64,000 nt of DNA from Marinitoga hydrogenitolerans DSM 16785 (GCF_900129175.1 NZ_FQUI01000001.1:1-64000), one strand, 5' to 3'; counted from the first letter of the stretch, positions 1-64,000 are shown. Notes: generated from the letters alone by a model not told the origin. Numbers and translations are program-made.

Positions 1-806
1 CAACACAATTTAACACAAAGAATTTATTAGATGGTTCATTAAAAGAAACAAGAAAAGCAGATGCTAAAATCGTTTCTCCTGGTTCCGCTCATTTTGCAGT
101 TGGGAAAACAGGTACTACTTTGGCTAATGGAAATATCATTATAGAGGTTGGGCAATTTACTGGTTCTGCTGCAAGTACTTTAGAAGTAAAAGCAACTCTA
201 ATAACAGCTGGTGGCTCTTCTTCGTGGACTACAAATGTTGAAGCTGGATCAATTTCTGTTACAGTTGGTAGTGCTGCAGTAAGTATTACTTGGGATATTA
301 ACCAGATTGCTTCAATTGATGATTTTGGTGGAACATTGGCAAAAGGGACAAAAGTAGACGGTGGTGCTATAGCGGTATTTGGACAAGTAACTGCAGGTGC
401 TACAGGTGTTAATCCTTTAAATTATCATATTGGTGCTAATGCAGGGCAAGTTATTAATATCGGTTTTGAAAGCATGAAAGCTGATGATATTGGTATTACA
501 ACAGGTGTAAAAATCAATTCACAAAGTGATGCAGAATTTGCTATAAGTGCTATTGATGCAGCTGTATATAAAGTATCAGCATTTAGGTCAAAGTTAGGTG
601 CTGCACAGAACAGACTTGAACATACAATTAAGAACTTAGGTGTTGCTTCTGAAAACTTAACTGCTGCTGAATCAAGAATTAGGGACGCTGATATGGCCAA
701 AGTTATGGCTGATTATACAAGACAACAAATTCTTATGCAATCTGGTACTGCTATGCTATCTCAAGCTAACCAATTACCTCAACAGGTTTTACAATTACTA
801 AGATAA
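1..806 (+). CDS. Flagellin, C-terminal part (5' truncated by window edge)
   Basis: The reading frame is open from the first bases; codons from position 3 give TQFNTKNLLDGS, a conserved flagellin motif, so the gene starts left of the window and the TTG at 120 is not a start. The visible 267 residues comprise a variable, Thr/Ser/Gly/Ala-rich central section and the conserved D0/D1 C-terminal helix. That helix carries LGAAQNRLEHTIKNL, then ESRIRDADMA, and ends QVLQLLR. Flagellin is secreted by the flagellar type III apparatus and polymerises into the filament through these terminal helices. It is followed at once by a strong hairpin terminator, so it is the last gene of its unit. Family certain; which flagellin paralogue cannot be told. 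Confidence 0.95.
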   Translation, partial: TQFNTKNLLDGSLKETRKADAKIVSPGSAHFAVGKTGTTLANGNIIIEVGQFTGSAASTLEVKATLITAGGSSSWTTNVEAGSISVTVGSAAVSITWDINQIASIDDFGGTLAKGTKVDGGAIAVFGQVTAGATGVNPLNYHIGANAGQVINIGFESMKADDIGITTGVKINSQSDAEFAISAIDAAVYKVSAFRSKLGAAQNRLEHTIKNLGVASENLTAAESRIRDADMAKVMADYTRQQILMQSGTAMLSQANQLPQQVLQLLR

Positions 807-815
807 TGTATAATA

Positions 816-837
816 AAAAGAGGGCTTTGCCCTCTTT
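816..837. terminator. Bidirectional intrinsic terminator between flagellin and secF
   Basis: Inverted repeat AAAAAGAGGGC, loop TTT, GCCCTCTTTTT, with a T-run on one side and an A-run on the other. It can stop transcription of flagellin from the left and of secF from the right. Confidence 0.9.
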
Positions 838-891
838 TTATTATTAAAATTCCTGTTATGTGAGTTTTTTTTTCGGGAATTTTATATATTT

Positions 892-1800
892 TTAATATAC
901 TCTTGATCTTTTTATCCATCCAATAACAATTGGACTTGCAATATAAAGTGATGAATAAGTACCTACTACAACACCAACAGCCAATCCAAAAGCAAAAGGC
1001 GCTATTGCTTTTCCACCCCAAATTAAAATTGGAAGTATTACTAAAAATGTTGTTATTGATGTATTCAATGATCTAACGATAACTTCATTAATACTCGTAT
1101 TTACTATTTCTTCTATATTCTTTTTACCTCTTAGTTTTTTCATATTCTCCCTTATTTTATCATATACAACAATTGTATCATTTAGAGAATAACCGGCTAA
1201 AGTTAAAAATGCAGCAACAGCAGCAACGTTAATTTCAATTCCAAATAATGAATAAAATCCCATTGTAATAATAATATCATGTGCCAATGCTAAAATTGCA
1301 CCTACTCCAAAAGAAAATTTGAATCTTAAAGTAATATAGGCTAATAATAAAATTAATGAAATAATTACAGCATACCATGCATATGATTTAATTTCTTCTG
1401 CTGCATAACCTGAAACATCATTAAATTCTAAAAAATCTATAGTAATATCTTTTTCAGCGAATTTTTGTTTCATGGTTTTAATCAATTCTTCTTTTAAAGC
1501 TGTTGACCCTGATAACGATTCCTTTAAAACAACTGAATATTGGAACAATTCTGAATCTTCAACATTTAAATTTTTTAATTTTGCTATTTTGGCTGTAGCA
1601 TATTCTGATTTTATGGAAGTCAAAATACTTCTAATTTCATTAATACTTACTTCTTTATTTGAAGATATAACAAATTCTGTTCCACCGGCAAAATCAACAC
1701 CTAAATTAAATCCTTTTGTAAAAACAAATATCAAACTAGAAAGTATTAAAAGTAAAGATAAAAGAATAAAAACCTTTCTCTTTCCAACAAAATCTATCAT
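892..1800 (-). CDS. secF: Protein translocase subunit SecF
   Basis: This 302-residue membrane protein works with SecD on the outer face of the SecYEG channel, using the proton gradient to help pull proteins across. A first transmembrane helix (about 11-30) is followed by the family motif GVDFAGG, a periplasmic P1-like segment (about 45-125), and five further membrane helices from about 137. Conserved signatures there include GYSLNDTIVVYDKIREN, typical of SecF TM4. Its ATG overlaps the secD stop by one base (TAATG), indicating translational coupling in a yajC-secD-secF operon. Length is normal for the family. Confidence 0.97.
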   Translation of the reverse strand: MIDFVGKRKVFILLSLLLILSSLIFVFTKGFNLGVDFAGGTEFVISSNKEVSINEIRSILTSIKSEYATAKIAKLKNLNVEDSELFQYSVVLKESLSGSTALKEELIKTMKQKFAEKDITIDFLEFNDVSGYAAEEIKSYAWYAVIISLILLLAYITLRFKFSFGVGAILALAHDIIITMGFYSLFGIEINVAAVAAFLTLAGYSLNDTIVVYDKIRENMKKLRGKKNIEEIVNTSINEVIVRSLNTSITTFLVILPILIWGGKAIAPFAFGLAVGVVVGTYSSLYIASPIVIGWIKRSRVY

Positions 1801-3209
1801 TATTTCCCCTCCTCTACAGCCGTTTTTTGATATTTTTTCACATTAATTAGATGGCTTGTGGATTCAAGTATAGATCTTGATACAACAAGATTTGTAAACA
1901 TACTACCTAACACACCAATAATTAACGTAATTGCAAAACCTCTTACTGTACCTGTTGCAAAATAATAAAGCACTACACCAGCCAATACTGTAGTTAAATT
2001 TGCATCAAATAATGTCCAAAATGCTTTATCAAACCCAAATCTTACGGCTGTTAAAGGAGGCCTTCCATGCCTTAACTCTTCTTTAATTCTTTCATAAATA
2101 ATTACGTTTCCATCCACCGTTGTTCCAAAGGTTAAAATAATACCGGCTAAACCAGGTAATGTCAAAATAGCATTGGTACCTGCTAAAACCCCTAATAATA
2201 ATATAGAATTAAACAATAATGCAATATCAGCAATAACTCCCATCCAACCATAAAAAATTATCATATAAATCATAACAACAACTAACCCTAATAATCCTGC
2301 TTTTACTATAGTTTCAACAACATCTCTACCCAATGTTGGACCTGTAGTTCTTTCCTGGAATTTTACTAAGTCAACTGGTAAATTACCTGCTTTTATTAAA
2401 GCTGCAACATTTCTTGCTTCTTCTATAGTTTGAATCCCTTCTATTACAGCTGAAGTACTGGTTATCTTTTGATTAACAGTTGGAGCTATAATAACCCTAT
2501 TATCTAGAATTATAGCTAATCTCTTTCCTACTAAATTACCTGTAATTAATTCAAATTCTCTGCTTCCTTGAGATCCAAATTTTAAATTAACCACAAAACC
2601 TTTATTCTTTGTATTTATATCAGCGTTTGCATCAATAACTTTTTCCCCTGTAAACTCAAATGGTTCTTTTCCAAAAGTAAAATATCTTTTAATTTTATAC
2701 CATGTTGTTTCATCATACATATCTCTTACATAATCATATAAAGGTTCTTCCTTACCATTTATAATAACATATTTATTTCTTTTTACTGTAGGCTTTACAT
2801 CAGATGTCTGCACCTCAATAACTTCTGCAAAAAAGAGCTTTCCTCTACTACCTATTAACTTTTCAGCAGTTTCTATATCTGTAATACCAGGAATTTCAAC
2901 TCGAACTCTTATTTTATTACCGCTAACAACTTTTGATACAACAGCTTCTGTATATCCTGCAGCATCTAATCTTTTTCTTAATACTAAAATTACATTGTCG
3001 ATAATTTCATTTGGATCTGTTCCTTCATCTAATTTCATGTTATATTCTAACATACTACCGCCTTTAATGTCTAATCCAAGTTTAATATTCGAAAAATACT
3101 TAAAAACTCCTGTATTTTCACTAGCTGTTTTTGAAGGCCAGAAAAACATCAATAATGCTGTTAGTATAACTACTACAGAAATGATTACTCTAACTTTGTG
3201 TGCTTTCAC
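1800..3209 (-). CDS. secD: Protein translocase subunit SecD
   Basis: SecD is the larger partner of SecF in the SecDF accessory complex of Sec translocation. The 469 residues show an N-terminal membrane helix (about 8-24), the motif GLDIKGG, and a periplasmic head with the IPGITD and EGIQTIEEARNVAALIKAGNLP segments. Five C-terminal helices follow, with FGTTVDGNVIIYERIKEEL and FDANLTTV. The start is GTG at 3209, preceded by an AAGGGGG ribosome site about eight bases upstream. It lies 20 bases downstream of yajC and overlaps secF by one base. Confidence 0.97.
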   Translation of the reverse strand: MKAHKVRVIISVVVILTALLMFFWPSKTASENTGVFKYFSNIKLGLDIKGGSMLEYNMKLDEGTDPNEIIDNVILVLRKRLDAAGYTEAVVSKVVSGNKIRVRVEIPGITDIETAEKLIGSRGKLFFAEVIEVQTSDVKPTVKRNKYVIINGKEEPLYDYVRDMYDETTWYKIKRYFTFGKEPFEFTGEKVIDANADINTKNKGFVVNLKFGSQGSREFELITGNLVGKRLAIILDNRVIIAPTVNQKITSTSAVIEGIQTIEEARNVAALIKAGNLPVDLVKFQERTTGPTLGRDVVETIVKAGLLGLVVVMIYMIIFYGWMGVIADIALLFNSILLLGVLAGTNAILTLPGLAGIILTFGTTVDGNVIIYERIKEELRHGRPPLTAVRFGFDKAFWTLFDANLTTVLAGVVLYYFATGTVRGFAITLIIGVLGSMFTNLVVSRSILESTSHLINVKKYQKTAVEEGK

Positions 3210-3229
3210 AAAACCAACCCCCTTGAAAA

Positions 3230-3637
3230 TTACTTTTTATTTTCTTCTTTTTTGATTTCTTTTTTATTTTCTTCTTTATTTGATTTTGATAATATAGCTA
3301 CTATAGAACTTTTTGTAATATCCAATTCTGTTCTATCTGCAGTTCTTATTCTAACAAAATCATTATTAATATTCACTATTTTTCCTATTATCCCAGATTG
3401 AGTTAAAATTTTATCATCTTTCTTCAATTTTGAAAGCATATCTCTATGCTTTTTCTCTTGCTTTTTCTGTGGCATTATAATTAAAAAATACATTAACCCA
3501 AATATTAAAACAAACGGGAACAACAATCCCCATATACTACCTGCTGTAGTTGTCGCACCTGCAGCTGTAGTTGTTTGTGGTGCAGCTGTTTCCGGTGGCC
3601 CAAAAAACAAAAAATTTGTTATACTATGAAAATTCAT
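3230..3637 (-). CDS. yajC: Preprotein translocase subunit YajC
   Basis: YajC is a small single-pass membrane protein that associates with SecDF. This 135-residue copy has an Ala/Thr-rich N-terminal stretch (about 17-32), one transmembrane helix (about 33-52) ending in the family hallmark PQKKQEKKHRDML, and a cytoplasmic SH3-like region containing DKILTQSGIIGKI. The C-terminus is a Lys/Glu-rich tail (KKEENKK repeats) longer than usual. The start ATG follows GGAGGTG at good spacing. It is the promoter-proximal gene of yajC-secD-secF. Confidence 0.93.
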   Translation of the reverse strand: MNFHSITNFLFFGPPETAAPQTTTAAGATTTAGSIWGLLFPFVLIFGLMYFLIIMPQKKQEKKHRDMLSKLKKDDKILTQSGIIGKIVNINNDFVRIRTADRTELDITKSSIVAILSKSNKEENKKEIKKEENKK

Positions 3638-3672
3638 AATAACTTCACCTCCAAATATTTTTTTCTTAGAAT

Positions 3673-3678
3673 ATTATA
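3673..3678 (-). promoter_or_regulatory. Candidate -10 for yajC-secD-secF
   Basis: On the minus strand this hexamer reads TATAAT, 35 bases upstream of the yajC ATG. No good -35 at 17 bases (only TTCCAT), so support is modest. Confidence 0.4.
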
Positions 3679-3708
3679 ACACAGATTTGTGATTTATGGA
3701 AATTTTTA

Positions 3709-3717
3709 TGATATAAT
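3709..3717 (+). promoter_or_regulatory. Extended -10 promoter for the zap/murI/whiA operon
   Basis: TGATATAAT is a perfect extended -10 (TGn-TATAAT), 64 bases before the first gene. A weak TTGTGA lies 19 bases upstream. It drives the long plus-strand run that begins with the coiled-coil protein. Confidence 0.6.
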
Positions 3718-3780
3718 TAAAAGGGAATTTTAGTTTTTTTATAGAAAAAAATATTGAATAATAATTAAGGGGGTATGAAA

Positions 3781-4110
3781 ATGGAACTTTTAAAAGAACT
3801 CGAAAGCATCATAAATAATCTTACTGAAAAGTATAACAAAGTTAAAGAAGAAAGAGATGCTTTAAAAAAAGAAAATGAAGAACTTTATGGTGAATATGAA
3901 AATCTCACAAGAGAAAGAGATATGTTAAAAACTCAAATTGAAGAATTTAAAAAGAATGAAGAAGAAATGGAAAAATATATTCGGGAGATTAATTACAAAT
4001 TAAAAGAAATTTTAGGAGAAGAAAATTCTGAAGAAGCTATAACAAAAGAAGCTATAACAAGCGAAACCGATAATACTGAAGAACTCTCACAAGAAGAACC
4101 AAAATGGTAA
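3781..4110 (+). CDS. Small coiled-coil protein next to ZapA (ZapB-like in form)
   Basis: The 109-residue product is almost entirely a charged heptad coiled coil (about 5-80: Leu/Ile with many Glu/Lys) followed by a disordered acidic tail containing the repeat EAITKEAITSE and ending EEPKW. There is no catalytic domain. An ATG at 3775 exists, but the AAGGGGG site (3767-3773) nearly touches it; ATG 3781, seven bases away, is the better start. It lies 21 bases upstream of zapA. Size, shape and position suggest a division-ring coiled-coil partner analogous to ZapB; this is inference from context, not recognised homology. Confidence 0.75.
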   Translation: MELLKELESIINNLTEKYNKVKEERDALKKENEELYGEYENLTRERDMLKTQIEEFKKNEEEMEKYIREINYKLKEILGEENSEEAITKEAITSETDNTEELSQEEPKW

Positions 4111-4131
4111 TATAATAGGCGGTGCATTTTT

Positions 4132-4401
4132 ATGGGAGACAGGATACAAAAACATATATATTTTGACTTAATGGGGAAAAAATATGATTTTATTACTGAC
4201 GAACCTGAAGAGATTGTCACAAAAATCTTAGAAACAATAAAAGATAATGTCGAAGAAATATATTCTAAAATGAACAATCCGGATATTGTTCATGTTTTGC
4301 TATACCTTTTATTAAATGAAAACCTGGAAAAATTAGAATTAAAAAACGGGCTAAAAGAATTAATAAATAAAGCCTCTACTGTCTCCCATAATAAAGGATA
4401 A
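4132..4401 (+). CDS. zapA: ZapA-family cell division protein
   Basis: ZapA binds FtsZ and bundles its filaments at the division site. This 89-residue protein shows the ZapA layout: a short beta hairpin at the N-terminus (HIYFDLMGKKYDFITDEPEE), then helical dimerisation segments (about 25-85). Length matches minimal ZapA proteins. It begins 21 bases after the coiled-coil gene and ends 16 bases before murI, so division and cell-wall precursor genes share one transcript. The domain is short and poorly conserved, so assignment rests on the N-terminal pattern and context. Confidence 0.7.
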   Translation: MGDRIQKHIYFDLMGKKYDFITDEPEEIVTKILETIKDNVEEIYSKMNNPDIVHVLLYLLLNENLEKLELKNGLKELINKASTVSHNKG

Positions 4402-4417
4402 TGTTGGTGGTGTAAAG

Positions 4418-5197
4418 ATGAAAATAGGTTTTTTTGATTCTGGAATAGGTGGTTTAACCGTTTTGAAAAAGGTGGTCAATACCTTTAAAGGCCACCAATA
4501 TTTTTATTTCGGAGATACCTTAAATGTTCCTTACGGTTCTAAACCTATTAAAAAAATTATAAATATTTTAAAAGAATTATTCCAATTTTATGATAATCTT
4601 GGAATAGATATTGTTGTCTCTGCATGTAATACTTCAGATTCCATAATTTTAAGAGATTATATTGATATGAGCATATATAATTTTAGATATATTAGCATAT
4701 TAAAAAATGCAATTTCCCAAATTGATAAAAAAGAAAAAGTTCTACTTCTCGCTACGGAAAATACTGTAAAAACCGGAACATATAGGGAACTTCTAGTTAC
4801 AAAAAAAACAAAATTAACTGAGATTCCCTGCCCATTATTTGTACCTCTAATTGAAGAAGGTATCTGGCATGGACCTATCGCTGAATCTATTGTAAATTTT
4901 TATTTAAAAAATCAAAAAGAATATGATAAAATCATCTTAGGATGTACTCATTATCCCATATTGGAAAAGCATATTAAAAAATCCGTTAAGGGAAAAATAA
5001 TAGATCCTGCTGATGGAATTGTAGAATCATTAAAATCATATTTATCTGTTATTTCATCACCTCCTAAAATACATTTTTTTGTATCAGGTGATAAATATAA
5101 ATTTATACATAATTCAGAAAGAATATTAGGAAGGAACAATTATAAAGTGCAATATTCTACCTTAGTTTTTGGGGAAACTGGAGTGATTTCATGGTAA
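4418..5197 (+). CDS. murI: Glutamate racemase
   Basis: MurI interconverts L- and D-glutamate to supply D-Glu for peptidoglycan. The N-terminus IGFFDSGIGGLTVLK is the family signature with the substrate-binding Asp-Ser. The FGDTLNVPYGSK segment follows, and the two catalytic cysteines lie in SACNTSD (about residue 69) and GCTHYP (about 177). The usual ACNTAT is varied to ACNTSD, still keeping the Cys and Asn-Thr. Length 259 aa is normal. Its 3' end overlaps rapZ by seven bases (ATGGTAA). Confidence 0.95.
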   Translation: MKIGFFDSGIGGLTVLKKVVNTFKGHQYFYFGDTLNVPYGSKPIKKIINILKELFQFYDNLGIDIVVSACNTSDSIILRDYIDMSIYNFRYISILKNAISQIDKKEKVLLLATENTVKTGTYRELLVTKKTKLTEIPCPLFVPLIEEGIWHGPIAESIVNFYLKNQKEYDKIILGCTHYPILEKHIKKSVKGKIIDPADGIVESLKSYLSVISSPPKIHFFVSGDKYKFIHNSERILGRNNYKVQYSTLVFGETGVISW

Positions 5198-6063
5198 AAA
5201 AAAGAAATGTTTTATTAATTACAGGTTTATCCGGTGCTGGTAAAACTACCATTTTAAAAATATTGGAAGACATAAAATATTATACTATAGATAATATTCC
5301 TCCTCATTTAATAGAAGAATTTTTGATAATGCTTTTAAATAGTTCTGACATTGAAAATATTGCTTTTGTCAGTGATATTAGATGGAAAAAAGCTAAAGAA
5401 TTAAAATTAGAAATACTTAAAATCAGAAAACATTTTAAAAACCTTAATATTTCTTTTAAAGTTATTTTTTTAGATTCTTCAATAGAAACAATAAAAATAC
5501 GATTTATGAAATCAAGAAGAGGACATCCTTTACAAGATATGATTTTAAGTTTAGATGATGCTATTGAAAGAGAAATTGAATTAATGAACCCTATAAAAGA
5601 AATATCTGACTTTATTATCGATACAACAAATTTAGAACCGTCAAAATTCAGAGAAAAAATATTTGAAATTTTAGATGAAAAATCTGTAAATACCACAAAA
5701 ATTAAAATAATAAGTTTTGGATTTAAATACTCTCCACCAAATGACTTAGATTATTTGTTTGATGTACGATTTTTACCTAATCCTTATTATATAAAAGAAT
5801 TGTTTGTATTAACTGGAAAGAATAAAGAAATAATTGAATATTTAGAACATTTTGAAGAATCAAAAGATACGGTAAAATCCATTTTTGATCTAATGGTCAA
5901 AATACATAAATGGTACTCTTTAACAGGAAGAGTATCGATAAATGTAGGAATCGGTTGCACCGGTGGAAAACACAGATCCGTTTATGTTGCTGAAAAATTA
6001 TTCGATTTGTTAAAAAGTCATGATTATAATGTTTCTATATATCATAGAGATATTGACAGGTGA
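5191..6063 (+). CDS. rapZ: RapZ/YvcJ nucleotide-binding protein
   Basis: In enterobacteria RapZ is an RNase adapter that senses amino-sugar status; the Gram-positive homologue YvcJ hydrolyses nucleotides. The 290-residue protein has the N-terminal P-loop GLSGAGKTT (about 11-19), the middle RRGHPL motif, and the conserved C-terminal domain with IGCTGGKHRSVYVAE. It overlaps murI upstream and whiA downstream, the usual rapZ-whiA neighbourhood. The gluconeogenesis factor gene yvcK, often between them, is absent here. Whether it acts as an RNA adapter in this organism is unknown. Confidence 0.95.
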   Translation: MVKKRNVLLITGLSGAGKTTILKILEDIKYYTIDNIPPHLIEEFLIMLLNSSDIENIAFVSDIRWKKAKELKLEILKIRKHFKNLNISFKVIFLDSSIETIKIRFMKSRRGHPLQDMILSLDDAIEREIELMNPIKEISDFIIDTTNLEPSKFREKIFEILDEKSVNTTKIKIISFGFKYSPPNDLDYLFDVRFLPNPYYIKELFVLTGKNKEIIEYLEHFEESKDTVKSIFDLMVKIHKWYSLTGRVSINVGIGCTGGKHRSVYVAEKLFDLLKSHDYNVSIYHRDIDR

Positions 6064-6068
6064 TAAAC

Positions 6069-6989
6069 ATGCCAAATTTTTCTGAAGATGTTAAATTAGA
6101 ATTAGTTAATTCAAAAATTGATTATCCTGAGGTAGAATTATTTGGTTTTATAAAAGGAAAAGGAAGTTTTGTAATTGACGGTGATCAACATTTTCTAAAG
6201 TTATCTATACCTTCTATGACCACTTTAAAAAGAGTTTATAAATTATCTAAAGAATTATTTGAAGAATGGATAACCACATATATAAAAATTGAAAAAAGAT
6301 TGAAATTAGGGAGAATGGGGGAACTCTATTTTAATTTGATGCATGCAAAAATTGTTTTTAAAGATAAAAATATTGATATTTTTTCTGATAATATTCCTGA
6401 TTATATATCTTCAGATCCATATTTATTTGGTATTTTTGTAAGGGGATTATTTTTAAGTTGCGGTTCTGTTTCCATTACTAAAAACTACCATTTTGAAATT
6501 TTTTCTGATTTCACAGAACAATTTGCACAAAAAATAATAAAAAATTTACAAAATCTTATAGGAATCAAAGCTAATTATATAACAAAAAATAATAAAATAA
6601 AAATATACATAAAATCATCCAAAGATATTTTAAACACTTTGGAATTAATCGGCGCTCATAATTCTGTAGATAAAATATCGAACATAATTAAAGTTCGCGA
6701 ATTAAAAAGCAATGTATCGCGAACATTTAATTTTATTTCAGCTAATGCTACTAAAACTGCTGAAAGTGCTTCGAAACAAATTGCTCATATAAAGATCCTA
6801 CTAGATAAAGGTATATTAGAAAATTTACCGGACGAATTAAAAGAAATTGCTTTATATCGTCTTGATAATGAAAGCGAAAGCTTAAGTGAAATGGCAGAAA
6901 ATTTAAATATGTCTAAATCAACGTTATATTATAAAATTAAAAAATTAGAAAAAATTGCAAATGAAATTAAAAGAGGTGAAAATTTATGA
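6069..6989 (+). CDS. whiA: DNA-binding protein WhiA
   Basis: WhiA combines an N-terminal LAGLIDADG homing-endonuclease-like fold, catalytically dead in this family, with a C-terminal helix-turn-helix; in Gram-positives it affects division and chromosome segregation. Here the first domains (about 1-190) include FGIFVRGLFLSCGSVS. The HTH region (about 215-300) includes LSEMAENLNMSKSTLYYKIKKLEKIA. A GTG at 6060 overlaps the rapZ stop, but AGGTGAT before ATG 6069, and the family N-terminus (M..FSEDVKLEL), favour 6069. It overlaps nrdR by four bases. Confidence 0.94.
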   Translation: MPNFSEDVKLELVNSKIDYPEVELFGFIKGKGSFVIDGDQHFLKLSIPSMTTLKRVYKLSKELFEEWITTYIKIEKRLKLGRMGELYFNLMHAKIVFKDKNIDIFSDNIPDYISSDPYLFGIFVRGLFLSCGSVSITKNYHFEIFSDFTEQFAQKIIKNLQNLIGIKANYITKNNKIKIYIKSSKDILNTLELIGAHNSVDKISNIIKVRELKSNVSRTFNFISANATKTAESASKQIAHIKILLDKGILENLPDELKEIALYRLDNESESLSEMAENLNMSKSTLYYKIKKLEKIANEIKRGENL

Positions 6990-7444
6990 AATGTCCTTAT
7001 TGCGGGCATGATGAGACAAGAGTATTAGATTCAAGAACAATTGCAGAAGGTACAGTAACTCGTAGAAGAAGAGAATGTTTAAAATGTAATAGCAGATTTA
7101 CAACATATGAAAGATATGAAACTCATAAAATTTTTATCATTAAAAAGAACGGACAAAGAGAACTTTTCGATAGACAAAAAATATTAAATGGTTTAATTAA
7201 AGCCTGTCATAAAAGGTCTATAAGTTATGAACAAATTGAAAACCTCGCAGCTGAAATTGAAGAAAAAATAAGAAAAATGGGATCCTCTGAAATTGAAAGT
7301 GTTAAAATTGGTGATATGATTATGAATGAATTAAAAAAAATAGATCATGTTGCGTATGTTAGATTTGCATCTGTATATAAAGAATTTGGCGATCTTGATC
7401 ATTTTATAAAAATAATAAATGATTTAAAAACTAAGGAGGTTTAA
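6986..7444 (+). CDS. nrdR: Transcriptional repressor NrdR
   Basis: NrdR represses ribonucleotide reductase genes in response to ATP/dATP. The 152-residue protein has the zinc ribbon with C3, C6, C31 and C34 and the basic VTRRRREC stretch that binds NrdR boxes. The ATP-cone domain (about 48-138) follows. Length is standard. ATGA overlap with whiA, and a two-base gap to greA whose ribosome site AAGGAGG lies in the nrdR 3' end. No ribonucleotide reductase gene is in the window, so its targets are elsewhere. Confidence 0.97.
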   Translation: MKCPYCGHDETRVLDSRTIAEGTVTRRRRECLKCNSRFTTYERYETHKIFIIKKNGQRELFDRQKILNGLIKACHKRSISYEQIENLAAEIEEKIRKMGSSEIESVKIGDMIMNELKKIDHVAYVRFASVYKEFGDLDHFIKIINDLKTKEV

Positions 7445-7446
7445 AC

Positions 7447-7947
7447 ATGGTTCCAGGTGAAAAAATCCAATTAACCAGAGAAGGATATGAAAATTTAATA
7501 AAAGAAAAAGAAGCATTAAAAAATAAATTGATGACAGAGATTGCTGAAAGAATAAAAGAAGCCAGAGAGTTAGGTGATTTATCAGAAAACAGTGAATATG
7601 AAGAAGCAAAAAATGAACAGGGTAAGATTGATTCAAGAATCAAAGAAATTGATTATATTTTGGAAAATGCTGAAGTTATTGATGAATCGGAAAGTAATAA
7701 CGAGGAAATTAATCTTGGAAATACTGTTATAGTTAAAGATTTAAAAAAGAATATCGAAGAAACATATAAAATAGTTAATTCTCAAGAAGCTGATATTTTT
7801 TCGAATCCTAAAAAAATTAGTTCTGAATCCCCTATTGGTAAAGCTTTATTAAAAAAGAGAATTGGTGATAAAATTAAATTTAAAACACCATCAAACAAAG
7901 AAAGAGAACTTGAAATTTTAGCTATATTAAAATATGGAGGTGCTTGA
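7447..7947 (+). CDS. greA: Transcription elongation factor GreA
   Basis: GreA rescues backtracked RNA polymerase by stimulating transcript cleavage. The N-terminal coiled coil (about 8-78) carries the loop [17 protein letters not shown], whose acidic tip residues enter the polymerase secondary channel. The C-terminal FKBP-like domain (about 85-160) ends with the usual [16 protein letters not shown]. The ATG follows AAGGAGG with seven bases between. The 3' end overlaps nothing but contains the ribosome site of lysS. Confidence 0.97.
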
Positions 7948-7948
7948 T

Positions 7949-9448
7949 TTGAGCGATTTACGAGAACAAAGACTAAAATTAATTGAAGAAATTAGAAAAG
8001 AAGGAAGAAATCCATATCCTTATCGATTTGAAAAAGATATGAAAGTTGAAGAAATCAAAGAAAAATACAATAATATTTCTGATGGTGAATTATTAGAAAA
8101 TGATGTATTTAAATTTGCAGGAAGGGTAATGTCTATAAGGAAACATGGAAAATCTGCTTTTATTGTTTTAAAAGATGACACTGGAAGAATTCAAGCTTAT
8201 ATAAGAAAAGATAAAGTTGCCGACGGGAAATTTGATGAATTTAAAAAATATATGGATATTGGAGATTGGGTTGGAATTGAAGGGTTTCCTTTTAAAACTC
8301 ATACTGGTGAACTAACTTTATTAATACTCGACTTCGAAATACTTTCAAAAGCTTTAAGACCATTGCCAGAAAAATGGCATGGTTTAAAAGATAAGGAAGT
8401 TAAATATAGACAAAGATATGTTGATATGATTGCAAATGATGATAGCTTAAAAACTTTCGTTATAAGATTTAAGGCCATTAGATATATTAGAGAATTCTTA
8501 AATTCCAAAGGATTTATTGAAGTTGAAACTCCCACTTTACATCCTATTTTAGGCGGTGCTAATGCCAGACCCTTTGTTACACATTTAAACGTTTATGATA
8601 CTGATATGTATTTAAGAATAGCTCCAGAATTATATCTAAAAAGATTAGTCGTTGGTGGTATGGAAAAAATATATGAAATTGGAAAAAATTTCAGAAATGA
8701 AGGCGTATCATACAAACACAACCCTGAATTCACAATGATAGAACTTTATCAAGCATATGCCGATTACACAGATATGATGAAAATTACAGAAGATGTTTTA
8801 TCTTATGTCGTTGAAAAAATTCATGGAACTACAAAAATTAATTATCAAGGGGTTGAAATAGATTTTAAACCTCCTTTTAAAAGAGTAAAGATGAGAGATT
8901 TCATCAAAGAGCATTTAAATGTCGATATATTAGAAGATCCTGATGATAAATTAGTTGAAGTTTTAGAAAAAAACGGTGTTGAAATCCAGGTTGCAGACAA
9001 AGGTCATTATATAGATGAATTATGGTCATTAGTAGAAGATAAAATTGTTCAACCCACCTTTGTATTAGAACATCCTGTTGAAATATCGCCTTTAGCTAAA
9101 AGGCATAGAGAAGATCCAAGAGTTACAGAAAGATTTGAATTAATCATATATGGAAGAGAAATGGCTAATGCTTTTAGTGAATTAAACGACCCTGTAGATC
9201 AATTAAATCGATTTAAAAAACAGGTTGAATTAAAAGAAAAAGGTGACGAAGAAGCTCAAATGATGGATTTAGATTTTATCAGAGCTTTAGAATATGGTTT
9301 ACCACCAACAGGAGGATTAGGTATAGGAATTGATAGGTTTGTTATGTTCCTTACAAATGCTGAAACTATTAGAGATGTCATTGCTTACCCTATCGTCAAA
9401 CCAATGAAGTTTGAAGATGAAGAAAAATTAATTGAATCTGATGAATAA
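7949..9448 (+). CDS. lysS: Lysyl-tRNA synthetase, class II
   Basis: LysS charges tRNA-Lys in the cytoplasm. About 499 residues: an N-terminal OB-fold anticodon domain (about 50-145, [16 protein letters not shown]) and a class II catalytic core. The core carries motif 1 (GGANARPF region), motif 2 ([16 protein letters not shown]) and motif 3 ([17 protein letters not shown]). Upstream in-frame ATG 7934 and GTG 7940 lie in or on the ribosome site GGAGG (7936-7940); TTG 7949, eight bases after it, is the likely start and begins MSDLREQRL. It ends the division/transcription operon; I see no hairpin terminator behind it. Confidence 0.96.
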
Positions 9449-9486
9449 AATTAACCTTTTTTAAATATTAAATTCATCTTTATGTA

Positions 9487-9492
9487 TATAAT
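9487..9492 (+). promoter_or_regulatory. Candidate -10 for rpmB
   Basis: TATAAT in the 131-base gap between lysS and rpmB, with no clear -35. The rest of the gap is AT-rich and featureless. Confidence 0.4.
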
Positions 9493-9579
9493 ATAGATGG
9501 TCTCTAATGATTACAAAATTAAATATTGTTAGATAAAGTAATTAATAATAAAATTAAATAATATAGGAGGATGATTGAA

Positions 9580-9774
9580 ATGGCTAGAGTTTGTGAAGTG
9601 TGTGGTAAAAGACCAACAGCTGGTAATAGTGTTGCTCATTCAAAAGTTACTACAAGAAGATGGTGGAAACCAAATATTCAAAAAGTTAAAGTTGTTTTAG
9701 AAGATGGAACAGTAAAAAGAATGAATGTTTGTACAAGTTGTTTAAAAGCAGGTAAAGTTAAAAGAGCAATATAA
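9580..9774 (+). CDS. rpmB: 50S ribosomal protein L28
   Basis: L28 is a small large-subunit protein. The 64-residue product begins [16 protein letters not shown], the family N-terminus, continues with [13 protein letters not shown], and ends with a second Cys pair ([14 protein letters not shown]). CxxC pairs at both ends suggest the zinc-binding form. An upstream ATG at 9571 abuts the AGGAGG site (9565-9570) directly; ATG 9580 is at proper spacing and matches the family. Monocistronic: own promoter region and a strong terminator. Confidence 0.97.
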
Positions 9775-9785
9775 CTCTTACATAT

Positions 9786-9812
9786 AAAAAGCGCCGAATT
9801 TCGGCGCTTTTT
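9786..9812 (+). terminator. Intrinsic terminator after rpmB
   Basis: Stem AAAAAGCGCCGA / TCGGCGCTTTTT with loop ATT, followed by more T/A. Confidence 0.93.
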
Positions 9813-9813
9813 A

Positions 9814-9822
9814 TGTTATAAT
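9814..9822 (+). promoter_or_regulatory. Extended -10 promoter for dnaE
   Basis: TGTTATAAT sits directly behind the rpmB terminator, 34 bases before the dnaE start. A -35 would fall inside the hairpin and is not evident. Confidence 0.55.
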
Positions 9823-9855
9823 ATTTAAAAATGTGTTTTTTCTGAGGTGATTATT

Positions 9856-12147
9856 TTGAAGATTTTAGGACCTGTTGTAACCTCAAAATCAATAGGGAAA
9901 TCGTATATCCAAATAAGAGATTTAATTCCTTTAGCAAAAAAATATAATTATGATGGTATAGCAATAATAGAGTCTCACCCAAAGTCCTGGATAAGCTTTA
10001 TTAAATTATGTAAATATTACAAGTTAAAACCCATAATCTTTTTTGAAATGAAAGATAAAGTATTTTTGCCAAAAAATTCTTCTGAATTAAAAAAAATTGT
10101 TAAAATCTATAACGGATTAAACGAAAATTTACATTTTTTTGATAAAAAAAATATTTTCAACAAAATTGTATATCCTACAAAAAGATTTTCAGAATTACTT
10201 AATGATATTGATGGAGACTATATAAAGAAAAATTCAGGAATAGAAAATTATATAAATAAAAATATCTATAAATATATTCTAAAAACAAATTTTGAATATG
10301 ATATAAAAAATTTTTTTGTTGGAATACCGAAAATTGGGGGATTTAAAAAGTTATATGAAAATATTTTACCCACAATAAGCAAATTACCAGATAATTACGT
10401 ATTAAGATTAAAAAACGAATTGGAAGTTATAAGAAAATTAAATGTCTCCGACTATATTTTAACAGTAAAAAAAATTGTTGATATCGCAAAAAAAAATGGA
10501 AGTTTAATTGGCCCAGGTAGAGGTTCTGCTGTAGGCTCTCTTGTTGTATATTTACTTGGAATTACGCTTATAGATCCTATAAAATATAATTTATATTTTG
10601 AAAGATTTTTGAATCTTTCAAGACAAGAACTTCCAGATATAGATCTCGATGTAGAATCAGAAAAAAGAGATATTATTATTAATGAGTTATCAAAAGAATT
10701 CGACATTGCTCAGGTTAGAACATATGTTAGAATGAAATATAAGAGTGTATTCAAAAAAATTAAAGAAATACTAAATCTAGATTATTCTAACAAATTTAAA
10801 AAACCAATTAGATCCATAGAAAATATGAAATTATATAAAAATGATAAATTGAAAGACTATTATACTTTAGCATTTTATCTTGAAGGATTAGAAACTGCTG
10901 AATCAGTTCATGCAGCTGGAATAATATTATCAGACAAAAATTTAAAAGAATACATTCCTCTTGAGTTTTCTAAAAATATTCCTGTTACTATTTGGGAAAT
11001 GGAAGAATTAAAAGAAATAGGTATAGAAAAATTTGATTTGTTATCTCTAGACACTCTTTCGTTATTAAAAAAATTTGATTTTAAATATTCAAAAGATTAT
11101 TTTATAAATTTAAACAATAAAAAGGTTTTTAATATTATATCAAAAGGATTAACTGAAGGTATATTTCAACTTGAATCAAAATCAGCTAAAATTTTAGCGA
11201 AAAAATTAAATCCTCAAACTTTTGAAGAACTTTATATTTTACTTGCATTAAATAGGCCAGGGCCACTAAATTCCGGTATGTTTGACGAATATTTAGATGG
11301 TAGCAGTAAAGAATATTTAAAAAAACTTCTTCCTGAAACAAAAGGAGTCATTATTTTTCAGGAACAGGTTATGTACTTAGCTCAAAAATTAGGTAATTTA
11401 TCTCCATATGAATCAGACAATTTCAGAAAAGCAATTTCCAAAAAAAATATAGAAAAAATTGAAATCTTAAAAGAAAAATTTATCTTAAATGCATCAAAAA
11501 AAATTGGCGAAAACGAAGCAAAGGTTTTATATAAAAAAATTGAGAATTTCTCACAATATGCTTTTAATAAATCTCATAGTGTCGCTTATGCTCATTTGAG
11601 TTATTGGCTCGCTGAAATTAAAAGCACACAACCAGAAAGATTTTATTTAGAATATATAAAATACAAAGGTTTTTCTTTTGAAATTTTTAAAGAAATAAAC
11701 ATGATGAATATTAATATTATCCTCCCAAATATAAACATTCCATTTGGAGATTATAAAAATAAAACGATTATTTTACCTTTACGTATTATTAAAGGTGTTG
11801 GTGAATTCGCAGAGAAAAAAATTTTTGAAGATATTCAAAATAAAGGTAAATATACTTCTTTTGAAAATTTTATAAAAAGAGCAAAAAGTATTGGTATTAC
11901 AAGAAATATTATTGAGCAGATGATAAAAGGTGGGACCTTTGATATATTTGATAAAAATAGAAGAAACCTTTTAAGAGCTATTTCAGAAATTGAAATGAAT
12001 GCAAGTTCTACCTCTAAAAAAATTCTTTCTAATGTTTTTGGAGAAAATATAAAAAACGAAAATAAAAAAATTATCACTTCAAAAAAGGATATTGTAACCT
12101 TTGAAAAAGAGGTTTTTAATTTTGTAATTTCCAAAAAAAACTATTGA
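9856..12147 (+). CDS. dnaE: DNA polymerase III alpha subunit, short DnaE type
   Basis: C-family replicative polymerase, here 763 aa, much shorter than enterobacterial DnaE (about 1160). Palm motifs are intact: GPGRGSAVGSLVVYLLGIT and LPDIDLDVESEKRD with the catalytic aspartates. Also present are ESVHAAGI, ALNRPGPLNSG, IIFQEQVM, FNKSHSVAYAHLSYWLAEIK and an HhH region (LRIIKGVGEFAEKKI). The N-terminal PHP region lacks the HxH metal motif and looks degenerate, and there is no C-terminal OB fold or tau-binding tail. TTG 9856 follows GAGGTGA by about six bases; the in-frame GTG at 9847 lies inside that site. A full PolC is also encoded in this window, so DnaE is probably the accessory or initiating polymerase. 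Confidence 0.93.
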   Translation: MKILGPVVTSKSIGKSYIQIRDLIPLAKKYNYDGIAIIESHPKSWISFIKLCKYYKLKPIIFFEMKDKVFLPKNSSELKKIVKIYNGLNENLHFFDKKNIFNKIVYPTKRFSELLNDIDGDYIKKNSGIENYINKNIYKYILKTNFEYDIKNFFVGIPKIGGFKKLYENILPTISKLPDNYVLRLKNELEVIRKLNVSDYILTVKKIVDIAKKNGSLIGPGRGSAVGSLVVYLLGITLIDPIKYNLYFERFLNLSRQELPDIDLDVESEKRDIIINELSKEFDIAQVRTYVRMKYKSVFKKIKEILNLDYSNKFKKPIRSIENMKLYKNDKLKDYYTLAFYLEGLETAESVHAAGIILSDKNLKEYIPLEFSKNIPVTIWEMEELKEIGIEKFDLLSLDTLSLLKKFDFKYSKDYFINLNNKKVFNIISKGLTEGIFQLESKSAKILAKKLNPQTFEELYILLALNRPGPLNSGMFDEYLDGSSKEYLKKLLPETKGVIIFQEQVMYLAQKLGNLSPYESDNFRKAISKKNIEKIEILKEKFILNASKKIGENEAKVLYKKIENFSQYAFNKSHSVAYAHLSYWLAEIKSTQPERFYLEYIKYKGFSFEIFKEINMMNINIILPNINIPFGDYKNKTIILPLRIIKGVGEFAEKKIFEDIQNKGKYTSFENFIKRAKSIGITRNIIEQMIKGGTFDIFDKNRRNLLRAISEIEMNASSTSKKILSNVFGENIKNENKKIITSKKDIVTFEKEVFNFVISKKNY

Positions 12148-12172
12148 TTTTATAAAATTTTTGTGATATAAT
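12144..12172 (+). promoter_or_regulatory. Strong promoter for rimP-nusA
   Basis: TTGATT (12144-12149), 17-base spacer, TATAAT (12167-12172) with the extended TG two bases before it. Transcription would begin near 12179, upstream of a leader hairpin. Confidence 0.8.
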
Positions 12173-12196
12173 CCCATTGAAATAAATCTTTAAGAT

Positions 12197-12219
12197 GTTC
12201 GAGGGCTAAGCCCTCGAAC
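12197..12219 (+). terminator. Leader hairpin between promoter and rimP (possible attenuator)
   Basis: Perfect 10-bp stem GTTCGAGGGC / GCCCTCGAAC with a TAA loop, followed by TCTCTTTTATT. It lies after the promoter at 12144-12172 and before rimP, so it would be transcribed as part of the leader. It could terminate dnaE read-through, or attenuate the nusA operon. Confidence 0.65.
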
Positions 12220-12250
12220 TCTCTTTTATTAACAAAGGGGGTGTACTTTT

Positions 12251-12715
12251 ATGGATAACATTAAAGACCTGATAAGAGAAAAAGCTTGTAAAATAGCTAA
12301 AGATATGAATTTAGAAATATTTGATATTAATTTAAAAAAAATAAGAAGAAAATTAAAATTGGAAATAATTATTGACAAACTAGATGGATATGTTGGAATT
12401 GATGAATGTGAAAATTTTTCCAAAAAAATAGAAGCTTATTTGGATGAGAAAGATCTGATAGATTCTTCTTATGATTTAATTGTTAGTTCTCCAGGATTAG
12501 ATAGACCTTTAAGAGGAATAAACGATTATATTAGATTTAAGGGAAAATTAGCAAAAATAATTTTAAGAGAGCGCATTGAAAATAGAACAGTTATAAAAGG
12601 CTATATAACTAAAATTGAAGGAAATAATATATTAATAAAGGAAAAAGATGGCGGAAAAGTATTGAAAGTCCCCTATAATAAAATACTTAGAGCAAATTTA
12701 GAATTAGATTTATAA
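12251..12715 (+). CDS. rimP: Ribosome maturation factor RimP
   Basis: RimP assists 30S subunit assembly. The 154-residue protein has the family's N-terminal alpha/beta domain (CENFSKKIEAYLDEKDLID, then YDLIVSSPGLDRPLR, the signature) and a C-terminal SH3-like domain (about 90-150). The ATG follows AAAGGGGGTG. rimP directly precedes nusA with 15 bases between, the near-universal rimP-nusA arrangement. Confidence 0.95.
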   Translation: MDNIKDLIREKACKIAKDMNLEIFDINLKKIRRKLKLEIIIDKLDGYVGIDECENFSKKIEAYLDEKDLIDSSYDLIVSSPGLDRPLRGINDYIRFKGKLAKIILRERIENRTVIKGYITKIEGNNILIKEKDGGKVLKVPYNKILRANLELDL

Positions 12716-12730
12716 TTTGGAGGTGATTAT

Positions 12731-13756
12731 ATGAACGTTGTTTTAATTGAAGCTTTAGAAGAATTAGAAAGAGAAAAGGATATAAAAAAAGAAGTATTAT
12801 TAGAGATTATAGAAAAAGCTATAGAAAAAGCTTATAAAAATAATTATGAAATGGAAAATGTTGAAGTTATTGTTGATAAAAACCATGGGGAAATTTCTAT
12901 ATATCAAATATTAAAAGTTGTGGAAAGTGTAGAAAATGAAGGTGAAGAAATTACTTTAGAAGATGCTAAAAAAATAAAATCCAAAGTACAAATCGGTGAT
13001 TTTATTAAAAAGAAAATTAATCCTAAAAAAGAATTTAAAAGAATTGCAGCTCAAACTGCTAAACAGGTTATCAAACAAAGCATAAGAGAGATTGAAAAAG
13101 AAAATTTATACCATAAATACTCACCACTTGAAGGAAAAATCACAACTGCTGAAGTATTATTAGTAACCTTTGAATATGCAGATATAAGAATAGGAAAATT
13201 AGAAACTAAATTACCTAAAAAAGAATGGATTCCTAATGAATCTTTATATTCTGGTGACATAATAAAAGTATATATAAAAAGTATACAAAAAACTACAAAA
13301 GGTCCAAAAATTTTAGTTACAAGAAGCTCTCCTGAGTTTGTAGAAGAATTATTTAAAATGAATATTCCTGAAATTGAAGATGGCATAGTAAAAATTAAAA
13401 AAATATATAGAGAACCTGGTATTAGAAGCAAAATAGCTGTATACTCCGAAGACCCTAAAATAGATCCCGTTGGTGCTTGTATTGGAGAAAATGGCATTAG
13501 GATAAGTCAAATTTTAGAAGATTTAAAAAACTTAGAAAAAATTGACGTGATTAAATGGTCTGACAATATTGAAGAATTAATAAAAAACGCTTTAGCTCCA
13601 GCACAAGTATTAAATATAAAATTAGATAAAAAAAATAAAACTGCTATGGTTAATGTTCCAGAAAATCAACTCTCTTTAGCTATAGGCAAAGGTGGACAAA
13701 ATGCCCGTGCTGCAGCAAAAATTACTGGTTGGAAAATAGACATACACACTATTTGA
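12731..13756 (+). CDS. nusA: Transcription termination/antitermination protein NusA
   Basis: NusA binds RNA polymerase and nascent RNA, modulating pausing, termination and antitermination. The 341-residue protein has an N-terminal polymerase-binding domain (about 1-125), an S1 domain (about 130-200), KH1 (IGENGIRISQILEDL region) and KH2 (VPENQLSLAIGKGGQNARAAAKITGWKIDI). It lacks C-terminal acidic repeats, as in most bacteria outside gamma-proteobacteria. Ribosome site GGAGGTGAT. It is the last gene of the short operon; IF-2, often next, is not here. Confidence 0.97.
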   Translation: MNVVLIEALEELEREKDIKKEVLLEIIEKAIEKAYKNNYEMENVEVIVDKNHGEISIYQILKVVESVENEGEEITLEDAKKIKSKVQIGDFIKKKINPKKEFKRIAAQTAKQVIKQSIREIEKENLYHKYSPLEGKITTAEVLLVTFEYADIRIGKLETKLPKKEWIPNESLYSGDIIKVYIKSIQKTTKGPKILVTRSSPEFVEELFKMNIPEIEDGIVKIKKIYREPGIRSKIAVYSEDPKIDPVGACIGENGIRISQILEDLKNLEKIDVIKWSDNIEELIKNALAPAQVLNIKLDKKNKTAMVNVPENQLSLAIGKGGQNARAAAKITGWKIDIHTI

Positions 13757-13865
13757 ATTAAATAAAAGGGAACACAATTTTAATACTCCTTAAATCAAAA
13801 AGTTTTTTTTTTGCTGTAGAATTGTATTGTATTGAATCAAAAAGCGAGGAGGCGGATTTTACACT

Positions 13866-14291
13866 ATGTCCCAACAAATATTAAAAAAAGTTCTCAGAGA
13901 TAAAAAACAAAGAATGACCGCACAAAGAGAGTTGATTTTAAAAGTTTTTATTGAATCAAAAGGACAATTAATGAGTTTAGACGATGTTTATATGTATATC
14001 AGAAGGAGAAAAAATCATAAAACCAGTAAAATGACAGTTAAAAGAAGTATTGACCTTTTGGAAGAGATAGGTATTATTAAAAAAATTGATTTCGAGGATG
14101 GTCCCCCAAGATATGAATTAGTCGAAGAGTTTGCAGATGAGGCAAAAGTATTGCTTATATGTGAAAATTGCGGAAAAGCTATAAAGATGGATTTAGATAT
14201 AGAAAAATTAAAAAGTATTTTACCTTATGAAAATATGGAAATTAAAGATTTTGATTTGAAGATATATGGCTTATGTACAGAATGTAAATAA
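13866..14291 (+). CDS. Fur-family regulator with a degenerate metal site
   Basis: The 141-residue protein has the Fur winged-helix domain (about 10-85, with TAQRELILKVFIE and TVKRSIDLLEEIGII). The C-terminal dimerisation domain carries two structural-zinc CxxC pairs (CENCGK and CTEC). In metal-responsive Fur/PerR/Zur the segment before the first CxxC is His-rich; here it is EEFADEAKVLLICENCG, with no histidine. The H in the usual H-x-L-Y-L-x-G-x-C motif is also missing (DFDLKIYGLC). It may therefore not sense metal the normal way. The ribosome site GAGGAGGCGG lies about twelve bases from the ATG, rather far. Targets unknown. Confidence 0.85.
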   Translation: MSQQILKKVLRDKKQRMTAQRELILKVFIESKGQLMSLDDVYMYIRRRKNHKTSKMTVKRSIDLLEEIGIIKKIDFEDGPPRYELVEEFADEAKVLLICENCGKAIKMDLDIEKLKSILPYENMEIKDFDLKIYGLCTECK

Positions 14292-14319
14292 TAATGGCTG
14301 CTCTTTGCAGCCATTATTA
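14289..14319. terminator. Bidirectional terminator between the Fur-like gene and engB
   Basis: 13-bp stem TAATAATGGCTGC / GCAGCCATTATTA with a five-base loop (TCTTT), overlapping the last codons of both genes, with T-run and A-run flanks. Confidence 0.88.
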
Positions 14320-14895
14320 TTTTAAAAATTTACTTATTTCGTTTTTTAAAGCTCCTATACCTTCTCCAGTTTTTGCAGAAACGGGAAAATATAAATAATC
14401 CCCATATTTAGATAACTCAGATTGTATTATTCTCAACTTCTTTTGTCTTTCGGACTTTTTTACTTTATCCAATTTAGTAAGTACAATCATAAATGGAATT
14501 TCTAATCCTCTTAACCATTGAATCATTTCTAAATCTTTTTTTTGCGGTTCATGCCTATGGTCAATTAATAAAAAAATCATTTGCAATGAATACCTATTAA
14601 CAAAATAATCCTCTAATAATTCCGCCCACTTTTTCTTTTCTTCTTTTGAAACATTTGCAAATCCATACCCTGGTAAATCTACAAGATATCCTTTATTGTT
14701 AACGCTATAAAAATTAATAGAACGTGTTTTTCCAGGATTTGAACTTATCTTTGCTATCTTTATACCAAACAGTTTGTTAAGCAGACTTGATTTGCCAACA
14801 TTTGATCTTCCTGCAAAAGCTATTTCTGCATTTAAAGGTGAAGGATATTCCCCTTTTTTATAAACTGTTTTTACTAACTCAACTTTATTAAACAT
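14317..14895 (-). CDS. engB: Ribosome biogenesis GTPase EngB/YsxC
   Basis: EngB is an essential TRAFAC GTPase for 50S assembly. The 192 residues carry G1 [10 protein letters not shown] (about 30-39), G2 in the PGKTRSINF region, G3 [11 protein letters not shown]4 TKLDK and G5 near VSAKTGEG. Length is typical. It lies three bases downstream of lon; its ribosome site (GGAGGAATAAG) covers the lon stop codon, so the two are coupled, a common lon-engB pairing. Confidence 0.97.
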
Positions 14896-14898
14896 ATC

Positions 14899-17262
14899 TT
14901 ATTCCTCCATTAATGCTATTTTTAGCACTTCCTTTATATTACTTACTTTATGAACTTTTATTCTTTTTAATATTTCTTCTGGAATTTTTTCTAAATCCTT
15001 TTCATTATTTTTAGGTATTATTACCTCTTTTATTCCACTTCTAAATGCTGATAATAATTTTTCTTTTATTCCACCAACAGGCAATACTTTCCCCATTAAC
15101 GTAATTTCTCCCGTCATTGCTATTTCATTATTAATATGTTTCTTTAAAATAGAAGATATAATAGCTATTGTTAAAGTAACTCCAGCAGATGGGCCATCTT
15201 TAGGAACAGCTCCTTCTGGAACATGAATATGGAAATTACAAGTCTCAAATTTTTTTATCAACGACTTATCTATTTCTTCAATCAGCGATTTTGATAAAGT
15301 TACTGCTATTTGTGCTGATTCTTTCATCACATCTCCAAGCTTTCCTGTTATAATTACCTTCCCTTTACCAGAAGTGATAAGCGTTTCAACTTGTAAAATT
15401 TCACCACCATACGCCGTCCATGCCATACCTGTAGCCACTCCAATTTCTGGTTTTTCCAGTTTATTCGATTTAAAATATGGGGGAGTACCTAAAAGTTCTT
15501 TTGTTTCTGATAATTTAATACTTATTGTTTTTTCACCTTCAGCAATTTTTAATGCTATTTTTCTCATTAATTTTGCTAATATTCTTTCTAAAGACCTTAC
15601 TCCAGCTTCTCTTGTATACTCTGATATTACTTTTTGAAGAGCATTTTTGCTTATTTTCACTTGAGATTTATTTAAACCATGCTCTTCTAATAATTTAGGA
15701 ATAATATAATCTTTTGCTATGTAATATTTTTCTGCATCTGTATATCCAGATATATGAATAATCTCCATTCTATCTCTCAAAGCTGTTGGTATAGTATGTA
15801 ATACATTAGCTGTTGTAATAAACACTACTTCTGATAAATCGAATGGAATTTCAAGATAATGATCAATAAAATTATTATTTTGTTCTGGATCTAATACCTC
15901 TAATAAAGCTGCAGATGGGTCACCTTGATATGAAATACCTAATTTATCTATTTCATCTAACACAATGACAGGATTTTTTACCCCCAATCTTTTTATCAAT
16001 TGTATTATTCTTCCAGGCATTGCTCCAACATATGTTCTTCTATGCCCTCTTATTTCAGCTTCATCTCTCATTCCACCAAGTGATATTCTCCCAAATTTTC
16101 TACCTAAAGCCTCTGCCACAGATTTTCCTAGTGATGTTTTTCCAACTCCCGGAGCACCAACAAAACATAAAATAGGAGATTTTGGTTTATCGGATAATTT
16201 TCGAACGGCTAAAAATTCTAAAATTCTCTCTTTTGGCTCTTTCAAACCGTAATGGTTTTTATTTAATAACTTTTCTGCTTCTTTGATATCAATTCTATCT
16301 ATTGTTTTTTCGTTCCAAGGAAGGTTAATAATCCAATCTAAATATGTTCTTACAACATTTGCTTCTGGAGAATATGGTGACATTTTTTCAAGCCTTGAAA
16401 GTTCATATTCTGCTTTCTCTTTTACATAATCAGGCAATTTTGAACTTTCAATTTTTTCTCTTATTTCTTTTATTTCTTCGTCTGTTTCACCAGAAAGTTC
16501 TTCCTGAATTGCTTTTAACTTTTCCCTTAGATAATATTCTTTTTGACCTTTTTCAATCTTTTCTCTTACTTTAGATTCCAAAACCTCTTCTATTTCTAAC
16601 AACTCAATTTCTCTCATTAAAAGTTCTAATTCAAGTTCTAATCTCTTTTTTGGATGTAACTCTTCTAACAATTCTTGTTTTTCTTCTAATTCTAATGGTA
16701 AAACAGAAGCAATTAAATCGCTTATAATTTCAGGATCCATTGCATCTTTAAATACCATAACAGCTTCTTGTGGAAATTTTTTTGACAAATTAATATACTT
16801 TTCAAATAGCGTTTTAACCTTTCTTACCAAAGCCTCTAATGTTTTAGTTGTTTTATATTTTCTTTCAAGGGGTTTTATTTCAAATCTGAACATTTCTTCA
16901 TCTTCTAAAACTTTTTTTATTTCGGCTCTTTTTAATCCCTCAACAAGAATTTTATATTCACCATCAGGCAATTTGGCAATTTGAACAACTCTACCAACAG
17001 TTCCTATTTTAAATAAATCTTCCACATTGACATCTTCCAGTTCAATTTCTTTTTGGGAAACAAAAAAAAGTAAATTATTATATTCCTCAAGCGATTTTTC
17101 AAGCGCTTTAACAGACTTTTTTCTACCAATTATCATAGGAATCACTGAATTTGGAAAAACAATCAATTTTGCTCTCGTTGGAATTACTGGTAACTCACTT
17201 GGAATACTTTCTTTAAAACTTTTGTCTATAAATATATCTATAGCACTTTTTTTATTATCCAT
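14899..17262 (-). CDS. lon: ATP-dependent Lon protease
   Basis: Cytoplasmic quality-control protease. The 787 residues show an N-terminal substrate-binding LON domain (about 25-215) and coiled-coil linker. The AAA+ module has Walker A GAPGVGKTSLG and Walker B VIVLDEIDKL. The protease domain has the catalytic Ser in PKDGPSAGVT and the catalytic Lys in GGIKEKLLSAFRSG. The frame is open to a start at 17301, but GGAGG (minus strand, 17271-17275) lies eight bases before ATG 17262, which is the better start. It leads a lon-engB unit transcribed away from the glycosyltransferase gene. Confidence 0.97.
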   Translation of the reverse strand: MDNKKSAIDIFIDKSFKESIPSELPVIPTRAKLIVFPNSVIPMIIGRKKSVKALEKSLEEYNNLLFFVSQKEIELEDVNVEDLFKIGTVGRVVQIAKLPDGEYKILVEGLKRAEIKKVLEDEEMFRFEIKPLERKYKTTKTLEALVRKVKTLFEKYINLSKKFPQEAVMVFKDAMDPEIISDLIASVLPLELEEKQELLEELHPKKRLELELELLMREIELLEIEEVLESKVREKIEKGQKEYYLREKLKAIQEELSGETDEEIKEIREKIESSKLPDYVKEKAEYELSRLEKMSPYSPEANVVRTYLDWIINLPWNEKTIDRIDIKEAEKLLNKNHYGLKEPKERILEFLAVRKLSDKPKSPILCFVGAPGVGKTSLGKSVAEALGRKFGRISLGGMRDEAEIRGHRRTYVGAMPGRIIQLIKRLGVKNPVIVLDEIDKLGISYQGDPSAALLEVLDPEQNNNFIDHYLEIPFDLSEVVFITTANVLHTIPTALRDRMEIIHISGYTDAEKYYIAKDYIIPKLLEEHGLNKSQVKISKNALQKVISEYTREAGVRSLERILAKLMRKIALKIAEGEKTISIKLSETKELLGTPPYFKSNKLEKPEIGVATGMAWTAYGGEILQVETLITSGKGKVIITGKLGDVMKESAQIAVTLSKSLIEEIDKSLIKKFETCNFHIHVPEGAVPKDGPSAGVTLTIAIISSILKKHINNEIAMTGEITLMGKVLPVGGIKEKLLSAFRSGIKEVIIPKNNEKDLEKIPEEILKRIKVHKVSNIKEVLKIALMEE

Positions 17263-17464
17263 ATAATCAACCTCCATTTTTATTCTAAATTTAACATTCA
17301 CATTAATATTTTAAGACAGAAATATGGTAAAATATACAATTGATAGATGATTTTAAAATTTCCACAATTTATATTTTAGCACATTAATTGTAATTTATTA
17401 GGTATTTAAGGTAAAGATAAAGAAAAAATAAATAGAAGCGTTTATTAAAAAAGGTGGGAATGGC

Positions 17465-18202
17465 GTGACTCAAATGATACAGTTATTTGGATTAAAACTA
17501 TTATCTGGGAAAAAAGAAGAAATGTGGGATTTTATAAAAAGAAAAATAAACTCAAATGAAAAAGTTTGGGTTGTCACTCTTAATGCTTTAATGTTTTTAG
17601 AATATTTCAAAAATGATGAATATAAATATGAATTACAAAACGCTACAATATCTATACCTGATGGTATAGGAGTAGTTAAATATCTAGAAAAATGGGGATA
17701 TACCACTGAGAGATGTCCCGGAATAGATACTATGTTGAAAATATGCGAGTGGCAAGAACATAAAATATTTTTATTAGGTTCTCAACCCGGAATTGCTGAT
17801 AAAGCTAAAGAACATCTGGAAAAAACATTTCCAAATATTAATATCGTAGGAACACATCATGGGTATTTTGAAAATTCTGATGAAGTGATAAATAAAATAA
17901 ACAATAGCGGTGCTGAAATTCTTTTTGTCGGTATGGGAGTTCCAAAACAAGAAGAATTTATATATAAAAATATTCATAAATTAAATGTAAAAATGGCTAT
18001 GGGAATCGGTGGAAGTATTGATGTTATATCTGGAAAAATCCCAAGAGCTCCAAAAATCTTCCAGATTTTTGGTTTGGAATGGCTTTATAGAATGTTAAGA
18101 GAACCAAAAAGATTTAAAAAATTTCCAGATTTAATGAATTTTTATTTTAAAATTTATCGTTCTAAAGAAATGCCCATAAATCTGGAAGTTATTAATTTAT
18201 AA
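17465..18202 (+). CDS. WecG/TagA/CpsF-family glycosyltransferase (GT26)
   Basis: GT26 enzymes transfer N-acetylhexosaminuronic acid or N-acetylmannosamine to undecaprenyl-linked acceptors in polysaccharide or teichoic-acid synthesis. The 245 residues carry TLNALMFLEYFKN, the ISIPDGIGVVKYLEKWG donor-site motif with catalytic-type Asp, ERCPGIDTM, IFLLGSQPGIADKAKE, LFVGMGVPKQEEFI and GGSIDVISGKIPRAP near the C-terminus, all family hallmarks. GTG 17465 is preceded by AAGGTGG at seven bases. It stands alone, with its own terminator; the substrate cannot be deduced. Confidence 0.92.
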   Translation: MTQMIQLFGLKLLSGKKEEMWDFIKRKINSNEKVWVVTLNALMFLEYFKNDEYKYELQNATISIPDGIGVVKYLEKWGYTTERCPGIDTMLKICEWQEHKIFLLGSQPGIADKAKEHLEKTFPNINIVGTHHGYFENSDEVINKINNSGAEILFVGMGVPKQEEFIYKNIHKLNVKMAMGIGGSIDVISGKIPRAPKIFQIFGLEWLYRMLREPKRFKKFPDLMNFYFKIYRSKEMPINLEVINL

Positions 18203-18215
18203 TTCATATACTTTT

Positions 18216-18237
18216 GGACAATCGTCTTTGATTGTCC
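18216..18237 (+). terminator. Intrinsic terminator after the GT26 gene
   Basis: Stem GGACAATC / GATTGTCC, six-base loop, then TTTTATTTTTA. Confidence 0.88.
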
Positions 18238-18257
18238 TTTTATTTTTATATTTTTTA

Positions 18258-18266
18258 TGGTAAAAT
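18258..18266 (+). promoter_or_regulatory. Extended -10 for the DUF1622-dprA-lipoprotein unit
   Basis: TGGTAAAAT, an extended -10 with one mismatch, 28 bases before the DUF1622 start. No clear -35. Confidence 0.45.
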
Positions 18267-18294
18267 TATTGTAAAAATATGCTGAGGTGATAAA

Positions 18295-18654
18295 ATGGAA
18301 ATTCATCATTTTGTTGAGAAGATTGTTATTTATGTTTCCGACATATCTTATATTATGGCAGTTGTTGTTATTGTTTTCGGGATGTTTAAAGGTTTTTTTA
18401 TTTTTTTAAAAGATGTTTTATTTGGAAAAAAATCTGAAGACAGCATTTGGGAAAGCCGCTTGGAATTAGGACATTCTTTTTCACTTGGGTTGGGTTTCTT
18501 AATTGGTTCAAGTATCATAAAAACAACAGTTGCGTCAACATGGAACGGCCTCGGACAATTAGTTACTATAATAGCTATTAGAACTACTTTAAATTATTTT
18601 TTAACTAAAGAAATTAAAGAGCACAAAAAGGATGTTTTAAATGGTACAAAATAG
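18295..18654 (+). CDS. DUF1622 membrane protein
   Basis: A 119-residue integral membrane protein. Helices lie at about 15-40 and 60-105 (FSLGLGFLIGSSIIKTTV and LVTIIAIRTTLNYFLTKEI), separated by a short charged loop containing WESRLELGHSFSLGL, the conserved DUF1622 pattern. The function of the family is not established. It overlaps dprA by 14 bases, so the two are cotranscribed, but nothing indicates a shared role. Confidence 0.85.
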   Translation: MEIHHFVEKIVIYVSDISYIMAVVVIVFGMFKGFFIFLKDVLFGKKSEDSIWESRLELGHSFSLGLGFLIGSSIIKTTVASTWNGLGQLVTIIAIRTTLNYFLTKEIKEHKKDVLNGTK

Positions 18655-19621
18655 TATAATATGGATGAAAGAGTTTTTAAAAGAATCAAATGAAAAAATT
18701 ATAAAAAATATAAAGAATAAAAAGATTCCATTAATAGATGAAAATCAATTAAATAAATTTTATGATTCATTAGAAAAAAAAGAAATTAAAATCATTACTT
18801 ATTTTGATCCAGAATATCCAGAAACATTAAAAAGAATATTTAACCCGCCTTTGGTGTTATATGTTAAAGGAAATACTGATTTATTGAATAAAAAAGGAAT
18901 TGGAATTGTAGGATCAAGGAAATATACATCTTATGGGAAAAATATAGCTTTATCCTTTTCTGAAATATTAGCTAAACAGTATATTATAATTAGCGGAATG
19001 GCTTATGGCATTGATTCCTTTGCACACAAAGGAGCATTAAAAAGCGGAAATACCATTGCTGTTTTGGGAAGCGGAATTGATAAGCCCTATCCCGTTTCAA
19101 ATACAACTTTATATAATGATATATTAAAAAACAATGGTTGTATAATTTCAGAATACGCTCCAGGAACCCCTGCCCAACCTTTTAGATTTCCAGAAAGAAA
19201 CAGAATAATCGTTGGTTTAAGCAATAGTATTATTGTTATTGAAGCAGCTAAAAAAAGCGGATCATTAATAACAGCAAGATTAGCTATTGAATCTGGTATA
19301 GATGTATATGCTGTTCCAGGAGATATAAATAGAAAATCATCTGAGGGAACTAACAATCTTATATTTAATGGTGCTATTCCTATTATTTCCGAAACTCACC
19401 TAAAAGAATTATTCAATATTAATAATAATAAAATTATTAACATTGAAGACCCCTTAGATAAAAAAATTATAGCAGCTATAATAAATGGTTATGAATCATT
19501 TGAAAAAATCATATATTATACTAATGAAAGCCCTTCAATTATATTACAGCGTTTAACAATATTGATAATGGAAGACATTATTTTAGAAGATAATGGAATT
19601 TATTATTACAAAGGGGGATGA
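18641..19621 (+). CDS. dprA: DNA processing protein DprA
   Basis: DprA binds single-stranded DNA during natural transformation and loads RecA. The 326 residues have a short N-terminal region and the Rossmann-fold DprA core: GIGIVGSRKYTSYG, ISGMAYGIDSFAHKGAL, AVLGSGIDKPYP, FRFPERNRIIVGLS, KSGSLITARLAIESG and VYAVPGD. A C-terminal winged helix (about 262-322) follows. Both overlaps (14 bases with DUF1622, four with the lipoprotein) imply coupled translation. Its presence is consistent with competence, but no com genes are in this window. Confidence 0.96.
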   Translation: MVQNSIIWMKEFLKESNEKIIKNIKNKKIPLIDENQLNKFYDSLEKKEIKIITYFDPEYPETLKRIFNPPLVLYVKGNTDLLNKKGIGIVGSRKYTSYGKNIALSFSEILAKQYIIISGMAYGIDSFAHKGALKSGNTIAVLGSGIDKPYPVSNTTLYNDILKNNGCIISEYAPGTPAQPFRFPERNRIIVGLSNSIIVIEAAKKSGSLITARLAIESGIDVYAVPGDINRKSSEGTNNLIFNGAIPIISETHLKELFNINNNKIINIEDPLDKKIIAAIINGYESFEKIIYYTNESPSIILQRLTILIMEDIILEDNGIYYYKGG

Positions 19622-19623
19622 TT

Positions 19624-20670
19624 ATGAGAAAATTACTTTTTCTATTACTCTTCATATCTATAATTTTTATATCGTGTTCAACTCAACCTAAACAAGAACC
19701 ATATGAATATTTTTCATCATCAAATGAAAACTTTACTGAAATTATCGTTGAAGGTAAAGGTATAACTCTTGAAGAGGCCGAAAGTAATGCAAGAGTTCAG
19801 GCTCTTCAGAATATTGTTGGAATGAAAGTTTTTAATCAAACTATAGTTAGAAATTTTAAATTAGTGGATAAAACTATTTTATCAAAAACATATGGATTCA
19901 TAAAAGGCTCTGAAATTTTACAAAAAAATATAAGTGATGGAATATATACCGTTAAAGTAAAATATGAGGTCTCTAAAAATTTAGGTGATGAGGATTTTTT
20001 CTATATTCTCCAACAAATGAAGAAACCAAAAATAGGCGTAAAAATAAAAAATTTTTCTCACTATAAAGATTTAAATAGAATTTCTGAAAATTCTATTGAA
20101 TCAGAATTATCAAAACTGGGTTTTAACTTGTTTGATTCAACAAGAATAAAAGAAATATCCAACAATTTACAACTAGCAAATGAAGGTTTAGATATTTTAA
20201 TTACAGGTCAAATTTCTGCAGAATACTCTGGAAGTTATTATGGTTTAGAAACCGCCAGAAGCAAAATAATTTTAAAAGCTTACTGGACATCTACTGGAAA
20301 ATTAATTGCAAGTATCTCTGATGAATCTGGAGGTTCAGATGTTACTAAATTAACCGCAGTTAAAACTTCTGTAAAAAAAGCTTCTGAAATTGCTGGAGAA
20401 AAACTCGCTAAAAAAATACTCAAAACATGGATGGATTATTTAGCAAATGGATTACCTATAGAGATTGTTGTGCTAGATATTACAAATAAAGAATATGAAA
20501 CTATTACTAATAAAATAAAAACATTATTTAAATTATACTCTTATAATTATTCTAATGGTAAAGCTATTTTCGAAATTGAATCTAACATATTCGCTGATGA
20601 AATTTATAATCTATATTTTAAAGATTATAAACTAATTACTCAAAATATAACGTATTTGGTTATTAAATGA
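19624..20670 (+). CDS. Lipoprotein with FlgT/LPP20-like N-terminal domain
   Basis: The 348-residue product starts MRKLLFLLLFISIIFISCS, a lipoprotein signal with lipobox ending at Cys (FISC), so it is exported and lipidated. Residues about 40-130 (VEGKGITLEEAESNARVQALQNIVGMKV) match the pattern of the FlgT-N/LPP20 domain (GxG, spaced Ala-rich helix). The rest is mixed alpha/beta without recognised motifs. ATG 19618 overlaps dprA, but AAGGGGG touches it; ATG 19624 has six-base spacing. Role unknown; it may belong to the cell envelope or flagellar base, by domain analogy only. Confidence 0.7.
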   Translation: MRKLLFLLLFISIIFISCSTQPKQEPYEYFSSSNENFTEIIVEGKGITLEEAESNARVQALQNIVGMKVFNQTIVRNFKLVDKTILSKTYGFIKGSEILQKNISDGIYTVKVKYEVSKNLGDEDFFYILQQMKKPKIGVKIKNFSHYKDLNRISENSIESELSKLGFNLFDSTRIKEISNNLQLANEGLDILITGQISAEYSGSYYGLETARSKIILKAYWTSTGKLIASISDESGGSDVTKLTAVKTSVKKASEIAGEKLAKKILKTWMDYLANGLPIEIVVLDITNKEYETITNKIKTLFKLYSYNYSNGKAIFEIESNIFADEIYNLYFKDYKLITQNITYLVIK

Positions 20671-20741
20671 ATATTTATAATCATAATTACGAATAAAAAG
20701 AAATAAAAAGCTTAAAATATATATAAAAACTAATAATAGAA

Positions 20742-20770
20742 TAGAAAAATAATAATTTTTGTGTTATAAT
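20742..20770 (+). promoter_or_regulatory. Promoter for the sugar-binding protein gene
   Basis: TAGAAA (20742-20747), 17-base spacer, TATAAT (20765-20770) with extended TGT. A short palindrome TTTGTAACAAA follows at 20774-20784 and could be an operator, though it is only five bases per arm. Confidence 0.65.
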
Positions 20771-20817
20771 TTTTTTGTAACAAATTTTTTATAATAATAT
20801 TTAAGGGAGGGTTTAAG

Positions 20818-22026
20818 ATGAAAAAAGTTGTGGTAGTAGCATTATTAGTATTATTTGCATTTACTTCTATTTTTGCTGCATCAAACAAGATAGTTGTATG
20901 GTGCTCAGAAAAACAAGTTGATTTCATGAAAACTTTTGGAGAGAAATTTACAAGAGATACTGGTATATTAGTTGAAGTACAACAAGTTAACTTTGGTGAT
21001 ATTAAATCAAAATTTTTAACAGCTGCACAAGCTGGTGAAGGTCCTGATGTTATTGTTGGTGCTCATGACTGGGTTGGAGAATTAGTTGAAAATGGTTTAA
21101 TCGATTCAATTCCATTCTCTGCTATTGAAACAGATAAATTCGCACAATCAGGTTTAAACGCTTTCACAGTAAATGGTAAATTATACGGTGTTCCTTATGC
21201 AATTGAAGCTGTTGCTTTATTATACAATAAAGATTATGTTGAGGAAGCTCCTAAAACAATCGAAGATTTAAAAGCTGTTGCTGCTGAATATACAACTGAT
21301 GAAACTTTAGGATTTGTATATGATGCTGGAAATTTCTATTTCTCATATGGCTTTATCGCCGGAAATGGTGGATATGTATTTAAATGGACAAAAGAAAATG
21401 GTTATGACGTAAATAATATTGGTTTAGCAAATGATGGTGCAATTAAAGGTGCTGAATTAATTAAATCTTTCTTTGATGAAGGTTTAATTCCACAAGGTGC
21501 TAATTACGGAACAATGGATTCAATGTTCAAAGATGGTTTAGCTGCTATGATTATCAATGGGCCATGGGCTGTAAAAGACTATATAAACGCTGGTATTGAT
21601 TTTGGCGTATTACCTTTAACAGAACTTGAATTATCAGATGGTCATTTTGGAAAACCATTTGTTGGTGTTCAAGGTTTAATGGTTAATGCAAGAAGCGAAA
21701 ACAAAGCGTTAGCAAAAGAATTTGTAATTAATTACTTAGCTACAAAAGATGGAATATATGAATTCTATTTAGCAGATCCAAGATTACCAGCAAGAACAGA
21801 TGTTGCTAAGATCATTGAAGAAAAAGGCGGACCTGTTCCTAAAGAAATAGTTGATGCTTTTGTAAAAAGTGCTGCTGGCGGAGAACCTATGCCAAATGTT
21901 CCAGAAATGGGATCCGTATGGGGACCAATGGGTGATGCTTTAAGCCAAATTATCAATGGTCAATTAGAACCAGCTCAAGCTTTAAAAGAAGCTGTTGAAA
22001 AAATTAAAACTGCTATTTCTAAGTAA
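20818..22026 (+). CDS. malE: Maltose/maltodextrin-type ABC transporter substrate-binding protein
   Basis: Periplasmic or cell-surface sugar receptor. The signal peptide (residues 1-20, MKKVVVVALLVLFAF...FA) has an AxA-like end but no lipobox Cys. The mature part follows the MalE fold: KIVVWCSEKQ, GPDVIVGAHDWVGELVENGLI, LYGVPYAIEAVALLYNKD, AAMIINGPWAVKDY and a C-terminal SAAGGEPMPNVPEMGSVW substrate-cleft segment. 402 aa is standard. It has its own promoter and terminator, and no MalF/MalG permease or ATPase genes adjoin it. A GH31 glucosidase lies 3.5 kb away on the other strand. Maltodextrin is the likely ligand by similarity. Confidence 0.9.
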   Translation: MKKVVVVALLVLFAFTSIFAASNKIVVWCSEKQVDFMKTFGEKFTRDTGILVEVQQVNFGDIKSKFLTAAQAGEGPDVIVGAHDWVGELVENGLIDSIPFSAIETDKFAQSGLNAFTVNGKLYGVPYAIEAVALLYNKDYVEEAPKTIEDLKAVAAEYTTDETLGFVYDAGNFYFSYGFIAGNGGYVFKWTKENGYDVNNIGLANDGAIKGAELIKSFFDEGLIPQGANYGTMDSMFKDGLAAMIINGPWAVKDYINAGIDFGVLPLTELELSDGHFGKPFVGVQGLMVNARSENKALAKEFVINYLATKDGIYEFYLADPRLPARTDVAKIIEEKGGPVPKEIVDAFVKSAAGGEPMPNVPEMGSVWGPMGDALSQIINGQLEPAQALKEAVEKIKTAISK

Positions 22027-22034
22027 TAACAATT

Positions 22035-22066
22035 AAAATAGCCAGACATTAAAGTCTGGCTATTTT
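22035..22066. terminator. Bidirectional terminator after malE
   Basis: 13-bp stem AAAATAGCCAGAC / GTCTGGCTATTTT with a six-base loop; it overlaps the 3' end of the opposing MBL gene. Confidence 0.9.
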
Positions 22067-22881
22067 TTTATCTTCAACCCATCAAATGCTGCGATTATAT
22101 TATGTTTATCATATATTTTTTCCAATTCTGTATGTTCAGGATTATGCAAATGTGAAAAGTGTGTAACTACAATCTTCGACTTATCATCAATAATGCCTTC
22201 TTTTTGTAATATTTCTTTTGTTTCTAATACTTCTTCATAACCCATATGAAACTCATACTTTTTATTAAACCCCATTGTCGCATCTAAAATTACAATATCT
22301 AAGTATTTTATTTCATTTTTTATATATTCAATACTTTCTGCCAAAAATTTCCCCGAATCAACGCCATATAGCATTTTTACACCATCTTTTTCAACGATAT
22401 AATTTAAAGGTGTTTCGTCATATCCTGGTGTATGCTTTGCTTTTAATGTGTAAACTATATACCCATTCAAATGTAAAGAAACAAATGGAGTAACGGACAT
22501 TAAACTAATTTTAGGAAGATCTACCTTTTCTTTAATTACTGCTCCTAATCTATCAGGAACAATTAAGTCAATATGAGGTAACAAATCAAATGTCCCAGAA
22601 AAAATTGGATTTCTATACTCAAAATTTTTAAAAAAAAGATGATCCGAATGCCCATGAGTTATCAAAATATGTTTTATATCTGATAACTCCATACCAAATC
22701 GATTCACAGAAGAGAGAATATCCGGTCCAAAGTCAATTAATATTTCATTATCAATCAATAGTGATGACCTTAATCTAATGCTTTTCTTTCCCTCTTCTCT
22801 AGCTTTTTGACAATTTTCACATGAACAAAAAGGATTTGGAAATCCTTCAGATGCTGCTGTTCCTAAAAATAAAAGTTCCAT
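22060..22881 (-). CDS. MBL-fold metallohydrolase, PhnP-like
   Basis: The 273-residue protein begins with FLGTAASEG, followed by a Cys cluster (FCSCENCQKAREE) typical of PhnP-type phosphodiesterases, where it holds a structural zinc. The metallo-beta-lactamase motif THGHSDHL supplies metal ligands; further candidates are DATMGF, HMGYEE and VTHFSHLH. PhnP cleaves cyclic ribose phosphates in phosphonate breakdown, but no phn genes are nearby, so the substrate is uncertain; PqqB-like or RNase-Z-like relatives are alternatives. Transcribed alone from an extended -10 promoter. Confidence 0.88.
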   Translation of the reverse strand: MELLFLGTAASEGFPNPFCSCENCQKAREEGKKSIRLRSSLLIDNEILIDFGPDILSSVNRFGMELSDIKHILITHGHSDHLFFKNFEYRNPIFSGTFDLLPHIDLIVPDRLGAVIKEKVDLPKISLMSVTPFVSLHLNGYIVYTLKAKHTPGYDETPLNYIVEKDGVKMLYGVDSGKFLAESIEYIKNEIKYLDIVILDATMGFNKKYEFHMGYEEVLETKEILQKEGIIDDKSKIVVTHFSHLHNPEHTELEKIYDKHNIIAAFDGLKIKK

Positions 22882-22914
22882 ACCTTTTCCCCCTCAAATA
22901 GTTGATTTTTCTTA

Positions 22915-22944
22915 ATTATACCATATATTTTCATATTGTATCAA
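22915..22944 (-). promoter_or_regulatory. Promoter of the MBL hydrolase gene
   Basis: On the minus strand TTGATA (22939-22944), 18-base spacer, TATAAT (22915-22920) preceded by TGG, an extended -10. Confidence 0.65.
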
Positions 22945-23062
22945 ATGTAATATTTAACTTTTTAACAAATATTTATTTTTCTTTTTTTATAAAAAAAATG
23001 TTTTTGATAAAATTCCTGTGATAAAATTAAGGTGTAGATATTATAATTTTTGGAGGTGAACT

Positions 23063-23611
23063 ATGAAGATTGCTGTGATAAGTGATACACACGGCTCTTT
23101 ATTTTATTTAAAAAGAGCTAATAAATATTTAAGCGAGGTTGACAGAGTAATCCATCTTGGAGATTATTTATACCATGGACCAAGAAATCCTTTACCAAAT
23201 GGTTATAACCCTATGGAATTATCAAATATTTTGAAAAACTTTAAAAAAAGAACCTTTATAACAGGTAATTGTGATTCTCCCATAGACTTAAAATTATTAA
23301 ACATTCCAGAAACCACACCTTATGCTGTTGAAAGTTATGGATCATATAATTTTTTCTTCACTCATGGTTGGGATCCTAATTTAGATGATTCTATTTTATT
23401 AGCAAAAAAATTTAAATGTCAATATCTTATACATGGTCATACACATATTTCCAAATTTGAAAAAAAAGAAGATTTAATAATAATAAATCCGGGAAGTGTT
23501 TCTATTCCAAAAGAAAATACTCCTCATAGTATCTTAATAATTGAAATTAATGGTAATATCCACTTTAGTTTCATTGATATTATAAATGATGAAGTTTATA
23601 TGGAATATTGA
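23063..23611 (+). CDS. yfcE: YfcE/MJ0936-type metallophosphoesterase
   Basis: The 182-residue calcineurin-like phosphodiesterase has all metal-ligand motifs in order: ISDTHGS (Asp-x-His), HLGDYLYHGP, TGNCDSP, FTHGWDP and HGHTHIS. PGSVSIPKE near the C-terminus is typical of YfcE. E. coli YfcE hydrolyses bis-p-nitrophenyl phosphate; its natural substrate is unclear. ATG follows GGAGGTGAAC. The next gene has its own promoter starting ten bases after this stop, so the two are independent. Confidence 0.9.
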   Translation: MKIAVISDTHGSLFYLKRANKYLSEVDRVIHLGDYLYHGPRNPLPNGYNPMELSNILKNFKKRTFITGNCDSPIDLKLLNIPETTPYAVESYGSYNFFFTHGWDPNLDDSILLAKKFKCQYLIHGHTHISKFEKKEDLIIINPGSVSIPKENTPHSILIIEINGNIHFSFIDIINDEVYMEY

Positions 23612-23620
23612 ATATGATTT

Positions 23621-23649
23621 TTGCATATTTATGTAAAAAGTGGTATAAT
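23621..23649 (+). promoter_or_regulatory. Promoter of the 5'-nucleotidase gene
   Basis: TTGCAT (23621-23626), 17-base spacer, TATAAT (23644-23649) with extended TGG. Transcription would begin near 23656, which excludes an in-frame start at 23621. Confidence 0.8.
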
Positions 23650-23683
23650 TAATTCACCAAAATTTAAAACAGGGGGTGTAAGA

Positions 23684-25465
23684 ATGAAAAGATTTTTTAT
23701 TTTATTTAGTATTTTACTTATTGGTTTATTGATTTTTGCAGAGCAAATGAGCCTCGTAATTCTTCACACAAGCGATCTACACGGTAACATTTTCCCAGTA
23801 AATTACGCTACAAACAAACCGTATTATGTTGGTTTAGGTAGAGTTGCAACATTTTATAAAATGGAAAAAGCAAAAAACCCTAATGTCTTGTTAATCGACA
23901 CTGGTGATTTAATTCAAGGAACTCCACTTGAATATTATCATGCAAGAATCGATAATAGCCCTATCGATCCAATGGTTAAAGTTATGAATCACTTAGGATA
24001 TAGTGCTTCAATTATAGGTAATCATGAATTTAATTATGGTATGAAGGTATTAAACAAAGCTGTATCTGAAGCAAATTTCCCTTTCTTAAGTGCAAATATA
24101 GTGAATAGAGATACAGGAAAGCCTATATTCAAACCATATACTGTGTTCGATTATAAAGGAATAAAAATCGGAATATTGGGCCTAACTACAAAATACATTC
24201 CAAATTGGGAAGATCCAAAAAATATTAGAAATTTAGACTTTTATGATCCTGTTGATGTTGCAATGAAATATGTGAAAATACTAAGAGAACAAGAAAAAGT
24301 TGATGTTTTAATAGTCGGTTACCACGGAGGATTCGAAAGAGATTTAAACACAGGAGAACCTACAGAAGAATTAACAGGTGAAAATGAAGGCTATAGATTA
24401 TTAACTGAAGTTCCTGGAATTGACGCCATAGTAACGGGTCATCAACACAGATCAATTGCTGGAGTATATAATAACATAGCTGTTACGATGCCAAGTAGCT
24501 GGGGAAAAAAGGTTGGAAGAATTGAATTAACACTTGATAATTCTGACGGTAAATGGAAAGTCGTTTCACGAAAAGCCGAATTATTAGATTCAAAAACTGT
24601 AAAATCTGATCAAGAAGTTTTAAATTTAGTTCAAGATTATGAAGATAAAGTTCAAAAATGGCTAGATCAACCTGTTGGAACAGCTAAAGGAGATTTCTAT
24701 GTATATGATCCATTAAAAGTAAGATTAGCTGATCATCCATTAATTGAATTTGTTAATAAAGTTCAACAAACATATTCTGGTGTAAAAATTTCTTCAACTG
24801 CTTTATTTAATAATGATATTAAAGGCTGGAAATCTGGTCCTATTAAACTAAGAGATATTAACGGAGTTTATATTTATCCAAATACATTAAAAGTATTAAA
24901 AGTAACTGGAAAAGACATAAAAGACGCTATTGAAAAGAGTGCAGATTATTTTGTATATAATGATGGAAAAGTTGATGTGAATAAATCATGGGTAGATCCT
25001 AAACCAAGACATTACAATTACGATATGTGGGAAGGAATAAATTATATTATTGATGTTTCTAAACCTGTTGGTGAAAGAGTTGTTTGGTTAGAATATGAAG
25101 GGAAACCTGTAGAGATGGATAAAGAATATGAAATTGTACTAAATAATTACAGAGCTGGCGGCGGCGGTGGTTATTCAATGTTTGCTGGAAAACCTGTCGT
25201 AAAAGAAGTTATGATGGAAGTTTCTGAATTAATGGCTGATTATATTATGGAACACAAAACAATTGAAGCTAAAGTTGATAATAATTGGTATGTAGCAACA
25301 GATGTTATGTATAATGTGAAATCAGGAGATACATTATTTAAACTTGGTAGAATGTATAATGTAAATCCTTATGCTATTGCAAAATGGAATAACATTAAAA
25401 ATCCAAATTTAATTTTTGTTGGACAAAAATTAGTAATTTATAAACCTGTAATTTCTGATAATTAA
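23684..25465 (+). CDS. Secreted 5'-nucleotidase/2',3'-cyclic phosphodiesterase with C-terminal LysM
   Basis: UshA-type enzyme, 593 aa, releasing nucleosides and phosphate outside the cytoplasm. A signal peptide (1-20) precedes the metallophosphatase domain: LHTSDLHGN, LLIDTGDLIQGTP, IIGNHEFNYG, YHGG and VTGHQHRS. The 5'-nucleotidase C-terminal domain (about 330-530) carries LADHPLIEFVN and YRAGGGGGYSMFAG. The last 45 residues are a LysM domain (YNVKSGDTLFKLGRMYNVN...GQKLVIY), which binds peptidoglycan, so the enzyme is probably wall-anchored. ATG 23684 follows AGGGGGTG. An upstream in-frame start at 23621 is excluded because the promoter lies there. Confidence 0.94.
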   Translation: MKRFFILFSILLIGLLIFAEQMSLVILHTSDLHGNIFPVNYATNKPYYVGLGRVATFYKMEKAKNPNVLLIDTGDLIQGTPLEYYHARIDNSPIDPMVKVMNHLGYSASIIGNHEFNYGMKVLNKAVSEANFPFLSANIVNRDTGKPIFKPYTVFDYKGIKIGILGLTTKYIPNWEDPKNIRNLDFYDPVDVAMKYVKILREQEKVDVLIVGYHGGFERDLNTGEPTEELTGENEGYRLLTEVPGIDAIVTGHQHRSIAGVYNNIAVTMPSSWGKKVGRIELTLDNSDGKWKVVSRKAELLDSKTVKSDQEVLNLVQDYEDKVQKWLDQPVGTAKGDFYVYDPLKVRLADHPLIEFVNKVQQTYSGVKISSTALFNNDIKGWKSGPIKLRDINGVYIYPNTLKVLKVTGKDIKDAIEKSADYFVYNDGKVDVNKSWVDPKPRHYNYDMWEGINYIIDVSKPVGERVVWLEYEGKPVEMDKEYEIVLNNYRAGGGGGYSMFAGKPVVKEVMMEVSELMADYIMEHKTIEAKVDNNWYVATDVMYNVKSGDTLFKLGRMYNVNPYAIAKWNNIKNPNLIFVGQKLVIYKPVISDN

Positions 25466-25475
25466 GTTTAAAAAT

Positions 25476-25498
25476 GCCCCCTAACAATTAAAGGGGGC
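25476..25498. terminator. Intrinsic terminator after the 5'-nucleotidase
   Basis: GCCCCCT / AGGGGGC stem, nine-base loop, then TTTTGTTTT; the A-rich left side also suits the opposing gene. Confidence 0.88.
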
Positions 25499-25509
25499 TT
25501 TTGTTTTAA

Positions 25510-27684
25510 TTATAATTCAATTATTTTATTTATTTTACTACCTTTTTCATCATAAATCTCAAATTTTATTTTTTCAATACTTGAAATAAAATCTTCATTT
25601 TCATCTTTTTTTATTTCAAATTCATAATCATTATTATTTTTTACAACCTTAATTTTTATTTTTGTATATTTTCCATCTTTATAATTATATGTATCCCCAT
25701 CATCTTCAAAATATTCAAATTCTGCTTTGTCTGTTACTAAACCTATAATTGTCAATTCTTTTATGTTTTTTTCATTAACATAGTTTATATTTTCTTCATT
25801 TAAAGCTATTAATGTATTTTCTTTTATAAAAATAGGAATCTCATTCAAATTTGATTCTACAAAATAATCTCCGGAATCATATACCTTAATCTCTCTGTCC
25901 TCCACCTTTGAAGCTTTCCAATATAACCATTTAACTTCAGGTAAATGAACAAACCTTCCTCTTGCATTAGGCTTAATAATAGGTGCTGCCATTATAGAAT
26001 CTCCTACCATAAATTGATCTTCAATATTTTTTGATGTTTCATCATCAAAATGAAAAAATATTGGTGAGATAAATGGTTTTAATTTTTCCACAGAGCTAAA
26101 AAACTCGGAATACAAATATGGTATTAGCGCATATCTTAACTTTATAGTATTTTTCATTATTTCTTCTATATAATTATCAAATGCCCATGGTTCCTGTTGT
26201 CTTGTTCCAATGGCAGAATGATTTCTATATAATGGCGAAAACACCCCTAATTGCATCCATCTTATAATTAATTCTGGCGAAGCATTTGCTCCAAAACCTC
26301 CTATATCAGCACCGGTATAGAAAAATCCCGCCATATTAAGAGACATGAGCATTTGTATATTCACAATCATATGTTCCCACCATGACATATTATCCCCCAT
26401 CCATATCGTTGCAATTCTATGATGTCCTGAATAACTACTCCTTGATAATAACAAATATCTTTTATTTGATATATATTTATTAAATCCATCTTCTACTGTT
26501 GCCTTTGTCATATAATATCCATATAAATTGTGAAGTTCATCATTTGTATACTTTCCATATGGTGTTTCATGATAAAAACTCTCATAATATTCCCTTTTAT
26601 TTGATAAATTCACCGCTTCATCTTTAATCATAAAAAATTCCAACCCAATTTCTTTTTCTTTCAATTTTTCTATTTTTTCAAAATATTCATTTAAATTATC
26701 CGGAACAAAGAATATAGATGGTTCATTCATATCATTCCAAAAACCCGTAATTCCCATTTCAAAAAAACGTTTATACTTTTCTCCCCACCATTTTCTTACT
26801 TCTGGATTTAAAAAATCAGGAAAATGTGTATATCCCGGCCAAACTGTCGCAACAAAGTTTTCACCTTTTTTATCTTTACAAAAATAATTATTTTTAACTC
26901 CTTCATCATATATTTCATAACCTTTTTCTATTTTAACACCAGGATCTAAAATAGGGATAAGATGGAAACCGTTTGCGTGAATTTCAGAAACAAATGTTTT
27001 AAAATCTGGAAATTTATCTTCATCTACAGTAAATACCTTATAATCTTTCATATAATCAATATCCATATATATTGCATCACATGGAATTTCTTTTTTTCTA
27101 AAATTTTCAGAAATCTCTTTAATAGTTTTTGCATCAGGATAACTCCATCTACATTGTTGATAGCCAAATGCCCATTTTGGCGGAATATATGGCGTTCCTG
27201 TCAACTTTAAATATTCTTGAATTATTTCTAAATTATTTTTTGAATTAAAAATATATAAATCAAAATCTTTTGAATGTACAGTTATTATCATTTTGCTAAA
27301 TTTGGTATAACCTATATCAAAAATAATTTCAGATGGATAATCAATAAAAAATCCAAATTTTTCTGAAACAATTAAAAACGGATGAGAACCATATAATGAT
27401 TCTTTTTCTGGGGTATGTAAGGGGTCATCCGTAGCGTATAATTTATATCTTTTACCTCTTTTATTTAATCCCCCAAGCGTTTGACCTAATCCATATACTC
27501 TGTCTTTATCCTCTAATTTAAATGTCAAAATAGTTTTGTCACTTAAAACATTAATTTCAAAAAATTCAATTGTACTAGTTTTATTAAAAACCAGCAAATT
27601 CTTTTCTATAACAGTTGCTTCTGTTTCAAATGGTTTTCCAAACCTATATAGCGTTGTAAAATTCAGTAATTCAACTTTTTTCAT
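25510..27684 (-). CDS. GH31 alpha-glucosidase
   Basis: Family GH31 enzyme of 724 residues without a signal peptide, so cytoplasmic. It has the N-terminal beta-sandwich (VYGLGQTLGGLNKRGKRYKLY), the (beta/alpha)8 barrel with YQQCRWSY and DAIYMDIDYMKDYKVFTVD, the catalytic nucleophile D318 in GFWNDMNEPS, and the acid/base Asp in WMGDNMSWWEHM. YTGADIGGFG, RNHSAIGTRQQEPW and a C-terminal sandwich domain complete it. Typical substrates are alpha-1,4 or alpha-1,6 gluco-oligosaccharides; alpha-xylosidase cannot be fully excluded. Ribosome site AAAGGAG. An 84-base gap to the upstream DUF5693-like gene may allow separate transcription. Confidence 0.94.
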   Translation of the reverse strand: MKKVELLNFTTLYRFGKPFETEATVIEKNLLVFNKTSTIEFFEINVLSDKTILTFKLEDKDRVYGLGQTLGGLNKRGKRYKLYATDDPLHTPEKESLYGSHPFLIVSEKFGFFIDYPSEIIFDIGYTKFSKMIITVHSKDFDLYIFNSKNNLEIIQEYLKLTGTPYIPPKWAFGYQQCRWSYPDAKTIKEISENFRKKEIPCDAIYMDIDYMKDYKVFTVDEDKFPDFKTFVSEIHANGFHLIPILDPGVKIEKGYEIYDEGVKNNYFCKDKKGENFVATVWPGYTHFPDFLNPEVRKWWGEKYKRFFEMGITGFWNDMNEPSIFFVPDNLNEYFEKIEKLKEKEIGLEFFMIKDEAVNLSNKREYYESFYHETPYGKYTNDELHNLYGYYMTKATVEDGFNKYISNKRYLLLSRSSYSGHHRIATIWMGDNMSWWEHMIVNIQMLMSLNMAGFFYTGADIGGFGANASPELIIRWMQLGVFSPLYRNHSAIGTRQQEPWAFDNYIEEIMKNTIKLRYALIPYLYSEFFSSVEKLKPFISPIFFHFDDETSKNIEDQFMVGDSIMAAPIIKPNARGRFVHLPEVKWLYWKASKVEDREIKVYDSGDYFVESNLNEIPIFIKENTLIALNEENINYVNEKNIKELTIIGLVTDKAEFEYFEDDGDTYNYKDGKYTKIKIKVVKNNNDYEFEIKKDENEDFISSIEKIKFEIYDEKGSKINKIIEL

Positions 27685-27768
27685 ATGTATTCTCCTTTCT
27701 TTAAATTTATAGAATTCTATTTACATAAAGAAAATTCCATTATTATTTCCAATATCAACAGTCTAAAT

Positions 27769-29031
27769 TCACTTTTTATATATCCATCCTTTAAATAATA
27801 TAAATAATTTATATATTATCCAGGAAATAACAAAAGCATTTATTGTTCTTAACACACCTAAATAAATTGGCGTTTGGAAATGCAAAAATGTATTTAATAT
27901 AGAAACTATAATAATAGACTGTCCTAAATTCCAAAATATTTTAAAGAATTTTGTTGGTGGATTAGAAAACACGAAAATATATGCAAATAATTCTTTAAAT
28001 CTAGGTCTTGCATACAATGTTTGTTCTAAAAAATCTCTAATATTTCTTTCAACCATCGATGAAAACCCAAAATTCCCGCTTCTCAATATATAATATGTTG
28101 CTATTATTCCTAAAAAAAGGGTTGATAAAATAATATCTTTTTTATTCAATTTGAAATTCTTCACTTGAACAAGAAATAAAACAAACGGCAAAGTTATAAG
28201 AATTAGTTTTACACCCCTTATTACAGAAATTTTATATATAAAAAAGTATGTATATCCACTTCCATATATTAAAACACCAAAGATAATATTGAGTAGAATC
28301 AAATACCCTAATTTTTTATATCTCTTCCATTTTATCCATGATATAAAAGAAAAGATGATGCCTATAAAAACATAAGACCATGAATTTAAAAAGAAGTATA
28401 TCAAGACATATAAAATTGATAAAATAGGCATAATAGTTGAAATATATAGTGAAATAACTAAAACTGAAATTAAGGGAACATATGGATTACTATTTTTTAA
28501 ATGTGGGATCGTTTCGTTGTAATTTTTCATTCTCATTTTTATATTTTCTATTATAGCTCCCCTCTTACTATGATTTGGAATATAAAAAATGTTAATACGC
28601 CTCTCATTAAAAGCTCTCCAAAATCGTTGTTCTATTTGATTTATATTATATTTATCTATTTCTCTTGGCTTTATATAATGGGCATATCTAATTTTTTTTA
28701 ATTCATCATCATTTAAATAAATTTTGTATCTATCAAACAAATATCCAAAATCTGAGAACTCTGCAATTATTATTCTATCGTAATTGCTTATAATCTTTTT
28801 AAAATCATTTAGTTCAATATTTGTAGAATTTTCGCTTATTAATATAAAATTTTGGTATTCATATATATCAACTAATTTTCCATCAATATTAATGGATTTT
28901 TTTTGCATTTTTTCATTATTTATAATATGATATCCATTGCGAAGAAATAGATAATCATTTAAAGAAATGTTAATAAACAAAAAAATAGAATAAATAATAG
29001 CAAGTGATAAAATCTTCTTAGATAATTTCAA
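27769..29031 (-). CDS. DUF5693-like polytopic membrane protein
   Basis: The 420-residue product has one N-terminal membrane helix (about 8-27), a soluble extracytoplasmic domain (about 35-180), then around seven to eight helices (about 188-415). The pattern RSGNFGFSSMVERNIRDFLEQ, then YARPRFKEL and NPP, matches the conserved RxGN...RPRxKEF region of the DUF5693 family, sometimes found near polymer-pyruvylation genes. Function unknown. The start is TTG 29031, seven bases after GGAGGGG, immediately behind the pseudouridine synthase gene, so the two are cotranscribed. Confidence 0.7.
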   Translation of the reverse strand: MKLSKKILSLAIIYSIFLFINISLNDYLFLRNGYHIINNEKMQKKSINIDGKLVDIYEYQNFILISENSTNIELNDFKKIISNYDRIIIAEFSDFGYLFDRYKIYLNDDELKKIRYAHYIKPREIDKYNINQIEQRFWRAFNERRINIFYIPNHSKRGAIIENIKMRMKNYNETIPHLKNSNPYVPLISVLVISLYISTIMPILSILYVLIYFFLNSWSYVFIGIIFSFISWIKWKRYKKLGYLILLNIIFGVLIYGSGYTYFFIYKISVIRGVKLILITLPFVLFLVQVKNFKLNKKDIILSTLFLGIIATYYILRSGNFGFSSMVERNIRDFLEQTLYARPRFKELFAYIFVFSNPPTKFFKIFWNLGQSIIIVSILNTFLHFQTPIYLGVLRTINAFVISWIIYKLFILFKGWIYKK

Positions 29032-29035
29032 AAAA

Positions 29036-29923
29036 TTACCCCTCCAGTCGTTCTAAAACCTTCTTCAAATCTGGCGTTAAATTCGAAATTAAAGAATAAT
29101 TTTTATTTTTATATCTAAATTCTAAATAATATGAATGAAGAAAATATCTTTTCAACCCTATTAATCTCTTTAAATCTCTATTAATTTCAAAATTTCCATA
29201 CTTATTATCTCCCGCAACTGGAAATCCCATATTTGCAAATTGCTTTCTAATTTGATGCTTTCTTCCTGTTTTTAATTCTATATCTACCAGCGTTAAATCT
29301 ATTTTTTTTATTTTATAATTATTTAATATACTATAGTATAACACTGCTTTTTTATCTTCAAATAAACTTTCTAATTTTTTCCTTTCTCCTTTTAATTTTC
29401 CAATTATTAAAGTTTGATATTTTTTTATAATATCTCGGCCTTTTATAATATCTGTTAATTCCCTTGCTACCTGCTTACTCTTTGCTATTACTAAAACACC
29501 CGATGTATGTTTATCAAGTCTATGAACAAGATGTGGCTCAAATTTACCTTTCGCATAGTATAATAATCCTTCTATTATAGTAACCTTTTCCTCATTTTTA
29601 CCAGGATGAATTGATATACCTGCTGGTTTGTTTATAGAAATTATATCTCTATCCTCAAAGATTATCTCAAAATCTAAAGGTCTTGGTAAAATCTTATTTT
29701 CTTTCTTTCTCTCCTCAAATGGTCCTTTATATCTTACCTCTACTTTATCTCCAATATTTAATTCAAAATCTTGCTTTTTTATTCTTTTACCATTAATATA
29801 AATAAAACCTTTTCTAATAAGCTTATATATAAAACCTAATTTCAAATCACTAAAATTATTCCTCAAAAATTTATCCAATCTTTTATAATAATTCTTTTCA
29901 TTTACAATTATATATTGTTGCAT
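29036..29923 (-). CDS. RluA-family 23S rRNA pseudouridine synthase
   Basis: About 295 residues. An N-terminal S4 RNA-binding domain (about 12-70, RLDKFLRNNF, then GFIYINGKRIKKQDFELNIGDKVEV) is followed by the PseudoU_synth_2 domain with the catalytic Asp in HRLDKHTSGVLVIAKS. KYQTLIIGKL, ELKTGRKHQIRKQFANMGFPVAGDNKYG and a basic C-terminus follow, matching RluC/RluD. An open frame extends to 29971, but AAGGAG spaced eight bases before ATG 29923 fixes the start. It modifies specific uridines of ribosomal RNA; which positions is not deducible. Confidence 0.92.
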   Translation of the reverse strand: MQQYIIVNEKNYYKRLDKFLRNNFSDLKLGFIYKLIRKGFIYINGKRIKKQDFELNIGDKVEVRYKGPFEERKKENKILPRPLDFEIIFEDRDIISINKPAGISIHPGKNEEKVTIIEGLLYYAKGKFEPHLVHRLDKHTSGVLVIAKSKQVARELTDIIKGRDIIKKYQTLIIGKLKGERKKLESLFEDKKAVLYYSILNNYKIKKIDLTLVDIELKTGRKHQIRKQFANMGFPVAGDNKYGNFEINRDLKRLIGLKRYFLHSYYLEFRYKNKNYSLISNLTPDLKKVLERLEG

Positions 29924-29940
29924 ATAAACACTCCTTTTTT

Positions 29941-29949
29941 TGGTATAAT
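29941..29949 (+). promoter_or_regulatory. Extended -10 for the unknown gene at 29987
   Basis: TGGTATAAT, 38 bases before the TTG start, with no good -35 at the normal distance. Confidence 0.55.
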
Positions 29950-29986
29950 ATATATTAAAGTTATAAAACACAAAGAGGTGATTATT

Positions 29987-30706
29987 TTGTATAAAGAAAT
30001 TCTTAAAACATTGTATTCATTTTTAGGTGAAAATATATTAAATGAAGAAAATAAGCTAAAAACTGAAATTTTTGATAAACTATCTTCTAAATCAGATTTT
30101 TATGAAATTTTAGATTTCTTAAAATCAGAATCTTTTCCTCAAGTAGTAGAAGAAAAATTCCTTTCTTTATTTATTATATCATTATTTAATCGATTACGAA
30201 TATCAGTTGATATTGAAAAGAAAAGTTTAATGTATGGTAATGAAAATATCTCTGTTGATATTTTCGATAAAAATATTATTCAAATGGAAAATATATTAAA
30301 AGAATTACTTGATTTAATTGATTATAGTAACTTACCAACAGAATATCTTTTCGGAATATTATCTCAAGACATCTCAAAAAGATTGAGAGTTTTCAAAGAA
30401 CTTATCGGAAACTCAAAAATTACAGAGGAAAAATGGGAAGAACAAGAATTACAGGGCTTAATTAATTCATTAACTGATTCTACTAGAGAATTTTTGAAAT
30501 ATATGGTGAAAAAAGGAAAAAGTTCCAAAGAAGAAATAATAAAGGATTTAAATTTAAGGGACACGCGTTCAGTTTCTGCATTTACTAGTGCAATTTCAAG
30601 AAATTCTCCGACAAACAAAGAAAGAATATTATTTGGAGAAAAAGGAAAAATTATTATTAACGAAGAATATAGAGATATATTAAAAAAATTATTATTACTA
30701 AATTAA
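29987..30706 (+). CDS. Unknown, mostly helical protein, possible C-terminal winged helix
   Basis: I do not recognise this 239-residue protein. It has no signal peptide or membrane segment. Residues about 1-150 are predicted helical and acidic. Residues about 155-239 (SLTDSTREFLKYMVKKG, then KEEIIKDLNLRDTRSVSAFTSAIS, then a KGKIIINEEYRDIL strand-helix end) resemble a helix-turn-helix with wing, suggesting nucleic-acid binding; that is inference only. The frame is open from 29915, but GAGGTG before TTG 29987 (six bases) and the -10 at 29944-29949 rule out the upstream start. It precedes gnd by 165 bases. Confidence 0.75.
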   Translation: MYKEILKTLYSFLGENILNEENKLKTEIFDKLSSKSDFYEILDFLKSESFPQVVEEKFLSLFIISLFNRLRISVDIEKKSLMYGNENISVDIFDKNIIQMENILKELLDLIDYSNLPTEYLFGILSQDISKRLRVFKELIGNSKITEEKWEEQELQGLINSLTDSTREFLKYMVKKGKSSKEEIIKDLNLRDTRSVSAFTSAISRNSPTNKERILFGEKGKIIINEEYRDILKKLLLLN

Positions 30707-30747
30707 CCAACCAATTTTAAAGTGTATATTTTTTGTCATATTTATTA

Positions 30748-30756
30748 TGATATAAT
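30748..30756 (+). promoter_or_regulatory. Extended -10 promoter for gnd-zwf-pgl
   Basis: TGATATAAT; a TTGTCA lies only 12 bases upstream, too close to be the matching -35. Transcription from about 30763 gives a roughly 110-base leader. Confidence 0.6.
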
Positions 30757-30784
30757 TATCATAAGAAAATATTGATATGCCCTA

Positions 30785-30856
30785 ATGAAAAAATTACTAA
30801 GAAGATTTACTGACAAAGTTTTACAATTTAATAAAAGAATTAAATGGAAATTATAA
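30785..30856 (+). CDS. Possible 23-residue leader ORF upstream of gnd
   Basis: ATG at 30785 opens a short frame to TAA at 30854 in the gnd leader. The product would be very basic: ten Lys/Arg out of 23 (MKKLLRRFTDKVLQFNKRIK, then WKL). It has no convincing ribosome site, and an overlapping ATG AAA GGG TGA follows it. It could be a chance frame in AT-rich leader sequence or a regulatory leader peptide. Confidence 0.25.
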   Translation: MKKLLRRFTDKVLQFNKRIKWKL

Positions 30857-30871
30857 TGAAAGGGTGAAAAT

Positions 30872-31849
30872 ATGAAATTAGGTATTATTGGCTTAGGTAG
30901 AATGGGAAAAAATATGGCAAAAAGATTATTAAAAGGCGGACATAGCGTTGTTGTTTATAATAGAACTAAAGAAAAAGTTAAAGAATTAGAAAAGGATGGT
31001 GCTATTGGGACCTATTCTTTAAAAGAATTTGTTAAAAATTTAGACACTCCAAAAATTGTTTGGTTGATGTTGCCTGCTGGAAAAATTACAGATGATAATA
31101 TTGATGCTCTAATTCCTTTATTGGAGAAAGGAGATATTATTATCGATGGTGCTAATACTTATTATAAAGATGACTTACGTAGAACTGAAAAATTGAAGAA
31201 TCATGGTATTCATTATCTCGATGCGGGCGTTTCAGGTGGCGTTTGGGGACTTAAAGAAGGATATTGTACAATGGTTGGTGGTGAAAAGAAAATATTTGAG
31301 TATATTGTGCCTATTTTAAAAACATTAGCTCCAAAAGATGGATATTTATATTGTGGTCCAAACGGAGCGGGACATTTTGTAAAAATGATACATAATGGAA
31401 TTGAATATGGACTAATGGAAGCATATGGTGAAGGTTTTGAATTATTAAAAGCTTCACAATACGGAAAATATATTAATTTACATGATATTGCTCATTTATG
31501 GAATCAAGGTAGTGTTATTAGATCATGGCTTTTAGAATTACTTGAAAATGCATTTAAAAATGATGATGATTTAGAAAATATTCAAGGCTATGTGGAAGAT
31601 TCTGGCGAAGCACGTTGGACCGTTTTAGAAGCTGTAGAAAAGGGTGTTTCTATACCTATAATTTCAAACTCTTTATTTAAGAGATTTCAATCAAGACAAA
31701 AAGATGTATTTTCAGACAAAGTTGTTGCTGCTTTAAGAAAAGAATTTGGTGGACATGCTGTTTACAAAAAAGAACAAGATGTGAAAGAAAACATTGCTGG
31801 TGCTGGTGAAGTAAAACCAGCAAATCCTGATGAAACGTATAGAAGGTGA
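30872..31849 (+). CDS. gnd: 6-phosphogluconate dehydrogenase (decarboxylating), short form
   Basis: Gnd oxidises 6-phosphogluconate to ribulose 5-phosphate and CO2. The 325-residue protein is the short, usually NAD-preferring GndA type rather than the 470-residue form. It has the Rossmann motif GIIGLGRMGKNMAKRL, the VYNRT cofactor segment, YLDAGVSGGVWGLKEGYC, the catalytic Lys-His region GPNGAGHFVKMIHNGIEYG, and a dimerisation domain to the end. First gene of gnd-zwf-pgl; it ends two bases inside the ribosome site of zwf. Confidence 0.96.
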   Translation: MKLGIIGLGRMGKNMAKRLLKGGHSVVVYNRTKEKVKELEKDGAIGTYSLKEFVKNLDTPKIVWLMLPAGKITDDNIDALIPLLEKGDIIIDGANTYYKDDLRRTEKLKNHGIHYLDAGVSGGVWGLKEGYCTMVGGEKKIFEYIVPILKTLAPKDGYLYCGPNGAGHFVKMIHNGIEYGLMEAYGEGFELLKASQYGKYINLHDIAHLWNQGSVIRSWLLELLENAFKNDDDLENIQGYVEDSGEARWTVLEAVEKGVSIPIISNSLFKRFQSRQKDVFSDKVVAALRKEFGGHAVYKKEQDVKENIAGAGEVKPANPDETYRR

Positions 31850-31853
31850 AACA

Positions 31854-33362
31854 ATGAGTTTTGTTGAAAATAAATTAGGTACATATGTTGAATTATGTGA
31901 TGATCCAACACCTTCTCCAGCTGGTATAATCATATTTGGTGCCTCTGGAGATTTAAGCTTTAGAAAATTAATACCTTCAATTTTTAAGCTATTCAAAAAC
32001 AGAAAACTAATCAATTTTTATTTACTTGGTATTGGAAGAACAAAAATGTCAAACGAAGAATTTAGACATAAAATACTTGAAAGCCTAAATAATTCATATG
32101 ATAAAATTCTCATAAATAAATTTATAAATCATGCATATTTTTTATCGGGTAATTATAATGATGACAGTTTATACTCTGAATTAAAAAACAGAATCAAAAG
32201 CCTTAATGAAAAACATAATACAAATAATAATCTTTTATTCTATTTTGCAACGCCACCTCATATTTATCTACCTATTATAAATCATTTAGGAAAATCTAAT
32301 TTAACTATAGAAAATAAAAATTATTCAAGAGTTATAATAGAAAAACCGTTTGGAAAAGATTTAGAAACAGCAAAAGAACTAGATAACGAATTACAAAAAC
32401 ATTTAAAGGAAAGTCAAATCTATAGAATAGACCATTATCTCGGAAAAGAAACTGTTCAAAATATGATGATGATGCGGTTCGCAAACATTGTTTTTGAACC
32501 GATATGGAATTATAAATATATTGACCACATACAAATAACAGTATCAGAAACACTTGGAGTTGAAAATAGAATTGGATATTTTGAAAATACTGGATTGTTA
32601 AGAGATATGTTCCAAAACCATATATTACAGCTACTTACATTGATAGCAATGGAACCTCCTGCTTCTCTTGATTCTGATATGATTCATGATGAAAAAATAA
32701 AAGTCTTAAAATCAATACGTCCCTATAATGTAAAAGAAATACACAAAAGAATAATCAGAGGACAATATACTGAAGGCTATGTGGATGGAGATTTTAAAAC
32801 TTCATATATTGATGAAGTTGGTAAAAAATCTAAAATAGAAACATTTATAGCCACAAAATTGTATATAGATAATTGGCGCTGGAGTGGCGTACCCTTCTAT
32901 TTAAGAACTGGTAAAAGGTTAAAAAAGAAAATTTCAGAAGTTGCTATTATCTTTAAAGATGTACCTCATTCCATTTTTTCTGATTTTCATCCTGTAAAAA
33001 TAGAACCAAATTCTCTTGTTATAAGAATTCAGCCAGACGAAGGTTTCACGTTAACTCTTCAAGCGAAACAACCTGGTTCAAAGATTTGTATAAACACATT
33101 AAATATGGAATTTAAATATAAAAATTTTTTTGATTTCGAACCTCAAGATGCCTATGAAAGGCTTATATTAGATGCATTATTAGGAGATCAAACACTCTAT
33201 GTAAGAAATGATGTTATGGAAGAATCTTGGAAATTGGTAACTCCTATCTTAGAATACTGGAAAAATAGCGATGATTTATTCTACTACCCTTCGGGAAGTT
33301 GGGGGCCAAAAGAAGCGTTTGAATTAATAGAAAAAGATAATAGAAATTGGAGGAATTTATGA
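31854..33362 (+). CDS. zwf: Glucose-6-phosphate 1-dehydrogenase
   Basis: Zwf catalyses the first oxidative pentose phosphate step, glucose 6-phosphate to 6-phosphogluconolactone with NAD(P)H formation. The 502 residues include the cofactor motif IFGASGDLSFRKLIPS, VIIEKPFGKDLETAKEL, the active-site RIDHYLGKETVQNM, and IRPYNVKE. RWSGVPFYLRTGKRLKKK holds substrate and structural sites. An in-frame start at 31830 lies within gnd; AAGGTG before ATG 31854 is the real site. The four-base overlap (ATGA) with pgl marks the operon. Confidence 0.97.
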   Translation: MSFVENKLGTYVELCDDPTPSPAGIIIFGASGDLSFRKLIPSIFKLFKNRKLINFYLLGIGRTKMSNEEFRHKILESLNNSYDKILINKFINHAYFLSGNYNDDSLYSELKNRIKSLNEKHNTNNNLLFYFATPPHIYLPIINHLGKSNLTIENKNYSRVIIEKPFGKDLETAKELDNELQKHLKESQIYRIDHYLGKETVQNMMMMRFANIVFEPIWNYKYIDHIQITVSETLGVENRIGYFENTGLLRDMFQNHILQLLTLIAMEPPASLDSDMIHDEKIKVLKSIRPYNVKEIHKRIIRGQYTEGYVDGDFKTSYIDEVGKKSKIETFIATKLYIDNWRWSGVPFYLRTGKRLKKKISEVAIIFKDVPHSIFSDFHPVKIEPNSLVIRIQPDEGFTLTLQAKQPGSKICINTLNMEFKYKNFFDFEPQDAYERLILDALLGDQTLYVRNDVMEESWKLVTPILEYWKNSDDLFYYPSGSWGPKEAFELIEKDNRNWRNL

Positions 33363-34054
33363 GAATATTTGAATACAAAAATCTAAATAACCTGAGCTTT
33401 GACGTTGCAAAAAGCATCTTCAATTTTTATTCTTACTACATTAAAAAACAGAATTTTTTCACGTTAGTTCTGGCGGGAGGTAACACTCCGAAACTATTAT
33501 ATCAAATTCTTTCTTCACAATATTATTCAAGAATAGATTGGTCAAAAGTTTATATATTTTTCGGAGATGAACGATATGTTCCTGTAAATAATGATTATAG
33601 CAATTATAAAATGGCATATGAAAATTTAATTTCAAAAATCAATATTCCTGAAGAAAATATTTTTAGAATAAAAACAGAAATTACTCCTATTGAGAAATGT
33701 GCAGAAGATTATGAAAAACTTATATTGAATTTCTTTAAAGAAAAAAATATGGACATTTCTTTTGATTTAATACTTTTGGGCATGGGAAATGATGGACATA
33801 CTGCTTCTATTTTTCCAGATACTGCTATTTCAGATAATAAATATATTGATTATGTATTTCCGAAAAATGCAAATCCCAATGTCCCCAGAATTACTTTCAC
33901 ATATAAAACCATAAATAATAGTAAAAATGTAATTTTTTTGATCAATGGCGAGAAAAAAACAAAGCTCTTAAAAGAGTTATTAAAGGGTAAAGATTACCCT
34001 GCTGGCAAAGTTATACCAAAAGAAAATTTGTTGTTTTTTATCTCTAAAAATTAA
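33359..34054 (+). CDS. pgl: 6-phosphogluconolactonase, DevB type
   Basis: Pgl hydrolyses the lactone made by Zwf, so the three neighbours cover the oxidative pentose phosphate branch. The 231-residue protein has VLAGGNTPKLLY, YIFFGDERYVP, DLILLGMGNDGHTASIFPD and the PRITFTYKTI region typical of DevB/SOL lactonases. An in-frame TTG at 33347 is within the TTGGAGG ribosome site; ATG 33359 is the start. It overlaps the zwf stop by four bases. Confidence 0.96.
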   Translation: MRIFEYKNLNNLSFDVAKSIFNFYSYYIKKQNFFTLVLAGGNTPKLLYQILSSQYYSRIDWSKVYIFFGDERYVPVNNDYSNYKMAYENLISKINIPEENIFRIKTEITPIEKCAEDYEKLILNFFKEKNMDISFDLILLGMGNDGHTASIFPDTAISDNKYIDYVFPKNANPNVPRITFTYKTINNSKNVIFLINGEKKTKLLKELLKGKDYPAGKVIPKENLLFFISKN

Positions 34055-34097
34055 GAATTAGTGCCCCTCATATAGAATAATAAAATGGGGTGATAGA

Positions 34098-37000
34098 ATG
34101 ATAAAAAAACTTAAAAAAATGAATAAAATAATATTATTTAAGCAATTAATATACATGTTGCTAATTATTGTTTTACTAATACTAAATTCATGTATATTTA
34201 ATATAAAGCCGCCTAAACCCATATTAGAATATCCAAAAACTAATATGTTAGAAAATTTACCTTTAAAAATCGATATATCCTGGATACTTGAAAAAAATGT
34301 GTCTCCGGAAGGATATACTTTTGAAGTTTATTATGGAAAATCCCCAAATGCATTGTCAAGCAAAATTTCTGTTTCAAATACATATGCTACTATAAAAAAT
34401 TTAGAACCTGAAACAATCTATTATTTAAAAATAAGATCGATAAAAGGTAGTGCTTATACTGATTCGAATTTATACGAATTTAAAACAACGGATATTCCAA
34501 AAATTTCTTTTAATATAACAAAAAATACAATATATACCGATCATTTTCAACTATCCTGGGAAGCTACTGACAGAGATGGAATAAAAAAATATGAATTATA
34601 CCAATCAAATAATTCAGATTTTGCTGATTCAAAAAAAATATATGAAGGCTTAAATAATTTTTTTACGATATATAATTTAGAATATGGAAAAAAATATTAT
34701 TTTAAGTTAATAGCATATGATAATTTAAATGTTGCTTCAGAAAAAAATGTTAATATTCAAGTTTCTGATGCTGAATTTTATGGATTTTTACCTTCAAATA
34801 ATTCAAAAAGCATTCCTATTGGTGAAATAAACTTTAGTTGGAATTATACATTCGATTCTAACTATTTATTTATATTTTCCCCAAATCAAGATTTCACTGA
34901 TGACGGGAATTACTATATGCAAAGAGAACTTTCGGAAAAAAACTATACTTTAAGAAACTTACCTTCAGGAATGACATTTTATTGGAAAGTTGTTGATGTT
35001 AGAAATAACATTAGTAGTCCGGTATTATCTTTTACCACATCTTACAAACCAGAAATAGAATTAACTTATCCTAAAAAAACATTAGAAACTGAAAATTTTG
35101 CTGTTGGCGTTACAACTGAGGCTACAATCACTTGGGAAGCGACAGATTTAGATAATGATCCTTTAACATTCACTATAACATTAAAAAAAATAGATGAAAA
35201 TACAAATATCGATTATGTAGACTTTTCAGAACAACCAATATTCCAAAAGACAACTAATAATCGTTATTTCCCTTTATCACTATTTCCTTTAGAAAAAAAC
35301 ACATTTTATGCATTAAGAGTCGATGTTGATGATGGAAAAGGGAATTTTGTCATAGGAAAACCAATTAAATTTAGAACTAATTTAGCCCCATCAAAACCTT
35401 ATAATCTACATCCAAATAATGAAATAAATATCCCAACCGATACTGTAACATTAACTTGGGAAGGTTTTGATCCAGATGATGGTGTTCATTTTAATGTTTA
35501 TTTTGGCGAATCTTCCACAAATTTAACTTTTAAAGATCAAACAAATAAAAACTATTATATTATTCATAACCTTGAATATAATAAAAAATACTTCTGGAAA
35601 ATAGAAGCTATTGATTCAAATAATGCTACTTCTATAAGCGATATTGCATTTTTCACTACAAATAAAAAGCCTATTTTTAAAAGTATTTCACCAGAAAATG
35701 ATGCTACAAATATTAGTTTAAAACCATCATTTATCTGGAATTTTGAGGATGATAATATTTCATTTTATAAAGTCTATTTCTCAAAAGATTCTGATGAATT
35801 GTCTTTAATAGCAACTACAACAAATAATTCCTTTAATTTTTCAAATTATATACTTCCTGAAACGAGATATAAATGGGAAATTATCGCATATGATTCTGCT
35901 AATGCATCTGAAACAAGCGGAATAAATTATTTCGTAACCACAAATAAACCTAATATTGAACCTACAATTCCAAATAATAACAGTAATAACGTATCTTTAA
36001 AACCTGTTTTTTCATGGAATGCATCGGATCCAGATAATGATGCTTTAAATTATACTTTAAATATTAACTCTTCTGGAGTTTTGATGACCTATGATTCTTT
36101 GGAATCAACATCTTTTGAAATTCCAGACTATTTAACACCGGGTACTGAATATTCATGGAGTATTATTGCAACGGATAGCAATCTTGCTACTGCTATTTCT
36201 GCTACACAAACTTTTAAAACAACACAGCAACCAACAATAACATTAATTTTCCCACTATCCCAATCTGATATGGATGCAACAGTTACTTTGAATTGGAATG
36301 CTAACGATCCAAATAATGATAATCTAATTTATTACATATACTTAAATGACACAGAAGTTGGAACTACGTCCAACAGTACTTTTGTTTTATCAGAATTAGC
36401 TCCAAACACCATATATTCATGGAAAATAGTAGTAATGGATAGCAATTTTGCTACTGCTATTTCTGAAGAGGCTACATTCAGTACAGGTACTACTCCAAAT
36501 ACAAATCCAGATATAACTAATATTTATGATTATTACGAACCAACAAAAGAATATACACTTAGTGAAGAAAAATACCCTAATAAATTGAAAATACTGTGGA
36601 ATCCTGTTCCTGACATTACCCAATACGCAATTTACAAAAAATCAAATGATGAAGAATCTCTTATTAAAACTAATATTACGGACACTTATGCAATAATAAA
36701 TATCCCAGAAGGCGGAAAATATGATATTTTTGTTAGAGCGTATAATAACAAAGGGTTTTATAGCGAAAGTGAACATATCAATTTAAATATTAATATTCCA
36801 CCTATACTACAGGATTTTTCTCCACGTAATGGTGAAACTAATGTATCTTTAACACCAAAAATAATATGGTTTGCTGAAGATTTAGATTCTTCTACTTTTA
36901 ATGGTTATATTTATTTTGGGGAATCAGAAAATAATTTAAACAATTATGAATATATATCAAACGCTAATAATTCCAGTGAATATACGTTAAAAGAACCTTT

Positions 37001-39218
37001 ATTACCTGGAAAAGATTATTATTGGAAAATCCATTTTGAAGATGAAATGCATGGAATTACTGAATCAGAAATAAGAAAATTTACAACAACACAAAAACCA
37101 GAAATAACTTATGTGAATTTGTCTAATAATTCTACAAATATCGCATTAAATTTAACGTTAGAGTGGAATGCTTATGATCCTGATGAAGATATATTAAGCT
37201 ATAATATTCAGTTAATAAAAAGTGGTGAATTAGAAAATGATATTAATACAACAAATAACTCTTACACTTTTTCATTAACAGCTAATTCCAATTACATATT
37301 AAAACTTACAGCTAAAGATACAAAAGGAAGTAATTCTTCTACAGAAATATATTTCACAACAACACAAAATCCTATAATATATAATAATTCCTTAATACCA
37401 GATAGTTTTAATCATTTTAAAAATGGAGATAAAATATCTTGGAATGCTTACGACCCTGATGGTGATAACCTGTCTTATGAAATTTATATTGGAAAATTAC
37501 AAAATTCTTTAACCTTAGTTGGAACAACTGACTCAAATAATTATATTTTAAATAATTTAGATAATAATCAAATCTATTATTGGAAAATAATTGCATATGA
37601 TAATAAAGGTGGAAAATCTTCTTCTGAAATTAAACAATTTAAAACAAATGCCATTCCAGAATTTGATAATTCAAGATTTTATCCCGAAAATAATTCACCT
37701 GGAATAGAAAAAAATTTAACTTTAAGATGGTTTGCACATGATAATGATAATGATATATTAAAATATGATATATATTTGGGTAATAATAAATCAAATCTAA
37801 CAAAAATAGCAACAGATTATACCTATAATACATATAATATATTACTAAATTCTGAAACATATTATTGGAAAGTCATTGCTAAAGACTCCTATGGAGGAAT
37901 AACTGAATCGGAAATATTGAACTTCTACGTTAATAAACCACCAGATTTACCTGAAATAAATTATACATTACTTAATGGATTAGAAGCTTCCATTTCATGG
38001 AAATCAACTGATCCAGAAGGGCAAAATATTACATATGATTTGTTAAAATCTATTGATGACTCATCTTATAGTACAGAATTATATAATACTATACAAACAA
38101 ATTACTATGCTGAAAGACTTGTACCAAATACAACATATTATTGGAAGGTTAGATCTATTGATGAAAAAAATGATTCAAGTGAAGCTACTATTTCTTTCAC
38201 AACTGAAAATCCTGATACAAATATATTCACAATTGAAAAAGGTAGTTCTGAAAAAATCGAATCTATTATAGATCTTGTTGAATTTACAACGAATGATTTT
38301 GTATTTATTCAAAAAGAAGATAATACATATTATCTAACAAAAATAGACAGAATCGGAACTGAAACAACTATAAATTCGTCCAGTACAATTAATATTACAC
38401 CATATTTCCTTGATAATAATTCAGATATTCTATTAATAGGAATTGGTAATGGAAAAATCTCATTCGAAGAATATGATAACAATTTAGTCCTAAATGGTTC
38501 AACATCAACCAATATTCCAGCAACAACTATTAAAGATTTCATAAAACTACCAAATAATGATTATTTAGTTCTTGGTAATAATTCGGGAAATGCATTTATT
38601 TCAAAAATCGATATTACTACTGGATCAACTATTTTAAATTCTCTTTATTATAATAATTCTGAGTTAAATGCTGGTATACAAATAGTTGATAATGATGGAA
38701 ATAATAAATATATTATATGTGGGACATTAGATAATAAAGGTTATTTGATAAAAATGGATGAAAAATTTATAGTTGAAGATGAAAAAAATATTGATAGTGT
38801 TGATACTTTAGTCGATATCATACAAGGTAACGATAGTTTTATTGTATTAGGATTTAAAAATAATGATCTAATTGTAAAAGAATATAATTATAGGTTAAAT
38901 GAATTGTGGTCTCCTATCTATGAAAATAGCTTTGAAACAAATATCGCAAAGATAAATAAAACCTCTGACGGATATATAATTTTATTAAATACACTTGATG
39001 GAAATATTGAATTGTTAAAAACTGATAATAATATAAATATCACCAAAAAAGCAACATTTGGTAGGAATGGCGAAGATTTTGCAAAAGGTATAATACAAAC
39101 ATCTGATAATGGATATATAATATTTGGAAAGACTAAATCATTTAAAGATCAAATCAATGGAAATTCATACATCATAAAAACAGATTCAAAATTATTAGGA
39201 TGGATTACACCAGAATAG
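34098..39218 (+). CDS. Giant lipoprotein with about 14 fibronectin-III-like repeats
   Basis: 1706 residues. An N-terminal signal (about 1-32) ends in a lipobox LILNSC, so the protein is likely lipid-anchored and surface-exposed. From about 35 to 1370 there are about 14 tandem repeats of 90-100 residues. They typically open with a Pro/Asn-rich strand and SLKPxFxWN, then DPDNDxLxYxxY, then TxYYWKIIAxDS, and close with F.TT.KP. These have the form of bacterial FN3 modules. The last 330 residues form a different domain with repeated LPNNDYLVLGNNSG and TSDNGYIIFGKTKS-like units, suggesting a beta-propeller. No catalytic motif is seen. It may bind glycans, cells or surfaces. It lies 43 bases after pgl and directly before its probable partner at 39232. 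Confidence 0.85.
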   Translation: MIKKLKKMNKIILFKQLIYMLLIIVLLILNSCIFNIKPPKPILEYPKTNMLENLPLKIDISWILEKNVSPEGYTFEVYYGKSPNALSSKISVSNTYATIKNLEPETIYYLKIRSIKGSAYTDSNLYEFKTTDIPKISFNITKNTIYTDHFQLSWEATDRDGIKKYELYQSNNSDFADSKKIYEGLNNFFTIYNLEYGKKYYFKLIAYDNLNVASEKNVNIQVSDAEFYGFLPSNNSKSIPIGEINFSWNYTFDSNYLFIFSPNQDFTDDGNYYMQRELSEKNYTLRNLPSGMTFYWKVVDVRNNISSPVLSFTTSYKPEIELTYPKKTLETENFAVGVTTEATITWEATDLDNDPLTFTITLKKIDENTNIDYVDFSEQPIFQKTTNNRYFPLSLFPLEKNTFYALRVDVDDGKGNFVIGKPIKFRTNLAPSKPYNLHPNNEINIPTDTVTLTWEGFDPDDGVHFNVYFGESSTNLTFKDQTNKNYYIIHNLEYNKKYFWKIEAIDSNNATSISDIAFFTTNKKPIFKSISPENDATNISLKPSFIWNFEDDNISFYKVYFSKDSDELSLIATTTNNSFNFSNYILPETRYKWEIIAYDSANASETSGINYFVTTNKPNIEPTIPNNNSNNVSLKPVFSWNASDPDNDALNYTLNINSSGVLMTYDSLESTSFEIPDYLTPGTEYSWSIIATDSNLATAISATQTFKTTQQPTITLIFPLSQSDMDATVTLNWNANDPNNDNLIYYIYLNDTEVGTTSNSTFVLSELAPNTIYSWKIVVMDSNFATAISEEATFSTGTTPNTNPDITNIYDYYEPTKEYTLSEEKYPNKLKILWNPVPDITQYAIYKKSNDEESLIKTNITDTYAIINIPEGGKYDIFVRAYNNKGFYSESEHINLNINIPPILQDFSPRNGETNVSLTPKIIWFAEDLDSSTFNGYIYFGESENNLNNYEYISNANNSSEYTLKEPLLPGKDYYWKIHFEDEMHGITESEIRKFTTTQKPEITYVNLSNNSTNIALNLTLEWNAYDPDEDILSYNIQLIKSGELENDINTTNNSYTFSLTANSNYILKLTAKDTKGSNSSTEIYFTTTQNPIIYNNSLIPDSFNHFKNGDKISWNAYDPDGDNLSYEIYIGKLQNSLTLVGTTDSNNYILNNLDNNQIYYWKIIAYDNKGGKSSSEIKQFKTNAIPEFDNSRFYPENNSPGIEKNLTLRWFAHDNDNDILKYDIYLGNNKSNLTKIATDYTYNTYNILLNSETYYWKVIAKDSYGGITESEILNFYVNKPPDLPEINYTLLNGLEASISWKSTDPEGQNITYDLLKSIDDSSYSTELYNTIQTNYYAERLVPNTTYYWKVRSIDEKNDSSEATISFTTENPDTNIFTIEKGSSEKIESIIDLVEFTTNDFVFIQKEDNTYYLTKIDRIGTETTINSSSTINITPYFLDNNSDILLIGIGNGKISFEEYDNNLVLNGSTSTNIPATTIKDFIKLPNNDYLVLGNNSGNAFISKIDITTGSTILNSLYYNNSELNAGIQIVDNDGNNKYIICGTLDNKGYLIKMDEKFIVEDEKNIDSVDTLVDIIQGNDSFIVLGFKNNDLIVKEYNYRLNELWSPIYENSFETNIAKINKTSDGYIILLNTLDGNIELLKTDNNINITKKATFGRNGEDFAKGIIQTSDNGYIIFGKTKSFKDQINGNSYIIKTDSKLLGWITPE

Positions 39219-39231
39219 ATTGGAGGATAAT

Positions 39232-40494
39232 ATGAAAAAATATTTATTTCTTATTTTAATCATCTTTATAACGTATTTAACCTTTGGACGTGTAAACAAT
39301 ATATATATAGAATACAATTATGACTTTTGGGAATACGGTAATAACTCCACATTAACAAATATTCACTCCTTATATTTAGGATATGATTTTGGAAATATCC
39401 CTTTAAAATTACAAATCGGAAGCCAAAATGACTTGCAATTTTCTAGTATTATTTCAACCTTTGCCTCTTTTGGAAAAATATATATTGAACCTTATTTGAA
39501 ATACACCTCAGAGTTTTCTCTCGGAATAAAAATGAATTATTCTCATTTTTATTTAAATTATTATCTAAACAAAAATTTAAAACAAATACTTGGAATAGGT
39601 TTTAATATCCCTCTTTTAAAATTTGGAAAAGACGATATATCTTATATTAAAAGCGAGAACCATATAAAAGCAACTGCTGGAAAAAAAATTAAAATTAAAC
39701 TCATAGCAAAATCAGAAAATTTCCCCTCAGAAAATGTTGATATTTATTATAACATTAACGATGGTAAGAAATTTTATGCTGGAAAAACTAATGCATTTGG
39801 AGAAATTGAATTAATATTGCCAATAATATATAAAACAGGAAATTATAAAATTAATATTTTTAATGGTGAGAATTTGATTAAACAAATCTCTTTAGATATA
39901 TATCCAGATGAACCTTATAAAGTCAACATTGATTTTAATAAGGATATAATTTTTACAGATAATCAAGAAATATTAAAAATTAGAAATATTAGAGTTTTTG
40001 ATAAATATTCAAACATGATAAAAAATATTGATATACAATTCATTAATTTCAAATTTTTAGGCGATTATAAAAAAATAAAATATTCTTACTTAGATAACAC
40101 ATTGATTTTGGATCCTTTTAAAAAAAGTGGAATGTATAATTTATACTTTGAAGTTAACATAAACGGAAAATACATAAATGGCATAAAAACTATTACAGTA
40201 AAAAATAATCCAAAAGATATAGAAAAGATTGAATTTGATATAACATATTTAGGAAAAGAGGGTAATTATGCTGTTTTTGAAATAAAAAAACCCAATATTA
40301 TTTTTTTAAATTCACAAAATGAATATATTGATAATTTTTTTATTTATTATAAAAACAAAAAAATACTTATTAAAAATAATAGATTTAAAATCTCTATAAA
40401 TGATAATTTTCCAAATGAATTTATTTTTGACACTGAAATAAAATATTACAATTATAATAGCATAATTCAAAAAAAAGTAATAATCAACAATTAA
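39232..40494 (+). CDS. Exported protein with beta-rich N-terminal region and Ig-like domains
   Basis: A 420-residue product starting MKKYLFLILIIFITYLTFG, a clear signal peptide without lipobox. Residues about 25-130 alternate aromatic-rich strands (YIEYNYDFW, IYIEPYLKY, FSLGIKMNYSHFYLNYYL), like outer-membrane beta-barrel strands. Residues about 145-420 look like two or three Ig/FN3-type beta sandwiches (for example IKIKLIAKSEN, then VDIYYNINDGKKFYAGKTNAFGEIEL). I do not recognise the family. ATG 39232 follows TGGAGG; the apparent TTG at 39220 is within that site. Thirteen bases behind the FN3 lipoprotein gene, so probably a functional pair at the cell surface. Confidence 0.75.
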   Translation: MKKYLFLILIIFITYLTFGRVNNIYIEYNYDFWEYGNNSTLTNIHSLYLGYDFGNIPLKLQIGSQNDLQFSSIISTFASFGKIYIEPYLKYTSEFSLGIKMNYSHFYLNYYLNKNLKQILGIGFNIPLLKFGKDDISYIKSENHIKATAGKKIKIKLIAKSENFPSENVDIYYNINDGKKFYAGKTNAFGEIELILPIIYKTGNYKINIFNGENLIKQISLDIYPDEPYKVNIDFNKDIIFTDNQEILKIRNIRVFDKYSNMIKNIDIQFINFKFLGDYKKIKYSYLDNTLILDPFKKSGMYNLYFEVNINGKYINGIKTITVKNNPKDIEKIEFDITYLGKEGNYAVFEIKKPNIIFLNSQNEYIDNFFIYYKNKKILIKNNRFKISINDNFPNEFIFDTEIKYYNYNSIIQKKVIINN

Positions 40495-40524
40495 ACTTTA
40501 TTACTAAAACCAGCGTCTAAATAG

Positions 40525-40553
40525 TTGAAAAAAAAATATTTTTATGTTATAAT
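40525..40553 (+). promoter_or_regulatory. Promoter of ssrA (tmRNA)
   Basis: TTGAAA (40525-40530), 17-base spacer, TATAAT (40548-40553) with extended TGT. Initiation near 40560 would be a few bases before the mature 5' end, as expected. Confidence 0.85.
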
Positions 40554-40564
40554 CTAAAAAGCCT

Positions 40565-40925
40565 GGGGACGAAACGGTTTCGACGGGGGTAGAGTAAGTC
40601 GGAAAGCGAGCCGTGGAAGACTGTTCCCACGTTAAATAATCGGTCAAAAAAGAGAATTGCCGAAGAAAATTACGCATTAGCTGCTTAATTTAATTAGCAG
40701 CCGTCCTTTCAATCGTTCTGGGTCAAATGGTTGAATAGGGCGTCATAATTATGACCCTTACCCAAAAACTTTTCTCCCGGGTTTTTGGGGAAACATTAGG
40801 GAGATAGCTTAATCTTATCCTGCCTGTGGGAGAAGATTAAGCAAAAAACAAAACACAGGCTGCGCTCGGAGACGTCCGGTTTACTCTACTTTCGGACGCG
40901 GGTTCGACTCCCGCCGTCTCCACCA
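40565..40925 (+). ncRNA. ssrA: tmRNA (ssrA)
   Basis: Transfer-messenger RNA rescues stalled ribosomes and tags the nascent chain for proteolysis. The 5' end GGGGACG pairs with CGTCTCC near the 3' end (acceptor stem, one G-U), and CCA is encoded. GGTTCGACTCC forms the T-arm, and GAAACGGTTTCGACGGGGG is the conserved 5' region. The tag frame ends ...AEENYALAA-stop (codons 40659-40688), with the familiar YALAA degron. The exact resume codon upstream (frame ...KKRI before AEEN) cannot be fixed by eye. Several pseudoknot-like GC hairpins lie between 40700 and 40860. About 361 nt. Confidence 0.96.
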
Positions 40926-40963
40926 AACCATTGAGTAATGGCTTTTAAAGCCTAAAACTCCCA

Positions 40964-40983
40964 GGAGCCCTATATGGGGCTCC
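40964..40983 (+). terminator. Intrinsic terminator after tmRNA
   Basis: Stem GGAGCCC / GGGCTCC with loop TATATG, followed by CTTCTTTATA, a weak T-tract. Confidence 0.7.
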
Positions 40984-40992
40984 CTTCTTTAT

Positions 40993-41012
40993 AAAAAACG
41001 CCCTTAGAGGGC
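40993..41012 (-). terminator. Terminator of the Pel-like operon
   Basis: On the minus strand GCCCT, loop CTA, AGGGC, then GTTTTTTAT. It overlaps the final codons of the GT4 gene and closes the twelve-gene run. Confidence 0.82.
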
Positions 41013-42473
41013 ATTTTTATTATGTAAATATTCTAAAATTATTTTTTTATCAATATTTTTTTCTTTATTAAAAAAGAATTTTGGAATCTCCAAATAATTG
41101 ATTTTTTTGATAGGATTTTTCAAATATTTTTCTATTCTTTCAAGATACTTTTTTGCAGTAATTTCCCATGTAAAATTCTCAATAACTCTTTTTTTACCCA
41201 ATTCGGAATATTTTTTAAAATTTTCTAATCCTTCAATCATTCCATCTGCTATATTATTTTCATCAAATGGATCTATCAAAACTCCATATTTCCCTCTATC
41301 GAAAGCTTCCATTGGCCCACCATTTTTTGTAGCTACAATAGCCAATCCCACTGCTGCTGCTTCTATTGGAGCCAATCCAAACGGTTCATAGAATGCTGGT
41401 AAAACGAATATCGAATTTTTCTTTACAAAATATCTATACGCACTTGCTAATTCTTCCTGTCCCGGAACATCAAATAATGAAACTTTTCCCTTTAATCCAT
41501 AATCTTCTATTATTCTTTTTATTTCATCTATTATTTTCTGCTCTTTTTCTGATAATTTGTTTATATCTTCAAAACTGTTAATTAATCCTCTAACAAATAT
41601 TACAAGATTAGCTATTTGTTGAAGCTTTTTTGATTTTGCATAAGCTCTAATAGCTCCAAGATGATTCTTTTTTTCATCTACCCTACTTGACAATACTATA
41701 TATTGCTTATTTTTTTCTTTTATATCTCTTGATAAATATTTTTCTATTTTTTGCCAGAATTCTTTGTCCATTTCTTTCTTTTCTGAAGAAAATATGTTTA
41801 CATTAACACCTGGAGAAATCACTTCAAACTTATTATCATCATTAATATCTATTGCCTCTTCATATAATGGATGTGCATATTGTTCAAAACGCTCTAAATT
41901 AGTACTAACAATATTAAATGCTGAGCGGTTCATAGAAGTTCTTTCGGCATGAATCCTTATAGAGAAATTGTATTCTCTATCATAACTATCAAAGTTATGT
42001 ATATTTACACCTAGTTTATCTATTTTTTGTGCCCCTAAAGAATGCGCTGTAAATGAAAAAGGAATATTTGTTATTTCTTCAAAAATAGCTCCAGTAATTC
42101 CTCCATCCCCATAATGTGTCGTAATAAAATCCGGTTTTTGATTTATGTTTTTATAATATTTAAAAATACCTTCAGCAAATTCTTTTAAATAAGGCCAAAG
42201 TAATTCTTTTCTTAAAAATCTTTCTCCTCCAAATGGAATTCTAATAATTCTAAGATTTTTAGTGTCATCATAAGAATCAATATTTTCTTTAAATTCTGGC
42301 CAATTTTCATCATCTATTTTTCTTGTAAAAATATCTACAAACACTCCTAACTTTGATAATTCTTTAGCTACTTCTCTAACATAAATAAGTTGTCCACCAA
42401 AATCCTGGTGTTCCGTCAATCGTGAATTATTTTTATCAAAATTACCCTGTGGATTAAAAAACGCTATCCTCAC
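41004..42473 (-). CDS. Sucrose-phosphate-synthase-like GT4 glycosyltransferase
   Basis: The 489-residue protein matches GT4 enzymes of the sucrose- or mannosylfructose-phosphate synthase group. Features are HQDFGGQLIYVREVAKELSKLG with the sugar-phosphate-binding Gly-Gly, HYGDGGITGAIFEE, FTAHSLGAQK, NIVSTNLERFEQY, FEVISPGVNVNIF, ILSSRVDEKKNHLGAI and the donor-site LPAFYEPFGLAPIEAAAVG. No phosphatase domain is fused. The product may be a sucrose-like or mannosylfructose-like disaccharide phosphate, either a compatible solute or a glycan building block. It is the last gene of the Pel-like operon and overlaps the GH114 gene by four bases. Confidence 0.85.
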   Translation of the reverse strand: MRIAFFNPQGNFDKNNSRLTEHQDFGGQLIYVREVAKELSKLGVFVDIFTRKIDDENWPEFKENIDSYDDTKNLRIIRIPFGGERFLRKELLWPYLKEFAEGIFKYYKNINQKPDFITTHYGDGGITGAIFEEITNIPFSFTAHSLGAQKIDKLGVNIHNFDSYDREYNFSIRIHAERTSMNRSAFNIVSTNLERFEQYAHPLYEEAIDINDDNKFEVISPGVNVNIFSSEKKEMDKEFWQKIEKYLSRDIKEKNKQYIVLSSRVDEKKNHLGAIRAYAKSKKLQQIANLVIFVRGLINSFEDINKLSEKEQKIIDEIKRIIEDYGLKGKVSLFDVPGQEELASAYRYFVKKNSIFVLPAFYEPFGLAPIEAAAVGLAIVATKNGGPMEAFDRGKYGVLIDPFDENNIADGMIEGLENFKKYSELGKKRVIENFTWEITAKKYLERIEKYLKNPIKKINYLEIPKFFFNKEKNIDKKIILEYLHNKNAL

Positions 42474-43396
42474 TTTTTCACCTCATTTTTAAAATATTTT
42501 AATGCTTTTGATATGTCGTTTAACTTTCTATTTTTATTAGCTGGATAACCATAAAATCCATATTTATTACATAAATTAATAAAATCAAATATCTTTTCTT
42601 CATTAGGGTTTCCTGGATCATAAATATAATCTGTTACTAACACAAATTTATCAGAATTCTTAATTGTTAATATATATTTCAATCTATTAAAAATATATTT
42701 TTTAGATCTTTTATTTTCACCTTTATAAAACAAGCTTTCTACACCTATACCGGAAATTGTATTTAAATATTCATTATTATAATCATATTCCAATATATTT
42801 TCCGCATTCTGGGGAACAATTAAAAATGCAGGTTCTTTTTTTCTGGCATATTTTGCTATTTCTATAACAAATTTTATCATTTCTGATGCTGTTATTTCTT
42901 TATCATAACCTCTTTCAGCCCAATACACATAAGTATCTACTAAATCCAGATAAACACCCTTAAATCCTTGAGATATTATTTTATCTAAATAATTAAAAAT
43001 TATTTCTTTCCATTCATTATCCCAATACTTCACTTTATAATTCCCAGGCCAATTTGGATTCTCACCATCCAACCAACCTGGTGGATCATCATACCATTTA
43101 TTTTGCCAATAGTATCTATAATCTTCAGCTTCACCTATACTTAGATATGCCAAGGTTATTATCCCTTTTTCATTTAATCCTTGAATTTCAGAAAACGAAA
43201 ATTCATTTTCTTTGCTTCCATCTTTTGAATAATCAATTACTAAAAATTTTGGTTTGTAATAAATAGTAATATTATTTAAATTGATATGTGTTAATTGATA
43301 TATAACTGGAACTTCAACCTTTTCAATAAATAACGTAAAAAAGATTGGACTACTTATTATTGCTATCAAAAATATAATAATAATATACTTTTCCAT
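42470..43396 (-). CDS. GH114/TM1410-like glycosidase (PelA hydrolase-type)
   Basis: The 308-residue protein has an N-terminal membrane anchor or uncleaved signal (about 4-24) and a TIM-barrel glycosidase domain. The domain shows FLVIDYSKDG, GIITLAYLSIGEAEDYRYYW, PGWLDGENPNWPGNYKVKYWD, GFKGVYLDLVDTYVYW and FLIVPQNAENI. These motifs define the TM1410/GH114 group, which includes endo-alpha-1,4-polygalactosaminidase and is related to the N-terminal hydrolase domain of PelA in the Pel system. Here it is a stand-alone protein in the same operon as the PelA-type deacetylase, suggesting it trims or releases the polymer outside the membrane. Substrate by inference. Confidence 0.83.
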   Translation of the reverse strand: MEKYIIIIFLIAIISSPIFFTLFIEKVEVPVIYQLTHINLNNITIYYKPKFLVIDYSKDGSKENEFSFSEIQGLNEKGIITLAYLSIGEAEDYRYYWQNKWYDDPPGWLDGENPNWPGNYKVKYWDNEWKEIIFNYLDKIISQGFKGVYLDLVDTYVYWAERGYDKEITASEMIKFVIEIAKYARKKEPAFLIVPQNAENILEYDYNNEYLNTISGIGVESLFYKGENKRSKKYIFNRLKYILTIKNSDKFVLVTDYIYDPGNPNEEKIFDFINLCNKYGFYGYPANKNRKLNDISKALKYFKNEVKK

Positions 43397-43400
43397 ATTA

Positions 43401-44303
43401 TCACCTGTATTTTTCTCTTATTTTTCTCCAATCACTTAATGGTGCTATTGCTCCTAAATATTTTAATTTTTCTGCTGCAAAAGCCAATCCCAACTTTGTA
43501 GATTCTAATATTTCAAGGTCATTTATTATACCAGTATAAAACCCTGACCACACTGCATCGCCTGCACCTGTAACATCAACTACTTTTGTAGCATATGTTG
43601 AAAGATGAATTTCATATTTTTTATTATAAACTAAAACTCCATCTTTTCCCAAGGTAAAAAGAATATTTTTTATTCCAAAATTCTTAAAATATTTCACATA
43701 ATCCTCCAAAGATCTTTCACCAAAAATATTATTTGCATCATCTAAAGAAGGCTTTATGAAGTCAATATATGGACCTAATTTTTCCAAAACTTCTATTATA
43801 GTATAATTATTTTTCCATAACACTTTTCTATAATTTGGATCAAAACCTATTTTAATACCTTTTTCTTTTGCCAGTTCAACTAAATTTAATATTTTTTCAA
43901 GTTGTTTTGTTTCAGAAATAGCCCATGAGGAAATATGTATAATTTTAAATTTATTTATATTCAAGTCTTGTGGAATACTTAATTTTAAAGATGCGCTTCT
44001 GTAAGCTTTAAATTCGGGAGTACTTTCAGATTTATTTACAAAAACTATATCCGTATATACATCCTCTCTTTCACTTAAATAGTCTATTTTTACATTTTTT
44101 TCATTTAAATAATCTTTTATATATTTCCCAAAAGGATCTTTACCAACAGTAGATAATATATAACTCTCTATTCCTTGACGAGCAATATTTATTGCAATAT
44201 TAGACGGTGAACCGCCAAAAAACTTTTGGAAAACGGTTGCATTTTCTAAAGAATTAGACTGCGTAATCATATCAATTAATACTTCACCTATTGATAAAAA
44301 CAT
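43401..44303 (-). CDS. PfkB-family sugar kinase (fructokinase-like)
   Basis: Ribokinase-fold kinase of about 300 residues. It begins MFLSIGEVLIDMI, has the N-terminal substrate motif FFGGSPSNIAINIARQG, VGKDPFGKYI, IGFDPNYRKVLW, and the C-terminal PfkB signature VVDVTGAGDAVWSGFYTG with the catalytic Asp in GAGD. It most resembles bacterial fructokinases/2-keto-3-deoxygluconate kinases. An in-frame start at 44342 lies inside the previous gene; AAGGAGAG before ATG 44303 decides the start. With the SPS-like GT4 it could interconvert fructose and fructose 6-phosphate. Confidence 0.88.
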   Translation of the reverse strand: MFLSIGEVLIDMITQSNSLENATVFQKFFGGSPSNIAINIARQGIESYILSTVGKDPFGKYIKDYLNEKNVKIDYLSEREDVYTDIVFVNKSESTPEFKAYRSASLKLSIPQDLNINKFKIIHISSWAISETKQLEKILNLVELAKEKGIKIGFDPNYRKVLWKNNYTIIEVLEKLGPYIDFIKPSLDDANNIFGERSLEDYVKYFKNFGIKNILFTLGKDGVLVYNKKYEIHLSTYATKVVDVTGAGDAVWSGFYTGIINDLEILESTKLGLAFAAEKLKYLGAIAPLSDWRKIREKYR

Positions 44304-44304
44304 T

Positions 44305-45093
44305 TTATCTCTCCTTATAAAAATTTGGTTTTCTATCATCAAAAATATTATTATATTTATTTAATTTTTTGTTTAATGCTTCTTCCGGATCAATCTCTAC
44401 AACCTTTACTTTATCACCTTTTTTTGGAAATCTTATTATTACTTCCCCTTTTGGATTTGTTATTTGACTCATTCCTGTAAATTCATTTGAATTTAAAACA
44501 TTAACTTCTTCACCCCATCTATTTGAAGTAACTATAAACACTTTATTCTCTAAAGATCTTATCTTGTTAGCTTCCTGACAATATGGCATTACTAAATTCG
44601 CACTATGCGCAATTATTTGAGCTCCTTTTAAAGATAATGTTCTAAAAGATTCTGGGAAAAACCAATCAAAACATATAGCTAGACCTACTTTTACTCCATT
44701 TACATTTTCAACCCAAAAACCTGTATTCCCATTTTCAAAAAACAACTTTTCTTCATAAAACAAATGTGTTTTTCTATATATTCTGTGACTTCCATCGCTT
44801 TTTATCAATATGGAAGAATTAAAAAATAAATTCTCTTCTTTTTCTACAAATCCAAAAACCACATTTGTTTTTTTAGATATTGCAAAGTCTTTAAATGCTC
44901 TTATAGAAAAACCATTTTTATTTTCAGAAACCCATTCTACTTCATTTTTGGTATTAAAAGTATAACCAGTAAAAGCTAATTCAGGAAAAACAAATAAATC
45001 TGCATTTACATTTTTTATTAAATTTATACCTCTTTCAACATTCTCTTTTACTTGAAAGAGCTCTGGTCTAAATTGAACTAATCCTATTTTCAT
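44305..45093 (-). CDS. Carbon-nitrogen hydrolase (nitrilase superfamily)
   Basis: The 262-residue amidohydrolase has the Glu-Lys-Cys triad of the superfamily: Glu in FPELAFTGY, Lys in RIYRKTHLF, and Cys in GLAICFDWFFPES. Relatives include omega-amidases, N-carbamoyl amide hydrolases and deaminated-glutathione amidases; the substrate cannot be read from the sequence. Its ATG overlaps the cyclo-ligase stop by four bases and it ends two bases before the PfkB kinase, so it is firmly within the operon. Confidence 0.88.
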   Translation of the reverse strand: MKIGLVQFRPELFQVKENVERGINLIKNVNADLFVFPELAFTGYTFNTKNEVEWVSENKNGFSIRAFKDFAISKKTNVVFGFVEKEENLFFNSSILIKSDGSHRIYRKTHLFYEEKLFFENGNTGFWVENVNGVKVGLAICFDWFFPESFRTLSLKGAQIIAHSANLVMPYCQEANKIRSLENKVFIVTSNRWGEEVNVLNSNEFTGMSQITNPKGEVIIRFPKKGDKVKVVEIDPEEALNKKLNKYNNIFDDRKPNFYKER

Positions 45094-45635
45094 AAATTAT
45101 CACCTTTTATAATTCTTTTTTCTGTAATAATAACATCCATTTTTATATCATGATTATACGTTGGAACATCTTTTAATATCTGAAAATCAAAAGCTGTTCC
45201 AATTAATAAGCCTTTTTTATATTTTGAAAAATATCTATCATAATAACCTCCACCATATCCAAGCCTGAACAATCTTTCATCAAATGCTATTCCTGGAATT
45301 AAAAATATATCTATTATTTTATTATAAATCTCTCCAACAGGTTCCATTATACCATATTTTCCTTTTTCAAACTCATCAAAAGAAGATATTTTTACAAAAT
45401 ACATATCCTTTCCTTTTATTTTAGGAAATAATATATCCTTATCTTTTAATAAATCAATTAAATTTAACAAATCCACTTCTTTTCTAAATGGATAATACAT
45501 AGCTATACTTTTAAATTTTCTATTTTCTATATATTTTAAAATATTCGTTCTTATCAAATAGCTGTATCTATCATACATATCTTTTTCTAAACTCATTCTT
45601 TTTTTTAGCATTACTTTTCTTATACCATCTTTCAT
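45090..45635 (-). CDS. 5-formyltetrahydrofolate cyclo-ligase
   Basis: MTHFS (YgfA type) converts 5-formyl-THF to 5,10-methenyl-THF with ATP. The 181 residues show an N-terminal basic helix, AMYYPFRKEVDLLNLI, FPKIKGKDMYFV, DIFLIPGIAFDERLFRLGYGGGYYDRYFSK (phosphate-binding Gly-rich loop) and a DVIITEKRII end, all typical. It overlaps both neighbours by four bases, an unusual place for a folate gene within an exopolysaccharide cluster. Confidence 0.95.
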   Translation of the reverse strand: MKDGIRKVMLKKRMSLEKDMYDRYSYLIRTNILKYIENRKFKSIAMYYPFRKEVDLLNLIDLLKDKDILFPKIKGKDMYFVKISSFDEFEKGKYGIMEPVGEIYNKIIDIFLIPGIAFDERLFRLGYGGGYYDRYFSKYKKGLLIGTAFDFQILKDVPTYNHDIKMDVIITEKRIIKGDNL

Positions 45636-47935
45636 TGAACCACACCCAAAAACTCTATTTTCATAATATTATTCTTCATTTCAAGAATATACAAATTATT
45701 TTTGCGATAATAATGAATAACTCTTCCACCACTAATTTTTCTTATCGCCATCTTTGATTTTATCATAAAATATTTTGGAAACAATGATGAATCAGGAAGA
45801 ATTATCTCTAAAATATTATTCTTCCAATAATATTTAACTTTTTGTGTTAAATAATCAAAGAAATATGGGTATGCTTCAGATGCTGTTTGATTTCTAAGCC
45901 ATGGAAATTTTGTTTTTATTGTATTATAAAATTCTTCTAAATTAGAATACATTTCATCCCATGTCTTATTTTGTGGATTCCTATCTTCCGCAAACAAATC
46001 ATCTGGATGTATGAAATGTTGGAAAGAACCAAAATTTGCTAAAGTATTTATTGTGGTTAAATATATTCTACTTAAAGGATAATATCCATAAGTAGAACGT
46101 GGAATAACTAATACAAAGTTATCCTTAATTAAATATTCAGAAAAATTATTTTTACTTTCATAACTTGTTCCAATTGTTTTTATAGTCGGAAGAGATTTTA
46201 ATAAATATTTAGCTCCAAAATCATCAATTAAATTGTTTGGCGCAACATAACTACTTATTATTATAGGATGTCCCAATATCTTGCTGAGAAATTTTTTGGT
46301 TGCTTCTAAACTTAAAATAATATTTTCCGAATTTGCCCATCTATCTTTAGTTAATGAATTATGATTATATCCATGTAACCCCAATTCAAATTCTGAATTA
46401 TCAATTTCTTTCATAGTTTTATACGGATTATTATTTTTACTAATAAAAAACTCTGTAAATTCAAAAGGTGGAACACTTGAACCATTATAACTTAAAGGTG
46501 TGACTATTGTATATTTTATATTATATTTTTCTGCAAATTTTTTTATTGCCGGCCACCAAATATTATAATAATATTCATCATCTGTAATTTTATTACCTTT
46601 ATTATCGCTTTTTTCAATATTATAGGAAGGCAAAGGGAAATCATCTATATAAAAAATAAAAGAATTTAATATACCGGAAATTGATACTTCTTGCATCTCA
46701 AGAATTGTTTGTAAAATTAACCCTCTCAATTCCTTTAAAATTATATCTGGATATATATAACCAATATAACCACTTTTTTCTTTTTTATACCATATGATTG
46801 GAATTTCCGCATTATTTTCATTACTTAAATAAGCTAAAATCGTTTCTTCTTCTGTAAGTTGTATATCAAAAGATAAATTATAATATCTTTTAAGTATAGT
46901 TTCACCATTATTATTATTTCCTATTGGAAAAAGCTTATTTGAAAATATTATTTTTGTGATGTTTATATTATTTTCTTCTATGCTACTTTTCCATGGAGTG
47001 TTATTTAATATCGTGGAAAATATAAAAGAACCGCCATTTTCAATAAATCTTTTAATTGTTTTAGTTTTAACGTATTTCGCATCTGTATTCCATATTATGT
47101 ATTTATATGGAAGTAAATCTATAAAGGATAAATTATAAAAATCATCTACATTAATCGCTTCAAAATTAATCTTAGCATAATCAAATATTTTATATAATTC
47201 TTTTTGTGATTTTAGATACCTCTCATTATCATATTTTGTTTTTATAATTAAAACCTTATTCTCCACACCAACTTTTCTGTTTAATAACTTTAAGATTAGC
47301 TTTTCAATATTTAAAATAATATTACCTTTTTTATCTATAAAACTTCCAAAAAGAGCCCCTCCTCCATTATCCGATAAAACAATCATAGGATATATATTAT
47401 CTTTTACTTCATAAGATAATATTACATCTTCATCACCAAAAATGTTATACTTTTCTACTGGCTGTTTTATAGTTGATGATGGTATAGTTAAAAAATATTC
47501 ATCTTCATAATTTATCTCATATTTTTCCAATTCTTTATATCCATACATATAATGCATACCAATTTTATTTAATAAATTATTTATCTCTCTAATATCAGAT
47601 GTGACACCCAAATTATTAAAGAAAAAGAAAAAACCGCCATTCTCTACAAAAGAAGCTAATTGCCTTAAATATAAATGAGAATTATTTAAAACTGGAGAAT
47701 AATACCAACTAATTACTCCAAAATACTTATTGCTATCAATTCTATAATAATTTAAGTCTTCTACATTTTTCAATTCATAATTTATTTTATATTTTTCCAA
47801 AACAGGAATTACATGGTATTTGAACATATATTCTCCATATTCTTCTGAGCTCTTATAAAGTAAAAGTAAATTCTTTTGAGGAAATAATGAAATAGTTGTA
47901 AAAAAAATTAGAATTATTAAAAAAAGTTTTTTCAT
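45632..47935 (-). CDS. PelA-type polysaccharide deacetylase (DUF2194-like)
   Basis: A 767-residue exported protein. A signal peptide (1-19) is followed by two similar Rossmann-like, amidotransferase-type domains (about 20-220 and 225-415), each containing a FVENGGxFFF or FIENGGSFIFS motif. A carbohydrate-esterase-4-like domain (about 420-660) has the metal site D431-D432 (FIFYIDDFP) and H521/H525 (LGLHGYNHNS). This is the arrangement of PelA minus its glycosidase. By analogy it deacetylates an amino-sugar polymer during export. It sits directly behind pelG with overlapping start and stop. The deacetylase triad looks intact. Confidence 0.82.
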   Translation of the reverse strand: MKKLFLIILIFFTTISLFPQKNLLLLYKSSEEYGEYMFKYHVIPVLEKYKINYELKNVEDLNYYRIDSNKYFGVISWYYSPVLNNSHLYLRQLASFVENGGFFFFFNNLGVTSDIREINNLLNKIGMHYMYGYKELEKYEINYEDEYFLTIPSSTIKQPVEKYNIFGDEDVILSYEVKDNIYPMIVLSDNGGGALFGSFIDKKGNIILNIEKLILKLLNRKVGVENKVLIIKTKYDNERYLKSQKELYKIFDYAKINFEAINVDDFYNLSFIDLLPYKYIIWNTDAKYVKTKTIKRFIENGGSFIFSTILNNTPWKSSIEENNINITKIIFSNKLFPIGNNNNGETILKRYYNLSFDIQLTEEETILAYLSNENNAEIPIIWYKKEKSGYIGYIYPDIILKELRGLILQTILEMQEVSISGILNSFIFYIDDFPLPSYNIEKSDNKGNKITDDEYYYNIWWPAIKKFAEKYNIKYTIVTPLSYNGSSVPPFEFTEFFISKNNNPYKTMKEIDNSEFELGLHGYNHNSLTKDRWANSENIILSLEATKKFLSKILGHPIIISSYVAPNNLIDDFGAKYLLKSLPTIKTIGTSYESKNNFSEYLIKDNFVLVIPRSTYGYYPLSRIYLTTINTLANFGSFQHFIHPDDLFAEDRNPQNKTWDEMYSNLEEFYNTIKTKFPWLRNQTASEAYPYFFDYLTQKVKYYWKNNILEIILPDSSLFPKYFMIKSKMAIRKISGGRVIHYYRKNNLYILEMKNNIMKIEFLGVVQ

Positions 47936-49350
47936 TATTTTTCCTCCATTAATTTTTTTATATCCCTATAATAAATGTAAAATCCTTTTTTTACCAATAA
48001 TTTTTGTCTATAATATTCTATTTGTATTAAATTTTCAATTTTCGTGAATAATATTTTGTATCCCAAAAAAACTCCTAAAGCAAAAGCAATTGAATAACTT
48101 GCACCTAAAGAATAAAACCCAAATTTTTTTATGAAAAATACACTTAAAATAAAATTAATTACAAACACAAAAATATTTAATAACAATGCATAATTTCTAA
48201 AATCAAAATACAACAATAGCAACATAATCATTAAGTAAAAAGAGTTTAACATTGCGCCAATTAATCCCAATCTTAAAATAGATTTAAAAATTTCAGGGAC
48301 AAAAGGTAAAAGATTCAATTCGTTTAATATAAATAAAGAAAATGTAAATAGCATTTGTGCTTTAACTGTCAATATTATATCAAAGTTTAATTCTTTTTCC
48401 ATGTCGTTTTTCCTTATTTCTATTTCTGAATAATTATATCCTTCAATTAATGAATTATAAAACAATTTATATTTTTTATAAAACCGTGTTTCTAAAACCA
48501 ATATAAACATTGTTGCCGTCGGTATTATAGTTAAATAAGCTAAAAACATAGGACTATCATATATATATGAAAAGCGAAATCCATTTAAAGGCATTTCACC
48601 AAATTCTTTAGAATTCCAAGTTACGAAATCATCAATCCATAAAGCCAAATAATATGTAAAACCAATGAAAATATTTTGCCAATATTTATTTATTTCTTTT
48701 GTCCATTCAAAAGAAATATTAGTCTCCTCACCGAAATATATTAAGGTAATTAAATAATGAACAAATGTTCCAATATTTACTCCAAATGCATATCCTAAAA
48801 TATAACCTATTGGATTTTCTTCAGTTCCAAGAAAATTAGATAAAATTATTGAAAAAAAGGCCATTATAACATAAGCAAGTATATACCAATTAACAGCATC
48901 GGTAGAAACAGAAGAAACTGAAATTAACCATAACGTTAATAATGAAACAGACAAATAAATAAATGAAAGTTCAAACCATATTTCATTTTTGTTAAATGTA
49001 AAAAAAATCATTATAACTAAGATCATTAACAACGAACTATATAAAATCATTCCCAATACTTCAGGTAAAATTTTTTTATATTTTTTCAAAAAAATTAAAT
49101 CAGAAATTCTTCTCGATTCAAACATAACAAATAATCCGGAAAAAATAATAGAGATAACGAAGGAATATACAATAGCCACATTAAAATACAGATTTGTTAT
49201 TTTAAATAAATTTAATATTATCCATAATGATAATGTGGTAATTATCCAAGGACCAGAAGAGATTATAACAGAATATGCTACAGCCAATAGATCGGTTGAA
49301 ACACCACCTTCGTGAAACATTTTAGTTAATCTAAAACCAACCCCAGCCAT
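47935..49350 (-). CDS. pelG: PelG-like polysaccharide transporter
   Basis: The 471-residue polytopic protein has about 12 membrane helices. Its N-terminus MAGVGFRLTKMFHEGG, then SVIISSGPWIITTLSLW, matches PelG, the MOP-superfamily inner-membrane protein thought to move the Pel polymer or its precursor across the membrane. Further PelG-like segments are FESRRISDLIFLKKY, TYYLALWIDDFVTWNS and a C-terminal basic tail. It starts one base after pelF and overlaps the deacetylase gene, matching the pelF-pelG order in known loci. Confidence 0.9.
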   Translation of the reverse strand: MAGVGFRLTKMFHEGGVSTDLLAVAYSVIISSGPWIITTLSLWIILNLFKITNLYFNVAIVYSFVISIIFSGLFVMFESRRISDLIFLKKYKKILPEVLGMILYSSLLMILVIMIFFTFNKNEIWFELSFIYLSVSLLTLWLISVSSVSTDAVNWYILAYVIMAFFSIILSNFLGTEENPIGYILGYAFGVNIGTFVHYLITLIYFGEETNISFEWTKEINKYWQNIFIGFTYYLALWIDDFVTWNSKEFGEMPLNGFRFSYIYDSPMFLAYLTIIPTATMFILVLETRFYKKYKLFYNSLIEGYNYSEIEIRKNDMEKELNFDIILTVKAQMLFTFSLFILNELNLLPFVPEIFKSILRLGLIGAMLNSFYLMIMLLLLYFDFRNYALLLNIFVFVINFILSVFFIKKFGFYSLGASYSIAFALGVFLGYKILFTKIENLIQIEYYRQKLLVKKGFYIYYRDIKKLMEEK

Positions 49351-49351
49351 T

Positions 49352-50758
49352 TCATTCCACCACCGAAAAATATAATTCTTTATAATTTTTTATCATTTGA
49401 TCTAATCTATATCTTTTTTTTACACGGATTTTTGCTATTCTTGATGCATTAATTCTAAATTCATCATCTTCATATAATTTTATCAAGCCGTTAGCTAATC
49501 CCACAAAATCTTTTGGTTTTACAATGATTCCTGCATTACCTATAATATCTTCCTTTGTTCCATAAACCATTTCAGAACATGAACCAACATCAGTTGCAAC
49601 TACAGGAATTCCGACTGAAAATGCTTCCAATATTACCAAAGGTTGTCCTTCACTAACGCTTGACAAAAGCAGCGTGTTGATATTCGTATAATATTTTAAC
49701 ACATTAACTTTTCCAGTGAACTCTATTGTATTTTCTAATTGAAAAACCTTAATCATCTCCAGACACTCATTATAGTATTCGGGTTCTTCATCTATTGGTC
49801 CAATTATTAATAATTTAAAATTAGGTATTTTTTCTTTTACCATCTTTGCAGCTTTAATTGCAGTTTTTATATCTTTAATTTCAACAACCCTACCTACTAA
49901 TCCAACAATATACGGATCTTTTTCTTTTCTATATTCTAGCTGTGAAAATTTGTCATAATCAACACCATTCGGTATAATACACATCTTATTTGTATCATTA
50001 CATAATTCCTTTTCAAAAAATTGGTTTTTTAAAAATAGGGTTGTTATTTTTTTAGAACCCTTATATACAAGAGCACTTATTGTGTTAAATAATTTAATCC
50101 ATGCTATTCTATACTCATCTTTTATCCATCCTGCTTTTAATACTTCTAATTGTCGCTCTCTATGATAAATTCCATGTTCTGTTAATATAACAGGTTTATT
50201 ATTTTTTATCCCATTCATAACTGCAACAATTCCTGCATATCCTGTAGTTATAGTATGGTACACATCACATTTTGGCAAGTCAACCGTCATTGAATTCAAA
50301 AAAGGTAACAACATTGATTGCAAAGTCCAAAAATAGTTAGTAAAATTTTCATATGGTATATATGCTTTGTAGAAATTTAACATTACATCCCAATAAATTT
50401 TTGATTTTAAAATACTTGTAAAATCATAATCATTATATTTTTGGAAAAGATCATATAAATTTTCAGCTATAGATTTTTCATCAAATGGGTATCTTAAAAT
50501 ATTTTTTAATTTATTACCAAAATCTTTAGTAATTTTCCTCTTATACTTAATAGTATAATTTGCAAACAAAAAATATTCAAAATAATCTACAACATTTTCT
50601 GGAAACAAATATTTTGGTTTTCTTATTTCTGGAGTAGCTCCAATATGAATGACACAAAATTCAACATCTTTCATACTTTTTATTAAAGTGTTTCCCCAAC
50701 TTGAAACACCACCAGTTACGTAAGGATATGTTCCCTCAAAGATAAGCCCTACTCTCAT
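49352..50758 (-). CDS. pelF: PelF-like glycosyltransferase (GT4)
   Basis: A soluble cytoplasmic GT4 enzyme of 468 residues. The N-terminus VGLIFEGTYPYVTGGVSSWGNTLI is the PelF hallmark. Further motifs are DVYHTITTGYAGIVA, ILTEHGIYHRERQLEV, CIIPNGVDYDKF, VGLVGRVVEIKDIKTAI, and the donor-site LLSSVSEGQPLVILEAFSVGIPVVATDVGSC (E-x7-E type). PelF polymerises the Pel backbone from UDP-amino sugars. GTG 50767 is in frame, but AAGGGTG places ATG 50758 at six bases. It is immediately upstream of pelG. Confidence 0.9.
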   Translation of the reverse strand: MRVGLIFEGTYPYVTGGVSSWGNTLIKSMKDVEFCVIHIGATPEIRKPKYLFPENVVDYFEYFLFANYTIKYKRKITKDFGNKLKNILRYPFDEKSIAENLYDLFQKYNDYDFTSILKSKIYWDVMLNFYKAYIPYENFTNYFWTLQSMLLPFLNSMTVDLPKCDVYHTITTGYAGIVAVMNGIKNNKPVILTEHGIYHRERQLEVLKAGWIKDEYRIAWIKLFNTISALVYKGSKKITTLFLKNQFFEKELCNDTNKMCIIPNGVDYDKFSQLEYRKEKDPYIVGLVGRVVEIKDIKTAIKAAKMVKEKIPNFKLLIIGPIDEEPEYYNECLEMIKVFQLENTIEFTGKVNVLKYYTNINTLLLSSVSEGQPLVILEAFSVGIPVVATDVGSCSEMVYGTKEDIIGNAGIIVKPKDFVGLANGLIKLYEDDEFRINASRIAKIRVKKRYRLDQMIKNYKELYFSVVE

Positions 50759-50759
50759 A

Positions 50760-51344
50760 TTATTCACCCTTGATATTAATATATTCTATAATAAGTTTTA
50801 TATTGTCAATTTCAGTTTTGGTAAAATACTTGTAAAAATTTTGAATTTTTTCAGGAAAAAATAGATTTAACATGTATAAAAATAGCATTTTTTCTTTTTC
50901 TGATGATTCTTTTAATACTGCTTCTAAGTATTTTTCATTTTTAGAAAGTAGATAAGTTACTATTTTTTCATTTAAGGACATATCTTTTGTAAAGGTGAAA
51001 AGATAACTTGAATTCGAAAAATCTTTAAGAGAATTAAATAAAAAATCAAATTTCAATTTTTGTGCATATTTAAAAGTTTTATTATCTTTTAAAACATTAG
51101 AAATAGAAATAAGTTGATTTATAAGAATTAAATCTTTTTCGGTATAAAATTGTTTATTTTTAAGTTTTGACAAAATTTCTCTTTGTTTAATATATGAAGA
51201 ACGCTTATTCCAAGATAGAGTTTTTATATAATCTGGATCAAAAGAATAATGAAATTTGTAATTAAAAATTATAATTAGTAAAATCAGCATAATAGTGAGA
51301 AAAAAAAGCACATAATAAGGTGAAAAAATTTTTTTCACATTCAT
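50760..51344 (-). CDS. Unknown single-pass membrane protein in the Pel-like operon
   Basis: 194 residues, unrecognised. One membrane helix near the N-terminus (about 10-28, YYVLFFLTIMLILLIIIF) with basic residues before it, then an all-helical, Lys/Leu-rich soluble part (about 45-190) with no cysteines or obvious catalytic motif. It lies two bases after the PelE-like gene and just before pelF. It may be a second TPR-like scaffold piece, that is, a split or duplicated PelE; inference only. Confidence 0.7.
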   Translation of the reverse strand: MNVKKIFSPYYVLFFLTIMLILLIIIFNYKFHYSFDPDYIKTLSWNKRSSYIKQREILSKLKNKQFYTEKDLILINQLISISNVLKDNKTFKYAQKLKFDFLFNSLKDFSNSSYLFTFTKDMSLNEKIVTYLLSKNEKYLEAVLKESSEKEKMLFLYMLNLFFPEKIQNFYKYFTKTEIDNIKLIIEYINIKGE

Positions 51345-51346
51345 AG

Positions 51347-52294
51347 TTATCCTCCCAATATATATTTTAAAGACTCATTTTTTGGTTTAAATCCTAACTT
51401 AATGTATTCAGATATTAATTCTTTTACAATAAAAAACTTTTTTTGTTTGATATAATAAAAAATAGCATACTCAAATATTTCCTGAGCTTTAAATTTTTTT
51501 ATTTTTTTATTTAATAATTCTTCAATTGTTCTAAAATCTTTTAAAGACTCAAGTATCCTTAATGTATATATTATCAATCTTGGGCTATCAGGATATGTAT
51601 TGATAACATTCTTTAATATTTTATAAGATTTCATTAGAATTTCATTTTTGTATTCCCCAGCTAAAAACCCAGAATTCGCATAATAATAGATATATTTTGC
51701 ATAATTGATATAGTTTTCTAATGAATTAAGGTTTTCGCTATAAAATGAAATTTTAGAAATTAAAAAATTTTCTAAATTTGTCAATGCATCTGATGCATAT
51801 AAAAGAACATCAGGGTGTAAATCATCACTTAATGCTTTGCGTATTAAATTTACACCTTCTATAAAATCCATTTTTTCAATTTTTATTGAGTTGAAAACGA
51901 ACCTTACAACATATTTTCTTTGTGCAGGATCTCCATATTTTATAATAGTATTAAAAGGAGCTAAATCTATTGATAAATATTTTATATTTCTTGTTTCAAT
52001 TAATTTATGTTCAGAAACTTCTATAGGTTTATATAAAGGTTTTAAATCAACTTTTTTAAAAAAAAATATTACTGGAAAAAAAGGGAAAAAAACAAAAAAT
52101 AATAAATTTTTTGCTAATTGAAACTTAATACTCTCATCTTTATCATAATTGATAAAAATGGATATTAGATAATAAACAAAAACTAAAATGATTCCAAAAA
52201 AATATCTTTTTAATACAAATAAAAAGATACTTAAAACCCCACTGATTAATGAAATAATTATAAAGATGTATACAAAAAGCCTTTTATTACTCAT
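51347..52294 (-). CDS. PelE-like membrane protein with TPR-type helices
   Basis: 315 residues. The first 85 hold two or three membrane helices (about 7-26, 33-48, 66-82). The rest is helical in repeating pairs typical of TPR or Sel1-like scaffolds (for example YSENLNSLENYINYAKYIYYYANSGF and LRILESLKDFRTIEELLNKK). PelE is an inner-membrane TPR protein that couples PelD to PelF. Position between PelD-like and PelF and the TM+TPR layout fit PelE, but sequence identity cannot be judged by eye. It overlaps the PelD-like gene by eight bases. Confidence 0.65.
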   Translation of the reverse strand: MSNKRLFVYIFIIISLISGVLSIFLFVLKRYFFGIILVFVYYLISIFINYDKDESIKFQLAKNLLFFVFFPFFPVIFFFKKVDLKPLYKPIEVSEHKLIETRNIKYLSIDLAPFNTIIKYGDPAQRKYVVRFVFNSIKIEKMDFIEGVNLIRKALSDDLHPDVLLYASDALTNLENFLISKISFYSENLNSLENYINYAKYIYYYANSGFLAGEYKNEILMKSYKILKNVINTYPDSPRLIIYTLRILESLKDFRTIEELLNKKIKKFKAQEIFEYAIFYYIKQKKFFIVKELISEYIKLGFKPKNESLKYILGG

Positions 52295-53504
52295 CTTTTG
52301 AGTAAGCCTCCTGAATATTTATATAAGCATATTTTTCTAAGTTCTCTTTTACTCTTTTTAAACCTTTGGCAGAACATGAGGTTAAAATTATTTTAAATTC
52401 TTTTGTTTTTTCATCTAAAAACAAGAAATCTGTATCTCTTATAAATGATCTGATTTCTTCTACAGAAAATTTTTTATCATAAGTTCCACTTATAATAGAA
52501 TATGGAATTTTGAATTTTTTAAATCTCTCCTCTATTTTTTCTAAAATTTTATTAAATTTTTTCATTTGGTAAAACATAGTATTATCATTATCTTGATTTA
52601 ACTCTTTGGACGCAAGTAGAAGAGTACCTAACCAATCAGACAATATTTTTAAATAGGTTTCAGTATTTTTATTTATTTTTTCTGGATCAATAACTTCTAC
52701 TGTAATAAAACCCAATACTTTATTATTGTCTGTTATACTAACTGCCATTGCAGGTTCATATTCAAAATTAAATTCTGTTTCTGTTAAAAACAGAACATTT
52801 GATGTCGCACTTCCAAATTCTTTTGCTGTAGATATAACAATAGACTTATCTACAGCAAAAGAATTTGGTAAAAATTGTTCTCCTTTTCGAACTTTTAACC
52901 GCAAAAAATTGTTTTTATTTAAAATGTATATAGAAACTGTTTTTGCATAAATAAATTCCGAAATTAGATCTATAGCTTCATTAAAAATATCTTCTGAATT
53001 ATTATACTCAATATCTTTTAATTTTTCAACTAATAAAGACAATCCCTGTTTTTCTAAAATAAGTTTATGTTCGAGATCATCAGTTATATTTTTATATTTT
53101 CTAATATCATCTTCTAAATCATCAATTCTGCTTTTTAATAATTTTATTTGATCATATTGTAATTCAATTTGTTGAATATAAATATCTCTAAAAAAACCTA
53201 TAATAAAACCAAGAGAAAATATAAAAAGTGGTATTTTTAAAATTTCCCAAGAAATAATTACATTGAAAAAATCATTTTTCACACTAAAAAAGACAGATAA
53301 AAAAACATATAATGTACTTATTACTCCAACTAAAATCGTTAAATTAATTCCATATCTAACAGCAATAAAAAGTGAAAATATGAAATAAGGATTAGGATTA
53401 AAAAAAACATAACCAAAATATTTATTTGTTAGATCTAAGACAAAAAGAAAGGTTAATATTATGAATATTTCTATATATTTATATAAATTTTTACTTAGTT
53501 TCAT
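52287..53504 (-). CDS. PelD-like c-di-GMP receptor
   Basis: 405 residues. Four membrane helices (about 10-110), a coiled coil (about 112-160), a GAF domain (about 165-310) and a shortened GGDEF-like domain (about 318-400). In the last, RDTD (356-359) occupies the inhibitory-site RxxD position; five residues later, where GGDEF should be, stands EKTKE, followed by FKIIL as in real GGDEF proteins. The domain therefore cannot be a cyclase but can bind c-di-GMP, exactly the PelD design. It would switch polymer synthesis post-translationally. ATGA overlap with the PilZ gene. Confidence 0.85.
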   Translation of the reverse strand: MKLSKNLYKYIEIFIILTFLFVLDLTNKYFGYVFFNPNPYFIFSLFIAVRYGINLTILVGVISTLYVFLSVFFSVKNDFFNVIISWEILKIPLFIFSLGFIIGFFRDIYIQQIELQYDQIKLLKSRIDDLEDDIRKYKNITDDLEHKLILEKQGLSLLVEKLKDIEYNNSEDIFNEAIDLISEFIYAKTVSIYILNKNNFLRLKVRKGEQFLPNSFAVDKSIVISTAKEFGSATSNVLFLTETEFNFEYEPAMAVSITDNNKVLGFITVEVIDPEKINKNTETYLKILSDWLGTLLLASKELNQDNDNTMFYQMKKFNKILEKIEERFKKFKIPYSIISGTYDKKFSVEEIRSFIRDTDFLFLDEKTKEFKIILTSCSAKGLKRVKENLEKYAYINIQEAYSKDE

Positions 53505-54178
53505 TTCTTGCCCTCTCTATCTTTGTGTTTTGATTTTATAGTATACAAGTTAATATATTGTACAATTTTTTTCTCTATTTTATAATCAATAGTAATAAAT
53601 TTCATACCATATATTTTTTCATTATATATATTATCTCCAACAAATCTAACAACCCTTGCTTTTATATTTTCTAAAAAGAGATTTTTATCTATTAATAATT
53701 TTTTCAATGTATATTGTTTTTCTTTATATAATGTTTCTCTTAAAACTATTTGTATTCCCCCTGCGCTAAAATCTCTTGTTTCAAATGGAATATTTTTATT
53801 ATTTTCATTATCGAGTAATAAACCTTCTCTAATTATAGGAATTCTATAAAAAAGTCTTTTTTGAATTTTAAATGCTATAGAAGGTAAATACACCAATATG
53901 TTTTCTTTCTCTACTTTTAAAAGTTTAGATTTAATTACTATATTTGATGAATTCTCATATATTCTCATATTTAATGTTTCTCCAGGAAATAACTTTAACC
54001 TTGAATTTCTATATATTGGTGGCAATATTTGTGCAATTTTCGAAGAAAAATCTAAGGAAATAATCCTGCTATTTCCTATGATATGCTGTTTTGGAATCTC
54101 TACATCGATTAAATCTCCAATAGACAATATTTTCCTCACTTTTATTTTTTCAATAAAAACGCTTTCATTATATTTCAT
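53501..54178 (-). CDS. PilZ-domain protein (YcgR-like)
   Basis: 225 residues, soluble. An N-terminal YcgR-type beta domain (about 10-100) precedes a PilZ domain (about 105-215) with both ligand motifs intact: RxxxR at R108-R112 (RLFYR) and DxSxGG at 136-141 (DFSAGG). It should bind c-di-GMP. As first gene of the operon, with an AAGGAG-type site before ATG 54178, it is made together with PelD-like, giving two receptors of the same messenger. It may act on the flagellum, as YcgR does, or on the glycan machinery. Confidence 0.88.
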   Translation of the reverse strand: MKYNESVFIEKIKVRKILSIGDLIDVEIPKQHIIGNSRIISLDFSSKIAQILPPIYRNSRLKLFPGETLNMRIYENSSNIVIKSKLLKVEKENILVYLPSIAFKIQKRLFYRIPIIREGLLLDNENNKNIPFETRDFSAGGIQIVLRETLYKEKQYTLKKLLIDKNLFLENIKARVVRFVGDNIYNEKIYGMKFITIDYKIEKKIVQYINLYTIKSKHKDREGKK

Positions 54179-54221
54179 TATCTATCTCCTTTTTATTCAT
54201 CATGAAGAATTTTATATTAAT

Positions 54222-54230
54222 ATTATAACA
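54222..54230 (-). promoter_or_regulatory. Extended -10 promoter of the Pel-like operon
   Basis: Minus strand TGTTATAAT. The -35 position (about 54245-54250, ACATAT) is poor and falls inside an inverted repeat. Confidence 0.6.
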
Positions 54231-54250
54231 TATCTTCTATAAAGATATGT
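54228..54250. promoter_or_regulatory. Palindromic candidate operator over the Pel-like promoter
   Basis: Perfect inverted repeat with nine-base arms ACATATCTT / AAGATATGT separated by five bases. It covers the spacer and -35 region of the minus-strand promoter, the expected place for a repressor or activator site. Confidence 0.55.
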
Positions 54251-54272
54251 CTCTTCCACAAATTTTAAAAAT

Positions 54273-54291
54273 AAGTATAATTTTTATACTT
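54273..54291. promoter_or_regulatory. Palindrome 1 upstream of the fab operon
   Basis: Inverted repeat, arms AAGTATAA / TTATACTT, three-base TTT spacer. Its 17-base core is identical to that of palindrome 2, 41 bases away centre to centre. Confidence 0.6.
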
Positions 54292-54311
54292 CTATATATC
54301 AATTTTTTCAA

Positions 54312-54334
54312 AATAGTATAATTTTTATACTATT
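54312..54334. promoter_or_regulatory. Palindrome 2 upstream of the fab operon
   Basis: Inverted repeat with ten-base arms AATAGTATAA / TTATACTATT and TTT spacer, overlapping the -35 region of the fab promoter (-10 at 54351-54356). Confidence 0.65.
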
Positions 54335-54350
54335 ATAGAACATATATTCG

Positions 54351-54356
54351 TATAAT
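54351..54356 (+). promoter_or_regulatory. -10 of the fab operon
   Basis: TATAAT, 70 bases before fabF. No -35 resembling TTGACA at 17 bases; that region is occupied by palindrome 2. Confidence 0.55.
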
Positions 54357-54425
54357 TAAACATGGCATAGTGTTGCTAATATTAATATGAAACAAAAATT
54401 AAAAATTATTACAGGAGGTAAAAAA

Positions 54426-55658
54426 ATGAAAAAAGTTGCAGTTACAGGTATAGGTACTATTAATTCTATAGCAAAATCAAAAGAAGAATTTAAAGAAAAA
54501 CTAAAAAAAATGACTATAGGTATAGATAACATTACTCAATTTGACACAACAAATCATAAAGTAAAAATTGCTGGTGAAGTTAAAGAATTTGAGCCAACGT
54601 TATATATGGACAAAAAAACTGCAAAGAGATATGATAGGTTTTTGCAATTTGCTATTGCTGCATCTAAAGAAGCTTTGGAAGATAGCTCTTTGGACGAAAA
54701 CGGTGAATGGAAAGAAAATGCTGCTGTTATAGTATCATCTGGTATTGGGGGATTTAAAACATTATATAAAGAATTTTTAAAAATGGAAAAAAAAGGACCT
54801 AAAGTTGTAAGTCCATTTTTAATCCCAATGATGATATCAGATATGGCTTCTGGTGTTGTTTCTATAGAATTTGGAATAAAAGGGCCTAATTTTAATACTG
54901 TTAGTGCTTGTGCATCTTCTTTACACGCAATAGCTATAGGAAGTATGTTAATTAGACATGGTTATGTGGACGTTGCTATTGTTGGTGGCGCAGAAGCTAC
55001 AATTGATCCAATGCCAATTGCTGCTTTTGCAAATATGAAAGCGTTATCTACAAGAAATGATGACCCTAAAAGTTCCTCCAGACCATTTGATAAAAATAGA
55101 GATGGTTTTGTAATGGGTGAAGGTGCTGGAGTTATTGTCTTAGAATCCGAAGAACATGCTAAGAAAAGAAATGCTAATATATACGGATTTATTGAAGGAT
55201 TTGGAATGAGTGGTGATGCCTATCATATAAGTGCTCCCGACGTTGAAGGTAAAGGCGCTGCAAAAGCTATTAAATTAGCGCTAAATGATGCAAAAATTGA
55301 ACCAGAGAAAATAGAATTAGCAAACTGCCATGCTACATCAACTCCAGCTGGTGACGTTGCAGAAACACGTGCTTTAAGAAATGCTTTAGGAGAACATGCT
55401 AAAAATATATTTATCCAAGGATCTAAAACATTATTTGGACACGCACTTGGTGGAGCTGCTGCTATTGAGTTTGTTGGTCTTGTTTTACAAATGAAAGAAG
55501 GTTTTATTCATGGAATGCCAAATTTAATAGAAGCTGATGATGAGTTAAAAGACTTAAAAATCCCAAAAGAAACTATTGATTTTAAAGCAAAATACGCTAT
55601 TAAAAATTCGTTTGGTTTTGGAGGACATAATGTTTCTATAGTATATAGAAGCTTATAA
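54426..55658 (+). CDS. fabF: Beta-ketoacyl-ACP synthase II
   Basis: FabF elongates acyl-ACP in fatty-acid synthesis. The 410 residues carry VTGIGTIN at the N-terminus, the catalytic Cys in NTVSACASSLHAIAIG, GGAEATIDP, the Cys-His-His partners in CHATSTPAGD and GSKTLFGHALGGAAAIE, and NSFGFGGHN near the end. An in-frame ATG at 54387 lies upstream, but CAGGAGGT (54412-54419) and the family N-terminus MKKVAVTG fix ATG 54426. First gene of fabF-degV-fabZ-fabH-like-fabK-fabD. Confidence 0.97.
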   Translation: MKKVAVTGIGTINSIAKSKEEFKEKLKKMTIGIDNITQFDTTNHKVKIAGEVKEFEPTLYMDKKTAKRYDRFLQFAIAASKEALEDSSLDENGEWKENAAVIVSSGIGGFKTLYKEFLKMEKKGPKVVSPFLIPMMISDMASGVVSIEFGIKGPNFNTVSACASSLHAIAIGSMLIRHGYVDVAIVGGAEATIDPMPIAAFANMKALSTRNDDPKSSSRPFDKNRDGFVMGEGAGVIVLESEEHAKKRNANIYGFIEGFGMSGDAYHISAPDVEGKGAAKAIKLALNDAKIEPEKIELANCHATSTPAGDVAETRALRNALGEHAKNIFIQGSKTLFGHALGGAAAIEFVGLVLQMKEGFIHGMPNLIEADDELKDLKIPKETIDFKAKYAIKNSFGFGGHNVSIVYRSL

Positions 55659-55671
55659 GGAGATGATTAAA

Positions 55672-56517
55672 ATGAAAGTAGGCATAGTAACTGATAACAC
55701 GTGTAATTTACCGATAGATTATTTAGAAAAAAATGATATTGGATATACTTCTCTTTACATACTAAGGGAAAGCAGGCATATAAAGGCTGTTGATTTGTGC
55801 CCAACGACTTTTTATGAAGAATTGAAAGTGGGATCTTATGTTCCACTTACTTCACAACCATCTGTAAAAGATTTTGAAGAAGTCTATAGAGCTATGCTTC
55901 AGAGATATGATTATCTAATTACGTTAACTATCTCAGAAAAATTAAGTGGAACTTTAAACTCTGCAAGACTTGCTGCATCAATGGTTGACGAAAAAAGAAT
56001 TTTTGCTATTGATAGTAAATTAACAAGTTTCGGATTAGGTTTTTTAGTCTTAGAGTTAAAAGATAAGATTGAAAGTGGAAAATATTCTATAGAACAATTA
56101 ATTGAATACTCAATAAATTTTCATACTACCATAAGAACAATATTTAGCGTGACAAATTTAGATTATTTATACAAAGGTGGAAGAATTGGAAAAGCAAAAG
56201 CCTTAATGGGAGGACTACTCAATATGAAACCTATTCTTTCATTAATTGATGGAGAAATCATTCCTGTAAAAAGCGTAAGAGGAATAAATAAAATGATTAA
56301 AGAGGTTGTTAATCATGCAATGGACAGGATAGATTCTTTAAGATTAAAAAAAATTGCTGTAATACATACAAGTAATTTAAAATATGGTGGACTAATTATT
56401 GAAGAACTCAGAGAACGCGGAAAAAATGACGATGATATTATATATTCTTTACTAGATCCTGTAATTGGTACTCATTTAGGACCTGATGCTGTGGGAGTGA
56501 TTACCCAATGGGAATAA
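55672..56517 (+). CDS. DegV-family fatty-acid-binding protein
   Basis: DegV proteins bind a fatty acid; in Gram-positives FakB members present it to the kinase FakA. The 281 residues have the family features VGIVTDNTCNLP, VPLTSQPSVKDFEEVY, TLTISEKLSGTLNSARLAA, the ligand-contacting Ser/Thr cluster, and GGRIGKAKALMGGLLNMKPIL. ATG 55672 follows AAGGAG. Its place inside the fab operon suggests recycling or sensing of acyl chains. No FakA (Dak-type kinase) gene is in the window. Confidence 0.92.
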   Translation: MKVGIVTDNTCNLPIDYLEKNDIGYTSLYILRESRHIKAVDLCPTTFYEELKVGSYVPLTSQPSVKDFEEVYRAMLQRYDYLITLTISEKLSGTLNSARLAASMVDEKRIFAIDSKLTSFGLGFLVLELKDKIESGKYSIEQLIEYSINFHTTIRTIFSVTNLDYLYKGGRIGKAKALMGGLLNMKPILSLIDGEIIPVKSVRGINKMIKEVVNHAMDRIDSLRLKKIAVIHTSNLKYGGLIIEELRERGKNDDDIIYSLLDPVIGTHLGPDAVGVITQWE

Positions 56518-56936
56518 TGAATATTGATGATATAATGAAAATTTTACCTCATAGATATCCTTTTTTGCTTGTAGATGGTGTAATTGAAATGAATGATAAA
56601 AAAATTGTTGCATATAAAAATATTAGTATTAACGAACCACAATTTCAAGGTCATTTCCCAAATTATCCTATTATGCCCGGTGTTTTGATAATCGAAGGAT
56701 TAGCTCAAACTGCCGGAATACTTTTAATGAATGATTTGAAAGAAAGTTATATCCCTTTATTTCTTGGTATTGATAAAGCCAGATTTAAAAAAGAAGTCAG
56801 GCCTGGAGATAAATTAATATATGAAATAGAAATATTACAAGAAAAAATGGGAATGTTTAAATTAAAGGCCACTGCTAAAGTTGAAAATAAAATCGTCACC
56901 TCTGCAGAATTAATGGTTGGAATAAAGAAGGGATAA
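56508..56936 (+). CDS. fabZ: 3-hydroxyacyl-ACP dehydratase FabZ
   Basis: Hot-dog-fold enzyme removing water from 3-hydroxyacyl-ACP. The 142 residues show ILPHRYPFLLVD with the catalytic His, GHFPNYPIMPGVLIIEGLAQTAG with the catalytic Glu, and ARFKKEVRPGDKL. ATG 56508 overlaps the degV end by ten bases; ATG 56517 is a possible alternative, but the GGGAG site is nearer the first. One base before the FabH-like gene. Confidence 0.96.
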   Translation: MGIMNIDDIMKILPHRYPFLLVDGVIEMNDKKIVAYKNISINEPQFQGHFPNYPIMPGVLIIEGLAQTAGILLMNDLKESYIPLFLGIDKARFKKEVRPGDKLIYEIEILQEKMGMFKLKATAKVENKIVTSAELMVGIKKG

Positions 56937-56937
56937 T

Positions 56938-57819
56938 ATGATTATATCTCAAATAAATGCCTTTGTGCCTGAAAAAATATTAGATAATAAGACTTTATCT
57001 AAAAAATTTAATGTTTCTGAAGAATGGATTTATAAAAGAACTGGTATAAAAAAAAGGTATATTTCAGACATGGATGTTTTCCAAATGGGAATAAATGCAG
57101 CTTCTTCTCTTAATCTTGATGGTGTTGATACTATTCTTTTTGTCTCTTCAATAGGAGCTCATTACGTTCCTTTTTATGTTCGAGTTTTTGAAAAATTAAA
57201 ATTAAAAAAATTACATTATGGTATAGATATATCAAATGGATTTGTTGGTTTTATAACTGCTTTACATGTGGCAGATGTTATGTTTAGAGAAAATATAGCA
57301 AACAAGATTCTGATTATTGTATCAGAAAGATTATCTGAACTTGTTGAAGATAAGGATATCAACACTGCAATATTATTTTCCGATGCATCTGTTGCTATGA
57401 TTTTAGAAAATCACGATAATTATATTTGTGATCATAAAGTTATGTATGATCCAAATTATCTTGATGCTTTAAATATTAATGAAAACAAAAAAATAATTAT
57501 GGATGGAAAAAGAGTGTATAAATTCGCTGTTAATAATATGAAAAAAATAATAAATAAATATATTGAAAATTATGAAAAGAAAATAATTGTTCCCCACCAA
57601 GCCAATAAACGTATTTTAGAAAGCGTAAAAAAATCGTTTAACGACTTAGAGTTTTTAGATATAATAGAAGATTATGGAAATACCGGTGCAGTTAGTATCC
57701 CTTTAACTTTATTTAAAACATACGGAAATTCAAAAATTCAATTAAAAGATCATTTATTAATTTCCGTTGGGGGTGGAATGACCACATCAGCAATTACTTG
57801 GAGGTGCATTGATGAATAG
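56938..57819 (+). CDS. FabH-like ketoacyl synthase with catalytic Cys replaced by Phe
   Basis: The 293-residue thiolase-fold protein aligns along FabH: WIYKRTGIKKRYIS near the start, and the C-terminal His and Asn sites intact as VPHQANKR (H220) and DYGNTGAVSIPLTL (N248). The nucleophile segment, normally DxxAACxGFxYAL, reads DISNGFVGFITAL, so Phe102 stands where the Cys should be. No other Cys is near (only C164 and the penultimate region). It is therefore unlikely to perform normal acetyl-CoA condensation. It may be a decarboxylating primer-forming enzyme or a non-catalytic partner. It is shorter than typical FabH (about 315-330). Confidence 0.88.
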   Translation: MIISQINAFVPEKILDNKTLSKKFNVSEEWIYKRTGIKKRYISDMDVFQMGINAASSLNLDGVDTILFVSSIGAHYVPFYVRVFEKLKLKKLHYGIDISNGFVGFITALHVADVMFRENIANKILIIVSERLSELVEDKDINTAILFSDASVAMILENHDNYICDHKVMYDPNYLDALNINENKKIIMDGKRVYKFAVNNMKKIINKYIENYEKKIIVPHQANKRILESVKKSFNDLEFLDIIEDYGNTGAVSIPLTLFKTYGNSKIQLKDHLLISVGGGMTTSAITWRCIDE

Positions 57820-58741
57820 AGTTACAAAATTATTAAACATAGAATATCCTATTTTAGAAGGCGGAATGGCCTGGGTGGGAACAGCAAAATTAGCTGCCGC
57901 TGTATCCGAAGCTGGTGGATTAGGTACAATTGGTGCTGGAAGCATGACACCAGAAATTTTAAAAGAAGCTATCAAAAAGATCAAAACACTTACAAATAAA
58001 ACATTTGCTGTTAATATAATATTAGTGAATCCCTATGCTGATCAATTAGTTGAAATTGCAAAGAATGAAAACGTACCAGTTGTAATATTTGGCGCTGGGA
58101 ATCCCGGAAAATATATATCTTCATTAAAAGAAAAAAATATTAAGGTTTTAGCTGTTGTATCATCAGAAAATTTAGCTAAAAGATTGGAAAAGGCTGGAGT
58201 TGATGCCATTATTGGAGAAGGAATGGAATGTGGTGGACATATTGGTGATGTTACAACTATGGTTTTAATTCCAAAACTTGTTGACGTATTGAATATACCT
58301 GTAATAGCAGCTGGAGGAATTGCGGATTTAAGGGGTATGAAAGCTGTTGTTGAATTAGGGGCTGAAGGCATTCAAATGGGAACTCGATTTATAGCTACAC
58401 CTGAATGTGAAGCACATGAAAACTACAAAAAAATAATATTAAAAGCCGGTATTAGAGATGCAATCGTTACAGGTGCAGCAATTGGACATCCTGCCAGAGT
58501 AATAAAAACAAAATTTGCAAAAAAAATCAAGCAATTAGAAGCTTCTTCACCAGAAGAAGCCGAAGAAATGCTCATTGGAAGTTTGAGAAAAGCTTTTATT
58601 GATGGTGATCTTGAAAACGGCTCTTTCATGGCTGGACAAAGTGCTGGATTAATTAATGAAATAAAATCTGTTAAAGATATAATAGATGAATTTGGAAAGG
58701 AATTTGAAAAGATGCTAATAGAAAAGGATGTGAAAAAATGA
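57812..58741 (+). CDS. fabK: Enoyl-ACP reductase II (FMN-dependent)
   Basis: FabK reduces enoyl-ACP with FMN and NAD(P)H. The 309 residues follow the nitronate-monooxygenase-like barrel: YPILEGGMAWVGTAKLAAAVSEAGGLGTIGAG, NIILVNPYADQL, FGAGNP, the MECGGHIG loop with catalytic-type His, VIAAGGIADLRG, and QMGTRFIATPECEAH. ATG 57812 follows GGAGGTG. The fabH-like stop overlaps the start; the fabD ATG overlaps its own stop. FabK rather than FabI fits Gram-positive-like and Thermotogota lineages. Confidence 0.95.
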   Translation: MNRVTKLLNIEYPILEGGMAWVGTAKLAAAVSEAGGLGTIGAGSMTPEILKEAIKKIKTLTNKTFAVNIILVNPYADQLVEIAKNENVPVVIFGAGNPGKYISSLKEKNIKVLAVVSSENLAKRLEKAGVDAIIGEGMECGGHIGDVTTMVLIPKLVDVLNIPVIAAGGIADLRGMKAVVELGAEGIQMGTRFIATPECEAHENYKKIILKAGIRDAIVTGAAIGHPARVIKTKFAKKIKQLEASSPEEAEEMLIGSLRKAFIDGDLENGSFMAGQSAGLINEIKSVKDIIDEFGKEFEKMLIEKDVKK

Positions 58742-59625
58742 TTGCTTTTGTTTTTCCAGGTCAAGGATCACAAACATTAAATATGGGAAAAGAACTTTTA
58801 GAAGAATATCCAGAATATAAAAAATACTTAGATATTGCATCTAAAACTATTGATGTTGATCTTGAATCAATTATATTTGGAGATGATGAAAAAAAATTAA
58901 CCCTTACTGAAAACACACAACCTTCATTATTAACCATATCATATATAATGTATTTATATGCAAAAGAAAAATTAAATATTATTCCTGATATTGTTGCCGG
59001 TCATTCATTAGGCGAATGGACAGCTTTAGCTGCGGCAGAAGTTCTATCATTTGAAGATGCCGTAAAACTCGTACGATTAAGAGGAAAATATATGAGTGAA
59101 GCATGTCCTCCTGGAATTGGTGGAATGGGAGCTGTAATAGGATTATCAATAGATAAAATAAGCGAAATAATATCACAATTTGAAAATATTAACATCGCAA
59201 ATCACAATTCACCTGAACAAATTGTCATTAGTGGTGATAAAAAAGAAATATTAGAAGCATTAAAATTATTAAAAGAGGCTGGAGCAAAAAAAGTGGTTGA
59301 ACTTAATGTTAGTGGACCTTTTCATTCAAAATTAGTATTCCCTGCTCAGGAAAAAATGGAAAAAGAATTAAAAAAATTGAAGTTTAAAAAACCCATATAT
59401 AAAATAATTCAAAATTATACTGCACAAATAGAAGAAAACCCTCAAAAGATAAGAGAAAATTTAGTAAAACAAATAACAGGTACTGTGAGATGGGTCGAAA
59501 CTATACAAAAAATGAAGGATTTAGGTGTTAAAAAAGTTTATGAGGTGGGACCTGGTAAAGTTTTAGCTGGATTAATAAAAAGAATAGATAAAACATTAAA
59601 ACCACAGAGTATATTAAAAGTTTAA
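58738..59625 (+). CDS. fabD: Malonyl-CoA:ACP transacylase
   Basis: FabD loads malonate onto ACP. The 295 residues have VFPGQGSQ, the catalytic Ser in GHSLGEWTALAAA (usually GHSLGEYSAL), the conserved Arg in VRLRGKYM, Gln/His pair in the SGPFHSKL motif, and YEVGPGKVLAGLIKRI. It starts on an ATGA overlap with fabK and is the last gene before a strong terminator. Neither acpP nor fabG is in this operon or window. Confidence 0.97.
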   Translation: MIAFVFPGQGSQTLNMGKELLEEYPEYKKYLDIASKTIDVDLESIIFGDDEKKLTLTENTQPSLLTISYIMYLYAKEKLNIIPDIVAGHSLGEWTALAAAEVLSFEDAVKLVRLRGKYMSEACPPGIGGMGAVIGLSIDKISEIISQFENINIANHNSPEQIVISGDKKEILEALKLLKEAGAKKVVELNVSGPFHSKLVFPAQEKMEKELKKLKFKKPIYKIIQNYTAQIEENPQKIRENLVKQITGTVRWVETIQKMKDLGVKKVYEVGPGKVLAGLIKRIDKTLKPQSILKV

Positions 59626-59640
59626 TATAACAAGACAGCC

Positions 59641-59681
59641 ATTACAAAACACCCCCAAAATTTTTGGGGGTGTTTTGTAAT
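59641..59681. terminator. Long bidirectional terminator between fabD and the receiver gene
   Basis: About 19-bp near-perfect stem (ATTACAAAACACCCCC... and its complement) with T- and A-runs on both sides, serving both converging units. Confidence 0.93.
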
Positions 59682-59683
59682 TT

Positions 59684-60043
59684 TTATTTTAATTTTTCCA
59701 ATACCTCTTTTAACTTTTCTTTTTTTATTGGTATAGCTAAAAAATCTTTTGCACCATTTAAAATAGCTTCTTTTACATATTCTTTTTCTGAAAATGATGA
59801 GGTTACAATAATGTTCGCTTCTGGATCATTTTCTAAAATAAAATTCATAGCTTCAATACCATTCATAACAGGCATTAATAAATTCATAAAAACAACATCT
59901 GGTAATAATTTAAAATATTTATTTATAGCTTCTTTACCATCTTTTGCTTCGCCTATAACAATATGCCCTAATTTTTCTATCATATCCATAAGTACTATTA
60001 TATCAAATTTTGAATCATCAACTATTAAAATATTAAATTGCAT
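59684..60043 (-). CDS. Pseudo-receiver (CheY-like) protein lacking the phosphoacceptor Asp
   Basis: A single 119-residue receiver fold. The acidic pair is present (ILIVDDSKFD, D9-D10) and Thr81/Ser82 are in place. The phosphoacceptor is Asn54 (VVFMNLLMPVMNG, normally VFMDxxMPxMDG), and the conserved Lys before Pro is Ile104 (FLAIPI). It thus probably cannot be phosphorylated in the usual way. ATG 60043 is six bases after GAGGTG; the in-frame GTG at 60052 lies inside that site. It follows polC by ten bases, so it is probably cotranscribed. Function unknown. Confidence 0.88.
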   Translation of the reverse strand: MQFNILIVDDSKFDIIVLMDMIEKLGHIVIGEAKDGKEAINKYFKLLPDVVFMNLLMPVMNGIEAMNFILENDPEANIIVTSSFSEKEYVKEAILNGAKDFLAIPIKKEKLKEVLEKLK

Positions 60044-60053
60044 CGAGTTCACC

Positions 60054-63000
60054 TCACATTAAACCTTCAAATAAATTAACCTGATTTTTTTCAGGTAATC
60101 CTTTTAAAATACCCATTTTTTTAAATGTTTCTACAGTTGTTTTATTTATACCCGTTCTATTTAATAAATCTTCTATAGATAAAAATTCCTTTTCTTCTCT
60201 CGCTTTAACAATACTTATAGCAGCTTTTTCTCCTAAATTGGGGACTTTAATAAAAGGTATTCTTAAATTATTTCCTTCAATAATAAAGTTTTTTGCATCT
60301 GCTTTATATATATCTGGCGGTAAAAAACCAAAACCTCTTAAAATCATCTCATATGCAATTTCCAATACCGTTAATTCGTTTTTTTCTTTTACATCCAATG
60401 ACCTTGATTTTAAATCAAATATTCTATTTCTAATTGCATTTTTTCCTTTTAAAATAATTTCTGTATTAAATTCATCACCTTTTACTGAAAAATATGTCGC
60501 ATAAAAAGCGAGGGGATAATGAACTTTAAAATACGCAATTCTAAATGCCATACTAACATAAGCAGCCGCATGTGCTTTCGGGAATAAATACTTAATTTTT
60601 TTACATGAGTTGACAAACCATTCTGGTACATTATTTTTCTTCATTTCATCTTCATCTTCTGGAGCTAATCCTTTACCTTTTCGTACTTTTTCCATTATAA
60701 AAAATGAATGTTTTTTATCCAATCCTTTATGTATTAGGTAATTCATAATATCATCACGACATGCAATAACCTCGTCAACAGTTGCCTTACCTGATACTAT
60801 TAGATCTCTGGCATTATTTAACCATACATCGGTACCATGGGATAGCCCCGAAATTCTTACTAGTGCTGCAAATGTTTTAGGCTTTGTTTCTTCCAACATA
60901 CCCCTAACAAATTGTGTTCCAAATTCAGGAATTCCTAAAGTTCCCACAGTTGTTCTTAAATCAGAGGTTAAATCTACACCTAAAGCTTTTGAAGAAGAGA
61001 ATATGGACATTGTCTTTTTATCATCCATTTTTATATTTTTATATTCAATACCTGTTAAATCACTTAACATCTTTAAAAAGGTAGGATCATCATGCCCAAG
61101 TGCATCAAGCTTTACAAGATCATCATGAATAACATGATAATCAAAGTGCGTTGTCTTCGTATTCGCCTTTCTATCATTTGCAGGAAACTGAATTGGTGTA
61201 AAATCAAAAACTTCCATATTTTTAGGTACAATCATTAACCCACCGGGATGTTGTCCTGTAGTTCTTCTCGCACCTTCTATAATTTTAGCCAATCTAATTA
61301 TTTCAGGATTTTTTAATCCCCCAGCATATTCTTCTGCATATTTTCTTACATATCCATAAGCTGTTTTTTCTGCAACTGTTGAAATTGTTCCTGCTCTAAA
61401 TACATGATCTTCTCCAAATAATTCTTCAATAAACTTATGTGCTCTTGTTTGATATTCACCGGAAAAGTTCAAATCAATATCTGGAATTTTGTCTCCCTCA
61501 AATCCCATAAATGTTTCAAAAGGGATGTCTTGCCCATTTTTTTTCAATTCAATTCCACATTTAGGACACTTTTTATCTGGCAAATCATAACCAGATTCAT
61601 ATGATCCATCTGTGATAAATTCGCTATATTTACATTCAGGACATATATAATGTGGTGGTAAAGGATTTACTTCTGTTATTCCCATCATTGTAGCTACTAA
61701 TGATGAACCTACAGATCCTCTCGAACCAACAAGATACCCATCATCATTTGATTTTTTTACAATTTTTTGGGCCATTAAATACAATACAGCATATCCATGA
61801 TTAATTATAGATTTCAATTCTCTCTCTATTCTGGCTTTTACTATTTCCGGCAATGGTTCTCCATATACTTCTTTTGCTGTTTCCCAGGTTAATTCTCGAA
61901 CAGTATCGTCGGCCCCTTCTATTATTGGAGGATGTAAATTCCCCTCTAAAGGCTTTATTTCTTCAACTAAATCTGCGATTTTATTGGTATTTTCGATTAC
62001 AATTTCTTCTGCTATTTTTTTATCCTCAAATATCTCATAAGCTGCATCTAACATCTCTTTAGTTGTTCTAAAATATTTATTTGAATTATACACTTTCTTT
62101 TTTTGACCTTTTGTGGCTGATCCTATTATTAAAGCATCTCTTGCTTTTTTATCCTCTTTATTCAAATAATGTGCATTACCAGTCATAACTACTGGAATAT
62201 TATAATTTTTTGCAGAATTATATAACAATTTATAAAATTCTTTAACTTTTTTCGAATCCATATTTCCATTTTCAGAATCTTTATCGGGATGTTCAATACT
62301 ATCAAGCGGTTGAATTTCTATATAGTCAAACAAACTAATTAAAGCATTTATTTCCTCTATAGATGCACCTCTTGAATATTCTTCAAATATTATATTTTTT
62401 GTACAGCCACTTCCAATTAAAAGACCTTCTCTGTTCTCAAGTAACTCATTTAACAGCACCGTTGTATCTCTATAAAAATATTCAGTATGTGCTTTAGATA
62501 TTAATTTATATAAATTCTTCAAACCAGTTCTGTTTTTAACCAATACTGTCATATGATATTTTCTCAATTTTTTAAAGTCTATCATCTTTTCAAGGTTAAT
62601 TAAATCATTTAATGTTCTAATCCCTCTACCTTTTGCTTTTTCAAGAAGTTTTAAAAAAACATGTGCTGTAATCTTTGCATCTTCATGTGCCCTATGGTGT
62701 TCAAAATTTCCTAATCCTAATACCTTAACTACTTTATCAAGAGAATGTCCTCCTTTCAAATTCAACAATGCTCTGGACATAGAGAGTGTATCAATATACG
62801 GAATTTTTATTTCAATATTCATTATTTCTTTAACCCAACGTCTTAAAAATCTATAATCAAAATTGGCATTATGGGCAACCAAAACTGAATCGGATATAAA
62901 ACTCATAAATTCAGGAAGTACCTCTTTTATAGATGGTGCATTTATTAACATCTCATTTGTTATACCTGTAATTTCTTGTATTTTTTGTGGTACATTTTTT

Positions 63001-64000
63001 TGTGGTTTTACCATTTTATGAAAAACATCTGTTATCTCACCATTTATTATTTTAACAGCACCAAATTCGATAATTTCTTCAATATTTGGATCAAGACCAG
63101 TTGTTTCAAAATCAAAAACCACAAAATTCGAATCAAAAGGTATTTCATCGCTAAAATTGTAAATTATTGATGCTCTATTATTTACAACATTTATTTCACA
63201 ACCATATATAGGTTTAATATTCTCCTTCTTTGCAATATTATAAAAGGTTGGGATCGATTGAACAACTTCATGATCTGTAATAGCAACAGCTTTATGCCCC
63301 CATTTCGCCGCTGTTTTTACTAAATCTTCAACATCCAAAACAGAATCTAGCGCACTAAATTTGGAATGCGCATGTAACTCAACTCTTTTTTTCTCAAAAT
63401 TATCAATTCTTTCTTTGGCCTCTATTTTCATAATATTTTCAGGTATTATAACATATTCTTTTTGATATTCATCATATGTAATTTTCCCTTCAACTTTTAT
63501 AAACTCCCCTTCTTTAATATTATTATTTAATCTTTCTGCTGAATTTTTAAACGCCTTTATTATGATGGAATCTGTATTATCGGTAATATACATTGTTAGT
63601 ATAATAGCTCTATCATTATATTCTTTATAAAACACCTTTCCTTCAATTACTACTTTTGAAGTTTGATACATAATATCGTTTAATTTATCTAGCGGAATAG
63701 ACACCTTTTTAAATTTATTACCCAAAATTACATAATCATCCTGCTTTTTTGATTCAATGTTATTATCAACAGATTCATCTACAACAATTACATTATCAAA
63801 TTCTTCTGATAATTCATAATCACCCTTTTTATTTGTTTCAAAATTTTTATAATCAATTGCTATTTTTTCATCAAAAACAAATTCATAGTCAGGTAAATAA
63901 CCCAAACTTCTACTTAATATATTATCAATGATTTTTCTGTTTTTTTTCACTCTCTCAAGAGCAAATTTATTTGAAACTCTAAAAATCAATTCATTTTCAG
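60054..64000 (-). CDS. polC: DNA polymerase III alpha subunit PolC (5' end beyond window)
   Basis: Gram-positive-type replicative polymerase with built-in proofreading. The frame remains open to the window edge (codons before the TTG at 63989 continue as ENE), so the first residues are missing; at least 1314 codons are seen. The order is: OB fold (about 70-190), PHP domain start (ELHAHSKFSALDSV, TDHEVV), and inserted DEDD exonuclease (FVVFDFETTGLDP ... HNANFDYRFLRRW ... HRAHEDA). The rest of the PHP follows, then palm with SRGSVGSSLVATMMGITEVNP, a four-Cys zinc finger (CPECKYSEF, CPKCGIEL), IPDIDLNFSGEYQ, and HhH near the end. All catalytic residues appear intact. Confidence 0.97.
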   Translation of the reverse strand, partial: ENELIFRVSNKFALERVKKNRKIIDNILSRSLGYLPDYEFVFDEKIAIDYKNFETNKKGDYELSEEFDNVIVVDESVDNNIESKKQDDYVILGNKFKKVSIPLDKLNDIMYQTSKVVIEGKVFYKEYNDRAIILTMYITDNTDSIIIKAFKNSAERLNNNIKEGEFIKVEGKITYDEYQKEYVIIPENIMKIEAKERIDNFEKKRVELHAHSKFSALDSVLDVEDLVKTAAKWGHKAVAITDHEVVQSIPTFYNIAKKENIKPIYGCEINVVNNRASIIYNFSDEIPFDSNFVVFDFETTGLDPNIEEIIEFGAVKIINGEITDVFHKMVKPQKNVPQKIQEITGITNEMLINAPSIKEVLPEFMSFISDSVLVAHNANFDYRFLRRWVKEIMNIEIKIPYIDTLSMSRALLNLKGGHSLDKVVKVLGLGNFEHHRAHEDAKITAHVFLKLLEKAKGRGIRTLNDLINLEKMIDFKKLRKYHMTVLVKNRTGLKNLYKLISKAHTEYFYRDTTVLLNELLENREGLLIGSGCTKNIIFEEYSRGASIEEINALISLFDYIEIQPLDSIEHPDKDSENGNMDSKKVKEFYKLLYNSAKNYNIPVVMTGNAHYLNKEDKKARDALIIGSATKGQKKKVYNSNKYFRTTKEMLDAAYEIFEDKKIAEEIVIENTNKIADLVEEIKPLEGNLHPPIIEGADDTVRELTWETAKEVYGEPLPEIVKARIERELKSIINHGYAVLYLMAQKIVKKSNDDGYLVGSRGSVGSSLVATMMGITEVNPLPPHYICPECKYSEFITDGSYESGYDLPDKKCPKCGIELKKNGQDIPFETFMGFEGDKIPDIDLNFSGEYQTRAHKFIEELFGEDHVFRAGTISTVAEKTAYGYVRKYAEEYAGGLKNPEIIRLAKIIEGARRTTGQHPGGLMIVPKNMEVFDFTPIQFPANDRKANTKTTHFDYHVIHDDLVKLDALGHDDPTFLKMLSDLTGIEYKNIKMDDKKTMSIFSSSKALGVDLTSDLRTTVGTLGIPEFGTQFVRGMLEETKPKTFAALVRISGLSHGTDVWLNNARDLIVSGKATVDEVIACRDDIMNYLIHKGLDKKHSFFIMEKVRKGKGLAPEDEDEMKKNNVPEWFVNSCKKIKYLFPKAHAAAYVSMAFRIAYFKVHYPLAFYATYFSVKGDEFNTEIILKGKNAIRNRIFDLKSRSLDVKEKNELTVLEIAYEMILRGFGFLPPDIYKADAKNFIIEGNNLRIPFIKVPNLGEKAAISIVKAREEKEFLSIEDLLNRTGINKTTVETFKKMGILKGLPEKNQVNLFEGLM

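Follow-up and report, generated by a model that had tools for sequence, protein, structure and literature searches.

A Pel-family operon of Marinitoga hydrogenitolerans with a predicted deacetylase of the PelADA type and a predicted GH191 hydrolase

A run of twelve closely packed genes in the heat-loving bacterium Marinitoga hydrogenitolerans DSM 16785 resembles known pel operons, raising the question of whether it is a true Pel locus, which of its genes belong to that system and how its product would pass an envelope with two membranes. The locus was analysed within a 64,000-nucleotide stretch of the genome (NZ_FQUI01000001.1:1-64000; 'the window'), taken from an assembly of 87 contigs and 2.31 Mb. 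We conclude that the locus truly belongs to the Pel family, that it is composed as in Gram-positive bacteria although the phylum is diderm, and that its inner-membrane core is complete. It very likely works, as set out below, as an exopolysaccharide locus of the pelDEFG type, to which a deacetylase of the PelADA type and a separately encoded GH191 hydrolase belong.

Layout of the operon and its distribution in Thermotogota

Twelve contiguous minus-strand ORFs run from 54178 to 41004, abutting or overlapping, with intergenic gaps from gene 1 to gene 12 of -4, -8, +2, -8, +1, -1, -4, -4, -38, +4 and -4 bases. This bears out the original prediction of twelve genes each within five bases of, or overlapping, the next: all the ORFs are present and the largest gap is +4. 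The -38 value rests on a TTG start for the PfkB gene, whose true start is more likely an internal ATG. Of the neighbours, FabF (54387, plus strand) is divergent and tmRNA (40565-40925, plus strand) convergent. FabF begins a divergent fatty-acid gene group (54387-57819), with FabF, a DegV protein, FabZ and a FabH-like gene in a row. The tmRNA gene, on the opposite strand just downstream of the operon, scored 208.9 bits and was the sole match of an RNA family search, which turned up no riboswitch and no further RNA family within the operon or upstream of it. The window also encodes a 1706-residue protein (34098-39218), possibly a surface protein, which is rich in fibronectin-type-like repeats and bears a lipoprotein-like signal.

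A promoter had been placed near 54222. Promoter-like sites were no more frequent than chance in this AT-rich region (117 found versus 112 expected in shuffled sequence), so that this promoter is unproven. A terminator had been placed at 40993-41012. A probable intrinsic terminator (40994 to 41012, minus strand) can be read directly as GCCCTCTAAGGGC followed by TTTTTT, that is, a GCCC/GGGC hairpin with six T at about 41012-40994, overlapping the last stop codon, although terminator-like sites in the region were likewise at chance level (3 found versus 2.7 expected).

Conservation of the locus was surveyed in a sample of 103 Thermotogota genomes. PelG was found above cut-off in 40 genomes, all 40 of which also had PelF above cut-off; PelF occurred without PelG in a single genome. 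All 35 genomes in which DUF2194 exceeded its cut-off have PelG (p 1.7e-22), as do 24 of the 27 with GH191 above cut-off (p 5e-10); both P values treat related genomes as independent. When contigs were scanned for PelG, an alignment query returned 32 loci and a single-sequence query none. PelD was present in 39 of the 40 PelG genomes. The exception, G067, belongs to a Fervidobacterium-type genus; an HNH-endonuclease-like ORF (IscB-like by eye; locus L067, 7742-9016) stands there in the place expected for PelD, and the flanking PelG and PelE are both truncated, so that this pel locus looks disrupted.

The order PelD-PelE-(U)-PelF-PelG-DUF2194-GH191 is found again in further genera and families of Thermotogota. 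Together with the near-identical genome sets for PelG, PelF, PelD and DUF2194, this indicates that the gene order is not due to chance, and a chance array of genes was dropped as an explanation. The synteny is that of the core, whereas PilZ and most of the trailing enzymes stand at pel loci only in the genus Marinitoga. Scattering of the genes in relatives had been named as evidence against a Pel locus, and it was seen in one form: Fervidobacterium-type genomes carry PelG-PelD-PelE apart from an adjacent PelF-DUF2194 pair. All parts are nevertheless retained, showing that the locus can split without losing them. Three loci of a Thermotoga-type genus (L046, L058 and L062) hold two tandem PelG-PelD-PelE-PelF sets, with DUF2194 beside one only.

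The Pel core, PilZ and gene U

The original prediction of a Thermotogota Pel-type locus encoding PilZ, PelD, PelE, PelF, PelG and a deacetylase was upheld by family, HMM and fold matches. PelF and PelG lie far above their cut-offs, and the PelD fold is that of Pseudomonas aeruginosa PelD. The GT4 glycosyltransferase PelF (49352 to 50767, minus strand) matched NF038011 with 368.9 bits against a cut-off of 100, the next best family reaching 97 bits; the membrane exporter PelG (47935 to 49350, minus strand) matched PF16933 with 374.3 bits against a cut-off of 29. These two identities are unambiguous.

PelD (52287 to 53504, minus strand) is more divergent. A Pfam search of the window protein did not recognize PelD, and the Pfam PelD_GGDEF model gave weak matches in two of 24 relatives (best E 0.19). 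A PDB sequence search with the PelD profile found no PelD either, in contrast to the fold search. Among 350,542 PDB chains, the top seven matches to the AlphaFold model (pLDDT 84) were all P. aeruginosa PelD, the c-di-GMP complex included (E 9e-9 to 1e-7); TM-scores were low, perhaps reflecting differing domain placement. A Thermotogota family profile recovered the PelD of Nitrospira at 1e-22, that of Elusimicrobia at 1e-17 and that of Legionella at 1e-9; Pfam assigns the Legionella protein to PelD_GGDEF (89 bits). P. aeruginosa PelD requires the RxxD residues R367 and D370, plus R402, to bind c-di-GMP (PMC2170427). In the window protein the corresponding I-site is RDTD (residues 356-359), whose R356 and D359 are invariant in 24 of 24 sequences and align with the RxxD of PelD from other phyla. 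Model and motif thus point to a PelD with membrane helices, a GAF domain and a degenerate GGDEF domain bearing RxxD.

The following gene (51347 to 52294, minus strand) encodes N-terminal membrane segments and a helical, HEAT/TPR-like domain, and no Pfam family matched it above cut-off. It stands directly after PelD in nearly every locus, and in two other phyla its family HMM matches the gene that follows PelD, at 6e-8 in Nitrospira and at 9e-7 in Elusimicrobia. Cross-phylum match and position support its assignment as PelE, if less strongly than for the other core members. Tandem duplicates of PelE were observed in two Marinitoga-genus genomes (L036, 13612-15496; L039, 5496-7386).

Gene U (50760 to 51344, minus strand) encodes one N-terminal membrane helix and an all-helical domain (AlphaFold pLDDT 84). 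U matched no Pfam or NCBIfam family and no PDB sequence, and a fold search of the PDB yielded no match either, the best E being 1.6. Homologues occupy the same locus position in several genera and families, and from this placement we would guess that U is a structural part of the Pel complex. The idea that U is a shortened PelE was rejected, there being no profile relationship between the two.

The operon's first gene (53501 to 54178, minus strand) encodes a PilZ-domain protein of YcgR-like architecture (PilZNR plus PilZ), above cut-offs for both PF07238 (43.9 bits) and PF12945 (23.7 bits). At pel loci it was found in the genus Marinitoga only, in seven genomes. Its RxxxR (108-112) and DxSxGG (136-141) motifs are kept in all intact copies. 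It is therefore a probable c-di-GMP receptor and might provide a second c-di-GMP input. In the long-read assembly of Marinitoga lauensis (L035 and L070), PilZ, PelD, PfkB and the sucrose-phosphate-synthase-like gene are broken by frameshifts or stops, probably through sequencing errors.

Deacetylase, hydrolase and the trailing genes

The gene after PelG (45632 to 47935, minus strand) encodes a 767-residue DUF2194 (CE26) protein (PF09960, 587.8 bits), whose profile found a single PDB entry, 9ZAU (E 3.5e-66). This entry is Bacillus cereus PelADA, a de-N-acetylase of GalNAc polymer that is needed for Pel (PMC13254593). Residues named in that paper were mapped with a chain numbering offset of 25: D262, D263, H350 and H354 correspond to Marinitoga D431, D432, H521 and H525, and R458, H488 and D491 to R613, H643 and D646. 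All seven Marinitoga residues are invariant in 18 Thermotogota sequences. The protein is accordingly predicted to be a PelADA-family polysaccharide de-N-acetylase with an Asp-His-His metal site, and a function can be proposed for DUF2194 across the phylum. The PelA-type deacetylase foreseen at this position is a deacetylase, but of the Gram-positive PelADA type rather than a GH166 plus CE21 PelA. The Thermotogota proteins carry about 200 extra N-terminal residues forming an additional alpha/beta domain, which is possibly a second copy of the carbohydrate-binding domain (hhalign P 9e-6, probability 83%).

The penultimate gene (42470 to 43396, minus strand) had been read as a GH114 glycosidase and counted as an odd extra. 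It encodes instead a membrane-anchored member of the MJ1477/TM1410 family (TIGR01370, 306.9 bits, cut-off 181; E 6e-71 to TM1410 structures). TM1410 was assigned in 2025 to the new CAZy family GH191, an environmental-sample member of which cut Pel with a preference for GalN-rich stretches; TM1410 itself (TmGH191), tried only on the fungal polymer galactosaminogalactan, showed neither binding nor cleavage, and the study did not settle its substrate (PMC12054363). The invariant D151 and E220 of the Marinitoga protein match the putative catalytic D156 and E225 of TmGH191, which together with the overall homology identifies it as a GH191 enzyme. Both this protein and the DUF2194 enzyme have N-terminal membrane or lipoprotein-type signals.

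GH191 adjoins pel genes in many Thermotogota. In one locus (L043), a gene whose protein shows 100% identity with TM1410 across 323 residues stands in divergent orientation next to DUF2194-PelG-PelD-PelE. Outside the phylum, Devosia, Pelagibacterium and a Rhizobiales MAG likewise carry GH191-type genes close to PelF-PelG (L083, L085, L089, L091, L092, L098, L099 and L101), indicating that the link extends beyond Thermotogota. GH191 is thus probably the hydrolase partner of Pel and is predicted to cut the polymer. For TM1410, an orphan enzyme of solved structure, this context names a substrate to try, the product of the neighbouring pel genes, and makes the question of 2025 testable.

The remaining genes encode, all on the minus strand, a 5-formyltetrahydrofolate cyclo-ligase (45090 to 45635; PF01812, 126 bits), a carbon-nitrogen hydrolase of the nitrilase family (44305 to 45093; PF00795, 124.6 bits), a PfkB-family sugar kinase, fructokinase/KDG-kinase-like (43401 to 44342; PF00294, 179 bits), and a sucrose-phosphate-synthase-like GT4 transferase (41004 to 42473; TIGR02472, 309.6 bits, below the 576 cut-off). 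The original prediction saw here a Pel operon expanded with unusual enzymes. In such a reading they would form a pathway of their own for modifying the polymer or supplying its precursors. Their overlapping genes share the operon, and PfkB and the synthase-like gene are gained or lost together among the seven Marinitoga-genus loci. Yet the cyclo-ligase, PfkB and synthase-like genes accompany pel in these seven genomes only, and the nitrilase additionally in two other genera of the family, where it lies downstream of pel after two unrelated genes. PfkB and the synthase-like gene are missing from one species (G042) that keeps the rest of the locus with its whole Pel core, and the cyclo-ligase and nitrilase belong to general metabolic families. 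Such a pathway is thus highly improbable and the expansion weakly founded; the four genes, most of which accompany pel in this genus only, are probably passengers. The idea of a distinct sucrose pathway belonging to Pel was likewise dropped for lack of conservation.

Polymer, export and relation to known systems

In the mechanism that we propose, diguanylate cyclases would raise c-di-GMP, which would bind the PelD I-site and possibly PilZ too. PelD, PelE, PelF and PelG would form an inner-membrane complex in which PelF polymerizes UDP-GalNAc that a GalE-type epimerase provides, with PelG as the exporter of the chain. The DUF2194 enzyme, membrane-tethered or secreted, would strip some acetyl groups from the emerging chain, and the anchored GH191 enzyme would trim the partly deacetylated product. 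The genome encodes 17 GGDEF matches and a GalE match of 466 bits. The literature searched contained no biochemical proof from Thermotogota.

The same machinery could instead make a different amino-sugar polymer, for example a GlcNAc-rich or mixed one, on which the GH191 and deacetylase specificities have diverged. The inactivity of TmGH191 on the fungal GalN polymer, which it did not bind (PMC12054363), would fit such a product, as would a warning, in a 2020 operon survey, that divergent operons may not yield the same polymer (PMC7112194). Against this, PelADA, the closest solved deacetylase, acts on alpha-1,4-GalNAc and its catalytic residues are all kept; another GH191 cuts Pel (PMC12054363); and the genome encodes the GalE-type epimerase. 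We therefore regard a different polymer as unlikely, if a serious contender, and favour a GalNAc-based Pel product.

Where this product would end up is a separate matter. Thermotogota are diderm, with a swollen periplasm. The PelB outer-membrane beta-barrel (PF24604) was found in none of the 103 Thermotogota genomes, while the same model matched, as a positive control, in Legionella and Desulfurobacteriaceae genomes with pel loci; a Legionella PelB query gave no match in the M. hydrogenitolerans genome, and the operon contains no PelC-like gene. The missing barrel, the roomy periplasm and the N-terminal signals of the deacetylase and GH191 would suit a polymer that is periplasmic or tied to the outer toga, rather than a secreted biofilm matrix. 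An unrelated outer-membrane pore could serve, however, and the 17 GGDEF domains, like the PelD I-site, speak for a biofilm-type product under switchable control. We consider a periplasmic polymer rather improbable. Similarly doubtful, as a composite, is a PelB-free Pel system of two-membrane Thermotogota that would either build a periplasmic matrix between cell and toga or use an unknown pore, with U as a new complex component. With a Gram-positive-style Pel system and no known pore, this diderm phylum directly poses the question of the outer-membrane step.

The 2020 survey had already noted Pel operons in Thermotogae (PMC7112194), so that the Marinitoga locus is a variant of a known system. 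The survey text consulted names only the phylum and does not describe the deacetylase type, the GH191 link, PilZ or the lack of PelB. We claim as new only the composition of the locus, its link to GH191, PilZ, gene U and the lack of the known pore. With P. aeruginosa pelABCDEFG the locus shares the PelD fold and RxxD motif, PelE, PelF and PelG. It differs in having no PelB barrel found and no PelC-like gene in the operon, and in carrying separate DUF2194 and GH191 genes in place of the GH166 plus CE21 PelA fusion.

The pelDEADAFG operon of B. cereus ATCC 10987 (PMC7112168, PMC13254593) also combines PelD, PelE, a PelADA-family deacetylase, PelF and PelG in one operon, and the two systems have in common a hydrolase encoded by a separate gene and the absence of PelB. 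In Marinitoga, in contrast, the host is diderm, the order is D-E-U-F-G-ADA with the extra gene U and with PilZ first, the deacetylase is longer by its additional N-terminal domain, and the hydrolase is a GH191 enzyme inside the operon. For biofilm work, the finding supplies candidates for thermostable Pel deacetylases and hydrolases. Thermotoga maritima TM1410 (PDB 2AAM and 9EUX; PMC12054363) shares its family and the putative catalytic Asp and Glu with the Marinitoga GH191, which differs in lying inside the operon and in having a hydrophobic N-terminus, not a lipobox, as its anchor.
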